64,000 nt of DNA from Sandaracinus amylolyticus (GTDB taxonomy: Bacteria; Myxococcota_A; Polyangia; Polyangiales; Sandaracinaceae), in assembly GCF_021631985.1 (NCBI RefSeq), contig NZ_CP070225.1, positions 6,138,001-6,202,000 of the forward strand, given 5' to 3'. Both the position numbers and the translations under genes were made by a program. Below the pieces are notes generated by a model that was not told the origin of the DNA, searched no databases, and saw nothing but the letters and a program-made list of their open reading frames with translations. Positions 1 to 64,000 of the stretch are shown here, piece after piece (position 1 is the stretch's first letter; each line of letters begins with the position of its first letter).

Positions 1-400
1 TGCGGAGATCGGACGAGCACGAGCGCGAGCCCGGCTCGCACACGCGCTCGAAGCACGTGCCTTCGTCGCAGTACGCGCCGAGCGCGGCGCAGTCGTCGCG
101 CTGCTCGGCGCCGTCCTCGCACGTCACGAGCACCTCGCCCTCGCAGCGCGTCGCGCCCGGCGTGCACCCACTCGGCGCGTCGATGCGCGATCCGGCGTCG
201 GCGCCGGGCTGGGTGCCCGCGTCGACGTCCGGCGTCGTGCCCGCATCGGGGCCCTGCTGCATCGGGCCCGAGTCGACGAGCGTCACGACGCGACCCGCGT
301 CCGGTGGATCGAGACGCGACGGGTCGGGAGCGACGATGGCGCTGCACCCGGTGGCCGGAACGGCCAGAGCGCACACGAGCGCGGCACGGAGGCGAAGCAT
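1..400 (-). CDS. Asp/Gly- and Cys-containing lipoprotein, C-terminus beyond window
   Basis: Partial gene read on the minus strand from an ATG at 400; it stays open to base 1, so the C-terminus lies outside the window. The first 20 residues form a lipoprotein signal (basic MLRLR start, hydrophobic core, lipobox-like ATGC with Cys at about residue 19). A linker rich in Asp, Gly, Thr and Pro with repeated DAG triplets follows, then Cys-rich sequence with CEG, CED and CDEG motifs. This is the architecture of the other Cys-rich lipoproteins in the window (49883, 53893, 60254). Probably an outer-surface or periplasmic anchored protein; no specific function can be inferred. Confidence 0.7.
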   Translation of the reverse strand, partial: MLRLRAALVCALAVPATGCSAIVAPDPSRLDPPDAGRVVTLVDSGPMQQGPDAGTTPDVDAGTQPGADAGSRIDAPSGCTPGATRCEGEVLVTCEDGAEQRDDCAALGAYCDEGTCFERVCEPGSRSCSSDLR

Positions 401-478
401 GCGCGGAGGCTATCGCCGGCTCCGAGCGCCCCACAACCGAGCGACCTCACACTGCGGGTGCACGTACACGACAACTCT

Positions 479-1129
479 CTACGCACCGCGTCGCTTGCGC
501 TCGACCGGCGCGAGCATCCGCATCAGCTCCGCCTCGACGGCGCGCGCGTCGTACGGCGCGCCGAGCTGGGTCGCGACCTGCGCGCCCATCACCAGCGCGA
601 GCAACATGTCGGCGATGGGCTCGGCGCGCAGATCGCCGCGCACCACGCCGGACGCCTGCGACGTGCGGAGCACCTCCGCGAGGCGCTCGCGCGCGCTGAC
701 CATCACGCCGAGGTACTTCACCGTGAGCTCCCACGAGCGCGCGCACGCCTCGAGCACCTGCGACGCGCGCATACGCTGCGAGACCGGGAAGCGTCCCTCC
801 TCCACGGCCTTCACGAACGCCGCGACGATGCTGCGCAGATCGCCCGCGCCCTCGGCGACGATCGCGTCGAGGAAGTCCTTCATCGCCTTCTCGACGACCG
901 CGCCGACGAGCTCGTCGCGCGACGCGAAGTGCACGTAGAACGCGCCGCGCGTGTAGCCCGCACGCTCGCAGATCGCGTCGAGGCTCGGCGCATCGAGCCC
1001 CTGCTCGTGGAAGAGCGCGGCCGCCGCGGCGATCAGCGTCTCGCGCGTTCGCTCGGGGACGCGGCGGCGCGGCTCCTCGCGCGCCTTGCTCTTCGCCGAG
1101 GGCTTCTTCTTCGCGGGCTTCGACCCCAT
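479..1129 (-). CDS. TetR/AcrR-family transcriptional repressor
   Basis: 216 aa from the ATG at 1129; an in-frame ATG at 1186 is rejected because it would place coding sequence over the operator region. A Lys-rich N-terminal tail precedes a TetR helix-turn-helix: RETLIAAAAALFHEQG, then ERAGYTRGAFYVHFASRDEL at about residues 45-85. The C-terminal all-helical part is the ligand-binding and dimerisation domain. It is divergent from the UbiB-like kinase at 1222. The intergenic space holds two inverted repeats with the same half-site, as expected for a TetR dimer repressing both genes. Family membership is clear; the ligand is unknown. Confidence 0.93.
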   Translation of the reverse strand: MGSKPAKKKPSAKSKAREEPRRRVPERTRETLIAAAAALFHEQGLDAPSLDAICERAGYTRGAFYVHFASRDELVGAVVEKAMKDFLDAIVAEGAGDLRSIVAAFVKAVEEGRFPVSQRMRASQVLEACARSWELTVKYLGVMVSARERLAEVLRTSQASGVVRGDLRAEPIADMLLALVMGAQVATQLGAPYDARAVEAELMRMLAPVERKRRGA

Positions 1130-1148
1130 CGTCGCGCTCGTCTTCTTG

Positions 1149-1166
1149 ACATACGACGCCGTATGT
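1149..1166. promoter_or_regulatory. Putative TetR operator 1
   Basis: Inverted repeat with 7-bp arms ACATACG and CGTATGT around a 4-bp centre (ACGC). The site overlaps a TTGACA hexamer at 1146-1151 that could act as a -35 element for the rightward kinase gene. Its half-sites are identical to those of the site at 1183-1200. The spacing and its place between a TetR gene and its divergent neighbour make an operator the natural reading. Confidence 0.8.
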
Positions 1167-1182
1167 TCCAAGCAGCCCTGCA

Positions 1183-1200
1183 ACATACGGTATCGTATGT
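1183..1200. promoter_or_regulatory. Putative TetR operator 2
   Basis: Inverted repeat ACATACG-GTAT-CGTATGT; with two more flanking bases on each side the palindrome extends to 9-bp arms (1181-1202). It is centred 34 bp from operator 1 and ends about 20 bp before the GTG start of the divergent kinase gene, so a bound repressor would cover the leader or promoter. Confidence 0.82.
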
Positions 1201-1221
1201 TGCGTCGCCCGAGGAGGCCGT

Positions 1222-2601
1222 GTGAGCATCCTTGCCGTGTCGTCCGCCGTCCCCGAACGTGATCCGAGCGACGTCGCGAGCGTCGCGCCGGACACGCTCT
1301 CCGCGCTCCCGCGTCCCTCCGCGCTGCAGGTGCTCGCGCGCTTCTTCGTCGTCAGCGGGATCCTCGTGTGGTTCTCGCTGCGTCGCGTCGTGGGCGCGAT
1401 CACGCGCAGCCTCGACGGGCCCACCGCGATGCGCCTCGCGTTCGAGCGGCTCGGTCCGATCTACGTGAAGCTCGGACAGCTCGTCGCGTCGGGCGAGGCG
1501 CTCTTCCCGGAGCGCTACTCGGAGGCGTTCCGAACGCTGCTCGATCGCGTGCCGCCCTTCTCGTACGACGAGGTCGAGCGCATCGTGCGCGAGGATCTCG
1601 GCAAGGGGACGCACGAGCTCTTCGCCGAGCTCGACCCGAAGCCGCTCGCGGCGGCGAGCATCGCGCAGGTGCACGCGGCGAAGCTCGCGGACGGACGCGA
1701 GGTCGTCGTGAAGGTGCAGCGCCCGGGCATCGGGGCGCTCGCCGCGGCGGACGTCGCGATCATGCGCTTCTTCGCGTGGATCGCGACGAAGGTCTCGCGC
1801 CTCGCGCGCAACTCGAACGTGATCGCGTTCGTCGACGACTTCGCGGTCAACCTCGCGCAGGAGCTCGACTTCCGGCGCGAGGCGCAGCGCATGCGCGACT
1901 TCAACCAGGTCATGCGGGACATGGGCAACGAGATCACCGCCGCGCCGGTGGTGATCGACGAGCTCACGCACGCGCGCGTGCTGACGATGGAGCGCTTCCG
2001 CGGCTGGCGCATCGACGACGTCGAGTCGGTGCGCGCCACCGGCTTCGACGCGGAGGAGCGGCTCCTGCAGGGGATCCGCGCGTGGTTCCAGACCCTGATC
2101 CTGCGCGGCTTCTTCCACGGCGACGTGCACGCCGGGAACTTCATGCTGCTCGAGGACGGGCGCATCGGGTTCCTCGACTTCGGCATCGTGGGCTCGTTCG
2201 GGCCGCAGTTCCGCCAGGGCGTGCTCGAGTACGTGCTGGGGTTCCAGTCGCGCGACTGGGGCCGCGTCGCCGACGCGATGCTCGCGATGGAGACGGTGCC
2301 GCCCGGCGTGGAGGTCGATCGCGAGGGCCTGGTGATCGATCTCGAGGTGACCTTCGCGCCGATGATCGACCCCGAGGAGGGCTTCAAGCTGCGCGATCTG
2401 GTGCCCGGCCTCGTGCGCTCGAGCCGTCGTCACGGGCTGCGTCTGCCGCGCGATCTGGTGCTGGTGACGAAGCAGCTCGTCTATCTCGATCGCTACTCGC
2501 GCGCGTACGGCGGCGCGAAGATGAACGTGCTCACCGATCAGCGGCTCACGAACCTGATCATGCAGGACATGTTCGCCGCGATGTTCGCTCGCGGGAGCTG
2601 A
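1222..2601 (+). CDS. ABC1/UbiB/ADCK-family atypical kinase
   Basis: 459 aa, GTG start at 1222 preceded by GAGGAGG at 1211-1217. Family motifs are visible: the KxGQ motif (K83 L G Q86), the Ala-rich nucleotide loop AAASIAQVHAAKL (about 141-153), VVVKVQRPG with the ATP-binding Lys, catalytic HGDVHAGN (about 299-306) and metal-binding LDFG (about 316-319). UbiB homologues support isoprenoid quinone biosynthesis or lipid handling at membranes; menB at 19285 shows a menaquinone route in this genome. No obvious C-terminal membrane hairpin is seen, unlike Escherichia coli UbiB. It is probably controlled by the divergent TetR protein through the two operators. Confidence 0.92.
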   Translation: MSILAVSSAVPERDPSDVASVAPDTLSALPRPSALQVLARFFVVSGILVWFSLRRVVGAITRSLDGPTAMRLAFERLGPIYVKLGQLVASGEALFPERYSEAFRTLLDRVPPFSYDEVERIVREDLGKGTHELFAELDPKPLAAASIAQVHAAKLADGREVVVKVQRPGIGALAAADVAIMRFFAWIATKVSRLARNSNVIAFVDDFAVNLAQELDFRREAQRMRDFNQVMRDMGNEITAAPVVIDELTHARVLTMERFRGWRIDDVESVRATGFDAEERLLQGIRAWFQTLILRGFFHGDVHAGNFMLLEDGRIGFLDFGIVGSFGPQFRQGVLEYVLGFQSRDWGRVADAMLAMETVPPGVEVDREGLVIDLEVTFAPMIDPEEGFKLRDLVPGLVRSSRRHGLRLPRDLVLVTKQLVYLDRYSRAYGGAKMNVLTDQRLTNLIMQDMFAAMFARGS

Positions 2602-2621
2602 CGGCGCTCCAAGATCGCCGG

Positions 2622-2996
2622 GTGGACGACGACGCGCTCGCGCTGGTGATCGATCTGCGCGACGAGGCGCTGCGCGAGGTCGCGCGCGAGGTGGACGCGG
2701 CGATGACCGGCGCGTTCGTGCCTCGCGTGCTGCCCGACGTGCCCGGCGAGCCCATCACGCGCGTGGTGTTGCTCGTCGACGAGGGCGCGCCGGTCGTGTT
2801 GCCGATCGACGCGACCGACGACGTGCGATGGCTCGATGCGCTCGCGAGGCTCGTTCGGTTCGCGGTGCTGCGCGGCGAGACGGTGCGCGAGGTCGCGCAG
2901 CGGTACGGCGAGCCCTACGAGCGCGCGATGGCGCTGCCGCGCTGGGAGCTCGATGCGGTGCGGCTCCCCGAGCGGGTGCGGCGCGCGCTCGGGTGA
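2622..2996 (+). CDS. Hypothetical protein, 124 aa
   Basis: Short acidic and Arg-rich protein from a GTG at 2622, 20 bp after the kinase stop and probably co-transcribed. The start is chosen because sequence upstream in this frame is a shadow of the kinase gene; no strong ribosome binding site is visible. The protein begins with an acidic helix (DDDALALVIDLRDEALREV), has a central VVLLVDEGAPVVLPID stretch and ends in a basic helix. No signal peptide or membrane segment. Not recognised as a known family. Confidence 0.6.
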   Translation: MDDDALALVIDLRDEALREVAREVDAAMTGAFVPRVLPDVPGEPITRVVLLVDEGAPVVLPIDATDDVRWLDALARLVRFAVLRGETVREVAQRYGEPYERAMALPRWELDAVRLPERVRRALG

Positions 2997-3428
2997 TCAG
3001 CGCCTCTTCGCCGCGGTCTTCTTCTTCACCGTCGGATCGCGGCGCATCGTGCCGCGTGCTGCGCGCTCCTCGCGCAGCGCGGGATCGTGCTTCCAGCGCA
3101 GCGCCGACCACGTGTCGTCGATGCTGACCTGCGAGACCGGCGCCCATCCCGCCTCCGCGAACGGCCCCCACCCGCTGTCGCGATCGATGTCGGTCTTCGT
3201 GCCCGCGCTCTTCTTCGGATAGGCCATCCACAACACGCCGTCGGGGGCGAGCGCGCGCACCGCGGCCTCCCATCGCTTCGCGAGCTCGGCCTGCGAGCCC
3301 ACGAAGCAGAGCACCACGTCGGCAGCGCCCTTCGCGGTGCTCTCGAGCTCGATCGCGCTCGGCGCGTGCAGGGCGCGGAACGAACGACCGGGCTTGAGCT
3401 GCAGCTTCTTCGCGAGCGCTTCGTCCAT
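2997..3428 (-). CDS. DUF3052-like protein
   Basis: 143 aa from the ATG at 3428. The N-terminus LAKKLQLKPGRSFRALHAP matches the start pattern of DUF3052 proteins (LAKKLGIKxG...), followed by VVLCFVGSQAEL and a GVLWMAYPKKSAG segment typical of the family. The C-terminus carries a basic tail (KKKTAAKRR). Function unknown; members are small soluble proteins resembling a reduced Rossmann fold. The gene is convergent with the 124-aa gene and divergent from the membrane gene at 3456. The family call rests on recognising the N-terminal signature. Confidence 0.75.
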   Translation of the reverse strand: MDEALAKKLQLKPGRSFRALHAPSAIELESTAKGAADVVLCFVGSQAELAKRWEAAVRALAPDGVLWMAYPKKSAGTKTDIDRDSGWGPFAEAGWAPVSQVSIDDTWSALRWKHDPALREERAARGTMRRDPTVKKKTAAKRR

Positions 3429-3455
3429 GCCGCCGACTATCGCAGAATCGACGTC

Positions 3456-3848
3456 ATGCAGGCGTTCGTCGAAGGCGGCTTCCCGGTCTGGATCATCCTC
3501 GCGCTCGTGCTGGTCACGCACCCACTCGCGCTCGCCGCGGTGATCACGGCGTTCGTGAACCGCTCGCGCGGGGTCGTGCTCGGGCTCTCGAGCGCGGTGC
3601 TGCTCTTCGCGCTCACCACGGCGTGCGTGGGCATCGCCGGCTATCTCTGGGGGATCTCGCGGACGGAAGAGGCGCTCGCGGGGAGCGGGATCGATCCCGA
3701 GATTCTCGAGGCGCTGCGCGAGCAGGGCCAGCGCGAGGCGAGCTGGAATTGGATGTGCGGCGGGATCGGCGCGGCGATCCCGCTGCTCCTCGCGCTCGTC
3801 GGTCTCGCGCGCGGCGCGACGATGAAGACGCGGCCCGCTCGGTCCTGA
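3456..3848 (+). CDS. Small integral membrane protein, 130 aa
   Basis: Starts at the ATG at 3456, 27 bp from the divergent DUF3052-like gene. Three hydrophobic segments are visible at about residues 12-33, 42-68 and 100-122. The opening EGGFPVWIILAL is reminiscent of the N-terminus of MotA/TolQ/ExbB proton-channel proteins, but the rest is too short and the similarity may be superficial. An acidic loop (RTEEALAGSGIDPEILEALREQGQ) lies between the second and third segments. Function unknown. Confidence 0.65.
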   Translation: MQAFVEGGFPVWIILALVLVTHPLALAAVITAFVNRSRGVVLGLSSAVLLFALTTACVGIAGYLWGISRTEEALAGSGIDPEILEALREQGQREASWNWMCGGIGAAIPLLLALVGLARGATMKTRPARS

Positions 3849-3869
3849 CTGGCGCAGCGCCCGCGAGTC

Positions 3870-5198
3870 TCAGTCCTGATCGTCGCCGTCGCGTTCTTTG
3901 TCGCGCAGGCCGTACTGGTCGAGGTAGCGCCGCACCTGTCGTCGCGACCGTCCGAGCCGTCGCGCGAGCTCCGACACGTTGCCGCCGGTCTCGCGCACCA
4001 GCTCCTCGAGGTGCTCGCGCGTGATCTCGATCGGCTCGCGCACGCTCGGCGGATCCGAGATCGTGCGTGCCTTCACGGGCGGCGTGCTCGGGCGCGCGAA
4101 GCGCTCCTCGACCAGCGCGCGATCGAGCACCTCGCGACCCTTGCCGCGCAGCCGCAGCTCGGCCGCGATCTTCAGGAGCTCGCGCACGTTGAACGGCAGC
4201 TCGTGGGTGAGCAGCGCGTCGACGAGATCGGGCGCGAGCGGCGGCGCGTCGGGTCCTAGGCCGCGCGCGAGGATCGGCAGCACGTCCTCGCGTCGCTCGC
4301 GCAGCGGCGGCGTGCGCAGCGTCAGATCCGACAGGCGCGCGTAGAGATCGCCGCGGAACGCACCGCGCTCGACCGCGCTGCGAAGCTCGACGTGGGTGGC
4401 CGCGACCACGCGCACGTCGATCGGCACCGCGCGCTCACCGCCCACCGGCGTGACCACGCGCTCCTCGAGCACGCGCAGGAGGCGCGCCTGCACGCTGGGC
4501 GGCGTCTCCGCGATCTCGTCGAGGAAGATCGTCCCGCGATCGGCGCGCCGCAGGACGCCGTCGTGCGCGCCCTTCGCGCCGGTGAACGCGCCGGCGACGT
4601 GCCCGAAGAGCGTCGAGTCCGCGAGCGACTCGGGGATCGCCGCGCAGTTCACCGCGACGAGCGGCCCTTCACGACCGCTGCGCGCGTGGATCGCGCGCGC
4701 GACGAGCTCCTTGCCGGTGCCGCTCTCGCCGATGACCAGCACCGACGCGTCGGCCTTCGCGACGAGCGCGATCGCCTCGCGCAGCTTCGCCATCGCGGGC
4801 GCACGCCCCACGAGATCGGGGATGTCCGCGTCGCCGAGCGATGCGGGCACCTCGCGCACGACGAAGAACGTGTCCCCCGCGCGCAGCACCGAGCCGTCGA
4901 CGAGGATCGCGTCGGACACGCGCTCGCCGTCGACGAAGGTGCCGTTGGAGCTCGAGTCGACGATCGTCGGCGCCTTCGCCCCGATCAGTGCGATGGTCGC
5001 GTGGGTGCGCGACATGCGCGGATCGGCGATCACCAGCGCGCCGTCGCGCTGTGGGGCGCGACCGATCGCGAGCGGCACGCGACCGATCGCGATCTCCGGG
5101 GGAAGCCCTCGGTCCGGGGAGTGAACGGTGCGCAGCACCCAGCTCGCGACCGAGCTCGTGCGCCGCGGTTCCTCTCGCTGCGTCTCGTCGAACAACAT
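3870..5198 (-). CDS. FHA-domain sigma-54-dependent transcriptional activator
   Basis: 442 aa from the ATG at 5198 (an upstream in-frame ATG at 5273 adds unlikely sequence). The N-terminal FHA domain (about 30-120) carries IGRA, SRTHATI and SSNGTFVDG, the phosphothreonine-binding signatures. The AAA+ domain follows, with Walker A GESGTGKE, the sigma-54 contact loop GAFTGA and Walker B TIFLDEIAE. A Fis-type HTH (VSELARRLGRSRRQVRRYL) ends the protein. It should activate sigma-54 promoters in response to Ser/Thr kinase signalling, a combination common in myxobacteria. No cognate kinase is adjacent. Confidence 0.95.
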   Translation of the reverse strand: MLFDETQREEPRRTSSVASWVLRTVHSPDRGLPPEIAIGRVPLAIGRAPQRDGALVIADPRMSRTHATIALIGAKAPTIVDSSSNGTFVDGERVSDAILVDGSVLRAGDTFFVVREVPASLGDADIPDLVGRAPAMAKLREAIALVAKADASVLVIGESGTGKELVARAIHARSGREGPLVAVNCAAIPESLADSTLFGHVAGAFTGAKGAHDGVLRRADRGTIFLDEIAETPPSVQARLLRVLEERVVTPVGGERAVPIDVRVVAATHVELRSAVERGAFRGDLYARLSDLTLRTPPLRERREDVLPILARGLGPDAPPLAPDLVDALLTHELPFNVRELLKIAAELRLRGKGREVLDRALVEERFARPSTPPVKARTISDPPSVREPIEITREHLEELVRETGGNVSELARRLGRSRRQVRRYLDQYGLRDKERDGDDQD

Positions 5199-5418
5199 GG
5201 AGATTGCGGACGAACGTCCGTCGTGCGTGCCCCCCGCCCCTCGGGGGTGGCCGAATGTAGCGTATCGAGTCAATCGCGCGCCGCTCCTCGAGCTCCGAAG
5301 AGCTCCGAGGACGCGATGAATGCTCGGTGCGTGCCGAACTCGGGAGCGTCGCGCGAAAAGTCCAGTGGCTCTCGCCGAGCGCCATCCGGCGCACTGATCG
5401 CGCCGGCCCTCGGACGGC

Positions 5419-6408
5419 TCAGCGGGTGGCGGTGGGCTTGCGGGACGGCGGCCGGACGTAGGCGCGCTGGCGGGTCGGGGCGGCGTGGTAGAGCGGGCGG
5501 TAGAGATAGCCGGTCACCACGTCGACCCACTGGAACGTCGCGCGGAACGCGCCACTACCGTGGTTGACCCAGGGCTCCTCGGGCGACGCCACGGCGTGCG
5601 TGCGGTCCACGCCGCGTGCACCACGCTGCACGTCCGCGACGACGACCTGCTCGCGGTGATCGCCGGGGTCCTCGGCGATCGTCCCGCCGCACACCACGCG
5701 CGATCGCCCGGCGAGCTTGGTCACGACCTTGGGGCCGAAGCGCGTCGCCATGACCTCGCTGGAGCCGCACGCGTTCGCGAGGACGACCGGTGCGCCGACC
5801 TCGCGCTCGATGCGCTCCGGCATCGCGCGCGTCGCCTCGACGTGCATCGCGCGGTACTCGCGCCACAGCGGGTAGTTCGTCGCGTCGCGGTAGTCGGGCC
5901 ACGCGGCGCCGATCGCGACGAGGTCGACGCCCTCGCGCGCATAGATCGACCAGGGCGTGCGGCGGATCATGTCGGCGCAGATGCCGACGCCGAGGCGGCC
6001 GAGATCGGTCTCGATCACGTGCGCGCTCTCGCCCGCGCGCCAGTACGCGCACTCGGCGGACGCGGGATGGAGCTTGCGGTAGCGGCCGAGGAACCCGTCG
6101 GGCCCGACGACGGCCATCGTGTTGTAGACGTGCGCGCCCTCGCGCTCGCTGAGGCCGGCGACGAGGATCATGTCGCGGGCGCGCGCGAGCTCGTGGAGCG
6201 CGTGCACCGAAGGACCATCGGGCACCGGCTCGGCGACCTCGAAGTTCCACTCGCCGAGCTCGTACCCGGTGAGCGCGAGCTCGGGCATCACCGCGAGCTT
6301 CGCGCCGGCGCGCTGCGCATCCGCGAGCAGCGCGTCGATCCAGGAGATCCTCTGTTCCAGGGGCGCGCGATCGCCGCGCACCTGCACCGCAGCCACTCGT
6401 ACCGTCAC
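5419..6408 (-). CDS. Carbon-nitrogen hydrolase (nitrilase superfamily)
   Basis: 329 aa from a GTG at 6408, chosen so that the protein begins with the first beta strand TVRVAAVQV; a TTG at 6426 would add six residues. The catalytic triad is complete: Glu43 in PELALTGYE, Lys112 in RYRKLHP and Cys144 in GICADM. The superfamily hydrolyses amides, carbamoyl groups or nitriles; this member looks amidase-like rather than a true nitrilase, and its substrate is unknown. The last 60 residues after VNHGSGAF are less conserved. Upstream lie an inverted repeat and a tandem repeat array. Confidence 0.9.
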   Translation of the reverse strand: MTVRVAAVQVRGDRAPLEQRISWIDALLADAQRAGAKLAVMPELALTGYELGEWNFEVAEPVPDGPSVHALHELARARDMILVAGLSEREGAHVYNTMAVVGPDGFLGRYRKLHPASAECAYWRAGESAHVIETDLGRLGVGICADMIRRTPWSIYAREGVDLVAIGAAWPDYRDATNYPLWREYRAMHVEATRAMPERIEREVGAPVVLANACGSSEVMATRFGPKVVTKLAGRSRVVCGGTIAEDPGDHREQVVVADVQRGARGVDRTHAVASPEEPWVNHGSGAFRATFQWVDVVTGYLYRPLYHAAPTRQRAYVRPPSRKPTATR

Positions 6409-6474
6409 GGCGCGCGAAGGTATCAAGATTTACACGGCGCGCGAGCAGAAACTCTCGACCGGGCGGATCGGGCC

Positions 6475-6558
6475 GGAATTCCAACCACGGACGGTCGCCC
6501 AGAGCCCCCGAGAAGGGACGGACCGGACTCCTCGCGGCCCTCCGTGGTTGGAATTTCC
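6475..6558. repeat. Inverted repeat / stem-loop, 15-bp perfect arms
   Basis: Left arm 6475-6491 (GGAATTCCAACCACGGA) and right arm 6541-6558 pair over AATTCCAACCACGGA without mismatch; one extra A in the right arm separates a further GG/CC pair. The enclosed 49 bp are GC-rich. It lies in the 5' leader region of the hydrolase on the minus strand. It could be a structured leader, a terminator for the upstream sigma/SDR transcript, or a small non-autonomous mobile repeat. Confidence 0.6.
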
Positions 6559-6606
6559 GTCGTGTTCGTCCGCTCGGAGCGACGACGACGTCCTTCTTCG
6601 AGGAGC

Positions 6607-6906
6607 CTCGTCTGGCGAGGGGTCGAGGCCGACGTCGTTCTCGACGAGCTCGTCTGGCGAGGGGTCGACGACGTCCCCGTTTTTGACGATTTCGTCTGGC
6701 GGAGGGCGACGACACCCACCTTTTTGACGAGTTCGTCTGGCGGAGGGCGACGACACCCACCTTTTTGACGAGTTCGTCTGGCGGAGGCCGACGACACCCA
6801 CCTTTTTGACGAGTTCGTCTGGGGGAGGGCGACGACACCCACCTTTTTGACGAGCTCGTCTGGCGGAGGGTCGACGACAACCGTTTTTTGACGATTTCGT
6901 CTGGCC
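6607..6906. repeat. Tandem repeat array, seven units of 41-42 bp plus a partial copy
   Basis: Unit starts at 6607, 6649, 6691, 6732, 6773, 6814, 6855 and a partial copy at 6896. Each begins (C/T)TCGTCTGGCG and most end TTTTTGACGAG. Units 3 and 4 are identical and unit 5 differs by one base. The first two and the last are more diverged, as in an array growing from its middle. There are no unique spacers, so it is not a CRISPR array. The T5 tract makes it AT-richer than its surroundings. Confidence 0.9.
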
Positions 6907-6915
6907 GGGGACGGC

Positions 6916-7779
6916 TCAGCCGTCGCTCAGGGTGAAGCGCGCGCCGTCGGCGATGCTGGGCACGTGGTAGTAGTCGCGGATCTGCGCGATCCGGTCGCCG
7001 TCCCACTCGACGCGCACGAAGTACGCGGGGCGATCGCCGCCGTCGCGGAACATCGCGATCGCCGGGGCGCCGTCGACCGATCCCGCGACCGCGCGCAGGC
7101 GCTCGCGGGGCGCGATCTCCGCGTACCGCGACCAGTACTCGGCGACCCGCACACCGCGGCGCTGGGTGCGCGAGACCAGGTCGAGGCGGGACTCCTCGGT
7201 GACGAGCGCACGCAGCGCGTCCCAGTCGCGCGCGTCGAAGAGCCGGGCGTAGAGCCGCAGGCGCGCGTCGATCTCGGGCGGTCGTGGCGTGTCGGCGTCG
7301 CGAGGGACGCGGGCTCGCGCGCGCTGCAGCGCCGACTTCACCGCGGGCACCGTGGTGCCCATCGCGCCGGCCGTCTCCTCGATCGTCAGGCCGAGCACGT
7401 CCTTGAGCACGATCGCGCTGCGCTGGGCGGGCGGCAGCTCGGCGAACACGGTGAGCGCCGCCTCGACGAGCGTGGGATCGACCCCTCGCTCCTCGGGGCC
7501 GGTCGGGTCGGGGACCTCGGCGACCAGGTCGACGTGCTTGCGCTCGTAGCGTCGCAGGAAGTCCATGGCGGTGTTGTGCGCGATGCGGAAGAGCCAGGGC
7601 TCGAGCGGCGGCGGCTCGTCGAGGGTCGCGAGCGCGTAGAACGCCTTGGCGAGCGTGTCCTGCACGACGTCCTCGCCGTCGAAGACCGAGCCGGTCATGC
7701 GGGCGCAGTAGCGGTGCAGCCGCGGCCGCAGGTGCGCGACGAGCGCGTGGAAGCGATCGAGATCGGGCGAGGTGCTCAT
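6916..7779 (-). CDS. ECF RNA polymerase sigma factor with C-terminal NTF2/SnoaL-like domain
   Basis: 287 aa from the ATG at 7779. Region 2 is seen in DGEDVVQDTLAKAFYAL and WLFRIAHNTAMDFLRR, region 4 in ELPPAQRSAIVLKDVLGLTIEETAGAMGTTVPAVKSALQRAR (about 110-160). The C-terminal 120 residues (DARLRLYARLFDARDWDALRALV, later VRVEWDGDRIAQIRDYYHV) form an NTF2-like domain. Such fusions occur in SigJ- and ECF41-like factors, where the extra domain tunes activity without a classical anti-sigma factor. Its ATG overlaps the stop of the upstream SDR gene by four bases, so the two are co-translated. Confidence 0.93.
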   Translation of the reverse strand: MSTSPDLDRFHALVAHLRPRLHRYCARMTGSVFDGEDVVQDTLAKAFYALATLDEPPPLEPWLFRIAHNTAMDFLRRYERKHVDLVAEVPDPTGPEERGVDPTLVEAALTVFAELPPAQRSAIVLKDVLGLTIEETAGAMGTTVPAVKSALQRARARVPRDADTPRPPEIDARLRLYARLFDARDWDALRALVTEESRLDLVSRTQRRGVRVAEYWSRYAEIAPRERLRAVAGSVDGAPAIAMFRDGGDRPAYFVRVEWDGDRIAQIRDYYHVPSIADGARFTLSDG

Positions 7780-8525
7780 GCGATCGGCTCGATCCCTCGT
7801 GCCGTGACGCCGAGCGCGATGGTCTCCGGCAGGGCCGCTCCGCGCAATGCGTCGACGACGGCGGCGGCCACACCGTCGGGATCGAGCGGCGCCTCGAAGC
7901 GCCGCATGTACTCGGCGGCGCTGATCCCCGCCCACGCGCCGTGGCCGGCCGCGGCGACCGCGGCGATCTCGGTCCCGACCACGAGCTGCTTCGGGAGCAC
8001 CGCGCGGAAGCGCAGGCCGAGCGCGCGCCGGTCCGCCTGCTCCTGCGCGTAGCCCGCGAGCCACCACGACGCCCGCTTCGCCCCCGCGTAGCCGCCCGCG
8101 AGGTGCGCGCCGTGCAGCGCGGCACCGCTCGAGACGATCACCATCGCGCTCCCGGGCGCGAGCGGGAGCGAGAGCGCGCCGCGCACGAAGTGGAACGCCG
8201 ACTTCGTGTCGGTCTCCCAGGCCGCGGCGAAGCTCTCCCAGGTCTGCTCCGGGAGCGTCGCCATGCGCGGCGTGATGCCGGCGGCGAGCACCACGAGCTC
8301 GGGCCGCACCTCGCGCAGCAGTCGCTCGACCGTCGCTCCGTCCGCCGCGTCGCCCTGCACCGTCTCGATGTTCGGCGCCTCCGCGCGCAGCGCGGCGAGC
8401 CGCGCGGCGTCCCGCCCCACCCCGACCACCCGCGCCCCCGCCGCGGCCAGCCGCAGCGCGGTGGCCCGGCCGATGCCGGAGCTCGCTCCGGTGACGATCG
8501 CCCGCTTGCCTCTCGGATCCGTCAT
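7776..8525 (-). CDS. Short-chain dehydrogenase/reductase
   Basis: 249 aa from the ATG at 8525. The N-terminal TGASSGIGRA motif binds NAD(P). A VVLAAGITP segment stands where the NNAG motif normally is. The active site is IVSSGAALHG followed by GYAGAKRA (Ser, Tyr and Lys at YxxxK). The C-terminal half is family-typical. The substrate cannot be inferred. It shares a 4-bp ATGA overlap with the ECF sigma gene downstream; oxidoreductases next to NTF2-domain ECF factors are a known arrangement and may be the sigma factor's own target. Confidence 0.92.
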   Translation of the reverse strand: MTDPRGKRAIVTGASSGIGRATALRLAAAGARVVGVGRDAARLAALRAEAPNIETVQGDAADGATVERLLREVRPELVVLAAGITPRMATLPEQTWESFAAAWETDTKSAFHFVRGALSLPLAPGSAMVIVSSGAALHGAHLAGGYAGAKRASWWLAGYAQEQADRRALGLRFRAVLPKQLVVGTEIAAVAAAGHGAWAGISAAEYMRRFEAPLDPDGVAAAVVDALRGAALPETIALGVTARGIEPIA

Positions 8526-8584
8526 GCACGCCTCCGGAGAGATGACGATCGAGGGGCGACGGAAGTAGCGCGCGCGGCGAACAT

Positions 8585-8694
8585 CGTTCGGGCCCTGGGG
8601 TCGACCGTGCAGCTCGCCGGAATTGGCCGGGAGCCTCGCGCGGGCATTCGCGAGGCCTTCCACGAGCTGCACGATCGGCCGCAGGGCCCGAACG
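8585..8694. repeat. Large nested stem-loop
   Basis: Arms 8585-8615 and 8664-8694 pair at 28 of 31 positions. Inside lies a second perfect 8-bp stem, GCCTCGCG (8633-8640) and CGCGAGGC (8649-8656), plus a CCGG/CCGG pair around 8617-8630. It sits just after the DUF1552 stop codon and upstream of the SDR start, both minus strand. It may be a terminator for the DUF1592/DUF1552 transcript, a structured RNA or a dispersed palindromic element. Confidence 0.75.
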
Positions 8695-8698
8695 TCGG

Positions 8699-10111
8699 TC
8701 AGGTGGCGACGAGCTCGTCGAGCACGCCGCGCGGGAGCGCGGGATCGCCGAAATTGTCGAGATAACCCGCGCCGTTGCGCAGGCCGACGGCGCTGCCGAT
8801 CGTGTTCAGCAGCTTGTTGTGGTTGGGGTCGCTGTCGTCGATGACGACGTACTGGCCCTGGCGCAGGAAGCCGTTCGCGCTCCCCGCGAGCACCCACGGC
8901 ACGTTGTTGCGACCGTGCGGCGGGCCGTTGCTCAGATCGTTGAGCCAACACGCGACGCCGCGATCGAGCAGCGGCGTTCCGTCGGCCTGGGTGATCGCGC
9001 GCAGGCGATTCACGAGGTGCAGGAACGTGCGCGCGAACTGGCGATCGATGTCGCCGTGCAGCGCGTCCGCGCCCGCGATGATCCCGCCCGACGAGTCGTG
9101 CGAGAGCCGTCGGTGCGAGATGTAGTGGTAGTTCTCCATGAGCACGCGCGTCGTGGAGTGGCGGAAGCGCGTGGAGCCGTCGTTGCCGTTGCCGACCTGG
9201 ATCGCGACCGAGCGCGTGTAGCCGCACGCGACCGCGAGCGCGGCGATGTCCATGTGGAGGCGCGCGGACTCGAGCGTCTCGTCGCCGTCGGTGCTGTCGA
9301 AGCCGGGGGCCGCGCCCTCGAGCGCGCGCTCTTGATCCGCGGTCATGCGGCACGAGAGCGTGATCTCGACGTCGCGGATCGAGTCGCGGTGGAGCTCGAG
9401 GCGGCGGCGATCGGTCGTCGAGAGGCGCGGGTGCGCGAGGATGCGCGACATCTGTCCGCGCACGAGATCGTCGACGCCGCGCTGGCGCAGCGCCGACAGG
9501 CGGGCGGCCTCGTCGGTGCCGCCGCTCGTGCTGCCGGTGATGGCGCGGTACGCGTCGAGCGGGTTGTTCAGCGCCGCACGGCGCTGCGCGGGGCCGCGAT
9601 ACGAGATGCACGCACCGCCGAGCCAACCACCGGCGCGACCCGCGTAGAGGAAGAGCGAGTCGCGCCCACCGGGGTTGAGCTCGCGGCCGATGCGGTGATC
9701 GATCGACTCGCCCGCGGCCTCGCTGTCGCCGCCCGCGCGCAGCACGGTCGGACCGCGGGCGGTGAGGCACTGCAGCGCGCCGCGCGCGTGGCCGTCGCCG
9801 TAGTCGTAGCCCTGCATGTCGAGCCCGCCGACGACGAGCAGGTGCTGCTTCACGCTGCCGAGCTCCTCGAGCGCGCGGCCCGAGAGCGACGCGTCGGTGA
9901 GCGCGCCGGTGTTGCGCGGCCAGAAGCGCTCGGGCTCGTCGCCGAGCTCGGTGCGCTGCGCCTGCGCGACGCCGTTGGCCTGGCGGAAGAAGATCGCGAA
10001 GGTCTCGTCCTCGGGCGCGGCCTTCGCAGTGGACGGCGCGAGGCTCTCGAGGGCGGGGAGCGCGAGGCTCACACCCGCGGCGCGCAGGACGAAGCGTCGG
10101 GACAGCCTCAC
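8699..10111 (-). CDS. DUF1552 domain-containing exported protein
   Basis: 470 aa from a GTG at 10111 that overlaps the stop of the upstream DUF1592 gene (GTGA). The N-terminus RLSRRFVLRAAGVSLALPALES is a twin-arginine-type signal. The remainder matches DUF1552: a FFRQANGV opening, a VVGGLDMQ segment, SYRGP with ALNNPLDAY, then CRMTADQE and a C-terminal WVLAGSANGFLRQGQY. DUF1552 proteins belong to the DUF1501-like, sulfatase-related exported proteins found beside DUF1592 proteins in Planctomycetes and myxobacteria; their activity is unknown. The pair is clearly co-translated. Confidence 0.9.
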   Translation of the reverse strand: MRLSRRFVLRAAGVSLALPALESLAPSTAKAAPEDETFAIFFRQANGVAQAQRTELGDEPERFWPRNTGALTDASLSGRALEELGSVKQHLLVVGGLDMQGYDYGDGHARGALQCLTARGPTVLRAGGDSEAAGESIDHRIGRELNPGGRDSLFLYAGRAGGWLGGACISYRGPAQRRAALNNPLDAYRAITGSTSGGTDEAARLSALRQRGVDDLVRGQMSRILAHPRLSTTDRRRLELHRDSIRDVEITLSCRMTADQERALEGAAPGFDSTDGDETLESARLHMDIAALAVACGYTRSVAIQVGNGNDGSTRFRHSTTRVLMENYHYISHRRLSHDSSGGIIAGADALHGDIDRQFARTFLHLVNRLRAITQADGTPLLDRGVACWLNDLSNGPPHGRNNVPWVLAGSANGFLRQGQYVVIDDSDPNHNKLLNTIGSAVGLRNGAGYLDNFGDPALPRGVLDELVAT

Positions 10112-11877
10112 GGGAGCTCCTCCATGCTGCGCGCGCGGAAGGCGCGCGAGGCGGTGATCTCGATCATCACGTCGGTCACCGCGAGCGAGCCCGCGCGCGA
10201 GCCCTGCGCGAGGCGGTGCACCAGGTTGTCGTCGGTCGCGACGTGGGGACGGCCCATCGCGTACTCGAGCCAGTGCTGCGCGTAGCAGACGTGCGCGCTG
10301 CCGCTCGCGGCGAGGCTCTCCGCGAGATCGATCGCGTCGGCGACCGGGGTCTGCTCGTGATCGATGAACGGCGACGCGTCGGTGCGCACCGGCATGTCGT
10401 TGTCGGTGGTGCGCCACGCGCCGGTCGCGTCGTAGCCCTCGAACGGGAAGCCGAACGGGTTGATCAGCGTCTGGTGGCAGCCCGCGCAGAGCGAGTTGGT
10501 CTCGGTGTGCGCCTCGACGGTCTCGCGGTTGGTGCGGCCCATCGCGGCGGGCAGCGGCGGGATGTCGTCGGGCGGTGCGGAGATCGGCACGCACGCGATG
10601 CGCTCGGCGACGAACACACCGCGGTGGATCGGATCGGGATCGACGCTCGTCGCGTGCGAGGCGAGGAAGCCCGAGAGCGTGAGCACGCCACGTCGCTGCG
10701 CGGGATCGAGCGAGACCAGCGTGGGATCGGCGCCGAACGTGCCGCTCACGCCGTAGAGGCGCGCGAGCTCGGCATCGACGAAGGTCTCGCTGGAGGTGAG
10801 CAGATCCGCGTAGGTCCCATCGCGGGTGAAGACGACGTGCTCGACGAACTGATCGAGCTCGCGGGTGGCGCGCGCCGCGAAGTCGGACGGCGCATCGGGG
10901 AAGCGCTCGGTCGAGGGACGGATCTGCGCGAACCGCGCGGCGTCGAAGAGCTGCGCGTGGAAGCGCTGGACGACGTTCACGGCGCGGGCGCTCTCGAGCA
11001 GGCGGGTCGCCTCGGCGCGGATGCCCTCTTCGGTGCGCAGCGCGCCGGTGCGCGCGGCCTCGAACAGCGCGTCGTCGGGCATGGTGCCGACGAGGAAGTA
11101 GGAGAGGCGCGAGGCGAGCTCGTAGTCGCCGAGCAGGATCGTGCCCTCGGTCGGGTCGACCGCGCGCTCGATGCGGTAGAGGAATTCGGGCGAGAGCAGC
11201 ACGCCCTCGATCACGAGACGGAGCCCGGCGACGTGCTGCGAGCTCGCGTCGGGATAGAGCGTGCGGCCGGTCTGGTAGAGCGTGAGGAACGCCTCGCGCT
11301 CGGCGTCCTCGATGGGGCGGCGGAAGCCGCGGGTGACGAGGTCGGTGATGAACGAGATCGCGCGTGCGTCGTCGTTCGCGCCCTCGTTGCTCGCGACGCG
11401 CGCGAGGCGCGCGGGATCGGAGGTGACGTGCTGCGCGAGGTCGGCGGCGGCGCGACGGTACGCACCGAGGAGCACCTCGTCGACCTCGAGCGCGGCGCCC
11501 TGGTTGTCGAAGAGGAACCCACTGACGCGCGGGTCGTCGCGCAGCGTGACCGTCGTGGGCAGCGCGCCTTCGATGCGGAGCAGATCGGCGACGGTCGCGC
11601 GCCACTCCGCGTGGGTGAGGCGCGGTGCGCGGGACTGGGGCGCGGGCGCGTCGAGCGCAGGATCGATCGGGACCGTCGGATCGGTGGGATCGGTCGGATC
11701 GGTCGGATCGGTGGGATCCGTCGGGTCGGTGGGATCCGTCGGATCGGTCGGGTCGGTGGGATCCGGCGGGGTGCGTGGCGGCGTCCCCGTCGGGCCCGAC
11801 GCGCCGTCGAGGAGGAACCCCTCGCAGGCGCCGAGCATCAGCAGCGCGAGCGCCGCGCCGAAGCGAGCCCATCTCAT
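10108..11877 (-). CDS. DUF1592/DUF1588-family lipoprotein with a single-heme CxxCH motif
   Basis: 589 aa from the ATG at 11877. Lipoprotein signal MRWARFGAALALLMLGAC, then a linker of ten Asp-Pro-Thr triplets (about 39-68), then the multi-domain DUF1587-1592-1588-1585 layout. LTHAEWRATVADLL starts the first domain; GFRRPIEDAEREAFLTLY and ELASRLSYFLVGTMPDDALF mark DUF1592. FLASHATSVDPDPIHRGVF and CAGCHQTLINPFGFPFEGYD mark DUF1588; the CAGCH sequence could bind one heme c. The C-terminal CYAQHWLEYAMGR is DUF1585. Translationally coupled to the DUF1552 gene. Probably an outer-membrane-anchored redox or degradative protein; function unproven. Confidence 0.9.
   Translation of the reverse strand: MRWARFGAALALLMLGACEGFLLDGASGPTGTPPRTPPDPTDPTDPTDPTDPTDPTDPTDPTDPTDPTVPIDPALDAPAPQSRAPRLTHAEWRATVADLLRIEGALPTTVTLRDDPRVSGFLFDNQGAALEVDEVLLGAYRRAAADLAQHVTSDPARLARVASNEGANDDARAISFITDLVTRGFRRPIEDAEREAFLTLYQTGRTLYPDASSQHVAGLRLVIEGVLLSPEFLYRIERAVDPTEGTILLGDYELASRLSYFLVGTMPDDALFEAARTGALRTEEGIRAEATRLLESARAVNVVQRFHAQLFDAARFAQIRPSTERFPDAPSDFAARATRELDQFVEHVVFTRDGTYADLLTSSETFVDAELARLYGVSGTFGADPTLVSLDPAQRRGVLTLSGFLASHATSVDPDPIHRGVFVAERIACVPISAPPDDIPPLPAAMGRTNRETVEAHTETNSLCAGCHQTLINPFGFPFEGYDATGAWRTTDNDMPVRTDASPFIDHEQTPVADAIDLAESLAASGSAHVCYAQHWLEYAMGRPHVATDDNLVHRLAQGSRAGSLAVTDVMIEITASRAFRARSMEELP
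11674..11763. repeat. Ten tandem 9-bp units encoding a (DPT)10 linker
   Basis: Ten consecutive 9-bp units (consensus GGTSGGATC on the plus strand) in frame with the DUF1592 gene, encoding Asp-Pro-Thr repeats between the lipobox and the first domain. Small synonymous differences between units show they are maintained as coding sequence. The linker probably holds the domain away from the membrane; copy number may vary between strains. Confidence 0.88.
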
Positions 11878-12037
11878 CGGATGTGCCGAGGAGCAACGAT
11901 CGGTCCGGCGCGCGCGCGCGTGAATGCGCTGGAGAATCGAGGCCCCGGGCGACGCGCGGAGCGCTCCGTGCGCCGCGGCGCGGCGCATGCGCGGTTCCGG
12001 CTTCGCGTCGTGCGCGCCGCATCGTATACACCCGCGC

Positions 12038-13063
12038 ATGAGCGACGACGTCTTGGTCTCGCGCGCCCTCGCGCGTCTTCGTGATCCCGGTAGCCCGCTC
12101 CTCGCCGAGGGCATCGCGCTGGTCGTCGAGGCCGCGCTCGAGCGCCCGCTGCGCGAGGTGGTCGATGCGCAGCGCGCGATCGATCTCGTGGTCGCGGCGA
12201 TCGACGACGAGAAGGTCGAGCGCGCGCTCACGACGGTGGCGCGTCCCGCGATGGATCGTCAGCGCGCGGCGCTGGCGGCGAAGGGCGAGACGCTGGGCGC
12301 GTATCTGCCCGAAGGCGCATCGGTGCTGCTCGACGACATCGCCGCGGGCACGCGCCCGCCGCGTGGGGAATGGGCGCAGAAGCTGGTCGATCCGGCGCAC
12401 GTGCGGGAGCTGCTCTCCCCGGTGCTGCAGGACACGCTGCTCGCGTTCGCGCGCAAGCTGCCGATGGTCGGCGGCGGTGGTGGAGCGACCGAGAGCGGCG
12501 GTGCGAGCAAGCTGCTCGGCGGTCTCGCGCGCGGCCTGGCGCAGGGCGCGGGCGAGCGCGCGGCGAAGATCGCGGACCTCGGGCGAGGTGTGCTCGGTGG
12601 GCTCGGCGCGGAGATGGAGAAGCGCATCGGGACCGCGGCGAAGGACTTCTCGCAGAGCGCGTTCGAGCCGCTGCGCGGCGCGTTCGAGGAGCGCCTCGCG
12701 AGCGAGGAAGGGCGCGCGATCCTGACCAAGATGCGGCGCCGCGCGATCGACGTGCTGCTCGATGCGAAGGTGTCGGAGCTGCTCGACGATCTGGACGCTG
12801 CGCCGCGCGCGCCGCTCGACCGACTGATCGCGCGGACCGTGGCGCACGACGTCGCGCGCCCCGAGGTGCAGGCGCTGCTGCGCGCGGAGGTCGAGGCGTT
12901 CCTCGCGGCGCGCGAGGGCTGGACGGTGCGCCAGCTGCTCGACGAGTGGGGCGTGACCGCGCAGGCAGTCGACGAGGCGAAGCGCTTCGGCGAGACGGTC
13001 GCGCGCGCGGCGGTGCAGCAAGACGCGTTCGGCGCGTGGCTGAGGGCGCTGATCGCGGAGTGA
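12038..13063 (+). CDS. Hypothetical protein, 341 aa
   Basis: Starts at the ATG at 12038 (MSDDVLVSRALARLRD). Mostly alpha-helical, Ala/Arg/Leu-rich and soluble, with no signal peptide. A Gly-rich hinge (VGGGGGATESGGASKLLGGLARG, about 148-170) separates the N-terminal half from a second half with EEGRAILTKMRRRAIDVLLDAKVSELLDDL and a final helix bundle ending AFGAWLRALIAE. I do not recognise the family. It is divergent from the DUF1592 gene and convergent with the repeat-flanked four-helix-bundle gene. A TATACA hexamer lies shortly before the start and could be a -10 element. Confidence 0.72.
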   Translation: MSDDVLVSRALARLRDPGSPLLAEGIALVVEAALERPLREVVDAQRAIDLVVAAIDDEKVERALTTVARPAMDRQRAALAAKGETLGAYLPEGASVLLDDIAAGTRPPRGEWAQKLVDPAHVRELLSPVLQDTLLAFARKLPMVGGGGGATESGGASKLLGGLARGLAQGAGERAAKIADLGRGVLGGLGAEMEKRIGTAAKDFSQSAFEPLRGAFEERLASEEGRAILTKMRRRAIDVLLDAKVSELLDDLDAAPRAPLDRLIARTVAHDVARPEVQALLRAEVEAFLAAREGWTVRQLLDEWGVTAQAVDEAKRFGETVARAAVQQDAFGAWLRALIAE

Positions 13064-13064
13064 C

Positions 13065-13160
13065 GAGGGCGAGGGCGGGTGAGAGGGCGAGGGCGGGTGA
13101 GAGGGCGAGGGCGCGGGCGGGCGCGCGTGAGAGGGCGACGGCGCGGGCGAGCGCGCGTGC
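13065..13160. repeat. Left arm of long inverted GC-rich repeat flanking the IVP gene
   Basis: Begins two bases after the stop codon of the upstream gene. Built from units GAGGGCGAGGGCGGGTGA (two copies of 18 bp, then two longer variants of 30 bp ending GCGCGCGTGA and GCGCGCGTGC). Its reverse complement is closely matched by 13611-13690 on the other side of the four-helix-bundle gene, in the same order from outer to inner end. Confidence 0.85.
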
Positions 13161-13183
13161 TGTCGGAGTGCGGCCGCGCTCGC

Positions 13184-13516
13184 TCATCCCGACTTCCGGG
13201 CGATCCGGACGACGACGCTGATCACGTGATCGAGCTCGTCTCGTAGCGCGGGGTCGATCTCGCGCACGTATCCGAGATCCTCGGCGCAATCCAAGCAGCC
13301 GAGCACCTCGTTGGCGCTGCCCGCCGCGTTCCAGTACCGCGCATTGCGATTCCGACCTTGCGACTGCGTTCCTTCACGCAGGTTCAGCAGGATCGAGGTG
13401 CCGGCGCGGCGCAGCTGTCTCGCAAGATCGACGTCGCGCCGTTCGATCTGCGCGGCGAGCGTTCCGATTCGACGAAGGGCTCGTCGTGCGATGGGATAGA
13501 TGTCGAGCACGAGCAC
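13184..13516 (-). CDS. Four-helix-bundle protein, 23S rRNA intervening-sequence (IVP) type
   Basis: 110 aa from a GTG at 13516; a second GTG two codons later (13510) is also possible. The pattern IYPIARRALRRIGTLAAQIERRDVDLARQLRRAGTSILLNLREGTQ, then AGSANEVLGCLDCAEDLGYV and a final helix, is that of the family encoded by intervening sequences in some 23S rRNA genes and by free-standing genes elsewhere. The fold is an oligomeric, positively charged four-helix bundle related to the Avd accessory protein of diversity-generating retroelements. No rRNA surrounds it here. Instead it lies inside a long inverted repeat (13065-13160 and 13611-13690). Biological role unknown. Confidence 0.9.
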   Translation of the reverse strand: MLVLDIYPIARRALRRIGTLAAQIERRDVDLARQLRRAGTSILLNLREGTQSQGRNRNARYWNAAGSANEVLGCLDCAEDLGYVREIDPALRDELDHVISVVVRIARKSG

Positions 13517-13610
13517 TGCTCGGGCGGATCCGCGCGACGGTTGCGCCTCGTGACGAGCAAGGCTCGTGAGTCGGTTCGCGACAGGGTTCGTTCCGACTCG
13601 GCGGGCTCCT

Positions 13611-13690
13611 ACGCACGTGCGCTCACTCGCCCTCGCCCCCGCACGCTCACCCGCCCTCGCCCTCGCCCCCTCACCCGCCCTCGCCCTCGC
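13611..13690. repeat. Right arm of long inverted GC-rich repeat flanking the IVP gene
   Basis: Reads, on the minus strand from 13690, GAGCGAGGGCGAGGGCGG and on through related units to GCGCACGTGC, matching the left arm from its outer to its inner end with small insertions and deletions. It abuts the stop codon (13691-13693) of the methyltransferase gene. A transcript crossing the locus would fold into a long stem with the IVP gene in the loop. Confidence 0.85.
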
Positions 13691-14377
13691 TCAGGACACG
13701 CTGCGCAGTCGCGCGGCCCGTCCGACGTAGAGCAGGTGGCGCGAGCCGCGCGCGACCTTGCCGCGGGCGCGTACCCGGACGACCTCTCCGTTCAGGCCCG
13801 CCGCGCGCAGCGCGCGCGCGAAGCGCGGGCTCTCGAACGCCGACCACACGACGAGCGCGCCGCCCGGGCGCAGCGACGTGCGCAGCCGCTCGAGCCCTCG
13901 CGCGCCGTAGAGCCGCGCGTTCGAGGGCACCGTGAGCGCTTCGGGGCCGTTGTCGACGTCGAGCAGGATCGCATCGAAGCGGCTCGGCTCGAGGGCGTCG
14001 CCGACGTCGCCGATCTCCACTCGCACCCGCGGATCGTCGAGCGGACGACCTGCGAGCTCCCCGAGCGTGCCGCGGTTCCACTCGACGAGCGCGGGGATCA
14101 GCTCGCGCACGACGACCTCGGCGTCCGGCCCGAGCGCGTCGAGCGCGGCGCGCACCGTGTACCCGAGGCCCAGGCCTCCGATCAGCACGCGCACGCCGCG
14201 ACGCTCGCGGAGGCCCGCGCAGCCGACCTCGGCCATCGCCTCCTCCGAGCCGTGCACGCGGCTCGACATCAGCACTTCGTTGCGCACGCGGACGACCAGC
14301 GAGACGCCTTCGCGCGCCAGCGTGATCGGTTCGCCGGCCGGTGTGCTCGCTTCAGCGAGGAGCTCGCGGGGCAGCAT
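13691..14377 (-). CDS. Spermidine-synthase-like methyltransferase-fold protein (copy 1)
   Basis: 228 aa from the ATG at 14377. Central Rossmann motif VLIGGLGLGYTVRAALDALG, acidic strand end VVVRELIPALVEWN, then DAILLDVDNGPE where spermidine synthases have their active-site Asp region, and a C-terminal RPGGALVVWSAFESPRFARAL. A close paralogue lies at 60361-61071 with the same MLP start and the same motifs, so the pair defines its own subfamily. Substrate unknown; the family ranges from aminopropyl transfer to methyl transfer. Divergent from the DUF3025-like gene at 14436 across 58 bp. Confidence 0.85.
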   Translation of the reverse strand: MLPRELLAEASTPAGEPITLAREGVSLVVRVRNEVLMSSRVHGSEEAMAEVGCAGLRERRGVRVLIGGLGLGYTVRAALDALGPDAEVVVRELIPALVEWNRGTLGELAGRPLDDPRVRVEIGDVGDALEPSRFDAILLDVDNGPEALTVPSNARLYGARGLERLRTSLRPGGALVVWSAFESPRFARALRAAGLNGEVVRVRARGKVARGSRHLLYVGRAARLRSVS

Positions 14378-14435
14378 CGCAAGCGGAGTATGGGCGCGCC
14401 GCGCGTCTCTGCACGTGGCAAGCTCGCCGGTCGCG

Positions 14436-15254
14436 ATGCACGGACGGGTCATGCACGGGCGAAGCGACGCGTCGCTCGCTGGCTCGCAGGCGGATCGCCG
14501 CGAGGTCTGGCCCGGCGCTCTGCTCACGAGCCCGGTGCTCGCGTCGGTCGCGCCGTGGGCCGCGCGCCTCGCACGATTTCCTCGTTTTCCCGCGGTCTCG
14601 GAGCTCGACGCGACGCTGCGCGATCGACTCGCGATCGAGCCCGGCGTCGCGCTGGAGCCGCAGGTGAAGACGCGGCGGAGGCGTGGCCCGGTCGATCGCG
14701 ACGCGCTCTACGAAGTGCGCATCCACGTCCACCGCCGCGTGCCGACGCGCGAGCGCTCGTGGCACGACCTCACGAACGCGCTGGTCTGGGCAGCGTTCCC
14801 GCGGAGCAAGCGCGCGCTCACCGCACGGCAGCTCGCGATCCTCGACGCGGTGCTCCCGCGCGACGCGGCGCGGCTGCCCAGTGCCCGCACGCGCGAGCAG
14901 GACGCGCTCGCGATGCTCGACGAGGGCGGCATCGTGGTGCTCGTCACCCATGCCCACCACGGCGACGCGACGCGCGCCCACGAGGGCGGCGACGAGGACG
15001 CGCTGCGGCAGCTGCGCGACGGGGGGCACGCTGCGCCGCTGGTGTTCGGGCACGCGATGATGGAGCACGCGCTCGAGGGCACGCTCGACGTGCGCGGCTA
15101 CGGTGTCGTGCTCGGGGTCGACGCGCTGCCCGAGACGCTCGAGGCGCGGGTCGACCTCGCGGATCGCGTGCTCGCGGCGTGGATCGCGCGCACCGACGAG
15201 CTGCTCCGCCCCTCGCCGTGGCGGGGCCTCTCGCTCGCCGGCGTGGTCGCCTGA
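14436..15254 (+). CDS. DUF3025-like protein
   Basis: 272 aa from the ATG at 14436; a second in-frame ATG at 14451 is equally possible. Family features: LYEVRIHVHRRVPTRERSWHDLTNALVWAAFPRSKRALTARQ, then RTREQDALAMLDEGGIVVLV, GHAMMEHALEG and a C-terminal LPETLEARVDLADRVLAAWI. DUF3025 proteins are cytosolic and uncharacterised; the conserved WHDLTNALVW and REQDALxxxDE motifs suggest an enzyme. Nothing in the sequence gives its substrate. It is followed after 65 bp by the antiporter gene. Confidence 0.8.
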   Translation: MHGRVMHGRSDASLAGSQADRREVWPGALLTSPVLASVAPWAARLARFPRFPAVSELDATLRDRLAIEPGVALEPQVKTRRRRGPVDRDALYEVRIHVHRRVPTRERSWHDLTNALVWAAFPRSKRALTARQLAILDAVLPRDAARLPSARTREQDALAMLDEGGIVVLVTHAHHGDATRAHEGGDEDALRQLRDGGHAAPLVFGHAMMEHALEGTLDVRGYGVVLGVDALPETLEARVDLADRVLAAWIARTDELLRPSPWRGLSLAGVVA

Positions 15255-15319
15255 TCGCGCGGTGGCCCTTTTCGCGGGGGCTCGCGTGCAGAAATGAGCA
15301 CGGTGCACGCGCCCCGTAC

Positions 15320-17026
15320 ATGAACGTCACCGGGACGCTCTCGCTGCACCTGCTCGCGGCGCTCGCGGTCGCGCTCGTCGGCGCGATCATCGCGTCGTGC
15401 GCGCGACAGTCGGTGCTCAGCGGGTTCGTGCTCGCGGGCGTGGTCGTCGGGACGCTGACGCCGGGACCGGTCGCCACGCCGAGCGTCATCGAGCAGCTCG
15501 CGGAGATCGGGATCGTGTTCCTGATGTTCGTCGTGGGCGTGCAGCTCTCGGTGCGCGACCTGCTGCGTCGCGGCCCGCGCCTGCTCGCGGTCGCGGGGAC
15601 CCAGGTCGCGGCGACGATCCTGCTCGGCATGGCGATCGGGCGCGCGCTCGGGTGGAGCGCGATCGAGTCGTTCGCGTTCGGCGCCGTGGTCTCGAACTCC
15701 TCGAGCACCGTGCTCGCGCGGGTCGTGTACGAGCGCAAGGAGGGCGAGCAGGAGTGGGGACGCATCGGGTTCGCGTGGTCGTCGATCCAGGACCTGTCGA
15801 CGATCCTCCTCGCGGCCGCGCTCACTGCGCTCGCGCACGAGGGCGAGCCGGACGGGACCGGGATCGCGGAGTCGATCGGGAGCGCGCTCTTCTACCTGCT
15901 CGTGCTCTCGCCGTGCGCGCTCTGGCTGGTGCCGAAGCTGGTCGGGCTCGCTGCGGCCGCGCGCAGCCGCGAGATCTTCCTGCTGAGCATCGCGGTCATG
16001 GCGCTCGCGATGGCGTGGCTCGCGTCGTGGCTCGGGGTCTCGCTCGCGCTCGGCGCGTTCGTGGCGGGCGTGGTCGTGAGCGAGTCGGATCATGCGCACC
16101 GCGTGCTGCGGGACATGATCCCGCTGCGCGACCTGTTCTCCGGGCTCTTCTTCGTGTCGGTCGGGATGCTGATCGATCCGGCGTTCGTCGCGTCGCACGC
16201 CCCGATGATCGCGCTGACCGCGGGCACGATCGTGATCGGCAAGGGCGCGATCAACCTGGTGCTCGCGCGCGCGCTGCACCTGCCGAAGCGGGTCGAGCGG
16301 ATGGTCGCGCTCGGGCTCGCCCAGTCCGGCGAGTTCTCGTTCCTGCTCGCGACGATCGGCGCCGAGCGCGGGGTGCTCTCGAGGGACGTCTTCCACGTGC
16401 TCGTCTCGGGGACGATCGTGAGCATCCTGCTCTCGCCGTACGTCGTGGGCGTCGGCGCGCGTGTCCTCCGTCGCGTCGCACCGGAGGCGCCCGGGGCCGA
16501 AGAGCGCGAGAGCACGTCGAAGGTGGGTCACGTCGTGGTGTGCGGTCATGGGCGCGTCGGCGAGGTCGTCGCGCGGCTGCTCGAGCGGCGGCACGTGCCC
16601 TACGTCGTGGTCGAAGAGGACCGGCGCATCGTCCGCGCGCTGGCACGTCACGGGGTGCACGCGGTGCTCGGCGACGCGTCGAACCCCGACGTGCTCGAGC
16701 GTGCCGACGTGCGCGGGGCGCGCGCGCTCGTGGTGTGCCTGCCCGACCGCATCACCGCGCGATGTGCGGTCGAGAACGCGCTCGCGATCGCCCCCGACAT
16801 CGACGTGTACGTGCGCACGCACCACGCCGACGAGCAGCACGTGCTGCACCGGAAGGGCGCGACCGAGGCCGTGTTCTCGGAGCTCGAGCTCGCGCTGGCG
16901 CTCGGTGCGCGGACGCTGCGCGCGCTCGACGTGCCCGCGGCGGAGGTCGAGCGCGACGTCGCTTCGATGCGCTCGGAGAGCGCGCCGCCGCCGGCGCCGG
17001 TGCCTACGACTCCCGAACCCGCGTGA
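15320..17026 (+). CDS. CPA2-family cation/proton antiporter with C-terminal RCK (TrkA-N) domain
   Basis: 568 aa from the ATG at 15320. About twelve membrane segments in residues 5-385, with GIVFLMFVVGVQLS, SNSSSTVLARVVYE and a FAVSVGMLID-like FFVSVGMLIDPAF motif of the KefB/KefC group. The C-terminal cytosolic RCK domain starts at VGHVVVCGHGRVGEVVARLL (about 400) and continues with GDASNPDVLERADV. It should exchange K+ or Na+ for protons across the inner membrane under nucleotide control. The last 23 bp overlap the end of the convergent TrkA-like gene. The tail is Pro-rich. Confidence 0.93.
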   Translation: MNVTGTLSLHLLAALAVALVGAIIASCARQSVLSGFVLAGVVVGTLTPGPVATPSVIEQLAEIGIVFLMFVVGVQLSVRDLLRRGPRLLAVAGTQVAATILLGMAIGRALGWSAIESFAFGAVVSNSSSTVLARVVYERKEGEQEWGRIGFAWSSIQDLSTILLAAALTALAHEGEPDGTGIAESIGSALFYLLVLSPCALWLVPKLVGLAAAARSREIFLLSIAVMALAMAWLASWLGVSLALGAFVAGVVVSESDHAHRVLRDMIPLRDLFSGLFFVSVGMLIDPAFVASHAPMIALTAGTIVIGKGAINLVLARALHLPKRVERMVALGLAQSGEFSFLLATIGAERGVLSRDVFHVLVSGTIVSILLSPYVVGVGARVLRRVAPEAPGAEERESTSKVGHVVVCGHGRVGEVVARLLERRHVPYVVVEEDRRIVRALARHGVHAVLGDASNPDVLERADVRGARALVVCLPDRITARCAVENALAIAPDIDVYVRTHHADEQHVLHRKGATEAVFSELELALALGARTLRALDVPAAEVERDVASMRSESAPPPAPVPTTPEPA

Positions 17027-17684
17027 ACAGCTCGATCGTGATCGCGACGTCCTCGCGCCGCGACACGAGGAGCACCGCGTGCCCTCCGAGCACGACCGAG
17101 TCGCCGCGGGGCGCGACCACGCTGCCGTTGTCGGTCGCGATGCCCGCGATCACCGCGCCGCGCGGGAACTCGGGGGAGGTCCCGAGGTCGCGCACGGTGC
17201 GGCCCGCGACCTCCGCGCGCTCGGGCACGACGATCTCGAACGCGATGGAGTCACCGGTGCCGAGCACCATCGAGTGCCGGACGCGCGGGTGCTCCATCGC
17301 GACCGAGAGCGCGCCGACCATCGTCTCGATCTCGCCGAACACCTGATCGATCCCGGCGCGCGCGTAGATCGTGCGGTAGCTCGGGTCGCGCAGCCGCGCG
17401 AGGATGCGCTTGGCCCCGAGGGTGCGCGAGATCGCGGCGACCGCGAGGTTGTCGGCGTCGCGACGCAGCATCGCGGCCACGACGTCGGCGCGTCCCACGT
17501 CCGCGTCGGCGAGGATCCGAGGCTCGGTGCCGTCCCCGACGATCGCGGCGAGCCCGTGCTCCGCGAAGCCGCGCGTCGCGATGGAGGGATCACGATCGAC
17601 GAGCGTCACCGCATGTCCCGCGCCACCGAGCGCGAGCGCGAGGTGCGTGCCGGCGAGACCGCCTCCGACGATGACGATTCTCAT
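17004..17684 (-). CDS. TrkA-type RCK-domain regulatory protein
   Basis: 226 aa from the ATG at 17684. N-terminal nucleotide-binding RCK domain: MRIVIVGGGLAGTHLALALGGAGHAVTLVDRD, then GDGTEPRILADADVGRADVVAAML. A linker with ARAGIDQVF leads to a C-terminal RCK/TrkA-C domain (about 145-226: VLGTGDSIAFEIVVPERAEVAGRTVRDL). It probably binds NAD(H) or a dinucleotide and gates a transporter. Its start overlaps the CPA1 antiporter stop by four bases, so that antiporter is the likely partner. Its 3' end overlaps the convergent CPA2 antiporter gene. Confidence 0.9.
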   Translation of the reverse strand: MRIVIVGGGLAGTHLALALGGAGHAVTLVDRDPSIATRGFAEHGLAAIVGDGTEPRILADADVGRADVVAAMLRRDADNLAVAAISRTLGAKRILARLRDPSYRTIYARAGIDQVFGEIETMVGALSVAMEHPRVRHSMVLGTGDSIAFEIVVPERAEVAGRTVRDLGTSPEFPRGAVIAGIATDNGSVVAPRGDSVVLGGHAVLLVSRREDVAITIELFTRVRES

Positions 17685-19207
17685 GCCTCGTGGTGCTCCT
17701 GTTCACGCAGTCGGAGGATCCGCTCGTCGATCGCGGCGACCTGCGCCTCCACCGCATCCGACTCGAGCACGCCACGGCGGGCGGCATCGAGGAGCGCGGC
17801 GCGCTGGGCGTCGAGCACCGCGGTGTCGACGTGCACGTCGTCGCCTTCGATCTCCGCGGCGCGCAGCGTGCGCTCGGCCTCGAGCAGCTCTCGCTGGAGC
17901 TGCGCGCGCTTCTCCGCGTGGGCGCGGCGCGAGACCAAGCCCGCGTCGTGCAGGGCGTCGAGCTCCGCTTGGCCGCGGCGCGCGGCGACGAGCCGGGCGC
18001 GCGCCTCCGCGACCGCGGGGTCTGCGCCGTGCTCGACCACACCGAGCCAGCGCAGGACGCGCGCGAAGGGCAGCGCCTGGGTGACGAGCGTGACGAAGGT
18101 GACCCCGAAGACGATCACGACGAGGCGCTGCTTGAACGGCACCGAGTCGGGGATCGCGAGCACGGCCGCCATCGAGAGCGAGCCCTTGATGTTCCCGGCG
18201 ACCATCACGTGCTGCCAGCGCAGCGGGAGCCGCTCGCGCATCGCGACGCGCAGCGCGCCGAACCCGCCGTACACCGCGAGCGCGCGGCCCGCGTGGAGCG
18301 CGGCGAGCGCGAGGAGGATCGAGGGCGCCTCTTCCCACAGCGTGGCTGCGTCGATCTGCATGCCGACGAGGAGGAAGACGAACACGTTGAGCGCGAAGCC
18401 GATCGTCTCCCAGAAGCCGTGGAGCGCGAGCACGCGCGAGGGCGGGAGCGATCGACGCGCGGCGCGGCCGAGGACGAGACCGACGATCACGACCGCGATC
18501 ACCGGGGAGGTGTGCACCTCCTCGGCGATGAGGGAGGCGCCGAACACGGTCACGATCGTGACGAGGACGGCCGTGAGGTGGTCCGGCGTGGCGCGCAGCG
18601 CGGCAGCGCCGAGGGCGCCGAAGACGACGCCGAAGAGCGCGCCGCCGATGATCGCGATCGAGAGGGAGCGGCTGACGCTGACCGCGTCAGCGGTGCCGCC
18701 GCTCGCGATCGCGGCGGCCGTCGCGACGAGGACGAGCGCGGTACCGTCGTTGAAGAGGCTCTCGCCTTCCATGATCGCGGCGAGGCGTTGGGGGACGCGC
18801 ACCGCGCGGAACGCGAGCAGGACGCTGACGGTGTCGGTGATGGCGAGGAGCGCGCCCAGGACGAGCGCGACCGCGAAGGGCAGATCGAGCGCCCAGGTCG
18901 CGACCAGCGCGGTGCCGACGAGCGAGATCGCGACCCCGGGGATCGCGAGCGTGAGGATGGGATTGCGGGCTTCGCGGAGGTGGTCGAGGTTCGCGAAGAG
19001 CGCGCCCTCGAACACCAGGACCGGCAGAACGCCGACGAGGATGAGCTCGGGGTCGAGCGGCGACGGTGGGAGGACGCCGAAGAGCACGAGCCCCAGGCCG
19101 ACGAGCACGAGCGCGACGTTGTAGGGGACTCCGATGCGCTTGGCTGCAATCGCGACGGCCGATCCCACCGCGAGGATCAGCATCGAGCCTTCGAGCGTGT
19201 GCCTCAT
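17681..19207 (-). CDS. CPA1-family Na+/H+ antiporter (NhaP/NhaK type)
   Basis: 508 aa from the ATG at 19207; an in-frame ATG at 19183, preceded by GAAGG, is also plausible. Eleven to twelve hydrophobic helices, with GALLAITDTVSVLLAFR, the conserved GESLFNDGTALVLV and GNIKGSLSMAAVLAIPDS, all CPA1 hallmarks. A C-terminal cytosolic helical tail of about 110 residues (AEARARLVAARRGQAELDAL and on) is longer than average. It should expel Na+ or K+ in exchange for protons. ATGA overlap with the TrkA-like gene suggests a two-component, nucleotide-regulated antiporter. Confidence 0.93.
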   Translation of the reverse strand: MRHTLEGSMLILAVGSAVAIAAKRIGVPYNVALVLVGLGLVLFGVLPPSPLDPELILVGVLPVLVFEGALFANLDHLREARNPILTLAIPGVAISLVGTALVATWALDLPFAVALVLGALLAITDTVSVLLAFRAVRVPQRLAAIMEGESLFNDGTALVLVATAAAIASGGTADAVSVSRSLSIAIIGGALFGVVFGALGAAALRATPDHLTAVLVTIVTVFGASLIAEEVHTSPVIAVVIVGLVLGRAARRSLPPSRVLALHGFWETIGFALNVFVFLLVGMQIDAATLWEEAPSILLALAALHAGRALAVYGGFGALRVAMRERLPLRWQHVMVAGNIKGSLSMAAVLAIPDSVPFKQRLVVIVFGVTFVTLVTQALPFARVLRWLGVVEHGADPAVAEARARLVAARRGQAELDALHDAGLVSRRAHAEKRAQLQRELLEAERTLRAAEIEGDDVHVDTAVLDAQRAALLDAARRGVLESDAVEAQVAAIDERILRLREQEHHEA

Positions 19208-19284
19208 CTCGCGAGGGGCATCTTATCCGCCACGGCGGACGGATCACGCACGAAGTCGCGGAAAATCGAACTACGGTCGGGGGA

Positions 19285-20181
19285 TCAGTAGTGCCAGGGG
19301 AACTTCTTGAAGTCGCGGGGGCGTTTCTGGACGAACGCGTCGCGACCCTCCTGGGCCTCTTCGGTCCCGTACGCGAGCCGCGTCGCCTCGCCGGCGAAGA
19401 GCTGCTGACCCACGAGGCCGTCGTCGATGAGGTTGAAGGCGTACTTCAACATGCGGATCGCGGTCGGGCTCTTGGTGTTGATGTCGGCGGCCCACTCGAG
19501 CGCGACCTTCTCGAGGTCGGCGTGAGGCACGACAGCGTTCACCATGCCCATCTCGAACGCCTCGCGCGCCGAGTAGTTCTTCGAGACGAAGAAGATCTCT
19601 CTCGCGCGCTTCTGGCCGACCTGCCGCGCGAGGTAGGCGGAGCCGAAGCCGCCGTCGAAGCTCGCGACGTCGGCGTCGGTCTGGCGGAAGAGCGCGTGCT
19701 CCTCGCTCGCGAGCGTCATGTCGCAGACGACGTGCAGAGAGTGGCCACCGCCGACGGCCCAACCCGGGACGACGGCGATGACGACCTTCGGCATGAAGCG
19801 GATCAGGCGCTGCGCTTCGAGGATGTGGAGACGACCGAGGCGCGCGGGATCGATCTTGCCGGCGTCGGCGCCCTCGTACTTGTAGCCGTCCTTGCCGCGG
19901 ACGCGCTGATCGCCGCCCGAGCAGAAGGCCCAGCCGCCGTCCTTGGGCGACGGGCCGTTGCCGGTCAGGAGGACGACGCCGACGTCGCTCGAGGTGCGCG
20001 CGTGCTCGAGCGCGGTGCAGAGCTCGTCGACGGTGTGTGGGCGGAACGCGTTGCGGACCTCGGGGCGATGGAACGCGATGCGCACCGTGCCGCGCTCTTT
20101 GGCGCGGTGATAGGTGATGTCGGTGAACTCGAAGCCCGGGACGGGCTCCCAGCGAGAGGCGTCGAAGATCGCGGAGACCAT
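19285..20181 (-). CDS. menB: 1,4-dihydroxy-2-naphthoyl-CoA synthase (MenB)
   Basis: 298 aa from the ATG at 20181. Crotonase fold with the MenB-specific pattern: ITYHRAKERGTVRIAFHRPEVRNAFRPHTVDEL, GWAFCSGGDQRVRGKDGYKY, PKVVIAVVPGWAVGGGHSLHVVCD (oxyanion hole), the active-site DVASFDGGFGSAYLARQVGQKRAREIFF and the terminal KKFPWHY. It closes the second ring of menaquinone by converting o-succinylbenzoyl-CoA. No other men genes are adjacent, so the pathway is scattered in this genome. The fit to the family is full length. Confidence 0.97.
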   Translation of the reverse strand: MVSAIFDASRWEPVPGFEFTDITYHRAKERGTVRIAFHRPEVRNAFRPHTVDELCTALEHARTSSDVGVVLLTGNGPSPKDGGWAFCSGGDQRVRGKDGYKYEGADAGKIDPARLGRLHILEAQRLIRFMPKVVIAVVPGWAVGGGHSLHVVCDMTLASEEHALFRQTDADVASFDGGFGSAYLARQVGQKRAREIFFVSKNYSAREAFEMGMVNAVVPHADLEKVALEWAADINTKSPTAIRMLKYAFNLIDDGLVGQQLFAGEATRLAYGTEEAQEGRDAFVQKRPRDFKKFPWHY

Positions 20182-20219
20182 GATGCGGCGCGATGTAGCA
20201 CGCGCTCACGCGCACGCGC

Positions 20220-20588
20220 TCAGCGCGGCCATTCCTTCGTCGGCTGCAGCACCGCTTCGATCAGCGCGTTCGAACGTAGGTGAGTGACCTTCTGGTACTC
20301 GGGGTCCGCGACCATCTTCGAGAACGCCGCGCGGTCCGGATACCGCACGAGCAGCACGACGTCCCACGACTGCCCCGGCTCCGCGACGAGCGCTGTCCCG
20401 CCGTCACCGACGTAGACGAGCTCGGCGCCGTACTTCTGCGCGAACGGCGTGAACGCGCGCACGTACTCCGCGTAGCGCTCGCGACCTCCGTCGGGGCGGA
20501 ATCGCAGGAGGTTGAGCATCACGACGGGGCCACTCTCGTCCGCGGCGAGGAAGCGCTTGAGATCGGAGCCGCGGGGATCGATGGCCAT
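20220..20588 (-). CDS. DUF1330-like (dimeric alpha-beta barrel) protein
   Basis: 122 aa from the ATG at 20588. Pattern VVMLNLLRFRPDGGRERYAEYVRAFTPFAQKYGAELVYVGDG, then WDVVLLVRYPDRAAFSKMVADPEYQKVTHLRSNAL, is that of DUF1330/NIPSNAP-like small proteins with a ferredoxin-like dimeric barrel. Some relatives are accessory oxidoreductases or isomerases; no function is assigned here. It lies 38 bp upstream of menB on the same strand and might be co-transcribed with it. Confidence 0.85.
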   Translation of the reverse strand: MAIDPRGSDLKRFLAADESGPVVMLNLLRFRPDGGRERYAEYVRAFTPFAQKYGAELVYVGDGGTALVAEPGQSWDVVLLVRYPDRAAFSKMVADPEYQKVTHLRSNALIEAVLQPTKEWPR

Positions 20589-20844
20589 GTGTCGTCTCCT
20601 GTGCTGTCGAGACTACTGCCTGCGATCTCGCGCACGAAGGGCGCGGCTTCAGGAGCAGCGCGCCGGTGAGGTCGCGCGGCGCGCGAGATCGAGAGACGTC
20701 CGCGACGCGCTGACCGACCGCGCATCGATCAGCGCGGGTGGCGGCCGCCACGTCGTCGCCCGCCATCCCGCCGACCCACGTTGCGGTTTTCCGCGCATTC
20801 CATCCCTCGAGCACCGGCACACGTCGTGCGCACCCCGCATCCGC

Positions 20845-21756
20845 ATGACCCAACCCCGCCTGCTCGAGCCCGGCGCCATCTACCTCGTCACGCGCCGCAC
20901 GTTGCGTCGCCATCACCTCTTCGCGCCCGATCCGCGCATCGATCGCATCTTCCGCTACGTGCTCGCGATCGCCGCGCAGCGCACCGGAGTTCGCGTGCAC
21001 GCCGCCGTCCTCATGAGCACGCACGAGCACCTCGTCGTCTCCGACCCCGACGGTCGCCTCCCCGTCTTCCTCCACTATCTGCACCGCCACGTCGCGCTCG
21101 CGACGAAGGCCGTGCGCCGCTGGGAAGGCGCCGTCTGGGATCACGAATCGACGAGCATCGTCGAGCTGCGCACTCCGCACGCAGTCGTCGAGAAGATCGC
21201 ATACGCGATCGCGAACCCGGTCGCCGCGGCCCTCGTCCCACGCGCGAAGGACTGGCCGGGCGTGACGACGCGCCCACGCGAGATCGGCACCGCGACTTGG
21301 CGCATCGCCCGACCCCCCGAGTACTTCGCCGCCAACGACGAGAAGTGGCCTCCCCACGTCGAGCTCCGCCTCGAGATGCCGCGCGCCGCGCGCGATCTCC
21401 ACCTGCAAGACGACGACTTCCGCGAGCTCGTCGCCACCGAAGTCGCGTCCCTCGAGTCCGCCGCACGCGCGAACGTCCGAGCCGACCAGCGCACCTTCGT
21501 CGGCGCCGATCGCTGCGCGAAGCTCTCGCCATTCCGGCGCGCCCGCTCCTGGGAGCCCATCCGCGACACGAACCCCACGTTCGCCGTCGGCCGCGCCAAC
21601 GATGACGCGCGCCGCGAATCCGCCGCGCGCGTCCGAGCGTTCCGCACCGCGTACCGCCAAGCGTTCGAGTCGTGGCATCGAGGGCTGCGCGAAGCGCCCT
21701 TCCCTGCCGGGACCTGGCTCATGCGCGAGCGCTACGCCGCGCCGATCGCGGCCTGA
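20845..21756 (+). CDS. REP-associated (Y1-type, IS200-like) transposase
   Basis: 303 aa from the ATG at 20845. Opening GAIYLVTRRTLRRHHLF, metal-binding H-E-H at residues 60-62 (STHEHLVV), and Tyr78 in LHYLHRHV followed by WEGAVWDHES and a KIAYAIANPVAAALV segment: the layout of Y1 single-strand transposases of the REP-associated group. The C-terminal 120 residues are atypical and longer than usual. No partner inverted repeats of an IS200 element are obvious beside it, so it looks like a resident RAYT rather than an active insertion sequence. Convergent with the CrtI-like gene across 4 bp. Confidence 0.85.
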   Translation: MTQPRLLEPGAIYLVTRRTLRRHHLFAPDPRIDRIFRYVLAIAAQRTGVRVHAAVLMSTHEHLVVSDPDGRLPVFLHYLHRHVALATKAVRRWEGAVWDHESTSIVELRTPHAVVEKIAYAIANPVAAALVPRAKDWPGVTTRPREIGTATWRIARPPEYFAANDEKWPPHVELRLEMPRAARDLHLQDDDFRELVATEVASLESAARANVRADQRTFVGADRCAKLSPFRRARSWEPIRDTNPTFAVGRANDDARRESAARVRAFRTAYRQAFESWHRGLREAPFPAGTWLMRERYAAPIAA

Positions 21757-21760
21757 GCCC

Positions 21761-23365
21761 TCACATCGCGATCGGTCGCAGCCAGCGCACCGCGTCGACC
21801 GGCTCCGCGCTCACCGCGGCCAGCACGCCGCCCATCATCGCGCCGATCACGCCGACCGTCGCGACCTCGCTGCCGCTGAAGAAGAGCCCGTCGATGGGCG
21901 CGCGCGGGCGCAGCCAGCGGTTGTGGAAACGCCGCGCCGTGGGCTCGAGCCCGTAGATCGATCCGTGCACCGGGCGCACGAAGTGGTCGGTGCTCACCGG
22001 CGTGCCGAGCTCGGCGAGCTTCACCTTCGGCGTGAGCCCGGGCATGCGCGCGGTCAGCTGCGAGAGCAGCTGCTCAGAGAGCCGATCCTTGAACGCGTCG
22101 TAGTCCGCGCCGCGCTTCTTCCAGCGTGCGTCCTTCCATTTCTCGAACGACGACCACGGCACGAACGTCACGACCTCGCCGGTGTGCTTGAGCTCGTTCG
22201 GGTCGTGCTCGGGATCTTTCTGTGACGGGAAGCTGCAGTAGAGCACCGATGCGCGCGACGGCGCTTCGCTCTCACGCACGCGCCACGCGTCGTCCTCCAT
22301 GTCCCACGTTTCGTAGAACCACTCGTTCGCCGCGGTCGCGCCCGCTTCGCGCGGATTGCCCTCGAACCCGATGTACAGGCACACGTGCGCGGGCGCGGGC
22401 GGAAGCTCGGCGACCTCGCGCGCCCACGCATCGTCGCGGTAGGGCGGTGGCAGGAGGCGCGTCACCGTCGAGAGCGCGCCCGCCGCGCTGATGACGCGCT
22501 TGCTGCGCACCTCGCGCCCGTCGCGCAGTCGCACGCCGACCGCGCGCCCGTTCTCGACGAGGATCTGCTCAACGTCGGTGCGGATCGCCGTCCATCCGCC
22601 GGCACGCTCGACCGTCGCGAGCAGCCCGCGCGCGATGCGCCCCGCGCCCCCCACCGGGTAGTAGGCGCCGTGCATGAAGTGCTTCGCGACGAGCGCTTGG
22701 ATCGCGAACGACGAGCGGCTCGGCGTCGATCCGTAGTAGCCCCACTGCGACGTCAGCACTGCGCGCAGCTTGGGATCGGTCGTGAGCTCGCCGAGCACGG
22801 CGGCGGTGCGCTTGGTGAGCCAGCGCTGGGCCCCGCGCGCGAGCACGGGGTCGATCACCCGACCGACGTTCGGTCCGAAGAGCCGCGCGAGGTAGTAACT
22901 CTTCATCTCCTTCGCGACGGCGCGCACGAGATGGAGGTACCCGTCGATCGCCTCGCGCTGATCGGGAAACGCCTCCAGCAGGTTCTCGCGGAACTGCCCA
23001 GGCGAGTCCGGGAACTCGATCGTGAAGTCGTCCGGGAAGTGGAACCGATCGTAGACGCCGCCGAGCGGCGCCCACTCGAGCTCACCGCGCGTGAGCTCGC
23101 GGAGGATGCGCCCGGTCGCGGTGTGCGTCGTGACCTCGCCGACCGCGTGCACCCCGACATCCCAGTGGTAACCGGGACGCTTGAACACGTGGGTGAACCC
23201 GCCGGGCACGTAGTGCTGCTCGAGCACCAGCACGCGACGACCGAGCGAGGCGAGCAGCGCGGCGCTCGTCATCCCGCCCATGCCGCTGCCGATCACGATG
23301 TAATCCCACGGCCCCGCGGGAATGTCCTTGCTCCACGGGCGCTCGCCTTCGTCGTCTGCCTTCAC
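21761..23365 (-). CDS. FAD-dependent oxidoreductase of the CrtI/CRTISO/retinol-saturase group
   Basis: 534 aa if started at the GTG at 23365; the frame is open to an ATG at 23434, but the extra 23 residues look non-coding and no ribosome binding site marks either start. FAD-binding motif YIVIGSGMGGMTSAALLASLGRRVLVLEQHYVPGG (about 21-55), GYHWDVGVHAVGE, an internal GGAGRIARGL and the C-terminal SGSEVATVGVIGAMMGG. This is the carotenoid desaturase/isomerase-like fold of eukaryote-type retinol saturases and CRTISO. Substrate probably a polyene or lipid, not determinable here. No carotenoid genes are adjacent. Confidence 0.88.
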   Translation of the reverse strand: MKADDEGERPWSKDIPAGPWDYIVIGSGMGGMTSAALLASLGRRVLVLEQHYVPGGFTHVFKRPGYHWDVGVHAVGEVTTHTATGRILRELTRGELEWAPLGGVYDRFHFPDDFTIEFPDSPGQFRENLLEAFPDQREAIDGYLHLVRAVAKEMKSYYLARLFGPNVGRVIDPVLARGAQRWLTKRTAAVLGELTTDPKLRAVLTSQWGYYGSTPSRSSFAIQALVAKHFMHGAYYPVGGAGRIARGLLATVERAGGWTAIRTDVEQILVENGRAVGVRLRDGREVRSKRVISAAGALSTVTRLLPPPYRDDAWAREVAELPPAPAHVCLYIGFEGNPREAGATAANEWFYETWDMEDDAWRVRESEAPSRASVLYCSFPSQKDPEHDPNELKHTGEVVTFVPWSSFEKWKDARWKKRGADYDAFKDRLSEQLLSQLTARMPGLTPKVKLAELGTPVSTDHFVRPVHGSIYGLEPTARRFHNRWLRPRAPIDGLFFSGSEVATVGVIGAMMGGVLAAVSAEPVDAVRWLRPIAM

Positions 23366-23444
23366 GACCGAGGTTGATATCGGAGAACCGCCAGCACGGG
23401 AAGCGCGCGTCGCGCCCGACGCGATCCGCCACACCCACCTGCGC

Positions 23445-23693
23445 TCAATCGCGCGTCGGCTCGCTCTCCTCGAGCGGCTCGTTCTCCAGGATCGTCCGCT
23501 GATCGATCAGCGCGTCCTCCGCGGGCACCGCGTCACCGTGGTTGCCCTCCGGCCCCCGCCGTCTCGCCTCGCCAGACCGCTGCTCACCTTCGCGTCCGAT
23601 GCCCATCTCGCGCTCGTACGGACCCTCGCAGGCGCTCGCGTACGCCGCGATCGCCAGCGCGACCCACGTTGCGGTGCGGACCTTCATGCCCAT
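23445..23693 (-). CDS. Small lipoprotein or exported peptide, 82 aa
   Basis: ATG at 23693 (a second in-frame ATG is at 23687). Residues 3-22 form a signal ending in a lipobox-like ASAC, so Cys22 may be lipidated. The mature part is short, charged and low in complexity (EREMGIGREGEQRSGEARRRGPEGNHGD), with an acidic C-terminus LENEPLEESEPTRD. No family is recognised. It lies between the oxidoreductase and hybrid-kinase genes. The signal is the main reason for believing it. Confidence 0.55.
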   Translation of the reverse strand: MGMKVRTATWVALAIAAYASACEGPYEREMGIGREGEQRSGEARRRGPEGNHGDAVPAEDALIDQRTILENEPLEESEPTRD

Positions 23694-23744
23694 CCCCGAA
23701 GCACGCCCCGCGCCGACCCGCGACCCGTAGCACCACGCCCCGCC

Positions 23745-25609
<1,865 letters not shown>

Positions 25610-25613
<4 letters not shown>

Positions 25614-26242
25614 CGCTTCGCTCTCTTGGTCATTCGGTCGCTCGCGTCCGCCGCGTCGACGTCGCGCATCGTGCGCCCGACGACGCCAGGCAGCGTCGAG
25701 AGCTCGGCCGGGATGCGCGCCCAGAGTCGCTCCGCATCGATCGCGTACGCGCCGTCGTCGCGCACGACCTCGCGGATCCCCGGATGCTCGCGCTCGAGCT
25801 CGTCGAGCATCTCCGAGCGCTCGCGCGACCGACGATCCGCCTCCGCGATGCGCCGCAGCTCGTCGAGCCGCTCGAGCGCCTGGCGCAACATCGCGCGCAG
25901 CTCGTTCTTGTCCCACGGCTTCGTGAGATAACGATGGACCTCGCCCTCGTTGATCGCGCTGAGCGCCGAGGGCAACGACGCATCGCCGGTGAGCAGCACG
26001 CGCACCACGTCGGGAGCGACGCGCCGGATCTCCGCGATCAGCTCGATGCCGCTCATCTCCGGCATGTCGATGTCGCTGATCACGACGTCGACGTCTCCCG
26101 CGCGCACGGACTCGAGCGCCTCGTACGGCGAGATCGTCGTCAGCAGTCGATAGGGCTCACCGCGCAGCGTGCGACGGAGGCTCTCGAGGATCTCGATCTC
26201 GTCGTCGACGACGAGCACCGTGTGCGCGCGCTCGTTCGTCAT
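25610..26242 (-). CDS. Response regulator with REC domain and helical tail
   Basis: 210 aa from the ATG at 26242. Receiver: HTVLVVDDEIEILESLRRTL, phospho-acceptor in VVISDIDMPEMSG, conserved Thr in LLTGDA and Lys in YLTKPW. A coiled-coil-like stretch (NELRAMLRQALERLDELRRIAEADRRSRERSEMLDEL) follows, then a tail without DNA-binding or enzymatic motifs. VHRYLTKPWDKNELR is typical of RpfG/CheY-like relay regulators. Its ATG overlaps the kinase stop (ATGA) and its stop overlaps the hybrid-kinase start, making one translationally coupled operon. Confidence 0.92.
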
Positions 26243-27552
26243 CGCGAGAGCCACCTCCGCCAGTCCGCGCGCGACGCCGCGCGCGCCGCACGACGAAGAT
26301 CGACGATCATCTCGCGCGCGCTCTGGTACCGCTCCTCGCGGCGCTTCGCCATCGCACGATCGACGATCGCCTGGATCCCTTCGGGCACCGGCGTCCCGCC
26401 CGGCCGCACGATCCTCGGCACCGGCGCCTCGAGCTGCGCCTCGAGCAAGCGCGCCACCGACAGTCCCGCGAACGGCGCGCGCCCGGTGAGCATCTCGAAG
26501 AGCACGCACCCGAGCGCGTAGAGATCGCTGCGCCGATCCGCGGCCTCTCCGCGCACCTGCTCCGGCGCCATGTACGCCGCGGTCCCGATCACGAGCTCGC
26601 TGCGCGGGCCTTCCCCCGTGCGCGCGGGCTCGAAGCTCGCATCGATGATCGCGGCGAGCCCGAAGTCTCCGATCTTCACGTGATCGTCGTCGTCGACGAA
26701 CACGTTCGAAGGCTTGAGATCCCGATGCACCACGCCCTGCGCGTGCGCCGCGCGGAGCGCCGCCGCGATGCGCCGCGCGATGATGAGCGCGCGCCTCGGC
26801 TCGATCGGCCCGGCCTGCAGTCGCTCGTCGAGCGTCGGGGCCTCGACGAGCTCCATCACGATGAACGAGCGCCCGTCTGCGAGCCGACCGAAGTCGAGCA
26901 CGTCGACGATCCCGCGATGTCGCGCCCGCGCCGCCGCCTTCGCCTCGACCACGAACTGCGCGGCGAGCATCGGATCGCTCGCCGCGCCCGGCAGCAGCAG
27001 CTTGATCGCGACGTGCTTGTCGAGGACGAGGTGCCGCGCGCGATGGACCGTGCCCATCCCGCCGCGCCCGATCTCGTCGAGCAAGCGATAGCGCCCGGCG
27101 CGCGCGGGCGCACGCTCGTCACCGCTCGGCTCCGCGACGTCTTCGATCTCGCGCTCGTCGAGATCCGCGATGCGACGCAGCTCGGCCGCCAGTCCCCGCG
27201 GCGTCACCCGCGTCACCAGCAGCACGTCGATCGCCGGTGCCTCGGTGCCGGGCCCGCGCACCAGCGGCTCGGCGCGCCCGTCGCGCAGTCGCACGCGGAT
27301 GCGCCCGACCCGCGACTCGCTCCCTCCGAGCGGCAGCTCCGCGATCAACGCGAGCCGCGCCACCACCGCGTCCGCGAGCGCAGCATCGATCGTGATCGCG
27401 CGCCCGTACGTCGGCTCGTACCGGATCTCGTGCCGGCGCGCGCCCGGCTCGATCGTCACCGCATGCGCGCCCCGCCGCACGATCGCGAGGAGCAGCAGAT
27501 CGGCGACCTCGACGGCCGAGAGCGCATCGAGCGCGGTGATCGCCTCCTGCAT
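26239..27552 (-). CDS. Ser/Thr protein kinase with GspE/PilB-like N-terminal domain
   Basis: 437 aa from the ATG at 27552. Residues 1-125 resemble the beta-rich N-terminal part of type II/IV secretion ATPases (VRRGAHAVTIEPGARRHEIRY, VVARLALIAELPL, GRIRVRLRDG) but lack Walker motifs. From about 150 it is a Hanks-type kinase: IGRGGMGTVHRARH, VAIK, VHRDLKPSN, KIGDFGLA, GTAAYMAPEQVRGE. No membrane helix. As first gene of the kinase/response regulator/hybrid kinase operon it may link Ser/Thr phosphorylation to the two-component relay. The GspE-like reading is by pattern only. Confidence 0.9.
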   Translation of the reverse strand: MQEAITALDALSAVEVADLLLLAIVRRGAHAVTIEPGARRHEIRYEPTYGRAITIDAALADAVVARLALIAELPLGGSESRVGRIRVRLRDGRAEPLVRGPGTEAPAIDVLLVTRVTPRGLAAELRRIADLDEREIEDVAEPSGDERAPARAGRYRLLDEIGRGGMGTVHRARHLVLDKHVAIKLLLPGAASDPMLAAQFVVEAKAAARARHRGIVDVLDFGRLADGRSFIVMELVEAPTLDERLQAGPIEPRRALIIARRIAAALRAAHAQGVVHRDLKPSNVFVDDDDHVKIGDFGLAAIIDASFEPARTGEGPRSELVIGTAAYMAPEQVRGEAADRRSDLYALGCVLFEMLTGRAPFAGLSVARLLEAQLEAPVPRIVRPGGTPVPEGIQAIVDRAMAKRREERYQSAREMIVDLRRAARAASRADWRRWLSR

Positions 27553-27605
27553 GCGAGCCGCCGAGGATACCGAGGAAGCGCGCGGCTGTTCTAGACTCGC
27601 GCACG

Positions 27606-28838
27606 ATGTCGCATCCGGTCGTGCAGCCGCTCACCGCCTACCAGCGCAAGCTCTTCGTCTTCCTCGGCGTCGCGACGTTCTTCGAGGGCTTCGATCAGAT
27701 GGCGCTCGCGCAGATCCTCCCGACGCTGCGCGACGAGATGCACCTCGGCGAGTGGGAGACCGGCCTGCTCGTCGCGTTCGTGAACCTCGGCACCGTCGTC
27801 GCGTATCTGCTGGTGCGACAAGCCGACGTGTGGGGCCGGCGCGTCGTGCTCTCGCTGACCATCGCGGGCTACACGCTCTTCTCGTTCGCGAGCGGCCTCG
27901 TGTCGTCGCCCTGGCTCTTCGCTGCGCTGCAGTTCGTCGCGCGCGTTTTCCTCATCGGCGAGTGGGCGGTCTCGGTCATCTACGCGGCCGAGGAATTCCC
28001 GGCCTCGCGCCGCGGCATGGTCATCGGCGTGATCAGCGCGTGGAGCGCGCTCGGCGCGGTCGTCTGCGCGGGCATCGTCCCGCTGCTCGTCCGCTCTCCG
28101 TTCGGGTGGAGGACCGTGTACTTCGTGGGCACGGTGCCGCTCGTGCTGCTCGCGTTCTCGCGTCGCTCGCTGCGCGAGACCGAGCGCTTCGCGGCCCTCG
28201 CGCCCGAAGAGCGCGTCGCCTCGTCGCTCACGCGCATCCTGCGCACGCCGTATCGCGCTCGCGTGCTGCAGCTCGCGCTGATCTGGGGCCTCACCTACGT
28301 GTGCACGCAGACCGCGGTGACCTTCTTCAAGCAGCACGCGGTCGAGGATCTCGGCATGCCGGACACCCGCGTCGGTCTGCTGATCAGCGTCGCCGCGGTG
28401 GTCTCGATGCCGCTGGTGTTCATGGTCGGACGGCTCCTCGACGTCACCGGACGACGCCGCGGATCGATCGTCATCTTCCTGCTCACCGCGGCGGGCGCGC
28501 TCGGCAGCTACACGCTCGAGGGCGAAGGGATGCTCTTCGTCCCGGTGGTGCTCGCCATCTTCGGCGCATCCGCGGTGCTGCCCGCGCTCAATGCGTTCAC
28601 CACCGAGCTCTTCCCGACCGAGCTGCGCTCCGACGCCTTCGCGTGGTCGAACAACCTGCTCGGTCGTCTCGGCTACGTCGTCGCGCCGATCGCGGTGGGC
28701 CTCGCCGCCGAAGAGATCGGCTGGGGCCTCGCCGTCGCGTCGACCGCGATCGGACCGATCCTCGCGCTCGTGCTGATCCTCAAGTGGATGCCCGAGACGC
28801 GCGGCCGCGAGCTCGAGGACACCTCTGCGATGCACTGA
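27606..28838 (+). CDS. Major facilitator superfamily transporter
   Basis: 410 aa from the ATG at 27606. Twelve predicted membrane helices. The N-terminal motif FLGVATFFEGFDQMALAQILP and RQADVWGRRVVL belong to the metabolite:H+/aromatic-acid type MFS group, and RLLDVTGRRRGSIVIF repeats the loop motif in the second half. ETRGRELED at the C-terminus is the usual sugar/organic-anion signature. Substrate unknown. It is convergent with the FAD oxidase gene across a terminator-like hairpin and could export or import the product of the neighbouring prenyltransferase locus. Confidence 0.92.
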   Translation: MSHPVVQPLTAYQRKLFVFLGVATFFEGFDQMALAQILPTLRDEMHLGEWETGLLVAFVNLGTVVAYLLVRQADVWGRRVVLSLTIAGYTLFSFASGLVSSPWLFAALQFVARVFLIGEWAVSVIYAAEEFPASRRGMVIGVISAWSALGAVVCAGIVPLLVRSPFGWRTVYFVGTVPLVLLAFSRRSLRETERFAALAPEERVASSLTRILRTPYRARVLQLALIWGLTYVCTQTAVTFFKQHAVEDLGMPDTRVGLLISVAAVVSMPLVFMVGRLLDVTGRRRGSIVIFLLTAAGALGSYTLEGEGMLFVPVVLAIFGASAVLPALNAFTTELFPTELRSDAFAWSNNLLGRLGYVVAPIAVGLAAEEIGWGLAVASTAIGPILALVLILKWMPETRGRELEDTSAMH

Positions 28839-28842
28839 AATG

Positions 28843-28881
28843 GAGAACGCGCGCCCGGCAGCGAGCCGAGCGCGCGTTCTC
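28843..28881. terminator. Hairpin between convergent MFS and FAD-oxidase genes
   Basis: Perfect 12-bp arms GAGAACGCGCGC (28843-28854) and GCGCGCGTTCTC (28870-28881) with a 15-nt loop, starting five bases after the MFS stop. There is no long T tract, as is common in very GC-rich genomes. The position between two convergent genes suits a bidirectional terminator. Confidence 0.78.
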
Positions 28882-28899
28882 GTGTGGATCTTCCGGCGA

Positions 28900-30390
28900 T
28901 CAGCAGTCGTCGTCGAAGATGCCCGGCCCCGGCGTCAGGATGTTGTCCGGGTCGAAGTACGCCTTCGAGACCTGCGCGCGCAGCCACTCGGATCCGTAGT
29001 GACGACGCCAGTCGGCGCGCGTGAAGTCGAGCGTGCCGATCGGATAGCGATAGCCACCGACCGCCACCGCGCGATCGAACCACGCGCGGTTGCGCGCACG
29101 CTTCGCCGCTGCGTACGAGGGCTCGAACCCCGGCGCGTTGTTCGCGGTGAGCACGTCGAAGAGCCACACCACGTCGTCGTCGGGCAGACGGAACATCGGC
29201 CGCGTGATCGTCGACGTCTTCAGCGGGAAGACGAGGATGAATCCCGCGATGCCGAGGTCGTCGGGCGCCAGCGAGGTGAGCGTGTCGTCGACGTACTCCT
29301 CGACGTCGCTGTCGGGCAGGAACACGTCGAACCACGGCTTCATCGCGCCCGCCCAGAGCCCGATCGACGACAGGAACGCGATGCCCTGGTCGACACGCGT
29401 GTGGTAGTCGAAATAGGGCCCGTCGAGCTCGACCATGTTCGCGGGATCGAACTGCAGGCCGCGGAGCAGATACGCCGTGTCGGGCGGCGATCCCGCGTCG
29501 TACCACTGCGCCGTGTACATCTCGTAGAACCACGCGCCGGTCGCGGGGTCCTGCTTCGCTCCGCCGTAGACGAGGTCGATCTCCTCGCGCGCGACGAGCG
29601 TGCGCATGTCGTCGAAGAACGTGCCGATGTCGTCGTAGCGGATCGTCTGATCACGCACGAGCGCACCGACCGTCACGAGCCGCAGCTTCGCGCGGACGAT
29701 GATCGCGTACTGACCGACGCCCGCGAGCACCGCCTCGAAGAGCGAGCGGTTGCGCGACATCGAGCAGACCTCGAGCGTGCCGCGTCCGGTCACGACGGTG
29801 AGCTCGAGGACGTGCTGCACCTGCACGCCACGCTTGTAGGCCATGCCGCTGATGCCGCCCATCGAGAGCGTTCCGCCGACCGAGAGGCCCTGGAAGCCCG
29901 TGAGCACCGGCGGCGACTGGCTCGTCGCGAGCGTATGGGTCAGCAGGTTCGCCCACGTCGAGCCCGCGTCGACGACGGCGTAGCCCGCACCGATCTCGTG
30001 CACGGCGTTCAACGTCGCCATGTCGATGAGCAGGCCGTTCTGGACGAGGCCCTGACCGTCGGTCGAATGGGCCTGACCACGCGCCGCGACTTTGATCTCG
30101 CGGTCACGACAAAAGCGCACCATGCGCTGGACGTCGGCGATGGAGCCGGGTCGCAGCACCGCTGCCGGCGTCTGGAAGACGAGCGTGCCCTTGTCGTTGC
30201 TGTACGCGGCACGTGTCGAGACGTCGGTGAGGAGCTGGCCGTCGAGGGCTGGCACTGCGTCGAACGCATCACAGCCCGAGTACCCCTGGGCGACCCACGC
30301 GCGCGCCGAGGAGCTGAACCCGACGACGGCTGCCGCAGCACCCACGGTGGCCGTCGCACGCAGGAACTCACGCCGATTCGTCACGTCCAT
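28900..30390 (-). CDS. Exported FAD-linked oxidase, cytokinin-dehydrogenase-like
   Basis: 496 aa from the ATG at 30390. Tat signal NRREFLRATATVGAAAAVVGF with cleavage near ARA. FAD-binding PCMH domain: VLRPGSIADVQRMVRFCRDREIKVAARGQAHSTDGQ (the HS pair sits where covalent FAD attaches) and TLSMGGISGMAYKRG. The C-terminal half (MKPWFDVFLPDSDVEEYVDDTL and FDPDNILTPGPGIFDDD) follows the plant-type cytokinin dehydrogenase substrate domain. Likely oxidises an amine or a prenylated side chain outside the cytoplasm using oxygen or another acceptor. It faces the DMATS-type gene across a shared promoter region, which suggests a joint pathway. Confidence 0.88.
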   Translation of the reverse strand: MDVTNRREFLRATATVGAAAAVVGFSSSARAWVAQGYSGCDAFDAVPALDGQLLTDVSTRAAYSNDKGTLVFQTPAAVLRPGSIADVQRMVRFCRDREIKVAARGQAHSTDGQGLVQNGLLIDMATLNAVHEIGAGYAVVDAGSTWANLLTHTLATSQSPPVLTGFQGLSVGGTLSMGGISGMAYKRGVQVQHVLELTVVTGRGTLEVCSMSRNRSLFEAVLAGVGQYAIIVRAKLRLVTVGALVRDQTIRYDDIGTFFDDMRTLVAREEIDLVYGGAKQDPATGAWFYEMYTAQWYDAGSPPDTAYLLRGLQFDPANMVELDGPYFDYHTRVDQGIAFLSSIGLWAGAMKPWFDVFLPDSDVEEYVDDTLTSLAPDDLGIAGFILVFPLKTSTITRPMFRLPDDDVVWLFDVLTANNAPGFEPSYAAAKRARNRAWFDRAVAVGGYRYPIGTLDFTRADWRRHYGSEWLRAQVSKAYFDPDNILTPGPGIFDDDC

Positions 30391-30748
30391 GAAACCTCCT
30401 CTGAACGAGAGTCGCCCTCGCAGCTCGCGCTCACGCGGCCGCCGGGGACTGCTTCGGAGCGGGTTGGGCGCATCCGTCTGCAGTACCGTTTTTTAGTCTG
30501 ACACCACTCCTAGTCTTCGTGCAACCCAATTGGGATCGAGCATGACATTGCGGCGCTCGAGTCCGTTTAGGGGATTTCCCCGACAACGGTCTCAGACGAG
30601 TGTTGTACAAGTACGGATGGCCCCGACCCGCGCTGACTGTTGTTCAGCGCCCCATGTCGGGAGTCGGTGGTCCCCGCCTCGCCTTCCAAGGACCGCGAAT
30701 CACCCAGAGCGTCTCTCCGATCAGCAGTTTTCTTTCGCAGGAGGAGTG
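30391..30748. promoter_or_regulatory. Divergent promoter region, locally AT-rich
   Basis: 358 bp between the divergent FAD oxidase and prenyltransferase genes with no credible gene. The row 30481-30540 counts to about 48% GC, against about 72% in typical coding rows. It contains a T6 tract near 30489, the palindrome CCCAATTGGG (30525-30534) and the palindrome TTGTACAA (30603-30610). A strong ribosome binding site AGGAGGAG lies just before the prenyltransferase ATG. Probably holds promoters and operators for both directions; no specific factor can be named. Confidence 0.65.
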
Positions 30749-32497
30749 ATGAAGCAGTACAAGCGTGATGTGGAGCGTCCGTCGACGGATGGAGTCCGTG
30801 TCATCCATCGCGCACATGCGCAGGGCCCGAGTCTCCTGGATTTCGGTGCCCGTCGACTCGAAGCCTTGTGTCTGGCCGCTGGATTCGAATCTGCGACGAG
30901 TGAGGTCGTCGACACCTTTCGTGCGCTGTTGTCGCCTTGGGGCGACAGACCGCTCCATCATCGCACTTCGTCTCCCGATGGAGTGTGGGTGTCGGACATC
31001 AGCGACGACAACACGCCAATCGAGCTATCCGCCGCGATCGCTGCGGGCGAAGTAGAGGTTCGAGTCCTCCTCGAGGCACAGGCCGAGGAGCCGACTCTCC
31101 CTGCTTATCGCGCCGCCGCGATCGCGTTGACGGAACGGTTGGAGCGTGACCACGGCGCCGATCTCTCGCGCTTCCGCGTCGTCCAGGACCTGTTCCTCCC
31201 CGACGACATGCACGGTCCCTTCGCGCTCTGGCACTCCGCGGTGTTCCGCCGCGGTCGCCCGCCGGCGTTCAAGGCCTATTTCAATCCCCAGGCGTACGGT
31301 CGCGGGCGCGCGCAGTCGGTCGTCGAGGAGGCGCTGCACCGCCTCGGGTTCGACGGCGCGTGGGCCTCGCTCTGCCGCACCGCGCGGCGCGGGCCGCACC
31401 TCGACGAGCTCAAGTACTTCGCGCTCGATCTCGTGGCGGATCCCAAGGCGCGCGTGAAGGTCTACGTGCGCCACCACGACGCGACCGCTGCGGATCTCGA
31501 GGCCGCGTGCAGCGGCGCCGAGAGCTACACACCCGGCGAGGTGCACGAGTTCGTGCGCGCGATGGGCGGCGACCGCGAGCGGCTCGCAGCACGCGCGACG
31601 TTCACTTGCTCGGCGCTCGTCGAGGGCAGCGTGCGTCCCGCCGCGACCACGGTGTACGTGCCGATCTGCGCGTACGCGCCCGACGATCTCGCGGTGCAGC
31701 AGCGCGTGCACGCCTATCTCGTCGAGCACGGGATGGACCCCGCGCCGTACGACCAGCTCGTGCGTGGCTATGCGGAGCGCCCGCTCGATGCCGGCGTCGG
31801 CATGCAGAGCTGGGTCGCGTTCCGGCGTCACCACGACGATCCGCGTCTCACCGTCTATCTCGCGACCGAGGCGGCGAAGGTGCACCCGCGGGGCTCGGTG
31901 CCCGCGGCGACCGGCGACCGGCTCGCGTTCGCGAGCGCGGAGGCCGTGCTCCGCACCATGTCCGAGTACGACGTCTCGGATCACCCGCTCTTGCGCCGCC
32001 TCTCGCGCGGCGCGGATGCGACGAACGAGATGCTGCGCCTCGCCCGCGAGCTCTGCGTCGGGCTCGGGACGCAGCGCGCGCGCTGGCTCGCTGCGGCGGG
32101 ATCGAGCGCCGACGACCGCGAGATGCACCGCACGCTCGAGCTCGATCTCGCGCGCATCGAGGCGGCGCTCGGCGGGCTCGCTCCGGACGGACACGCGGAC
32201 GAGCTCGACGAGCTGCTCGGTGCGCGCATCGCGCCTGCCGACGCGGTCGAGGCGATCGCCGCGCTGGTCGCGTCCGATGCCGCGGTGCAGCAGGTGCTCG
32301 CGGCGATCGACGCGTGCAGCTCGCCCGCGACCTCGCTCGCGAGCGCGCGCAGCGAGGCGCACGCCGCGCTCGTGCGCAGCGTGCCCACCGCTCGACGCGC
32401 CATCGCGTCGATGCGCAGCGGCGCGATGTCGGTCCACTCGGCGCTCTGGGAGTGGCTCGACGATCGCTACGTCGAACGCTTCGCTGCGAACGAGTGA
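30749..32497 (+). CDS. DMATS-type aromatic prenyltransferase with C-terminal helical extension
   Basis: 582 aa from the ATG at 30749, with AGGAGGAG just upstream. Residues 1-400 follow the tryptophan dimethylallyltransferase (ABBA barrel) family: KAYFNPQAYG (175-184), ELKYFALDLVADPKARVKVYV (about 220-240), TVYVPICAY (301-309), then MQSWVAFRR and PRLTVYLATEA (352-375). The K-x-Y and Y-x-P type residues line the diphosphate-binding pocket in this family. Usual length is 350-430 aa; here about 180 extra residues form an all-helical tail of unknown fold. Predicted to transfer an isoprenyl group from its diphosphate to an indole or other aromatic acceptor in the cytosol. The first 110 codons have lower GC than the rest. 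Confidence 0.85.
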   Translation: MKQYKRDVERPSTDGVRVIHRAHAQGPSLLDFGARRLEALCLAAGFESATSEVVDTFRALLSPWGDRPLHHRTSSPDGVWVSDISDDNTPIELSAAIAAGEVEVRVLLEAQAEEPTLPAYRAAAIALTERLERDHGADLSRFRVVQDLFLPDDMHGPFALWHSAVFRRGRPPAFKAYFNPQAYGRGRAQSVVEEALHRLGFDGAWASLCRTARRGPHLDELKYFALDLVADPKARVKVYVRHHDATAADLEAACSGAESYTPGEVHEFVRAMGGDRERLAARATFTCSALVEGSVRPAATTVYVPICAYAPDDLAVQQRVHAYLVEHGMDPAPYDQLVRGYAERPLDAGVGMQSWVAFRRHHDDPRLTVYLATEAAKVHPRGSVPAATGDRLAFASAEAVLRTMSEYDVSDHPLLRRLSRGADATNEMLRLARELCVGLGTQRARWLAAAGSSADDREMHRTLELDLARIEAALGGLAPDGHADELDELLGARIAPADAVEAIAALVASDAAVQQVLAAIDACSSPATSLASARSEAHAALVRSVPTARRAIASMRSGAMSVHSALWEWLDDRYVERFAANE

Positions 32498-32590
32498 GCC
32501 ACCACGCGGCGCTCCGCTCGCAGCGGAATGCACTTTCACCATTGCACCGCTGGCGCGAGATGAGGCACCATCGCGCGGCGGGCGAATGAC

Positions 32591-33070
32591 ATGAGCGACG
32601 TCAACTTCGAAGTGCTCGAGAAGGGCTTCGGGATCGCGTTGTGGCGCAACGTCGTGATCCAGATGTCGTTGAACGATCCCAACGAGGCTCGGATGCGCGC
32701 GACTCGCCAAGCGGGGCGCAAGCTCATGTCGCAGACGCGCGGCCCCATCGGGGCCGTGATCGTCGTCGGTCCCAAGTGTCCCGTCCCCGACGCGGTCGCG
32801 CGCGAGCACGCCGTCGGATTCTTGTCCGACATGCGCGAGCGCGCGCGCGGCGTGTGCCTCGTCTTCGAAGGGGACGGGTTCCTCGCGGCAGCGTCGCGCC
32901 TCGCGATGGTCGGGATGATCTCCGCGGCGCGCTTCCCCTTCGAGTACAAGATCGCGCGCTACGACAGCGAGGCCGACGTCTTTCTCCGTCAGCACCTCGA
33001 CACGTGGAGCGCGGGCGAGCTCGTCGACGCGATCAATCGTCTGAGGGTGCGCATCCCCGTGGATTCTTGA
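32591..33070 (+). CDS. Hypothetical protein, STAS-like, 159 aa
   Basis: ATG at 32591, 93 bp after the prenyltransferase. Alternating strands and helices: FEVLEKGFGIALWRNVVIQMSL, PIGAVIVVGPKCPVPDAVAREHAVGFLSDM, RGVCLVFEGDGFLAAASRLAMVGMISAARFPFEYKIARYDSEADVFL. This resembles the STAS/SpoIIAA-like small proteins of unknown role that are common in myxobacterial genomes, some of which bind lipids or regulate partners. No signal peptide and no catalytic motif. Its link to the prenyltransferase locus is by position only. Confidence 0.7.
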   Translation: MSDVNFEVLEKGFGIALWRNVVIQMSLNDPNEARMRATRQAGRKLMSQTRGPIGAVIVVGPKCPVPDAVAREHAVGFLSDMRERARGVCLVFEGDGFLAAASRLAMVGMISAARFPFEYKIARYDSEADVFLRQHLDTWSAGELVDAINRLRVRIPVDS

Positions 33071-33326
33071 GTGCTCGAGCGCGCGAAGCGCGCGGACCGT
33101 AGGGACCGGCGGGCGAGCCGATGTTTCGACGTTTTCGAGCTCGCGCGCGTTCGCGTCGGGGAAAACCCCGACGCGCTGACGTTCCTCGAGCGGATATATC
33201 GAGCGCATGGAGGGCGCTCGCCTCGCGGGTGCGAGGCCGTGGGCGCTCGGCGTCCGTCCTTCTCCTCGACGGAGGAGCGTGCGCGTCGGCGCGACGCCCT
33301 CGTCGAACCACAAACGAGGTGAGCTC

Positions 33327-34034
33327 ATGAAGCGTGTTCTCGCTGCACTCGATCGCGGCTCGGTGGAGCTCGCGCAGGCCCCGCTCTTCGAATTCCTGGC
33401 GGACACTCGCATCCCGGCGCGCAAGAGGCTCTCCTTCGCGCCGCACGTTGCTCACTTCGTGATGTCGTTCGCGGATCTCTACTCGCACGTGCTCAGCGAG
33501 TACCCGCCGCGCGACAAGTACCAGGAGCTCGTGAACGCGCACGCGCGCGAGGACGAGACGCACTGGACGTGGTTCCTGAAGGACCTCGAGAAGCTCGGGG
33601 AGAGCCCGCGCGTGCCGTACACCGACTCGCTGCGCTTCGTGTGGAGCGAGGCGACGCTCAAGACGCGCATGCTCTCGTACCAGATGTGCAAGCTCGGCAT
33701 CGGCGCGAGCTCGCTGCAGAAGCTCGTGCTGGTGCAGGCGATCGAGGGCGCGGGCGCGGTGACGGTCGGGCGCGTGTCGGCGGTCGGTCGCGAGGTCGCG
33801 GCGGAGAGCGGGATCAAGCTCGTCTATCTCGGGCCGCACCACTCGGACACCGAGGGCGAGCACACGCTCGAGGACGACGCGGTGCACGCGATGATCGAGG
33901 CGATCGAGCTCGACGACGCGACGGCGACGCAGCTGATCGCGATGGTGGACGAGACGTTCCGCCACTTCCGCGGGTTCATCGACGAGATGCACGCGCTCGC
34001 GCTCAACGGGCAGAAGCTCGAAGCGAGCACCTGA
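33327..34034 (+). CDS. Heme-oxygenase-fold (TenA/PqqC/HDO-like) protein
   Basis: 235 aa from the ATG at 33327, with GAGGTGA upstream; the frame is open to 33207 but that extension is low-complexity. All-helical, with possible metal ligands E77 and H79 (EDETHWTWF), E140 (AIEGAGAVTVGRV), H171/H172, D174, E178 and H179 (HHSDTEGEHTLED), matching the E-xn-H and D/E-xn-H pattern of heme-oxygenase-like diiron enzymes. Such enzymes carry out N-oxygenation, decarboxylation or C-C cleavage in natural-product pathways. Placement between the prenyltransferase and the P450 suggests a tailoring role. The fold call is by motif spacing. Confidence 0.72.
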   Translation: MKRVLAALDRGSVELAQAPLFEFLADTRIPARKRLSFAPHVAHFVMSFADLYSHVLSEYPPRDKYQELVNAHAREDETHWTWFLKDLEKLGESPRVPYTDSLRFVWSEATLKTRMLSYQMCKLGIGASSLQKLVLVQAIEGAGAVTVGRVSAVGREVAAESGIKLVYLGPHHSDTEGEHTLEDDAVHAMIEAIELDDATATQLIAMVDETFRHFRGFIDEMHALALNGQKLEAST

Positions 34035-34041
34035 GACGAGA

Positions 34042-34069
34042 CGACGAGCCACCGCGAGGTGGCTCGTCG
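34042..34069 (+). terminator. Hairpin after HDO-like gene
   Basis: Perfect 12-bp arms CGACGAGCCACC (34042-34053) and GGTGGCTCGTCG (34058-34069) with loop GCGA, a stable tetraloop, followed by CGTTTCGGG. It starts eight bases after the HDO-like stop and separates that gene from the P450, so the P450 may be transcribed separately or by read-through. Confidence 0.8.
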
Positions 34070-34123
34070 CGTTTCGGGCTTGTCTTGGCGTCGTGGTCGC
34101 ACCTATCACTCGATAGCCTCGCC

Positions 34124-35458
34124 ATGACCACCAAGCTGCCGCCCGGTCCGCGCTGGACCCTCCCCGCGACGTTGCGCCTGATCCGCGACCCCTACGCGAC
34201 GCTGCTCGAGCTGCGCGCGGAGTACGGCGATCTGGTCACGTTCCCCTCGCCCAACGGGCGCGTGGTGCTCGCGATGACGCCCGAGCTCGTGAAGCCGATC
34301 TTCACGGCATCGCCCGATTGCTTCGGCGCGTGGGCGGTGGGCACGACGAGCGTGGTGCTCGGACCGCGCTCGCTGATCGTGAGCGAGGGCGAGATCCACA
34401 AGCGCGATCGCAAGCTGCTCACGCCGGCGTTCCACGGTGCGCGCATGCGCGCGTACGGCGACGCGATGCGCGCGCTCGCGCGGCGCCGCTTCGACGCGGC
34501 GATGAAGCCGGGCGCGACGGTGACGCTCCAGGACGTCACCACCGACATCACGATGGACGTGATCCTGCGGACGGTGTTCGGCGTCGGTGAGGGCGCGGCG
34601 TTCGACGAGGGCCGCGCGATGATGGGCGAGATCGTGCGCGGCATGTCGCCGCTGCTCTTCTTCACGAAGGCCTCGCACACGCCGTTCTTCCCGCCGTGGC
34701 GCCGCTTCGTGCGCATCCGCGAGCGCTTCCGTGCGTGGCTCGACGCGCGCACCGCGGAGGCGCGCGCCCGCGGTGACGAAGGGAGCGACGTGCTCGCGAT
34801 GATGCTCGCCGCTCGCTACGACGACGGCAGCGCGATGAGCGACGACGACGTCGCGGCGCAGCTCGTGACGCTGCTCTTCGCGGGGCACGAGACGACCGCG
34901 ATCGCGCTCGCGTGGGCGGTGCACTGGCTCGGTCGTCACCCCCGCACGCTCGCGCTCCTGCGCGCGGAGATCGCGAGCGTGGGGATCGATGCCGACCCCG
35001 AGGTGATCGCGAAGCTGCCGTACCTGTCGGCGGTGTGCGACGAGACGCTGCGGCTGCACCCGATCGTGACCGAGAACCTGCGCATGCTGCGCAAGCCGTT
35101 CGAGCTCGGCGGGTTCACGATCCCCGCGGGCATCGGCGTCGCGGCGGCGATCGGCGCGATCCACGCGGACCCTGCGATCTATCCCGAGCCCGATGCGTTC
35201 CGGCCCGAGCGCTTCCTCGAGCGGAAGTACAACGCGTTCGAGCACCTGCCGTTCGGCGGTGGTCATCGACGCTGCATCGGCGCGGCGTTCGCCGAGTACG
35301 AGATGCGCATCGCGCTCGCGGTGCTGGTCGACGGATGGGACCTCGACCTGGTGCACCGCGACGAGCGACCGGTGCGGCGCAGCGTGACGATGGGCCCCGC
35401 GCACGGCGTACCGGTGAAGGTCCTCGGACGTCGCGCGAGCGTGCCCGCAGCCGCCTGA
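34124..35458 (+). CDS. Cytochrome P450
   Basis: 444 aa from the ATG at 34124. All signatures are present: the proline-rich opening LPPGPRW, I-helix oxygen-binding motif LLFAGHETTAIALAW, K-helix ExxR in DETLRLHP, the PERF-like FRPERFLERKYN and heme-binding FGGGHRRCIGAAFAEYEM with the proximal Cys. The sequence resembles the bacterial members of the CYP4/CYP110-like soluble group rather than CYP107-type enzymes. No membrane anchor. No redox partner gene is adjacent. Last gene of the candidate prenylation locus; likely hydroxylates the prenylated product or a lipid. Confidence 0.93.
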   Translation: MTTKLPPGPRWTLPATLRLIRDPYATLLELRAEYGDLVTFPSPNGRVVLAMTPELVKPIFTASPDCFGAWAVGTTSVVLGPRSLIVSEGEIHKRDRKLLTPAFHGARMRAYGDAMRALARRRFDAAMKPGATVTLQDVTTDITMDVILRTVFGVGEGAAFDEGRAMMGEIVRGMSPLLFFTKASHTPFFPPWRRFVRIRERFRAWLDARTAEARARGDEGSDVLAMMLAARYDDGSAMSDDDVAAQLVTLLFAGHETTAIALAWAVHWLGRHPRTLALLRAEIASVGIDADPEVIAKLPYLSAVCDETLRLHPIVTENLRMLRKPFELGGFTIPAGIGVAAAIGAIHADPAIYPEPDAFRPERFLERKYNAFEHLPFGGGHRRCIGAAFAEYEMRIALAVLVDGWDLDLVHRDERPVRRSVTMGPAHGVPVKVLGRRASVPAAA

Positions 35459-35550
35459 TCGCGGTCGAGCGCGAGCCGCTCACGATGTGGCGCGAGCCGC
35501 TCGCAGGATCGCGCGCGACGGCTGCGCGAGGTCCGTGACACGACGAGCTG

Positions 35551-36603
35551 ATGCTCGGACCCAGCGCGCTCGCGCGGCTCGACGATCGACTGGTCGAGCG
35601 CATCGCGCGCGGAGAGCGGCTCGGCGCGGTGATCGCGTCGGCGCTCGCGACGATCGCGCTCGGTGCGGGCGCGTATGGCGTCGCGGTGGGGACGTGGCGC
35701 GCGCCGGCGCAGGCGTGCTTCACCGCGATCAAGCTTCCGCTGCTCTTCGTGGCGGTCGCGGCGTGCACGATCGCGCTCTCCGCGATGCTCGCCGCGCTCC
35801 TCCGCGCGCGGCTCGGGCTCGCGCAGACGACGGTGTGCGTGCTGACGTCGTTCGCGATCGCGTCGGCGGTGTTGGGCTCGCTCGCGCCGATCGCGTTGTG
35901 GATCGCGGCGAGCGCGCCGCCCCCCGATCCGAGCGTGCTCGGGCTCGCCGAGGACGACCCGCGCGCTCGCCCTTCGCTCGAGGTCGCGCGCGCGCTGCTG
36001 CTCGTGCACGTCGCCGCGATCGCGGTCGCGGGGACGATCGGGGTGGCGCGCCTGCGGGCGCTGCTCGTGCGGCTCGGGAACGACGAGCACGTCGCACGAC
36101 GGGTGATCGTCGCCTGGACCACGGCGCAGCTCCTCGTGGGGTCGCAGCTCTCGTGGATCGCGCGCCCGTTCTTCGGACGGCCGCACCTGCCGCCGACCTT
36201 CTCGGTGCACGACGCGCTCGAGGGGAGCTTCTACGAAGAGGTCTGGGTGCTCGCGCGGAGCACGTTCGGTCCGGGGGCGCCGCTCGCAGTCGTGATCGCG
36301 CTCGGGGCGCTCGCGGTCGGGCTCGCGCGCAGCCTGCATCGCGAGGCGCGGCGGGTGCTCGCGCGGGTCGAGCCCCACGGCCTCGTGCTGGGCGGTCACG
36401 CGGTGCCGTGGCGCGCCATCGCGCGGGTCGAGGCACGTGGTGCGCGAGTGATCGTCGAGGGCGTGGCCGACGTCGCGCTCGAGGTGGAGCGATGGTGCGT
36501 CGCGTGCCGCGATCCCGCGGACGCGCGTGCGCTCGCAGCGCTCGTCGATCGAGCACGAGCGAGCGCTGCGCACGGCGCCTACCGCGGCGCGGCAGTGGTG
36601 TGA
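35551..36603 (+). CDS. Polytopic membrane protein with cytosolic C-terminal domain
   Basis: 350 aa from the ATG at 35551. About six hydrophobic helices fall near residues 25-50, 60-86, 95-125, 150-170, 190-206 and 240-262. A soluble domain follows: LARVEPHGLVLGGHAVPWRAIARVEARGARVIVEGVADVALEVERW, a small beta-rich unit resembling bacterial PH-like domains. The central cytosolic or periplasmic loop contains FGRPHLPPTFSVHDALEGSFYEEVW. Not recognised as a named family. No clear operon partner: the P450 is 92 bp upstream and the next gene is convergent and adjacent. Confidence 0.75.
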   Translation: MLGPSALARLDDRLVERIARGERLGAVIASALATIALGAGAYGVAVGTWRAPAQACFTAIKLPLLFVAVAACTIALSAMLAALLRARLGLAQTTVCVLTSFAIASAVLGSLAPIALWIAASAPPPDPSVLGLAEDDPRARPSLEVARALLLVHVAAIAVAGTIGVARLRALLVRLGNDEHVARRVIVAWTTAQLLVGSQLSWIARPFFGRPHLPPTFSVHDALEGSFYEEVWVLARSTFGPGAPLAVVIALGALAVGLARSLHREARRVLARVEPHGLVLGGHAVPWRAIARVEARGARVIVEGVADVALEVERWCVACRDPADARALAALVDRARASAAHGAYRGAAVV

Positions 36604-37575
36604 TCAGGGCAAGTGCGCGCGACGCGGGGTGCGCTCGTCGATCGCGGTCACGCCCCGCGCGTCGAGGCCCTGCGCGATCGCGTCGCGCACGATCTGACGC
36701 ACGCGCCGGTAGCCGAGCGCGAGGCGCGCTTCGAAGTCGGACGTGGTCTGGACCAGGTAGTGCCAAGTGTCGCCGCTCGGATAGACCGCGCGCGGGTGGC
36801 GGAACGTGCGCAGCACGACCGAGCGCGCATCGGTGGGCAGCGCGTCGACGTTCGTCGCGAGGTCGCGGGTGTACAAGAAGAACGCCTCGGCATTCGAGAG
36901 GTAGAGCACGCGCACCGGGATCCCGAGACGCTCGCTCGCGGCGCCGACCGCGCGCAGCGTCGTGGTCGCGGTGACGTCGGCGGTGCGCACGATCACGCGA
37001 TCGCTCTCGAAGAGCGCGCGCACCCGCGCGTAGAGCGCGGGATCGGAGAGCCAGCTCGTGGGGCGACCCTCGCGCTGCAGCGACGCGACGTGCCGTAGGT
37101 AGCCCTCGAAGCGCGCGCGGTTGCGGCGCAGCGTGCGCACGATCTCGACGCGCTCGGGATCGCTCGCGAGCGCGGCCTCGAGCAGCGCGCGCGTGTCGTC
37201 CTCGGCGGCATCGGTGAAGCGCGCGAGGAAGACGTCGGGCGTGGGCGAGGCGCGCACGAGTGCGCCGTACAAGCGGTGCACGCGCGCGACGAGCGGATCG
37301 TAGTCGACGATCCACAGCAGCGACGCGCCCTGCACCGCGGCGAGCGTGTAGCACTGGTCGGTGCCGACCCCGACGAACGCGCCGCCGAGATCGCGGATCG
37401 CATCGAAGAAGAGATCGTGCCGCCACTCGTTCGACCCGGGGTAGTGCTCGTCGGGCGCGGGCGTGACCTCGGAGGGCACGGCGTCGACGATCGCGCGCTC
37501 GGCCGCGGTGAGCGGCTGTGCGTGCGCGATGGATGCGAACGAGAGCGCGATCGTGATCTGCGCGAGGAGCTTCAT
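36604..37575 (-). CDS. Exported protein with Rossmann-like motif, 323 aa
   Basis: ATG at 37575 overlapping the stop of the upstream SUMF1-like gene (ATGA). Signal peptide MKLLAQITIALSFASIAHA, cleaved near residue 19. The mature protein contains GGAFVGVGTDQCYTLAAVQGASLLWIVDYDPLVARVHRLY (about 64-102), which looks like a nucleotide- or SAM-binding Rossmann start followed by an acidic strand end, and later VRVLYLSNAEAFFLYTRDLATNVDALP. It resembles a secreted, uncharacterised methyltransferase-fold family known from several phyla. Function unknown; coupling to the SUMF1-like gene suggests the two work in the same compartment. Confidence 0.8.
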   Translation of the reverse strand: MKLLAQITIALSFASIAHAQPLTAAERAIVDAVPSEVTPAPDEHYPGSNEWRHDLFFDAIRDLGGAFVGVGTDQCYTLAAVQGASLLWIVDYDPLVARVHRLYGALVRASPTPDVFLARFTDAAEDDTRALLEAALASDPERVEIVRTLRRNRARFEGYLRHVASLQREGRPTSWLSDPALYARVRALFESDRVIVRTADVTATTTLRAVGAASERLGIPVRVLYLSNAEAFFLYTRDLATNVDALPTDARSVVLRTFRHPRAVYPSGDTWHYLVQTTSDFEARLALGYRRVRQIVRDAIAQGLDARGVTAIDERTPRRAHLP

Positions 37576-38399
37576 CGTGCGCTCACGTCCGCCGCGCATC
37601 GGAACCCGAAGCGATGCGGGTTGGGGTTGTCGGCGGGGATGCCGCGTCGCGCGGTGACGGTCGCGCGATCGACGTCGTGCCACCACGAGCCTCCGCGCAC
37701 CACACGCAGTCGCTCACCGGACGGGCCGCGCGGATCGAGGCCCGCGCACGCGTCGCCGCACGCGTGATCGCAGCCGCGATAGCAAGGCGCGTACGCGTCG
37801 GCGACCCACTCCCAGACGTTGCCGCCCATGTCGTGCAGGCCGAAGCCGAACGCGGGTCGGCTCATCACCGGCCACGTGGTGTCGCGACCGCAACCGTGAC
37901 CGTCGTCGGTCTCGACGATCGCGTGCTCGCAGTCGCGACCGGCGCGATCGCCCCACGGGAAGCGGGTGTCGTCGGGGCCCGATGCGGCGCGCTCCCACTC
38001 GGCCTCGGTGGGCAGTCGTGCGCCGCGTCGCGCACAGAACGCCTGCGCCTCGTCCCATCGCATCGCGACCGCGGGCTGCTGCGCGCCCATGTACCCCGCG
38101 AAGCGCGTGAGGCGACGGCATGCGCCCTCGGCGACGCATGCGCTCCACGCGGCGTTCGTGACCTCGTGCACGTCGATCAGGAACGTCGAGACGGTCACGC
38201 GCTCGGCGGGCGAGGCGTGGAGATCACGGTCGTCGCCGCGCACGAAGGTGCCGCCGGGGATGCAGACCATCTCGGGTGGCAGCGTCGTCGGGCACGGCGC
38301 GAAGGGCGCGTCGCTTTGTTTGGCGCGCGATGGGCGTGGCTCGACCGCGCCGCAGGCGCAGAGCGCGAGGAACAGCATCGCGGGGAGCGCGCGGATCAC
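37572..38399 (-). CDS. SUMF1/formylglycine-generating-enzyme-fold lipoprotein
   Basis: 275 aa from the ATG at 38399. Lipoprotein signal MIRALPAMLFLALCAC. SUMF1-fold motifs: MVCIPGGTFVRG, VSTFLIDVHEVTNAAW, CARRGARLPTEAEWERAA, GLHDMGGNVWEWVADAY, RVVRGGSWWHD and the end RFGFRCA. The Cys pair needed for formylglycine generation is not evident: the stretch after GGSWWHD reads ATVTARRGIPADN. It is therefore probably a structural or ligand-binding member rather than a sulfatase activator. Lipid-anchored outside the cytoplasm. Co-translated with the exported protein downstream. Confidence 0.9.
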   Translation of the reverse strand: MIRALPAMLFLALCACGAVEPRPSRAKQSDAPFAPCPTTLPPEMVCIPGGTFVRGDDRDLHASPAERVTVSTFLIDVHEVTNAAWSACVAEGACRRLTRFAGYMGAQQPAVAMRWDEAQAFCARRGARLPTEAEWERAASGPDDTRFPWGDRAGRDCEHAIVETDDGHGCGRDTTWPVMSRPAFGFGLHDMGGNVWEWVADAYAPCYRGCDHACGDACAGLDPRGPSGERLRVVRGGSWWHDVDRATVTARRGIPADNPNPHRFGFRCAADVSAR

Positions 38400-38585
38400 G
38401 TGCGAGGATCGTCGCAGGTCGCGCGCGAGCAGGGGAAGAGGCGCCGTGCGGCGTGTCCCTCGGATCGGGTCATCGGGCGACGCTTAATCCCGCTTAATTC
38501 GCGGCAACGTGCGGCGAGGACAAGAACGAGCCCCGTCATCCGGCCGGTCGTTCCAGCCAAGGCCCTCAGCTCACGGAGACGGCAC

Positions 38586-39425
38586 ATGCAGCGGCACCTC
38601 GGGCTCCTTCCGCTCACGTTCCTCATGCTCCTCGCCGCTTGCGAGGATGGAATGATCGACTACCCGCCGGGCACCGATGCGGGCACTCCGCCGGGCACCG
38701 ACGGAAGCACCGCGGCCGCGACCGTCACGCTGCGCACGACGTCCGCCGGCACGCACCTCGCGGACGCCGAGGGCCACACGCTCTACGTGTTCTCGCGCGA
38801 CGTCGCGAGCACCGCGGACGCGTCGGGATCGTCGAGCTGCGCCGGTGCGTGCGCGACCAACTGGCCCGCGTTCTCGCCCGCCTCGTTCGTCGCGGGCGAG
38901 GGCGTGAACGCCGCGGCGCTCGGGTGGATCACGCGCGCCGACGGAACGCGTCAAGCGACGTACCGTGGCTGGCCGCTCTACACGTTCGCGAACGACGACG
39001 CACCGGGCGAGGCGAACGGCGAGGGCAACAACGACGTGTGGTTCGTCGCGCGCGCGCCCTTCTACTCGGTCATGGTCCGCGTCGGCGACGAGGCGACGGG
39101 ACGCTTCCTGGTCGATGGCGGCGGCCGCACGATGTACCTGTTCCGCAACGACACCCAGGGTCAGGGCGGCACGGCGCCGGTGAGCATGTGCAGCGGCATG
39201 TGCCTCAACAACTGGCCGATCGTCCCGCCGAGCGACGTGCGCCTGCCCTCGACGCTCGACGCGGCCGACGTGACGACGCTGACGCGCGCCGACGGCACCG
39301 AGCAGCTCGTCTATCGCGGGTGGCCTCTCTACTACTTCGCGATGGACACCGCGCCCGGCGACACGAAGGGCAACGGCGTGAACGACGTGTGGGATCTCGT
39401 CGTGCCGCCCGCCGCAGCGGAGTGA
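38586..39425 (+). CDS. Lipoprotein with secreted PF03640-type repeats
   Basis: 279 aa from the ATG at 38586. Lipobox in LTFLMLLAAC, an Asp/Gly/Thr linker (PPGTDAGTPPGTDGS), then two copies of the small secreted-repeat domain: HLADAEGHTLYVFSRD...CAGACATNWPAF...RADGTRQATYRGWPLYTFANDDAPGEANG and FLVDGGGRTMYLFRND...CSGMCLNNWP...RADGTEQLVYRGWPLYYFAMDTAPGDTKG. The domain is often found in exported proteins, sometimes beside respiratory or redox lipoproteins. Function unknown. A terminator-like hairpin follows. Confidence 0.9.
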   Translation: MQRHLGLLPLTFLMLLAACEDGMIDYPPGTDAGTPPGTDGSTAAATVTLRTTSAGTHLADAEGHTLYVFSRDVASTADASGSSSCAGACATNWPAFSPASFVAGEGVNAAALGWITRADGTRQATYRGWPLYTFANDDAPGEANGEGNNDVWFVARAPFYSVMVRVGDEATGRFLVDGGGRTMYLFRNDTQGQGGTAPVSMCSGMCLNNWPIVPPSDVRLPSTLDAADVTTLTRADGTEQLVYRGWPLYYFAMDTAPGDTKGNGVNDVWDLVVPPAAAE

Positions 39426-39442
39426 TCGCCGCGTGACGATTG

Positions 39443-39478
39443 CGCGCGCCGGCCCTCGATGGAGGGCTCGGCGCGCGT
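39443..39478 (+). terminator. Hairpin after PF03640 lipoprotein gene
   Basis: CGCGCGCCGGCCCTC pairs with GAGGGCTCGGCGCGCG across the loop GATG with one bulged base, beginning 18 bases after the stop codon and followed by TCGTCGTTTCGT. Probably a rho-independent type terminator with a weak T tract. Confidence 0.65.
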
Positions 39479-39573
39479 CGTCGTTTCGTGCCCGGGAGCG
39501 GCGAGCCGATTCTTGTCGTTTTTTCGTGCGCCGGTCGGCGAGCTCGTGCGTTCGGGAGGTGAGGAGGTCCTCC

Positions 39574-39897
39574 ATGCACGCACGGATCGTTCGTGTTCTT
39601 TCGTCGCTCGTGATCGTGTCCGCGCTGATCGTCGGTGTCGCGTCGCCTCGGGCGCACGCGTGTGGTGGCTACGGGGTCTCGGAGGAAGAGCGCGCGATGC
39701 ACGAAGCGGTGCGCGCGCACTTCTCGGAGGGCGCGTACGTCGGGTACGTGCAGCTCACCGAGCAGAACGGCGCGGTCGCGCGCGGACAGGTGCTCGTGAT
39801 CGAGCGCGAGGTGCGGCAGCTCTATGCCGTGACGCTCCGCCGCGAGCGCGACGCATGGCGGCTGATCGACGCGGTGCCCTATCCGTCGGGCGCGTGA
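39574..39897 (+). CDS. Small exported protein, 107 aa
   Basis: ATG at 39574, preceded by GGAGGTGAGGAGGT. Signal peptide of about 29 residues (VLSSLVIVSALIVGVASPRAHA). The mature domain starts CGGYGVSEEERAMHEAVRAHFSEGAYVGYVQLTEQNGAVARGQVLVI and ends DAWRLIDAVPYPSGA, probably a small beta-rich unit. Not recognised as a family. It is convergent with the sigma factor gene, whose stop is adjacent. Confidence 0.75.
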   Translation: MHARIVRVLSSLVIVSALIVGVASPRAHACGGYGVSEEERAMHEAVRAHFSEGAYVGYVQLTEQNGAVARGQVLVIEREVRQLYAVTLRRERDAWRLIDAVPYPSGA

Positions 39898-40761
39898 TCA
39901 GTCGAGGTGGTCGACGCTCTCGAGCAGTCGATCGACGCTCGCGTCCATGCGGCTGCGGATCAGGTCCATCACGCTCGCGAGCTCGTCGGGGCGGATCTGC
40001 AGCCGCGCGCGGAGCGCGGCCTCGGTGCGCTCGGCGAGCTTCGCGCGTGCGGCGGCGAGCTGTCGCACGATGGTGGCGCGATGGACCGCGTACATCGTCG
40101 CGAGGCGCTCGAGCGTGACGCGATCGAGGAAGTGCAGGCGCAAGAGGTTCCGCTCGCGCGGCTCGAGCTCCTGCACCGCGCTCGCGAACGCCTCGCGGAA
40201 CGCGCTGCGGTACGCCTGCGCGAGGAACGCGAGCTCGGGATCGCGCTCGGCCGGGAGCTCGAGCGCGGCGGTCTCGTCGTGATCGGCGCGGCGCTCGTCG
40301 CGCACCAGGTCGAGCGCGATGCGCACCGCGGTCACCTTGATCAGCCCCGGGAGGCGCCCGCGCCCGGCATACTCGACGATGCGCGGAGGCGCGCCGGGCG
40401 AAGGCGCGACCAGGAGCCGGTCGCGCACGCGCTGGATCACTTCGTCGAGCGTGCTCTCGGAGAGCTTCATGTGAGCGAGCATCTGCGGGACGTTTCCGAG
40501 ATAGAGCGACTCGAAGCGACGCACCGCGCGCTCGTCGCCCTCGGCGCACCCGAGCGCGAGCGCGAGCTCGCGGGCGCCGGCCTCGGTCCATCCCGCCGGA
40601 GGCTCGGAGAGCGCCGCGAGCGCGCGAACCAGCGCCTCGCGATCGCAGGGACGCTCGAGCGCGGCGGCATCGGCAGCGGCGCACATCGCGTCGAGGCGCG
40701 CGTCGAGATCGGGATCGTCGAGCTCGGGGCGCAGGGCTCGGTAGATCGCGGCGAGCGACAT
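39898..40761 (-). CDS. Myxobacterial-type sigma-70-family sigma factor
   Basis: 287 aa from the ATG at 40761. A 100-residue N-terminal region with LARALAALSEPPAGWTEAGARELALALG-like sequence precedes sigma region 2 (AGRGRLPGLIKVTAVRIALDLVRDE) and region 4 (ELEPRERNLLRLHFLDRVTLERLATMYAVHRATIVRQLAAAR). The C-terminal tail is acidic. This is the layout of the sigma subgroup described mainly from deltaproteobacterial gliders. It is divergent, by 29 bp, from a zinc-finger Ser/Thr kinase, which likely acts as its signalling or anti-sigma partner. Confidence 0.88.
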   Translation of the reverse strand: MSLAAIYRALRPELDDPDLDARLDAMCAAADAAALERPCDREALVRALAALSEPPAGWTEAGARELALALGCAEGDERAVRRFESLYLGNVPQMLAHMKLSESTLDEVIQRVRDRLLVAPSPGAPPRIVEYAGRGRLPGLIKVTAVRIALDLVRDERRADHDETAALELPAERDPELAFLAQAYRSAFREAFASAVQELEPRERNLLRLHFLDRVTLERLATMYAVHRATIVRQLAAARAKLAERTEAALRARLQIRPDELASVMDLIRSRMDASVDRLLESVDHLD

Positions 40762-40790
40762 CGGGTCGAGGGTACCAGCGGAGGTCGCGC

Positions 40791-43517
<2,727 letters not shown>

Positions 43518-43568
43518 TCGGCGTGCGCCGGTCCGCCTCCTCGTGCGTTCGAGAGGAGGAGGACGTCC

Positions 43569-44474
43569 ATGACCAGGATCGGTGTGTCGATCGCCGCGGT
43601 GATGATGATCGCGGCGCCCGCGAGCGCGCAGTCGAGCGACGAGCGCGAGACGTGGTCGCGCGCGATCGAGGCGCAGGAGCGCGCGCTCGTCGACTCGCTG
43701 CTCGACCCGCTCGAGCGCGGGGAGCTCAGCGTCTATCGCGGCGAGGTGGAGATCCGCGACAACACCATCGCGACGCCCGGGCACGTGACCGACTTCGCGG
43801 GACCGATCGTCGCGATCCTCCGGACGACCGAGGACGCGCGATGGCTGCTCGCGCTCGCGCGCGCCGACGGAGCGCACGCGCTGATCGAGCAGCATCCGAT
43901 GCATCCCGGGCGCACGTACGTGTCGGCGCCGGTCGACGCGATGCAGGTCGCGTCGGGCTCGGCGGGATGCGACGGATGCGTGCCCTCGCTCGCGGCCCGG
44001 CCGGCGCGGCTCGAGGTCGTGATGGACGCGCGCGGATGGGACGAGGGGCGCACCCGCGACGGGAACGTCGTGATCCACGCGCGCGTCGCGCTCGAGCGGG
44101 TCGATGGCGCGACGCTCGACGCGCGGGCGCTGATCGACCTCGTGCCCGCGCTCCGCGCCTCCTCGTCGATCTGGCGCGACGTCGGGCCTTCGCTGCGCCT
44201 CGAGCGCGGCGCGATCGTGCGGGACGTGCGCGGCGTGCTGCGCCTGCCCGCGACCAGGCGCGACGACGGTGCGTCCTGCGGCGTGACGGTCGAGTACGAG
44301 CTCACGTGGCGGATCGCGCCGAGGGCGATCTCGATCTCGCGACCGGTGCTGCACACGCACGTGACCTCGTGTTGTCGGTTCGTCGCGCAGCCGGGGAGGA
44401 CCCACGCGTCGAGCTGCACGCCACCGCCGCGGATCTGTGATCGCGCCGAGGTCCCGCTGGGCGATGCGCGATGA
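43569..44474 (+). CDS. Exported protein, 301 aa, unknown
   Basis: ATG at 43569, 51 bp after the kinase, with GAGGAGGAGGA upstream. Signal peptide MTRIGVSIAAVMMIAAPASA. The mature protein has a helical start (RETWSRAIEAQERALVDSLLDPLERGE), a beta-rich middle with YRGEVEIRDNTIATPGHVTDFAGPIVAILR and GCDGCVP, and a C-terminal Cys-containing tail (TSCCRF). No known family recognised. Same orientation as the zinc-finger kinase and probably its operon partner. Confidence 0.75.
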   Translation: MTRIGVSIAAVMMIAAPASAQSSDERETWSRAIEAQERALVDSLLDPLERGELSVYRGEVEIRDNTIATPGHVTDFAGPIVAILRTTEDARWLLALARADGAHALIEQHPMHPGRTYVSAPVDAMQVASGSAGCDGCVPSLAARPARLEVVMDARGWDEGRTRDGNVVIHARVALERVDGATLDARALIDLVPALRASSSIWRDVGPSLRLERGAIVRDVRGVLRLPATRRDDGASCGVTVEYELTWRIAPRAISISRPVLHTHVTSCCRFVAQPGRTHASSCTPPPRICDRAEVPLGDAR

Positions 44475-44596
44475 GGTGCGACACGCGTGAGCGCGCTCAC
44501 GCGCACGAGGAGGGCGATGTCGATCGCACACCGGGCCGTTCGACCCGCGCGTGAAGGTCCCGAGACGAACGCGGGACGCACAACCGGAGATCACAC

Positions 44597-44935
44597 GTGA
44601 CCTATCTGCTCCTGATCTACGAGGTCGAGACCGATTGGCAGAGCAAGAGCGAGGCGCAGCGGAAGGCCGACCTCGCCGAGTACATGGCGGTCAGCAAGCT
44701 GTCGCAGACGAAGGGCGGCAACGCGCTGCAGCCCGTCGCGACCGCGAAGACGGTGCGCGTGCGCGACGGCAAGATGCTCGCGACCGACGGCCCGTTCGCG
44801 GAGACGCGGGAGCAGCTCGGCGGCTACTACCTCGTCGAGGCGAAGGACCTCGAAGAGGCGTGCGCGATCGCGGCGAAGATCCCCGCGGCGCGCAACGGCT
44901 CGATCGAGGTCCGCCCGGTGATGAAGTACTCGTGA
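44597..44935 (+). CDS. YCII-related protein (DGPF type)
   Basis: 112 aa from a GTG at 44597. MTYLLLIYEVE opening, then DGKMLATDGPFAETREQLGGYYLVEAKDLEEACAIAAKIPAA, the DGPF signature of YCII-like proteins that are encoded next to ECF42 sigma factors. The fold is a ferredoxin-like dimer, with the conserved Asp-Gly-Pro-Phe near a putative active site. Exactly such a sigma gene follows 44 bp downstream. It may be a regulator or the enzyme whose gene the sigma factor controls. Confidence 0.93.
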   Translation: MTYLLLIYEVETDWQSKSEAQRKADLAEYMAVSKLSQTKGGNALQPVATAKTVRVRDGKMLATDGPFAETREQLGGYYLVEAKDLEEACAIAAKIPAARNGSIEVRPVMKYS

Positions 44936-44951
44936 TCGCGGCGTAGGGCGC

Positions 44952-44979
44952 GGGATCGCGATGGTACGATCGCGATCCC
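44952..44979. promoter_or_regulatory. Inverted repeat abutting the ECF42 start codon
   Basis: Perfect 10-bp arms GGGATCGCGA (44952-44961) and TCGCGATCCC (44970-44979) with an 8-base loop, ending directly before the GTG start. In RNA it would be a hairpin over the translation start and occupies the place of the ribosome binding site; as DNA it could be an operator. Confidence 0.65.
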
Positions 44980-46221
44980 GTGTCCGACGTGCGCGCCATC
45001 GTCGCCTCGGTGCACCGCGAGGAGTGGGGTCGCCTCGTCGCCTCGCTCATCCGCACCACGCGCGACTTCGATCTCGCGGAGGAGGCCGCGCAGGACGCGT
45101 TCGAGGACGCGCTCGCGCAGTGGCCCTCCGAAGGCGTGCCTCGCGTCCCGCGTGCGTGGTTGATCACGTCCGCGCGGCGCAAGGCGATCGATCGCATCCG
45201 GCGGCGCGCGCTCTTCCGGGAGAAGGCGCGCGAGCTCGCCGCATTGCAGGAGCGGCTCGAGGTGCCCTCGCCCGACGACATCGACGAGCAGGTCATCGAC
45301 GACGATCGACTGCGGCTCGTGTTCACGTGCTGTCATCCGGCGCTGCCACCGGAGGCACAGGTCGCGCTCACGCTGCGCACGCTGCTCGGGCTCGAGACCG
45401 AGGAGATCGCGCGCGCGTTCCTCGTGCCGATCCCGACGATGGCGCAGCGCCTGGTCCGGGCGAAGGCGAAGCTGCGCGAGGCGAACGTGCCCTACGAGGT
45501 GCCGGGCGAGGACGAGCTCCCGGCGCGGCTCGAGGCGGTGATCGCGGCGATCTACCTCGTGTTCAACGAGGGATATGCGGCGACGCAGGGCGACGATCTG
45601 ATCCGTCACGAGCTCTGCGCCGAGGCGATCCGGCTCGGGAGGTTGCTCGTCGAGCGATGGCCCGCGCGGCCCGAGCCCGCGGCGCTGCTCGCGCTGATGC
45701 TGCTCACCGACGCGCGGCGCGCGGCGCGTGTCGGCGCGGACGGCGAGCTCGTGCTCCTCGAAGATCAGGATCGATCGAAGTGGGATCGCGCGGCGATCGA
45801 CGAAGGGCACGCGCTGGTGGAGCGCGCGCTGCGCGCGCGGCCGGTGCACGCGTACGCGGTGCAGGCCGCGATCGCGGCGGTGCATGCGCGCGCCGAGCGT
45901 GCGGAGGACACCGACTGGGCGCAGATCGTCGAGCTCTACGAGGTCCTGCAGCGCATCGCGCCGTCGTCGGTGATCGCGCTCAACGCGGCGGCGGCGAGCG
46001 CGTTCGTGCGCGGCCCGGCGCACGCGCTCGCTCGGATGGACGCGCTGCGCGAGGCGCTCGAGGGCTACCACCTGTTCCATGCAGCGCGCGCCGATCTGCT
46101 GCGACGGATGGGGCGCCTCGACGAGGCTGCGAGCGCGTACCGCGAGGCGCTCGTGTGCGTGGGGAACGCGCCCGAGCGTCGCTTCCTCGAGCGACGGCTG
46201 CGCGCGCTCGGGCGCGGATAA
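44980..46221 (+). CDS. ECF42-family RNA polymerase sigma factor
   Basis: 413 aa from a GTG at 44980. Sigma region 2: REEWGRLVASLIRTTRDFDLAEEAAQDAFEDALAQWP, WLITSARRKAIDRIRRR. Region 4: LPPEAQVALTLRTLLGLETEEIARAFLVPIPTMAQRLVRAKAKLREAN. The long C-terminal extension (AVIAAIYLVFNEGYAATQGDDLIRHELCAEAIRLGRLL and TPR-like helices to RRFLERRLRALGRG) is the ECF42 hallmark. Paired with the YCII gene as in other genomes. No anti-sigma gene, consistent with control through the extension. Confidence 0.95.
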   Translation: MSDVRAIVASVHREEWGRLVASLIRTTRDFDLAEEAAQDAFEDALAQWPSEGVPRVPRAWLITSARRKAIDRIRRRALFREKARELAALQERLEVPSPDDIDEQVIDDDRLRLVFTCCHPALPPEAQVALTLRTLLGLETEEIARAFLVPIPTMAQRLVRAKAKLREANVPYEVPGEDELPARLEAVIAAIYLVFNEGYAATQGDDLIRHELCAEAIRLGRLLVERWPARPEPAALLALMLLTDARRAARVGADGELVLLEDQDRSKWDRAAIDEGHALVERALRARPVHAYAVQAAIAAVHARAERAEDTDWAQIVELYEVLQRIAPSSVIALNAAAASAFVRGPAHALARMDALREALEGYHLFHAARADLLRRMGRLDEAASAYREALVCVGNAPERRFLERRLRALGRG

Positions 46222-46223
46222 CG

Positions 46224-47441
46224 ATGCGGGCGGCGATCGGCGTGCTCGCGGCGATCGTCGCGGGATGTGGCGGCAGGATCGAGGCGAGCGCGCCGGCGCC
46301 CGCGGTCACTCCCACGCCGATCACCGCGAGCGCTCCGACGCCCACGACGCGGCGCGTGGTGATCTCCGCAGCCGGCGATCTCGTGCTCAATGCGCTCGCG
46401 ATGGGCTCGGTGCGCGCCGGTGGCGACGAGGCGGCGGGCTATCGCGCGCTGCTCGACGGATACGCGCGCGCCGTGCGCGACGACGAGATCGCGTACCTGA
46501 ACCTCGAGATGCCGCTGGTCGACGACGTGATCGCGCTCGAGCCCGGATGGGCTCCGTCGCCGGCCCGCGACGCGCGCGCCCCGGTGCTCGGTGGGACGGT
46601 CGAGCTCGCGCGGGTGCTCGCGTCGATCGGCGTCGACGTGGTCGGGGTCGCGAACAACCACGCGTACGACCAGGGCTACGACGGCCTGCGGCGCACGCTG
46701 GCGGCGCTCGACGACGCCCGGGTCGCGCACGCGGGCACGTCCTCCGAGAGCCTCGAGCACGCGCTCGAGCCCGTGCTCCTCGAGCGCGACGGAGCACGCG
46801 TCGCCCTGATCTCGGCGACCGTGCAGCTCAACCGGCGCGCCCACGGCGCGGGCGCGATCCACCTCGGGCGCACCTCGCCGATCGATCGCATCGAGCGCGC
46901 GATCCGCGATGCACGATCGCACGCCGACGTCGTCGTGGTGGCGCCCCACTGGGGGCGCGACTTCGCGATGCGCGCCGACTCCGAGCAGCGCGCGCTGGCG
47001 CGGGCATTCGTCGACGCGGGCGCGGATCTGGTGCTCGGCACCGGGCCGCACGTGCTGCACGAGATCGTGCGGGTGCCGAGCGCACGAGGCGAAGCGGTGG
47101 TCGCGTACTCGCTGGGCAACGTCGCGAGCGGGATGGGCCGCGCGTATCGACTCGGCCACGACCCGCCGGAGAACGTGCATCCCGCGAACGTGCGCGCCGA
47201 GGGGCGAGACGGGCTCGTGTTGCGCGTCGCGATCACGATCGACGAGCGGGGCGCGATCACGTTCGAGCGGGTCGAGGGTGTCGCGCTGTGGACCGAGAAC
47301 GACTTCCTCGCGCGCGGCGATCGCGTGCACGTGCGCGTGGTGCCCCTCGACGAGGCCGCGCCCGACGTGCGCGCCGAGCGCGAGCCCGCGGTGCGCGCCG
47401 CGCTGGGCGACGCGATCGAGCTGGTGCCGATCGCGCCGTGA
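46224..47441 (+). CDS. CapA-family (poly-gamma-glutamate synthesis-type) lipoprotein
   Basis: 405 aa from the ATG at 46224, two bases after the sigma factor stop. Signal with lipobox IVAGCGG and a Pro/Thr linker. The CapA-type metallophosphatase-like domain follows: VVISAAGDLVLN, YLNLEMPLVDD, VVGVANNHAYDQGYDGLRRTLAALD, VVVAPHWGRDF and GTGPHVLHEIV with YSLGNVASGMG. The family occurs in capsule synthesis and as stand-alone enzymes; metal ligands D, N, H are conserved. Stand-alone here, so capsule synthesis is unproven. Likely co-transcribed with the ECF42 pair. Confidence 0.88.
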   Translation: MRAAIGVLAAIVAGCGGRIEASAPAPAVTPTPITASAPTPTTRRVVISAAGDLVLNALAMGSVRAGGDEAAGYRALLDGYARAVRDDEIAYLNLEMPLVDDVIALEPGWAPSPARDARAPVLGGTVELARVLASIGVDVVGVANNHAYDQGYDGLRRTLAALDDARVAHAGTSSESLEHALEPVLLERDGARVALISATVQLNRRAHGAGAIHLGRTSPIDRIERAIRDARSHADVVVVAPHWGRDFAMRADSEQRALARAFVDAGADLVLGTGPHVLHEIVRVPSARGEAVVAYSLGNVASGMGRAYRLGHDPPENVHPANVRAEGRDGLVLRVAITIDERGAITFERVEGVALWTENDFLARGDRVHVRVVPLDEAAPDVRAEREPAVRAALGDAIELVPIAP

Positions 47442-47444
47442 GGC

Positions 47445-49883
47445 TCACCCGAACGAGCACGTCATCAGCGGCTCGCTCGTGATCTCGTTGTTGTCCTCGA
47501 TGCACTCGTTGTAGACGCCGGCGCCGGTGCCGTCGTCGTCGACCTTCGCGCGAACCGTGAAGCTCTCGAACCCGAACGGCGCGCCGAGGTCCCAGGTCAC
47601 GACGATCGTCTCCGAGCGCCCGGGGAGCAGCGTCGTCGTGGTGCGGTGCGCGCCGAGATCGACCTCGGCGCCACCGGCCGGCGTCGCGCGGACCCACACC
47701 GGGATCCCCGGCGCGACGCCGAGCGCGCCGCGGTTCGTCACGGTGATCGCGATCCGCAGCACGCCGCTGGAGATGCACTCGCCGACCACGATCGACGCGA
47801 CCTGCAGATCCGGCGCGTCGAAGAGACCACCGGGCTGCACGTTCTGCCGGAAATTGTTGAGGCGCGAGCTGAGCCAGTTGGGCTCTTCGAGCCGCGGGAC
47901 CTGACCGTCCTCGCTGATGTTCGTCACGTGGTAGCTGTGCTGGTTCCACACGCGACGGGTGCGCACCCAATTGTTGTCGACGTCCTCCCAGATCTCGATG
48001 CCGCCCGCGTTCGGCGTGCCGGGGTTCGGCTCGGGGATCACGACCTCGCTCTTCCCGTCGTTGTCGACGTCGACGACGATCGGCATCTCGAGCCGCGTGT
48101 TGCTGCGGTGCGTGCGGTCTTCGTAGAGGATCGCGCCGGTGCGTCCGTCGAAAATGCGGAAGCTGACCTCGTCCGCGTAGATGACCTCCGCGGCGCCGTC
48201 GCCTTCGAAGTCGAACACGCTCGAGCCCGTCGCGCGGCTCGAGCAGTCCTGGTTGCGCACCTTCCACAGGATGCCGGGCGAGTCGCACCCCGCGGGCATC
48301 GGCGTCGCGAGGCAGTCGAGATCGACGACCGCGTAGTAGTCGGCGCCCGCGGTGCCGATCTCGGGACGGCCGTCTCCGTCGAAGTCCGCGATGGTCGGCG
48401 GGCCGCTCTCGTTGTTCGCGCACGTGAGGCGCGGCACCGCGATGCGATGCAGCAGCGAGCCGTCGTGGTTCAGCACGAACACCTCGCCCTGCCGCACGAT
48501 CACGACCTCGCCCTCGCGATCGCCGTCGAAGTTGCCGACGCCGTTGTAGCCATCGCACGGCACCGCGCCGCCTCCGCACGGCGAGCCCATCGTCGTGTAC
48601 GGGTACGACCACTCCTCCGCGCCGTTGCGACCGTCGTAGACGGTGTTGCCCGCGATCACCTCCATCACGCCGTCGAGGTCGATGTCGGCGATCGTCGAGA
48701 CCGGGCCGAGGAACGCGTTGTTGCCGACGCCCGAGCTGGTGCCGACCGTGACGTTGCCGTCCCAGATCGTCGCGCCGGTCAGGCCGTTCAGCACGAGGTT
48801 GCCGATCACGACGTCGGGCTGTCCGTCGGAGCTCACGTCGGCGAGCGAAGGCTGCGCGCCCGCGCTGCTCTGATCGGTGCTCGGCACGCCGTCGCGGCGC
48901 CACATCTCGGTCCATGCCGAGCCGTCGGAGCTCGCGCGGCGCCACGCGATCACGCCGTTGCGCGCGGGCGACTCGAGGCGGAACGTCGCGACGATCTCGG
49001 GCGCGCGGTTCGCCACGTCGCTCTCGGGATCGAGGTTGCCGAGCGCGATGCCGCCCGAGTTGTCGATGAAGGGCGCATCGAGCATCGCGTGCGTCGTCAT
49101 CGAGCCGTCGGCGTTGCACGCGCCGCTCGCGATCACGAGGCGCGCGCGGGTGGTGCAGCATCCGTCGGTCGGGCGATCGAACGCCGCGAACACGATGTCC
49201 GGGATGTCGCGGGTGTCGGTCGCGCCGTCCCCGTCGTCGTCGGTGAGGTTGAGCACCGAGGGCGTCATCACGACGTCCTGGTACGCCGCGTAGGCCGCGG
49301 GCGGTCGCCACTGGCACGCGATGCGTGGCGAGAACTCGCCGACCGGCGGGCGGAACTCGCACACGTCCACCGCGTCGCGCGGCACGCAGCGCATCAACGT
49401 GGGCTCGCAGAACGCGTCGATCTCGCACTCCTCGGTGAGCTCGCAGGGCTCGCCGAGCGCCACGCACGCGTCACCGAGGCACGCCTCGCCGCTCGCGCAG
49501 CAGAGCTCGCCGCTCGCGCCGCACCGCTGCGCTTCGTCGGCGCACTCGATCGCGCACTGCGTGCTGCCGACGCACTCCTCACCCGCGCCGCAGCACGCGC
49601 GATCGCACATCACGCGATCCCCGCAGTCGAGCGCGCACACGCCGGCGTTGCAGACGCGATCGACGCCGCAGCAGCTCGAGCCGCAGCGCGCGCGACCGTC
49701 GTCGCAGAGCGCGTCGATGCTGCCGTCGCCGAGCGCGAAGCACGCGCCGTCGATGCACTCGAACCCGCTGGGACAGTCGTTCGTTCGATCGCAGGGCCGC
49801 CCGTCCGGCGGTGTGCCGCCGCAGTCGCAGCCCGCGACGACGAACGCGAGGATCAACGAGGGCAGAGCGCGGACCGACGGCAT
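47445..49883 (-). CDS. FG-GAP/VCBS repeat surface lipoprotein with Cys-rich N-terminus
   Basis: 812 aa from the ATG at 49883. Lipobox in SLILAFVVAGC. Residues 25-190 are Cys-rich, EGF-like (CDRTNDCPSGFECIDGACF, CGSSCCGVDRVCNAGVCALDCGD). From about 235 come FG-GAP-like calcium-binding blades with DDDGDGATDTRDIPDIVF, DIDLDGVMEVIAGN, DFDGDGRPEIGTAG and DVDNDGKSEVVIPEP. The C-terminal beta-sandwich ends in CSFG. Probably a large outer-surface beta propeller. Convergent with the CapA-like gene. Confidence 0.88.
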   Translation of the reverse strand: MPSVRALPSLILAFVVAGCDCGGTPPDGRPCDRTNDCPSGFECIDGACFALGDGSIDALCDDGRARCGSSCCGVDRVCNAGVCALDCGDRVMCDRACCGAGEECVGSTQCAIECADEAQRCGASGELCCASGEACLGDACVALGEPCELTEECEIDAFCEPTLMRCVPRDAVDVCEFRPPVGEFSPRIACQWRPPAAYAAYQDVVMTPSVLNLTDDDGDGATDTRDIPDIVFAAFDRPTDGCCTTRARLVIASGACNADGSMTTHAMLDAPFIDNSGGIALGNLDPESDVANRAPEIVATFRLESPARNGVIAWRRASSDGSAWTEMWRRDGVPSTDQSSAGAQPSLADVSSDGQPDVVIGNLVLNGLTGATIWDGNVTVGTSSGVGNNAFLGPVSTIADIDLDGVMEVIAGNTVYDGRNGAEEWSYPYTTMGSPCGGGAVPCDGYNGVGNFDGDREGEVVIVRQGEVFVLNHDGSLLHRIAVPRLTCANNESGPPTIADFDGDGRPEIGTAGADYYAVVDLDCLATPMPAGCDSPGILWKVRNQDCSSRATGSSVFDFEGDGAAEVIYADEVSFRIFDGRTGAILYEDRTHRSNTRLEMPIVVDVDNDGKSEVVIPEPNPGTPNAGGIEIWEDVDNNWVRTRRVWNQHSYHVTNISEDGQVPRLEEPNWLSSRLNNFRQNVQPGGLFDAPDLQVASIVVGECISSGVLRIAITVTNRGALGVAPGIPVWVRATPAGGAEVDLGAHRTTTTLLPGRSETIVVTWDLGAPFGFESFTVRAKVDDDGTGAGVYNECIEDNNEITSEPLMTCSFG

Positions 49884-50012
49884 GCAGCGCAAGAGACCTC
49901 CCTCGCTCGATGCTAACGCCGATGCGGGAGCCCCGATCACGACGTCCACGCGTCGGGCGCGTGTGGCGATGTGTGGTCGCGCGGACGCGGACCGCTCTGG
50001 CACGATGGCGCG

Positions 50013-51494
50013 ATGCGCAGAGCTCTCGTCCTCGGTGCCTTCTTGCTGGCGTTGGTCTATGGCTGCGAGTGCGACAACGACGATCCACCGGACACCACGG
50101 AGGACGGCGGCGACGTCGACGGCGGTGGCGACGAGAACGACGGTGGCGGTGACGACGACGGTGGCCCTCGCCCCGACGGCAGCGCGTGCGTGACCACCGG
50201 CCTCGAGTGCACCGGCGACGGCGACTGCTGCGACGGGCTCCGCTGCGCCGACCTCGGAACGTCGCGCGTATGCACCGCCGACGCGTGCGGCGTCGACGGA
50301 GAGGCGTGCACGCTCGGCTCCGACTGCTGCTCGCTGGGGTGCGACGACGGGCGCTGCTCTGCGGACACCGCGTGCGGGTCGGTCGGGGAGGCGTGCGACG
50401 CCGACGGTGACTGCTGCTCGTTCACGTGCGGCGGCGCGGGCACCTGCATCGACAACCCGGCGACCGCGTGCGAGCCGATCGGCGAGGCGTGCACGGCGCG
50501 CGGCGAGTGCTGCAGCGATCGCTGCGCGGCGCCCGACGGCAGCGTGTGCGCCGCGAGCGGCGACTGCCGATGCGCGGGCTCGGCGGCGTGCCGCGCGAGC
50601 GGTGATCTCTGCACGACCGACGCGCAGTGCTGCGTGGGTCTCTGCGACATCGCGGAAGGAGAGAGCGTCGGCTTCTGCGCGGCGGCGGGCGCGTGCGGTG
50701 TCGCGGGCCAGCCCTGCGGCACCGAGGGCTTCAACGGATCGTGCTGCTCGACCGCGTGCCTCGACGCGGCGGGGACCGGCACGCCGGTGTGTCAGCCGCT
50801 CGGTGGGTGCCGCGTGCAGGACGAGCCGTGCCGCGCCGACGGCGAGTGCTGCTCGGGCGCGTGTCAGGCAGCGGGCACCGGCGTGAACGGCGAGCCGATC
50901 CTGCGCTGCGCGAACGTCGGCTCGTGCATCCCCGCGGGCGAGGTCTGCGGCGGCCGCGGCGCGACGCAGAACTGCTGTCCCGATGGCGGCGGCGGTACGG
51001 GATGCGAGCCCGCCAGCACGGGGGTGCGCCGGTGCCGCGGCGGCGAGCGCGACTGCACGCTGCCCGGAGCGTCGTGTACGACGACCGAAGAGTGCTGCGA
51101 CAGCACGTATCCCGACATCACCTGCGCGCCCGGCCGCGGCGGCACGAACGTGTGCTGCTTGCCCGACGGCGCCGAGTGCGACTTCGGCGACACCTGCTGC
51201 GGCGGCGTGTGCGTGCCCGATGCGAGCGGCGTGCTGCGCTGCGGCTCCGAGTGCGTGCCCGACGGCGGCGCGTGCACCGCGGCGTCCGACTGCTGCGGAT
51301 GCGCGTGCGTCTCCGACGGCGCGGGCGGGAGCATGTGCTCGAGCCGTATCGAGGACTGCGGCGAGTGCACCGGCCGCCAGCTCGGCGAGTCGTGCACGAT
51401 GGACTCGGACTGCTGCAACACGCCGACCGTGACGTGCAACGAGGGCGCGGGCGTCGAGTTCCCGACGTGCGTGCTCGCGAGTACGTCTGGCTGA
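50013..51494 (+). CDS. Cys-rich surface lipoprotein, 493 aa
   Basis: ATG at 50013. Lipobox in GAFLLALVYGC, then an Asp/Gly-only stretch (DGGDVDGGGDENDGGGDDDGG) and about 430 residues with a Cys roughly every ten residues in units such as CTGDGDCCDGLRCADLG, CTLGSDCCSLGCDDGRC and CDADGDCCSFTCGGAGTC. About ten such disulfide-knot-like units repeat to the end (CTMDSDCCNTPTVTC). The pattern is like the WAP- or knottin-like repeats of myxobacterial surface proteins. Secreted and disulfide-stabilised; function unknown. Confidence 0.87.
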   Translation: MRRALVLGAFLLALVYGCECDNDDPPDTTEDGGDVDGGGDENDGGGDDDGGPRPDGSACVTTGLECTGDGDCCDGLRCADLGTSRVCTADACGVDGEACTLGSDCCSLGCDDGRCSADTACGSVGEACDADGDCCSFTCGGAGTCIDNPATACEPIGEACTARGECCSDRCAAPDGSVCAASGDCRCAGSAACRASGDLCTTDAQCCVGLCDIAEGESVGFCAAAGACGVAGQPCGTEGFNGSCCSTACLDAAGTGTPVCQPLGGCRVQDEPCRADGECCSGACQAAGTGVNGEPILRCANVGSCIPAGEVCGGRGATQNCCPDGGGGTGCEPASTGVRRCRGGERDCTLPGASCTTTEECCDSTYPDITCAPGRGGTNVCCLPDGAECDFGDTCCGGVCVPDASGVLRCGSECVPDGGACTAASDCCGCACVSDGAGGSMCSSRIEDCGECTGRQLGESCTMDSDCCNTPTVTCNEGAGVEFPTCVLASTSG

Positions 51495-51506
51495 TCGGGC
51501 GTAGCG

Positions 51507-53165
51507 CTATGGAGCGATGACGGCGACGGGCTCGAGACGATTCATCGTCGAGCCGTCGCCGACTTGGCCGGCGTGATTCCGGCCCCAGCATGCGACTCCT
51601 CCACTCGCGCGCAGCGCACAGGTGTGATTGCCCCCTCCAGAGATCTCATTCCCACCGGACAGCGCAGCGACGGCGACGGGCGTGCTGCTGGTCCCGATCA
51701 CGTCGCTACCGAGCTGTCCGTGCGTATTGAGGCCCCAGCACAGGGCCGAACCGCCCGCCAGCACGGCGCACGTGTGATAGGCGCCCGCGCCGATGCCCTG
51801 GACGTCGCTCAAGCCGATCACAGCCGTAGGCACGCGCCTCGAGCTGAGCGAGCCGTCGCCGAGCTGACCATCGCTGTTCTCGCCCCAGCAGAGGACCGTC
51901 CCGGTCGAGCTCAGCGCGCACGTGTGCACGTCGCCGGTCGTGACTGCGGCGGCCGTCGACGGCAGGTCGACCGAGACTGGCACGCTCGAGCTCGAGACAG
52001 CGTCGTCGCCGAGCTGTCCTGATCCGTTCGCGCCCCAGCAGCGCATCGAGCCGTCCGCGATCAAGGCGCAGGAGTGCGCGCCCCCGAGAGCGATCGCTCG
52101 CGCAGTCGTGATCCCAGAGACCGACACAGGGCTCGCGCTCAGCGTAGTCGAGCCGTTGCCCAATTGACCCGAACGGTTCGCGCCCCAGCAGCGCACGCCG
52201 CCTCCGCCCAAAAGGGCACACGTGTGAGCGCTGCCCGCGGCGATGGCCTGGACTTCCGTGAGGCCCGTGACTGGAACCGGCACCGGACTGCGCATCATCG
52301 AGCCGTTCCCGAGCTGCCCGGAGGAGTTGTCGCCCCAACATCGAACTGTCCCACTCGTGGACAGCGCACACGTATGCGCGCCGCCCGCAGCGATCGCTTC
52401 GACATCGGACAGGCCCGTTACCGCCACGGGCGTGGCGCTGTTCGCCATCGAGTCGTTCCCGAGCTGACCGACAGTGTTGCTGCCCCAGCAGACGACCGAT
52501 CCGGTCTCGCGAAGAGCGCACGCGTGATCGTTCCCTGCGTCGATCGCAGTCGCGTCGTTGCAGCCGCTCGCCTCGCAGTCCCAGCCGCACACGTCACCGC
52601 AACCGGCGCATGCCTCGAGAGCTCCGAGCTGAGTCTCGCAGCCGTTCGCGAACCCGCCGTCACAGTCGCGCCAACCGGACGCACACTGCGTGACGACGCA
52701 ATCGCCGGCGGTGCACCCGACCTCCAACGCGCGCGCGGCTGCGCCGCACGACGCCGCTGCCGTGGCGCCATCGATGGCAGCGTCGCAGTCATCGTCGCGT
52801 CCGTTGCATGCTTCTGCGGTCGGTCCTACCGCGCCCTCGCACGGCCCCCAGACGCCGTGCTCGTCGCAGTGCTGGGTGCCGGCGTTGCACTCGCCGACGT
52901 CCGTGCCGCTGGGGCACGCGCGCATCGCCCGCGGCGTGCAGAGAGCGCCTGCATCGGCAACGTCGACAACCATCCCATCGAGCGGCGCAACACCGCCGTC
53001 GTCGAGATAACAGAGCCCGTCACGGTGCTCTCCGCCGTTCGGGCAACGACAGAGGTGACGCGCTCGGTCTTCCACCAGCAATGGGCCGCATGCGAGGTCG
53101 GCTCTGCACCCGACAAGCGGGATGGCGAGAAGAACGAATGTGAAATACCCGGCCTGCAGTCGCAT
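51507..53165 (-). CDS. RCC1-repeat surface lipoprotein
   Basis: 552 aa from the ATG at 53165, with GAGGGAGAGGG upstream. Lipobox in VLLAIPLVGC. A Cys-rich spacer (CRCPNGGEHRDGLCYLD, CNGRDDDCDAAIDG, CAGCGDVCGWDC) is followed by seven RCC1 blades with the core CWGxNxxGQLG: CWGSNTVGQLG, CWGDNSSGQLG, CWGANRSGQLG, CWGANGSGQLG, CWGENSDGQLG, CWGLNTHGQLG and CWGRNHAGQVG. This makes a complete seven-bladed propeller outside the cell. Its base composition is visibly less GC-rich than its neighbours. Binding partner unknown. Confidence 0.92.
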   Translation of the reverse strand: MRLQAGYFTFVLLAIPLVGCRADLACGPLLVEDRARHLCRCPNGGEHRDGLCYLDDGGVAPLDGMVVDVADAGALCTPRAMRACPSGTDVGECNAGTQHCDEHGVWGPCEGAVGPTAEACNGRDDDCDAAIDGATAAASCGAAARALEVGCTAGDCVVTQCASGWRDCDGGFANGCETQLGALEACAGCGDVCGWDCEASGCNDATAIDAGNDHACALRETGSVVCWGSNTVGQLGNDSMANSATPVAVTGLSDVEAIAAGGAHTCALSTSGTVRCWGDNSSGQLGNGSMMRSPVPVPVTGLTEVQAIAAGSAHTCALLGGGGVRCWGANRSGQLGNGSTTLSASPVSVSGITTARAIALGGAHSCALIADGSMRCWGANGSGQLGDDAVSSSSVPVSVDLPSTAAAVTTGDVHTCALSSTGTVLCWGENSDGQLGDGSLSSRRVPTAVIGLSDVQGIGAGAYHTCAVLAGGSALCWGLNTHGQLGSDVIGTSSTPVAVAALSGGNEISGGGNHTCALRASGGVACWGRNHAGQVGDGSTMNRLEPVAVIAP

Positions 53166-53269
53166 GCGCGCCCTCTCCCTCGAGACGGTGTACGGCGCGA
53201 CCATGCCACCGGCAATGAACGCGCTCCGTACCCATCGGCTCGCACGGCCGCTTGTTGCGACGTCGACGA

Positions 53270-53893
53270 TCAGCCGCCGAACGGAGGATTGCCCGGAGGG
53301 AGACCGGGGCCTTCGATCGGCGGCTGACACGTTCCGAGCACGCAGTCACCCGCGCCGCAGTCGACACCGCATGCGCCGCAGTGGCGCGGATCGGTCTCGA
53401 CGTCGACGCAGCGATCTCCGCACACGACCTCGTCGAGGTTGCAGCAGACGCCCACGCGGCACTCGCCGCCGCTGAGGCACACCACGCCGCACGCGCCGCA
53501 GTTCGTCACGTCGCTCTCGAGGCTCACGCACTGCTCGCCACAACGCGAGAGGCCCAGCGTGCACTCCTCCGCGGGCGGCACGAGGATGCCGCCGTCGACA
53601 CCGACGAGATCGCCGGCATCGAGGTCGACGGCAGCATCACGATCGCCCTGCCCGTCACCACCGCTCGTGCCGCTGGTGGGCGGAGGGCGCGGCTCGGTGG
53701 ACGTCGGCACGTCCGGCTCCTCGGTGCCCGGGATGCGCTCGCAGAAGAGCCCGTCGACGCACTCGAAGCCCTCGGGGCATCCGCTCTGCGCGGTGCACGT
53801 CGGGGCGCGCTCACCCTCGAGCTCGTCGTCGTCGCATGCGCTCGCCGCGCACGCGACGACGAGCGCGCCCACGAGCATCCATCGCGATCGCAT
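53270..53893 (-). CDS. Cys-rich lipoprotein, 207 aa
   Basis: ATG at 53893. Lipobox in LVVACAASAC, acidic start, CTAQSGCPEGFECVDGLFCERIPG, a Thr/Ser/Gly/Asp linker (TSGTSGGDGQGDRDAAVDLDAGD), then CGEQCVSLESDVTNCGACGVVCLSGGECRVGVCCN and CGDRCVDVETDPRHCGACGVDCGAGDCVLGTC. The CGxxCVxxxxDxxxCGACGxxC unit appears twice and is the common disulfide unit in myxobacterial surface lipoproteins. Surface-anchored; role unknown. Confidence 0.85.
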   Translation of the reverse strand: MRSRWMLVGALVVACAASACDDDELEGERAPTCTAQSGCPEGFECVDGLFCERIPGTEEPDVPTSTEPRPPPTSGTSGGDGQGDRDAAVDLDAGDLVGVDGGILVPPAEECTLGLSRCGEQCVSLESDVTNCGACGVVCLSGGECRVGVCCNLDEVVCGDRCVDVETDPRHCGACGVDCGAGDCVLGTCQPPIEGPGLPPGNPPFGG

Positions 53894-53926
53894 GACCGAT
53901 CGCGAGTAGCAGCGGGCGTGCCCCGA

Positions 53927-56095
53927 TCACTTGCTGTGGCGCACCGACGCGCCGTTCCAGTCGTCGGGCGGCGGATCCGCGAGGTACGTGCGGCAGCGCT
54001 CGGCCATCGCGGTGCTGGGCGCGTCGTCGCCCCCGAACGCCTCTCGCGCGCGCTCGAACGCAGCCGCGGCCTCCTCGAAGCGGCGCGCACGATAGAGATC
54101 GAGCGCCTCACGATAGCGCTCTGCTCCGTCGCGCTGTGCCTCGGTCGCCGACGCGCGCGTGCCGATCAGCTCGTGCACCAGGATCGCGCGCGCCTTGCCC
54201 TTCACCGCGACCCAGTCGAGCGGGCGCACCAGCATCTCGTTCTTCACCGCGTCGGCGGTGGTCTCGCCGAGCATGATCCAGGTGCCGTACGCGCCGTTGA
54301 GGCCCTCGAGGCGGCTCGCGAGGTTCACCGAGTCGCCCATCACCGTGTAGTTCATGCGCTCGTGCGAGCCGATGTTGCCGACGACGCACTCGCCGGTGTT
54401 CACGCCGATGCGGGTCTTCATCGGCGGCTTGCCCTCGCCCTGCCACTTCGCGTCGAGCGCGCGCGCCGCCTGCTGCATCGCGAGCGCGGCGCGGCACGCG
54501 CGCAGCGCGTGATCCGAGAGCTCTCGCGGCGCGCCCCAGAACGCCATGATCGCGTCGCCGATGTACTTGTCGACGGTGCCGTGCTCGCGCTCGACGCACG
54601 ACGAGAGCGCGTCGAGGTACTCGCCGAGCTGCTCGACGAGCTCGGAGGGCGAGAGCTTCTCCGAGATGCTCGTGAAGCCCGCGACGTCGCTGAAGAGGAT
54701 CGTCAGCTCGCGGCCGCGACCGCCGAGCACCGCTTCCTCGCCGCTGCCGATCAGCTCCTGCACCAGCGCCCGCGGCACGTACTTGCCGAACGATCGCAGC
54801 CCGTTCTTCATCCGGTCCGCGACCGCCGTCATGTCGTTCACCTCGCGCACCAGCGAGCCGTCGCCCGACACCGGGCGATCGCTGAGCTCGAAGCGGCCGA
54901 TGCGCTCCATCTCGTCGGCGATCACGCGCAGCGCGCCCGAGATGCGGTTCGAGAAGACCACCCCCGCGAGCACCGCGAAGATCAGCGCGACGAGCGCGAT
55001 CATCAGCGCGATCGCGCCCTGGCGGTGCACCTCGCCGAAGAAGTCCGCCTCGGGCGCGATGACGAGCACCGCGAGATCCATCCCGTGCTCGCTCGGGAAC
55101 GGATGCGCCATCGCGAGGTGCTCGCCGAAGCGGAAGTGCCCGCCCTCCCGGAGCCAGCGCGTCGCACCGCCGCTCGCCTCCATCGCGACGAACGCCTCGC
55201 GCAGCGCGACGTCGGGGTGCGATCCCGCGCGTGCGATCGCGAGCGCATCGCCCTCCCCTTCCGTCACCTGACCGTCGGGATGCGCCACGACGAGCCCGTC
55301 GTGCGTGAGCAGGTAGACGCGGCCGTGCTCGCCGACGCGCAGCGTCGCGAGGAACTCGGAGAGGTACGAGATCTCGTACTCGACCGCGAAGACGCCGCGC
55401 AGCGCGTCGTCGGCGCGCAGCGGCATCACGTACATGAAGCCGGGCTGACGGCGCGTGAAGAAGAGGAAGGGACGCACCCAGCGCCCGCCTTCGCTCGACG
55501 CGGCCTCCTGGTACCAGCCGCGCGTGCGCGCGTCGTAGCTGCCGCGATGCTCGTCGACGACCGCGAAGCCCGGTGTTCCCAGGTGCGCGGGCAGCGCGAC
55601 CAGCTCGCGCCAGCGCGTCGGGCCTTCGCCCGAGAGCGACGGGAACGCATCGGCGTCCTGCGAGCGGATCGTGCCGTGGAGGCGCCCTTCTTCCGCGCGC
55701 TGCACCGCGACGTAGGTGCCGTCGGCGCGCGCGAACGACGCCCACGTGAACGAGGGGTTCGCCGCGACCGCGGCGTGGAAGTGCGCGAGCAGCGCGTCCT
55801 CGTCGTCGATCGCGAGCGAGCCGTGCCGCGCGAGCTCCGCGGTCATCGCGGCGTAGGGCTCGGCGGGCTCGAGGTAGCGCAGCGTGCGCTGGGTGGTCGC
55901 GGCGCCGATGCGCGTCGCGAGATCGCGGAAGAGCGCGTCGACGACCCGCGTCGAGCTCACGTACGCGGAGAGGCCCACGCCGCCCGCACCGAGCACGATC
56001 AGCAGCGCGACGACCGTGACGAGCGTCGGCCGCAGCGGCAGACCGCGCTCACCGCGGTGCCGCTCGCGACGCGTCGTCTCCGCGGGCGCTCCCAT
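53927..56095 (-). CDS. Membrane adenylate/guanylate cyclase with extracytoplasmic Cache-type sensor
   Basis: 722 aa from the ATG at 56095. Membrane helix near 24-46 (LVTVVALLIVLGAGGVGL), a periplasmic sensor of about 300 residues with the Cache pattern (FTWASFARADGTYVAVQ, TRGWYQEAASSEGGRWVRPFLFF), a second helix (ALMIALVALIFAVLAGVVF), a HAMP-like linker, then a class III cyclase domain with ILFSDVAGFTSISEKL, DKYIGDAIMAFWGAP and RIGVNTGECVVGNIGS. The C-terminal 60 residues are TPR-like. It should make cAMP or cGMP in response to an external ligand. Divergent from the gene at 56149. Confidence 0.93.
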   Translation of the reverse strand: MGAPAETTRRERHRGERGLPLRPTLVTVVALLIVLGAGGVGLSAYVSSTRVVDALFRDLATRIGAATTQRTLRYLEPAEPYAAMTAELARHGSLAIDDEDALLAHFHAAVAANPSFTWASFARADGTYVAVQRAEEGRLHGTIRSQDADAFPSLSGEGPTRWRELVALPAHLGTPGFAVVDEHRGSYDARTRGWYQEAASSEGGRWVRPFLFFTRRQPGFMYVMPLRADDALRGVFAVEYEISYLSEFLATLRVGEHGRVYLLTHDGLVVAHPDGQVTEGEGDALAIARAGSHPDVALREAFVAMEASGGATRWLREGGHFRFGEHLAMAHPFPSEHGMDLAVLVIAPEADFFGEVHRQGAIALMIALVALIFAVLAGVVFSNRISGALRVIADEMERIGRFELSDRPVSGDGSLVREVNDMTAVADRMKNGLRSFGKYVPRALVQELIGSGEEAVLGGRGRELTILFSDVAGFTSISEKLSPSELVEQLGEYLDALSSCVEREHGTVDKYIGDAIMAFWGAPRELSDHALRACRAALAMQQAARALDAKWQGEGKPPMKTRIGVNTGECVVGNIGSHERMNYTVMGDSVNLASRLEGLNGAYGTWIMLGETTADAVKNEMLVRPLDWVAVKGKARAILVHELIGTRASATEAQRDGAERYREALDLYRARRFEEAAAAFERAREAFGGDDAPSTAMAERCRTYLADPPPDDWNGASVRHSK

Positions 56096-56148
56096 CCCCG
56101 ACGCATGCGTACACGAGGTCCCCGTCGGGGCTCAAGCGGCATGGAGAG

Positions 56149-56898
56149 ATGCACGATACGCTCGGCCTCGTGGACATCGTCTGCCCTCGTTGCGCCACCA
56201 CGCTTCGTGCGCGTGCGGTGAGCGATCGCGGCATCGCGGCGTGCGACGTGTGTGACGCGGTGTTCGCGGTCCAGCTCGATGCGCACGGGCGCTCACGCTT
56301 CGCGCGCCCGGCGTCGATCACGCTCGAAGAAGAGCGGCCGCTCGCGACCTCCAGCGCGCCCATCGAGCCCGGCGGATACCGCGCGGCGTCGGCGCCGCGC
56401 CGCGGCATGCTGCGGCTCACGCGCCGCTGGCTCACGCCGGTCGCGACGTCCCTCCTCGGCTTCGCGGTGCTCTGGAACGCCGTCCTGGTCTTCTGGTACG
56501 CGATCGTGTTCGGCGTCGGCGCGGCCTGGATGTTCTTGGTGTTCCCGCTCCCGTTCGTCGCCGTCGGCGTGTCCATGACCTACTGGATCCTCGTCTCGCT
56601 GGTGAACCGCACGACGCTGACGGTCGAGGGGGACACGCTCTCGGTGCGCCACGGGCCGCTGCCCTGGCCGGGCACGCAGGACGTCGAGGTCGGGCGCATC
56701 ACCCAGCTCTTCGTGCGCAGGCGCTGGCACGAGCGCGACCGCAATCGCCGGACCTACACGCTCGCCGCGGAGATCGACGGAGACGCGATCGATCTGGTGC
56801 GCGGCCTCTCGAATCGAGACGAGGCGCTCTACCTCGAGCACGTCATCGAGGATCACCTCGCGATCGTCGACGACTCCTCGAGCGACACGACGCGCTGA
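56149..56898 (+). CDS. Zinc-ribbon membrane protein, 249 aa
   Basis: ATG at 56149 preceded by GGAGAG; a GTG at 56170 is an alternative start. CPRC and CDVC near residues 12-36 form a zinc ribbon, followed by a basic linker and two membrane helices near 95-120 and 120-155 (LGFAVLWNAVLVFWYAIVFG and WMFLVFPLPFVAVGV). A C-terminal beta-rich PH-like domain (TTLTVEGDTLSVRHGPLPWPG) ends the protein. Not recognised as a named family; close to the TFIIB-ribbon membrane proteins of unknown function. Followed after 23 bp by the polyprenyl synthase gene. Confidence 0.75.
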   Translation: MHDTLGLVDIVCPRCATTLRARAVSDRGIAACDVCDAVFAVQLDAHGRSRFARPASITLEEERPLATSSAPIEPGGYRAASAPRRGMLRLTRRWLTPVATSLLGFAVLWNAVLVFWYAIVFGVGAAWMFLVFPLPFVAVGVSMTYWILVSLVNRTTLTVEGDTLSVRHGPLPWPGTQDVEVGRITQLFVRRRWHERDRNRRTYTLAAEIDGDAIDLVRGLSNRDEALYLEHVIEDHLAIVDDSSSDTTR

Positions 56899-56921
56899 GC
56901 GTTGGTGTATCGTCGCGCGCC

Positions 56922-58658
56922 GTGGACGGGGGCGCCTGGTACGAACCGCTGCTCGCGCCGGTGCGGCCGACGGTGCAAGCCGCGCTGCGCGACGTGAGCG
57001 ACGTGTTCGAGGGCGACCCGTGGTCGGTGCCGCGCACCGGGCTCGGCGGTGCGCTCGCGCTGCAGGTCGCGCGTGGGTTCGGTCGTGCGGGCTCGCGGCG
57101 TGCGCGACGGCTCTGCGCGTCGTCGATCGAGGCGTGGAACCAGCGCGTGCATCGCCCGCGTCGTGACGAGCTCGATCGCGCGCTGGCGCGTGACACCCGC
57201 GACTTCCTGCGCGCGTGGTCGCGCTTCGTGCGCGAGGACGATGCGCGCGCGCAGCGCGTGGTCGCGCGGCTGAGCCCGGCGTGGAGCGCCGAGGCGCCGG
57301 TGCCCGAGGCGGTGATCTTCCTGCGCGCGGCGATCGCGGCGGGCGTGCTGCTGGGCGAGGTCGGCGACGAGGTGCACGCGCAGCTCGACGCGTTCGCGAC
57401 CTGGACCGCGCTCGCGTGGGAGGCGCGCCAGGGCACGCTCGATCGTGCGCGCTGGGAAGGCGCGCTGGACGCGATCGGCGCGCGCGCGCCGTTCACCGCC
57501 GACGCCGAGTCGCACGCGCGCCGCGAGGCCCACGCCGCGCTCGCACCGTGGGCCGATCACCGCACCGCGAGCGCGCTGCGCGCGCTGCTCGATCGCCTGC
57601 CCTCGGGGCCCGCCGCGCCGCGCGAGCCCGACGCGTGGCTGCCCGCGATCGCGCCCGATCCCGCACCTTCACGTCCGGCGCGTCGTGGAGAGAGCGCGCT
57701 CGATCGATTCATCGATGCGCATGCACGCAACGTCGAGGACGCGATCGCCACGATCGCCGAGGGCGCGCCGGCGCGCACCCGCGGCGCGATCGAGTACCTG
57801 CGGCGCCAGGGCGGCAAGCGACTGCGTCCGTTCGTGGTGCTCGCGAGCACGCGCGCCTGCGGGGGCGATCCCGAGTGGGCGCTGCGCGAGGGCGCGATCG
57901 TCGAGTGGCTGCACCAGACCTCGCTCGTGATCGACGACGTGCTCGACGGCGCGACGCTGCGGCGCGGCGGGCCGACGCTGCACCACGCGACGAGCGTCCC
58001 GTTCGCGACCGCGGTGGCGCTGCAGCTCCTCGCACGGCTCGCGATGGCGGCGCGCGATCTGCCCGGTGAGAGCCGCGTGCTCGTCGCCGACACCGCGGCC
58101 GCGCTCGCCGAGGGCGAGTGGTCGGAGATGCGCCACTCCGGCGATCCGACGATCTCGATCACCGCGTACTGCCGGGTGATCGAAGCGAAGACGGCGCGCC
58201 TCTTCGCGACGGCGTGCGCGCTGGGCGGGCTCGCGGCGCGCGCCACACCGGCGAGCATTCGCGCGCTCACGCGAGCCGGGCGCGAGGCGGGCCTCGCGTT
58301 CCAGATCGTCGACGATCTGCTCGACGCGATCGGCGACGAGGCCGAGCTCGGCAAGCGTCGCGGGACCGATCTGCGCGCGCGGAAGCCGACGCTGCCGACG
58401 CTGCTCCTGCGGGACGCGCTCCCGCCCATCGAGCGCGCGCGCCTCGAGTCGCTGATCCGCGGCGACCGCGCGTGCACCGACGTCGAGGTCGCGTGGGCCG
58501 CGAGGCGCATCGAGGAGCTCGAGGTCGACGAGCGATGTCGCGAGCGCGCAGATGCGCACCTGTCGCGCGCGCTCGCCGAGCTCGCGCGGCTCCCCGATCG
58601 CGAGGGAGCCGCGCTGCTCGAAGGGCTCTTCACGCGCTGCGTGGAGCGCCGCGCCTGA
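56922..58658 (+). CDS. Trans-isoprenyl diphosphate synthase with long N-terminal extension
   Basis: 578 aa from a GTG at 56922; family members are about 300-350 aa. The C-terminal 330 residues are classical: YLRRQGGKRLRPFVVLA, first Asp-rich motif DDVLDGATLRRGGPTLHH (D near 336), KTARLFATACALG and second Asp-rich motif FQIVDDLLDAIGDEAELGK (near 463). Residues 1-250 form an additional helical domain with VARGFGRAGSRRARRLCASSIEAWNQRVHRPRRDELDRALARDTRDFLRAW. It makes prenyl diphosphates such as geranylgeranyl or longer chains, serving quinone, carotenoid or other isoprenoid synthesis. The extension is unusual. Confidence 0.9.
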   Translation: MDGGAWYEPLLAPVRPTVQAALRDVSDVFEGDPWSVPRTGLGGALALQVARGFGRAGSRRARRLCASSIEAWNQRVHRPRRDELDRALARDTRDFLRAWSRFVREDDARAQRVVARLSPAWSAEAPVPEAVIFLRAAIAAGVLLGEVGDEVHAQLDAFATWTALAWEARQGTLDRARWEGALDAIGARAPFTADAESHARREAHAALAPWADHRTASALRALLDRLPSGPAAPREPDAWLPAIAPDPAPSRPARRGESALDRFIDAHARNVEDAIATIAEGAPARTRGAIEYLRRQGGKRLRPFVVLASTRACGGDPEWALREGAIVEWLHQTSLVIDDVLDGATLRRGGPTLHHATSVPFATAVALQLLARLAMAARDLPGESRVLVADTAAALAEGEWSEMRHSGDPTISITAYCRVIEAKTARLFATACALGGLAARATPASIRALTRAGREAGLAFQIVDDLLDAIGDEAELGKRRGTDLRARKPTLPTLLLRDALPPIERARLESLIRGDRACTDVEVAWAARRIEELEVDERCRERADAHLSRALAELARLPDREGAALLEGLFTRCVERRA

Positions 58659-58661
58659 TCG

Positions 58662-60254
58662 TCAGAACGGAGGAGGCGGCGCGGGGATCGCGTTGCACAC
58701 CGGGTTCTGGCAGCGCCCGCCGATCGGGCCGAACACACACAGCGAGTCGGACACGCACTCGATCGCGCAGAGCTCGCCCGCGCCCGGCAGCGGCGTGCAG
58801 ACGTAGGTGTGGGGGGTTCCGATGTCGAGGCACGCGAGGCCGGTGCCGCACTCGCCCGGGAGGCCGTCGCAGCTCGCGCTCGCCGGGCGCGCGGCGGCGC
58901 ACGTGCCTTCGTCGCAGAACGCGCCCGCGACGCAGGGGCTCTGGGGCGCCGTCACGTCGCATGCTGCGCCGAGCGCAATCGGCGTGCGGCAGCGATTGCC
59001 TGCACCGCACACCAGGCCCGTCGCGCACTCGTTCTGATCACCGCAGGGCTGGCCCTCGGGCGGCGGCGGCCGGCAGGTGCTGGCGACGCAGACCAGCCCG
59101 TCCGCGCAGACCTGTCCGAGGTGCCCGATCGGCGCGTCGCAGCCCTCGCCTTCGGCGGCAGGCGCGAGGCAGGTCGGCGTCGGCGAGCCGATGTCGCAAT
59201 ACCCGTCCGCGCACATCGCCGCGCGATCACAGCCCTCGCCGGTCGCGACGCGCGCCGCGCACGTGCTGTACCCCTCGCAGTACGCGCCGGGCGCGCACTG
59301 CTCGTCGACGAGGCATGCGCCGCCGATCGCGACCGAGCCGCGCGCGACGCACTGCTGCGCCGAGTACGGCTCGCAGGTCGTGAGCGCGCCACACGTGGTG
59401 TCGTCCTCGCAGTTCGCGGTCGGGTCCGCCATCACGCACTCGCCGTCCTCGCAGCGCGCGCCACCCACGCACTCGCTGGTCTCGTCGCACGCCGCGCCGA
59501 TCGCGACGCGCGACGCCGCGCAGGTTCCGTCGACGCAGAACGCGGTGCCCGCGCAGTGCGAGTCGGCCTCGCAGGTCTCGCCGACGTCGGAGAGCTCGGC
59601 GCACGTCCCGCCGCGGCACACGAGATCACCGCGGCACGCGAAGGTGCACGCCTCGCCGAGCGCAGGCGCGCGCTCGCAGGTGCCGGTGGCGCACGTTCCT
59701 TCGCCATCGAGGCAGCGCACGAGCTGCGACGCGCACTCTTCGCCCTCGGCGACGTCGTCGATCAGGAAGCGCGCGCACCACTCCGCGACGTCGTCGACGC
59801 GCCCGCTGCACGCTGCGCCGATCGTGTCGCGCAGGCGCGCCTCGCACGCATCGAGCGCCGGGAGATCCACCGTGACGCGGCCGGACTCGAGGTGCTCGCG
59901 GAGCGGCTGGACCATCGACGCGTAGCAGCGCTGGGTCTCGGTCGTGAGGCACGTCGCGAGGTCGGGGCGCTCACCGCGATCGCATGCGCAGTCGTACGCC
60001 GAGTCGCACGTGAGGTTCGCGCGCGTGCCGCACCAGCGCGCGCGCATCCGCGCGAGGAGCGCGTCGGTGTCGAGGCCCGCGTCGGGCCCGCCGGAGTCGG
60101 GACTGCCCGCGTCGTCGTTCGTGACGGGGCCGCCGTCCACACCGGCGTCGGTGCCGGCGTCCGAGCCGGTCGCGCCGTCGTCATCGCCGCACGCGACGAG
60201 CACGAGCACACACGCGGCGCACACCGCGATCGAACGCACACCCTTCCCTCGCAT
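58662..60254 (-). CDS. Cys-rich lipoprotein, 530 aa
   Basis: ATG at 60254. Lipobox near the end of a long signal (AVCAACVLVLVAC), acidic stretch GSDAGTDAGVDGG, a helical middle with CDSAYDCACDRGERPDLATCL and CEARLRDTIGAACSGRV, then repeated Cys units CATGTCERAPALGEACTFACRGDLVCRGGTCAELSDVGETCEADSHC and on to the end. About 46 Cys in total. Surface protein of the same class as those at 50013 and 53893. Convergent with the polyprenyl synthase. Confidence 0.87.
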   Translation of the reverse strand: MRGKGVRSIAVCAACVLVLVACGDDDGATGSDAGTDAGVDGGPVTNDDAGSPDSGGPDAGLDTDALLARMRARWCGTRANLTCDSAYDCACDRGERPDLATCLTTETQRCYASMVQPLREHLESGRVTVDLPALDACEARLRDTIGAACSGRVDDVAEWCARFLIDDVAEGEECASQLVRCLDGEGTCATGTCERAPALGEACTFACRGDLVCRGGTCAELSDVGETCEADSHCAGTAFCVDGTCAASRVAIGAACDETSECVGGARCEDGECVMADPTANCEDDTTCGALTTCEPYSAQQCVARGSVAIGGACLVDEQCAPGAYCEGYSTCAARVATGEGCDRAAMCADGYCDIGSPTPTCLAPAAEGEGCDAPIGHLGQVCADGLVCVASTCRPPPPEGQPCGDQNECATGLVCGAGNRCRTPIALGAACDVTAPQSPCVAGAFCDEGTCAAARPASASCDGLPGECGTGLACLDIGTPHTYVCTPLPGAGELCAIECVSDSLCVFGPIGGRCQNPVCNAIPAPPPPF

Positions 60255-60360
60255 CGATGCTCCTGCGCTGGAGAAACAGCAGGGGCGCCGCACGCGCTGT
60301 TGGGGGGAGCGTGCGCGCGCGGTCGCCCGGCTCCGACTTGGGAGCGGGCCCGCGCGCCCG

Positions 60361-61071
60361 TCACGAGCGCGTGTGTTTTCTCGCGGAGATCGGACGGCGC
60401 TCGATCGGACGGCGCGCGATCCAGATCACGTGCTCGCGCCCGCGTCCCTTCCGCGAGCCGAAGACGCGATGCACGTGCACCTCGAAGCCGCGTCGCTGGA
60501 GCCGCGAGGTGAAGCCCGCGTGATCGGCGAGCGACCACACGCCGAGCGCACCGCCGGGCCGCAGCGCGCTCCACGCCGCGTCGATGCCGCGCCCCGAGTA
60601 GAGCGCGTCGTTGCTCTCGTGCGCGACGCGGATGGGCCCGTTGTCGACGTCGAGGAGGATCGCGTCGTAGCGCTCGGGCGGGCCCACGATGCGCGCACGG
60701 ACGTCGCCCACGTGGAGCTCGGTGCGCGGGTCGCGCAGCGGATGATCGGCGAGCGCGCCGAGCGGCCCCTCGTTCCACGCGACGACCTCGGGCACCAGCT
60801 CCGCGATCTCGACGACGCCGCGAGGCCCGACGCGATCGAGCGCGGCGCGCAGCGTGAACCCCATGCCGAGCCCGCCGACGAGCACGCGCGCCGAGCCGCC
60901 CTCGAGGTGCGCACAGCCGAGATCCGCGAGCGAGCGCGACGACGGCTCGTCCTCGTTCGACATGAGCTCCACGCCGCCCGACCAGATGCGGTACTCGTGC
61001 CCGCGCCGGCGCAGCTCGAGGCGCACTCCGTCGGGCGCGATCGCCTCTCCGAGCCGTTCCCAGGGCAACAT
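60361..61071 (-). CDS. Spermidine-synthase-like methyltransferase-fold protein (copy 2)
   Basis: 236 aa from the ATG at 61071. Same architecture as the protein at 13691-14377: MLP start, the strand VLVGGLGMGFTLRAALDRVG, VVEIAELVPEVVAWNEGPLG, YDAILLDVDNGP and a C-terminal RPGGALGVWSLADHAGF. The C-terminus has an added basic tail (RRPIERRPISARKHTRS). The two proteins are paralogues about 47 kb apart. Function unknown; probably soluble and SAM- or decarboxy-SAM-related. Confidence 0.86.
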   Translation of the reverse strand: MLPWERLGEAIAPDGVRLELRRRGHEYRIWSGGVELMSNEDEPSSRSLADLGCAHLEGGSARVLVGGLGMGFTLRAALDRVGPRGVVEIAELVPEVVAWNEGPLGALADHPLRDPRTELHVGDVRARIVGPPERYDAILLDVDNGPIRVAHESNDALYSGRGIDAAWSALRPGGALGVWSLADHAGFTSRLQRRGFEVHVHRVFGSRKGRGREHVIWIARRPIERRPISARKHTRS

Positions 61072-61094
61072 CGACGCGCGCCTACCACGAACCT

Positions 61095-62435
61095 CTACGG
61101 CGCGCCCGGCGGGAGCCGGATCTCGTAGAGATCCACCGCCGATCCGCTCGCGCCGCCGGTCGAGACGAAGTGCACGCGATCGAGCGCGCGCGATGCGCTC
61201 GGCACCGGGACGCTCTGCGAGTCGTCGTACGTCGCGCGATGCCACGCGAGGTTGAGCACGCGTCGCTCGCCGCGCTCGGGCAGCAGCTCCATGAGCACCA
61301 GACGATCCTGGTGCGCGCGCGTGCCGGTCGCGCAGTCCACGCTGCGCCAGTCGGTCTGGCAGCGGAAGACCGAGATCGCGGCCCATCCCGGGCGCGCGTG
61401 ACCGGTACCCGAGACGCGCACGCCGATCGACTTCTCGCCGTCGTCCCACGTCAGATCGAGCACGTCGATCTCGGAGCCGTCGTCGAGCGCCTGCGCGCGC
61501 AGCCAGTCGAGCGTCGCGTAGAGCACGGCCTCGCGGCCATCGTGCAGGTGCGCGAAGTCCCAGTCCTGCGGGCAGTCCTCGAACGTCGCGAAGGTGCGCA
61601 CGAGGCTCGCGTCGGACGCGCGATGCACGGTGCTCGCACCGTCGCAGTCGACGCGCAGCGCGTGCTCGCCGCTCGGGCTCAGCGCGAGCGCCACGCGCGA
61701 GGTCGACGTGCCGGGGTCGGCGAACGTGCTGACGATCGTCTGCGTGCTCGCGTCGAGGATCGCGAACCCGAGGCGCGCGTCGCTCGCGTCGATCACCTCG
61801 ACGGCCCAGCGCGCGAGATCGGTGGACGCGGTGCGACCGAGCGCGCCGAACGAAGGGCGCACCGCGGCCGCGTCGGGGAACACCGCGCGCAGCGCGCCCG
61901 TGAAGTCCCACACGTCGGTGGTGATCTCGCGCAGCACGTCGAGCTCGCGCAGCACGAAGGGCTCGCCGGTCGCGCCGTCGAGGTGACGCACGACGTTGGG
62001 CGAGGTCGGGTGCCAGTAGGGCTCTTCGGTGGTGTGCAGGCCGAGCCCGCCGACGCGCTCGAGCGTGTCCGCCTCGTACACGATCCACTCGTAGCCGTCG
62101 GTCTGCACCATGAGCAGCGTGCGATCGGCGTTCTCGACGACGCGGTGCGAGGGCGTCGCGCTCGCGTCGCCTTCGAGGTCGGTGAGGCGGCGGACACAGG
62201 TGCCCCACGTCGGATCGTTCGTGATCGCGCCGAGCGCGGGCATCGACGCGAGCGGGGGCTCGGCGATCGCGATGTCGCCCTCCTGCAGCGTCACGTCGCA
62301 GGTGCCGGCGGTCTGCGCGTCGCTCCCGTCGGAGGTGCCGCCGTCACGCGCGAGCAGCGCGGGATCGAAGGACCAGCATCCCGCGATCGTCGAAGCGAGG
62401 ATCAGCACCAGCGCGGCGCGCACGGGCCGAATCAT
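61095..62435 (-). CDS. Large exported lipoprotein, 446 aa, beta-propeller-like
   Basis: ATG at 62435. Lipobox in LILASTIAGC, then DGGTSDGSDAQTAGTCD linker. The mature part shows repeating blades with the pattern VVENADRTLLMVQTDGYEWIVYEADTLERV, TQTIVSTFADPGTSTSRVALALSPSGEHALRVDCDGAS and DWDFAHLHDGREAVLYATLDWLRAQ. This reads like a TolB/WD-type propeller rather than an enzyme. Outside the cytoplasm, lipid-anchored. No known family assigned. Confidence 0.78.
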   Translation of the reverse strand: MIRPVRAALVLILASTIAGCWSFDPALLARDGGTSDGSDAQTAGTCDVTLQEGDIAIAEPPLASMPALGAITNDPTWGTCVRRLTDLEGDASATPSHRVVENADRTLLMVQTDGYEWIVYEADTLERVGGLGLHTTEEPYWHPTSPNVVRHLDGATGEPFVLRELDVLREITTDVWDFTGALRAVFPDAAAVRPSFGALGRTASTDLARWAVEVIDASDARLGFAILDASTQTIVSTFADPGTSTSRVALALSPSGEHALRVDCDGASTVHRASDASLVRTFATFEDCPQDWDFAHLHDGREAVLYATLDWLRAQALDDGSEIDVLDLTWDDGEKSIGVRVSGTGHARPGWAAISVFRCQTDWRSVDCATGTRAHQDRLVLMELLPERGERRVLNLAWHRATYDDSQSVPVPSASRALDRVHFVSTGGASGSAVDLYEIRLPPGAP

Positions 62436-62491
62436 ACGACGTGCGAGCGTGGCGCTTGGAGCGCGTCGCGCGCGCATGGCATCGTGAGCGC

Positions 62492-63880
62492 ATGCTCGGG
62501 CCGGAGCGGCGAATCCCCGATCTCCCTCGCCCGCCCGCGCGCGTCGATCGCTACGAGCTGGTCGCGGAGGTCGCGCAGGGCGGCATGGCGATGGTGTACG
62601 CCGCGCGCCGCCGCGATCTCCACGGGTTCGACAAGCTGCTCGCGCTGAAGCTGCTGCTCCCACACCTCGCGCGCGAGGATCGCTTCGTCGACATGTTCCG
62701 CGACGAGCTGCGGATCGCGGCGCGCATCCAGCACGCGAACGTCGTGCAGGTGTTCGACGTCGGCGAGCACGACGGCATGCCCTTCATGGTCATGGAGTAC
62801 CTGCGCGGACGCTCGTTCGCGAACGTGCTCCAGCGCTGCGAGGAGCGGCGCGAGGACGTGCCGCGGGAGCTGGTGATCGCGGTGATCGTCGCGGTGGCGG
62901 AGGGCCTCCACGCGGCGCACGAGGCGAAGAGCGCGGACGGCGAGCGGCTCGGCGTCGTGCACCGCGACGTGAGCCCGCAGAACGTGCACCTCGGGTTCGA
63001 CGGGCAGATCAAGGTCGTCGACTTCGGCATCGCGGAGGCGCGCGGGCGGCTCACGTCGACGCGCACCGGCGAGGTGAAGGGGAAGATGGCGTACCTCGCG
63101 CCGGAGCAGATCCATCGCGAGCGACCGATCGATCGGCGCACCGATCTCTGGGCCCTCGGCGTGATGGCGTGGGAGGCGCTCGCCGGGCGTCGTCTCTTCC
63201 GCGCCGACACCGATGCGACGACGATGTGGAACGTGATGCACGCACCGATCCCCGATCTGCGCGCGGTCGCGCCCGACGTGCCCGAGGTGGTCGCGGATCA
63301 GGTGATGGCGTGCCTCGAGCGCGACATGGATCTGCGGCCGAGCTCGGCGGCGGAGCTGGTCGGCGCACTGGACGCCCCGGACGGCTGGCGGGTCGCGCAG
63401 GTCGCGTCGTGGACGTCGGCGCTCTTCGCAGACGAGAAGACGCACGAGGAAGAAGCGCTCGCGAACGTGCTCGCGAGCCCGCCGGTCGTGCTCGCGGACG
63501 CGCCGATCGCGAGGCCGCGTCGAGCGGGCATGGGGCTGGTCGCGGCGGCGCTGGTGGTGGTCGGCGCGGGCGGCATCGCGGCGTGGGCGGCGCTCTCGTC
63601 CGATGCGCGCGGAGAAGCGCCGACGGCGGTGATCGCGACGCCGCCCGTGAGCGCGCCCGCGACCACGACACCGCCGGTGGTCGCGCCGCACGAAGAGCCG
63701 GCCGCAGCCGTCGCGGAGCCCGAGCCGGTCGTGGCCGATCCACCGCGCGCCCGACGTGCACGCAGCGCGCGATCGTCGGTGCGAGCGCGCGCCACCGAGA
63801 GCCCGCCGCCCGCGACTCCGCCTCCTCCACCGCGCCCTTCATCGGCGCGCGCCGAGCAGCTGCTCGGCAATCCGTACTAA
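62492..63880 (+). CDS. Ser/Thr protein kinase, membrane-anchored, HRDVSPQN type
   Basis: 462 aa from the ATG at 62492. Kinase domain about 18-290: VAQGGMAMVYAARR, LALKLLLPHL, VVHRDVSPQNVHL, KVVDFGIAEARGRL, GKMAYLAPEQIHRERPIDRRTDLWALG. A membrane helix (GMGLVAAALVVVGAGGIAAWAAL) lies near 345-366, followed by a Pro/Ala/Thr-rich extracytoplasmic tail of about 90 residues ending AEQLLGNPY. The HRDVSPQN form of the catalytic loop is typical of myxobacterial kinases. The next gene starts at the stop codon and may be co-transcribed. Confidence 0.93.
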   Translation: MLGPERRIPDLPRPPARVDRYELVAEVAQGGMAMVYAARRRDLHGFDKLLALKLLLPHLAREDRFVDMFRDELRIAARIQHANVVQVFDVGEHDGMPFMVMEYLRGRSFANVLQRCEERREDVPRELVIAVIVAVAEGLHAAHEAKSADGERLGVVHRDVSPQNVHLGFDGQIKVVDFGIAEARGRLTSTRTGEVKGKMAYLAPEQIHRERPIDRRTDLWALGVMAWEALAGRRLFRADTDATTMWNVMHAPIPDLRAVAPDVPEVVADQVMACLERDMDLRPSSAAELVGALDAPDGWRVAQVASWTSALFADEKTHEEEALANVLASPPVVLADAPIARPRRAGMGLVAAALVVVGAGGIAAWAALSSDARGEAPTAVIATPPVSAPATTTPPVVAPHEEPAAAVAEPEPVVADPPRARRARSARSSVRARATESPPPATPPPPPRPSSARAEQLLGNPY

Positions 63881-64000
63881 TGCGCTCGCTCTCCGCGATC
63901 CTCGCGCTGCTCGTCGCGCTCGTCGCGATGCCCGCGCTCGCACAGGACGACGAAGCGCGGCGCGCCGAGGCGCGCGAGGCGTTCCGCTCCGGAGAGGCCG
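63880..64000 (+). CDS. Exported, probably TPR-containing, protein; start only
   Basis: ATG at 63880 shares one base with the kinase stop codon. Signal peptide MRSLSAILALLVALVAMPALA with likely cleavage before QDD. The first mature residues ARRAEAREAFRSGEA read like a helical TPR start. The remainder lies beyond the window. Coupling to the kinase suggests a common operon. Confidence 0.65.
   Translation, partial: MRSLSAILALLVALVAMPALAQDDEARRAEAREAFRSGEA

Follow-up and report, generated by a model that had tools for sequence, protein, structure and literature searches.

Mini-clusters of actinomycetes that combine a DMATS-type prenyltransferase with a tryptophanase and a flavin monooxygenase produce simple prenylindoles. 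The haem-oxygenase-fold di-iron oxidase (HDO) AetD retains the beta carbon of its substrate, giving a nitrile as the main product and a 3-carbaldehyde as a shunt product in vitro. AetD is also active without ring halogens (PMC10654658), and SktA, which has the same ligand set, acts on 5-bromo-tryptophan (PMC13108848). The FAD-dependent diene synthases of mulberry convert aryl prenyl groups into dienes (PMC10954736). In the literature searched, we found no paper that joins DMATS with myxobacteria or with tryptophanase, and only a general cyanotoxin review that covers AetD and a prenyltransferase together.

We analysed a window of 64,000 nucleotides, the whole stretch of DNA under study, whose source genome was identified as Sandaracinus defensii MSr10575. 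The locus described here is the same in this genome and in S. amylolyticus, and the genes of it that the two share show 91-97% protein identity. Indiacens A and B have been reported from these two species (PMC9306752), and thus both known indiacen producers carry the locus. The structure cited for indiacen A is 4-[(1E)-3-methylbuta-1,3-dienyl]-1H-indole-3-carbaldehyde (PMC10745709); its 3-carbaldehyde goes back to a single secondary citation, and the main text of the published indiacen B synthesis does not mention formylation. No indiacen gene cluster was found in the literature searched. We consider it probable that the locus forms a minimal cluster for tailoring tryptophan and that it makes indiacen A, from which indiacen B derives. 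Its features are as follows.

27606..28838, plus strand: MFS transporter, membership uncertain (PF07690, E 6e-40)
28843..28881, unstranded: terminator-like hairpin where the MFS and FAD oxidase genes converge (predicted fold)
28900..30390, minus strand: FAD oxidase of cytokinin-dehydrogenase type with a Tat signal, proposed prenyl-to-diene dehydrogenase (PF01565, PF09265, TIGR01409)
30391..30748, unstranded: divergent regulatory region between the FAD oxidase and DMATS genes (358 bp, 304 positions identical to S. amylolyticus)
30749..32497, plus strand: DMATS-type indole prenyltransferase, 582 aa (TIGR03429, PF11991, model)
31871..32494, plus strand: HDO-like C-terminal extension of the DMATS, which has lost its metal ligands (hhalign, alignment of tails)
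32591..33070, plus strand: accessory 159-aa protein (homologues at nine DMATS loci)
33327..34034, plus strand: AetD-like di-iron HDO, proposed to truncate the tryptophan side chain (AetD sequence and structure match)
34042..34069, plus strand: terminator-like hairpin after the HDO gene (perfect 12-bp stem)
34124..35458, plus strand: cytochrome P450, probably outside the core (PF00067, E 6e-71)

The core unit is three genes, encoding the DMATS, the FAD oxidase and the HDO. The original prediction had named these together with the P450 and the MFS transporter, and all five were confirmed as open frames in place; the hairpin that it had seen before the P450 gene is also real. Its span of 30391-35458 contains the DMATS and HDO genes, omits the core FAD oxidase gene and includes the P450 gene, which is probably non-core. 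Its reading of a compact prenylated-indole locus stood for the true DMATS, the FAD oxidase and the di-iron HDO, and failed for membership of the P450 and MFS genes. The 159-aa gene, the HDO-like tail of the DMATS, the kinship with AetD and the known product of the same species were absent from it. The 159-aa gene lies between the DMATS and HDO genes; its protein has no Pfam or NCBIfam match, and no further close copy of the gene was found in the genome. An Rfam search of 28000-36000 gave no match.

The DMATS protein scored 138.7 bits (E 3e-40) in a profile search with TIGR03429, whose strict cut-off of 163.85 lies above the scores of this protein and of all Polyangia members, and 58 bits against a cut-off of 25 with PF11991 (E 1e-15). 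Its ABBA barrel covers approximately residues 26-383. The model (pLDDT 90.9) matched the 6-DMATS structure 6zrx with a Z of 47.8 and an rmsd of 1.8 Å over 350 residues at 37% identity, and both profile and fold searches thus place the protein inside the DMATS/ABBA family, as had been predicted. Among 44 DMATS relatives, E92 is invariant and R105, K175, Y177, R235, K237 and Y239 are near-invariant; by analogy with FgaPT2, we take these to be the catalytic glutamate and the diphosphate-binding arginine, lysine and tyrosine residues. The closest characterised enzymes (6zrx/6zry) prenylate C6. The C-terminal domain of about 200 aa has a degenerate haem-oxygenase fold: hhalign related it to the intact tails of other DMATS proteins (probability 97.7, E 1e-12), and alignment with 24 other tails showed that its metal ligands are lost. 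In PDB searches the intact tails of relatives hit BesC and CADD.

The HDO gave only a sub-threshold match in Pfam (PF14518, E 0.037). Comparison of its confident model (pLDDT 92.5) with solved structures showed that AetD is its closest relative, with a Z of 30 against 16 for the next, a TM of 0.91 and 1.6 Å over 225 residues; phmmer matched the two sequences at 2.8e-32, and they share 29% identity. The six iron ligands D76, H79, E140, H172, E176 and H179 are those of AetD in identical numbering, and the modelled fold and ligands agree with the 3-His/3-carboxylate site of the HDO superfamily. The substrate contacts F48 and Y167, together with A142, are also as in AetD (compared with PMC11611611). 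We propose truncation of the tryptophan side chain as the putative function of this HDO.

The FAD oxidase had been predicted to be of BBE type, and its domain content assigns it to the cytokinin-dehydrogenase type. PF01565 (FAD_binding_4, 3.6e-25) and PF09265 (Cytokin-bind, 2.7e-23) were both over their cut-offs, as was the Tat signal (TIGR01409). The C-terminal half is Cytokin-bind and no BBE domain was reported by Pfam, which ruled out the BBE type. The best PDB matches of its profile are cytokinin oxidases (1e-105), and its RGQAHS aligns with RGHGHS of the maize enzyme (the HS motif for FAD). The genomic context argues for a putative substrate other than N6-prenyladenine; an FAD gene lies near 28 of the 52 DMATS genes.

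The three changes that lead from tryptophan to indiacen A are matched by the three enzymes, for which we infer the following reactions. Judging from its family, the DMATS would place a dimethylallyl group on the benzene ring of L-tryptophan (on C4 if the product is indiacen). The HDO, by its match to AetD, would bind the amino-acid end of prenyl-tryptophan at the di-iron site, with oxidative loss of two carbons, and the beta carbon would be kept as an indole-3-carbaldehyde or -carbonitrile, both of which AetD gives. The FAD oxidase may abstract hydride at the prenyl group's benzylic/allylic CH2, and proton loss would then yield the 3-methylbuta-1,3-dienyl group, as with the plant FAD diene synthases. 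The last two steps could occur in either order, and the Tat signal of the FAD oxidase suggests that its step takes place outside the cytoplasm. The pathway is based on families, folds, conserved active-site residues, kept linkage, fusions and presence in both producers, although this last is weak proof of a link to the product because sister species share most genes.

Among the points against indiacen, the nearest characterised DMATS enzymes act at C6 whereas indiacens are substituted at C4, and AetD yields chiefly the nitrile whereas indiacen A carries a carbaldehyde. Both of these would suit a locus in which the same three-enzyme logic makes a different prenylindole, such as a 6-prenylated, dienylated indole-3-carbonitrile, with the indiacens made elsewhere in the genome, and the producers do have many unassigned clusters. 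However, the DMATS of the locus is the sole DMATS gene in both producer genomes, a PTase_Orf2-type search gave no match (with its control silent too), and a diene and a truncated side chain suit indiacen. We therefore regard another product as unlikely, though still deserving weight. A further point against indiacen is that the chlorination of indiacen B is explained by no gene of the locus, and no halogenase was found among its neighbouring genes. The best genome-wide Trp_halogenase match (L082) was rejected because it lacks the WxWxIP motif; a WxWxIP flavoenzyme, unlinked to the locus, is present in both producers.

The P450 and MFS genes, which the original prediction counted in the cluster, adjoin the core in both Sandaracinus genomes, and an exporter would suit an antibiotic; in such a five-gene pathway the P450 might hydroxylate the product and the MFS transporter export it. 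A P450 homologue also lies about 5 kb from the DMATS gene at locus L067. Other DMATS loci, L067 excepted, nevertheless have no homologue of either gene nearby: P450 homologues near DMATS are otherwise confined to the two Sandaracinus genomes, and the MFS gene adjoins DMATS only within this genus. P450 homologues with 37-49% identity occur in many genomes of the class without the cluster, and hydroxylation is not needed for indiacens. The hairpin between the HDO and P450 genes, which sets the P450 apart, is conserved in S. amylolyticus, where it has a longer stem followed by TTTT. On synteny and this hairpin we rejected the P450 as a core member, and consider a five-gene cluster quite unlikely.

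The HDO might also be SktA-like and release 3-methylindole (skatole) rather than an aldehyde or nitrile. It has the ligand set of SktA, which accepts a brominated tryptophan (PMC13108848), like SktA and unlike AetD it has Phe at position 214, and SktA's Thr142 recurs in several sister HDOs encoded at DMATS loci. In the window HDO, however, residue 142 is the Ala of AetD and residue 139 is Ile, neither the Met of AetD nor the Thr of SktA, and no direct route leads from skatole to indiacen. These data make a skatole-forming HDO very unlikely.

An AetD-like gene is present at 21 of the 52 Polyangia DMATS loci, 19 of which also have an FAD gene, in many gene orders; the trio is thus together well beyond one genome. 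A Fisher test for the association of HDO with FAD near DMATS gave a p of 1e-5, which is indicative only as shared ancestry is ignored. A scan of named genomes returned nothing when the DMATS protein was the only query, whereas an AetD-like alignment did give matches. DMATS-HDO fusions are encoded at L035, L043 and L059, a DMATS-FAD fusion at L055, and DMATS, HDO and FAD are fused in one reading frame at L065, at 9048-12506. Adjacency by chance or inherited synteny without joint function is hardly credible, since, even though the whole neighbourhood is common within Sandaracinus, the linkage survives differing orders, orientations and fusions in several families, and the lone AetD-like and lone DMATS genes of the genome are neighbours. 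In a tree of HDOs the DMATS-linked members fall in two clades, which means that the DMATS/HDO pairing is old or has arisen twice. Tryptophanase occurs at four DMATS loci, none of which was found to have an AetD-like gene; no tryptophanase lies by the window DMATS, and the genome's best Beta_elim_lyase gene is elsewhere. Tentatively, and with the balance somewhat against it, DMATS and haem-oxygenase-fold di-iron oxidases may have co-evolved in Polyangia as one system, in which fusion gave enzymes that both prenylate and truncate, the extreme case being DMATS, HDO and FAD joined on a single polypeptide. On this view the locus in the window would be a split version, in which the fused tail is now a pseudo-enzyme and a new AetD-type enzyme acts with a C4-prenylating bacterial DMATS to give prenylated indole-3-carbaldehydes.

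If the indiacen assignment is true, the locus provides the genes for an antibiotic whose cluster was left unassigned in the producer's genome paper, and AetD chemistry reaches beyond the cyanobacterial toxin pathway to myxobacterial prenylated indoles. Prenyl-tryptophan would then be trimmed by two exchangeable routes, an AetD-like HDO or tryptophanase. The natural DMATS-HDO-FAD fusions would also offer compact tools for biocatalysis.

Compared with AetD, the nitrile synthase of aetokthonotoxin biosynthesis in the HDO superfamily, the window HDO is likewise expected to use a tryptophan-type substrate, but it lies in a separate clade of the HDO tree, is partnered by a DMATS instead of a halogenase, and would act on a 4-substituted substrate with the aldehyde as its proposed end product. 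The FAD oxidase shares FAD_binding_4, the cytokinin-binding domain and, as proposed here, isoprenoid side-chain oxidation with the cytokinin dehydrogenases, and differs in being bacterial, Tat-targeted and DMATS-linked, with a prenylindole rather than N6-prenyladenine as the proposed substrate. The mulberry diene synthases MaMO and MaDS are a functional analogue, although MaMO belongs to the BBE branch, unlike the window oxidase. The characterised bacterial DMATS enzymes (Micromonospora olivasterospora 6-DMATS, PriB, IptA, CymD and SCO 5-DMATS) have the ABBA barrel (30-37% identity, Z 44-48) and the catalytic and diphosphate-binding residues in common with the window DMATS, which differs by its extra HDO-fold tail of about 200 residues, intact in relatives and degenerate here, and by its partner genes. 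With the actinomycete DMATS/tryptophanase clusters the locus shares the logic of a DMATS, a side-chain remover and a flavin enzyme; here an AetD-like HDO stands in for the tryptophanase, and a cytokinin-dehydrogenase-type oxidase is the flavin enzyme. The fungal ergot pathway (DmaW and EasE) resembles it in logic only, through tryptophan prenylation and FAD-dependent oxidation of the prenyl group toward a diene, whereas in the window locus the oxidase is non-BBE, an HDO is present, and the side chain would be removed rather than cyclised.

All five genes of the original prediction (DMATS prenyltransferase, FAD oxidase, HDO-like enzyme, P450 and MFS transporter) were found intact. It had lacked a 159-aa gene and a C-terminal DMATS domain of about 200 residues. 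The locus reads as follows.

27606-28838 (+), MFS transporter
28900-30390 (-), FAD oxidase
30749-32497 (+), DMATS prenyltransferase, with an HDO-like C-terminal tail at 31871-32494
32591-33070, 159-aa gene
33327-34034 (+), AetD-like di-iron oxidase of the haem-oxygenase fold (HDO)
34042-34069, hairpin
34124-35458 (+), P450

The DMATS start at 30749 has a clear AGGAGGAG ahead of it. Within the spacer between the divergent FAD and DMATS genes (window:30500-30610), an inverted pair, ACACCACTC / GAGTGKTGT, about 90 bp apart and kept in S. amylolyticus (genome G316, treated as DSM 53668), was spotted by eye and is possibly a regulator site. Homologues of the 159-aa gene lie at nine DMATS loci, and the genome contains no second close copy of it. 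The spacer between it and the HDO gene (33071-33326) is strongly structured, with a predicted energy of about -140 kcal/mol including short flanks, and has no Rfam match. A BBE-type assignment of the FAD oxidase is ruled out by the C-terminal half, which is Cytokin-bind; the top solved relatives of the enzyme's profile are cytokinin oxidases (1e-105).

The surroundings of 52 DMATS genes were compared; DMATS occurs in 42 of 318 Polyangia genomes, with no hit outside Polyangia when the phylum was sampled evenly and more widely, and no match in the third Sandaracinus genome (G317). An AetD-like HDO was near 21 of these genes, an FAD oxidase near 28 and both near 19, in widely varying order and strand. 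The expected five-gene adjacency held in many Polyangia for DMATS, HDO and FAD oxidase. It failed for the P450 and MFS genes, which are DMATS-linked only in Sandaracinus, except that L067 has a P450 some 5 kb away from its DMATS gene; P450 homologues (37-49% identity) are spread through the class. The hairpin noted ahead of the P450 is real and conserved in S. amylolyticus, where TTTT follows it. One open frame of 1153 residues (L065:9048-12506) joins DMATS, AetD-like HDO and FAD oxidase uninterrupted; DMATS is fused to HDO in L035, L043 and L059 and to the FAD oxidase in L055. The HDO search gave a single match in the window's genome, and across the class its strongest matches were nearly all at DMATS genes; the two exceptions (L090 and L091), on short or broken contigs, still had an FAD gene or a DMATS fragment. 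The three proteins very probably act jointly in a prenylindole pathway.

No DMATS lay near the more distant AetD-like genes, among them those of cyanobacteria, Acinetobacter, Serratia and Pedobacter. Cyanobacterial AetD-like genes form adjacent pairs in L107, L109, L114 and L115 (near 6001-7653) and L118 (near 5081-6654), and in Catalimonadaceae bacterium JC749 (L130:4211-6663) an AetD-like gene adjoins a cytokinin-dehydrogenase-type FAD oxidase without DMATS.

Residues 26-383 of the DMATS model (pLDDT 90.9) correspond to bacterial indole prenyltransferases, with Z 47.8 to a 6-DMATS, and about half of Polyangia DMATS proteins carry 210-280 extra residues. Where DMATS stands beside a class-V PLP enzyme with a kynureninase C-terminal domain, these residues make up a complete HDO domain in which E99, H109, E163, H194, E198 and H201 are conserved (numbered by the first row of alignment A3), and through this domain a DMATS-wide profile reaches BesC and CADD in the PDB. 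The window tail is a homologue of these complete domains (hhalign 97.7%, E 1e-12), and in the alignment its ligand segments are lost; L049 is in the same state, with an AetD-like tail. Likely, an ancestral DMATS-HDO fusion decayed in its HDO part here, with the chemistry done by the separate AetD-like HDO.

The intact fusion beside the kynureninase-like enzyme marks a second type of locus.

L041:3610-13327, second-type locus
L044, L045, L046, L048, L051, L054, L063, L064, L067, L068, L069, L073 and L075, further loci of this type

These often also carry an O-methyltransferase, a FIST protein, a multihaem-like protein and a hybrid histidine kinase. The PLP gene occurs at 16 DMATS genes and with an AetD-like gene only in L061, whose two DMATS genes differ in type. 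Tryptophanase was found at four DMATS loci (L038:8587-9984, PRK13238 1.8e-167; L042:7961-9373; L055; L060); each of them has the FAD gene and none the AetD-like gene, which looks like a functional swap. These distributions indicate that the locus types differ in their handling of the tryptophan side chain; the second type suggests that prenyl-tryptophan is put to another use there, possibly leading to a prenylated kynurenine or anthranilate. HMG-CoA reductase genes adjoin DMATS loci L033 (5673-6731) and L036 (6951-8009), perhaps for DMAPP supply.

In the proposed pathway, DMATS would form prenyl-tryptophan from tryptophan and DMAPP, the HDO would remove two carbons from the tryptophan side chain, and the FAD oxidase would dehydrogenate the prenyl chain to a diene. 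Cytokinin dehydrogenases oxidise an isoprenoid side chain. Mulberry FAD diene synthases provide a precedent for the diene step (PMC10954736). The fragments released by AetD are glyoxylate and glycolate; the enzyme retains the beta carbon and forms indole-3-carbaldehyde besides the nitrile. It is active without ring bromines (PMC10654658). The three steps would end in 4-(3-methylbuta-1,3-dienyl)indole-3-carbaldehyde, the structure given for indiacen A (PMC10745709, a single secondary source for the formyl group).

S. amylolyticus yielded indiacens A and B on isolation, and both were observed in S. defensii as well (PMC9306752), as which (strain MSr10575) the window's genome (G000) is treated. 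The S. defensii plasmid carries the sandarazol genes, and among 21 predicted chromosomal clusters only that of myxochelin has been linked to a product (PMC9306752). The literature searched, which covered few subscription papers, contained nothing on indiacen biosynthesis. No formylation is mentioned in the main text of the paper on the synthesis of indiacen B. Regiochemistry is the main weak point: the closest characterised DMATS enzymes prenylate C6, whereas indiacen A is 4-substituted. An indiacen is the probable product of the three enzymes, judged from co-occurrence in two close species and the chemical fit. The single chlorine of indiacen B sits on its terminal methylene (PMC4660955). No halogenase lies near the locus; an unlinked flavoenzyme with the WCWAIP halogenase motif, present in both producers (L088, G000:C1 near 8,598,468-8,599,505; L089, G316:C1 near 9,656,820-9,657,857), is a candidate chlorinase, its closest NCBI model being CmlS at a score far under the CmlS cut-off.

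The HDO model (pLDDT 92.5) matched AetD with Z 30, the next family being BesC (Z 16), and AetD was also found from the single HDO sequence (2.8e-32). All six AetD ligands (D76, H79, E140, H172, E176 and H179) and the substrate contacts F48 and Y167 (PMC11611611) are shared with identical numbering. AetD has M139, A142 and S214 where SktA, whose product is 5-bromoskatole, has T139, T142 and F214 (PMC13108848). The window HDO agrees with AetD at A142, with SktA at F214 and with neither at I139. Because residue 214 is linked to the C7 substituent (PMC13108848), Phe214 would fit a substrate without one.
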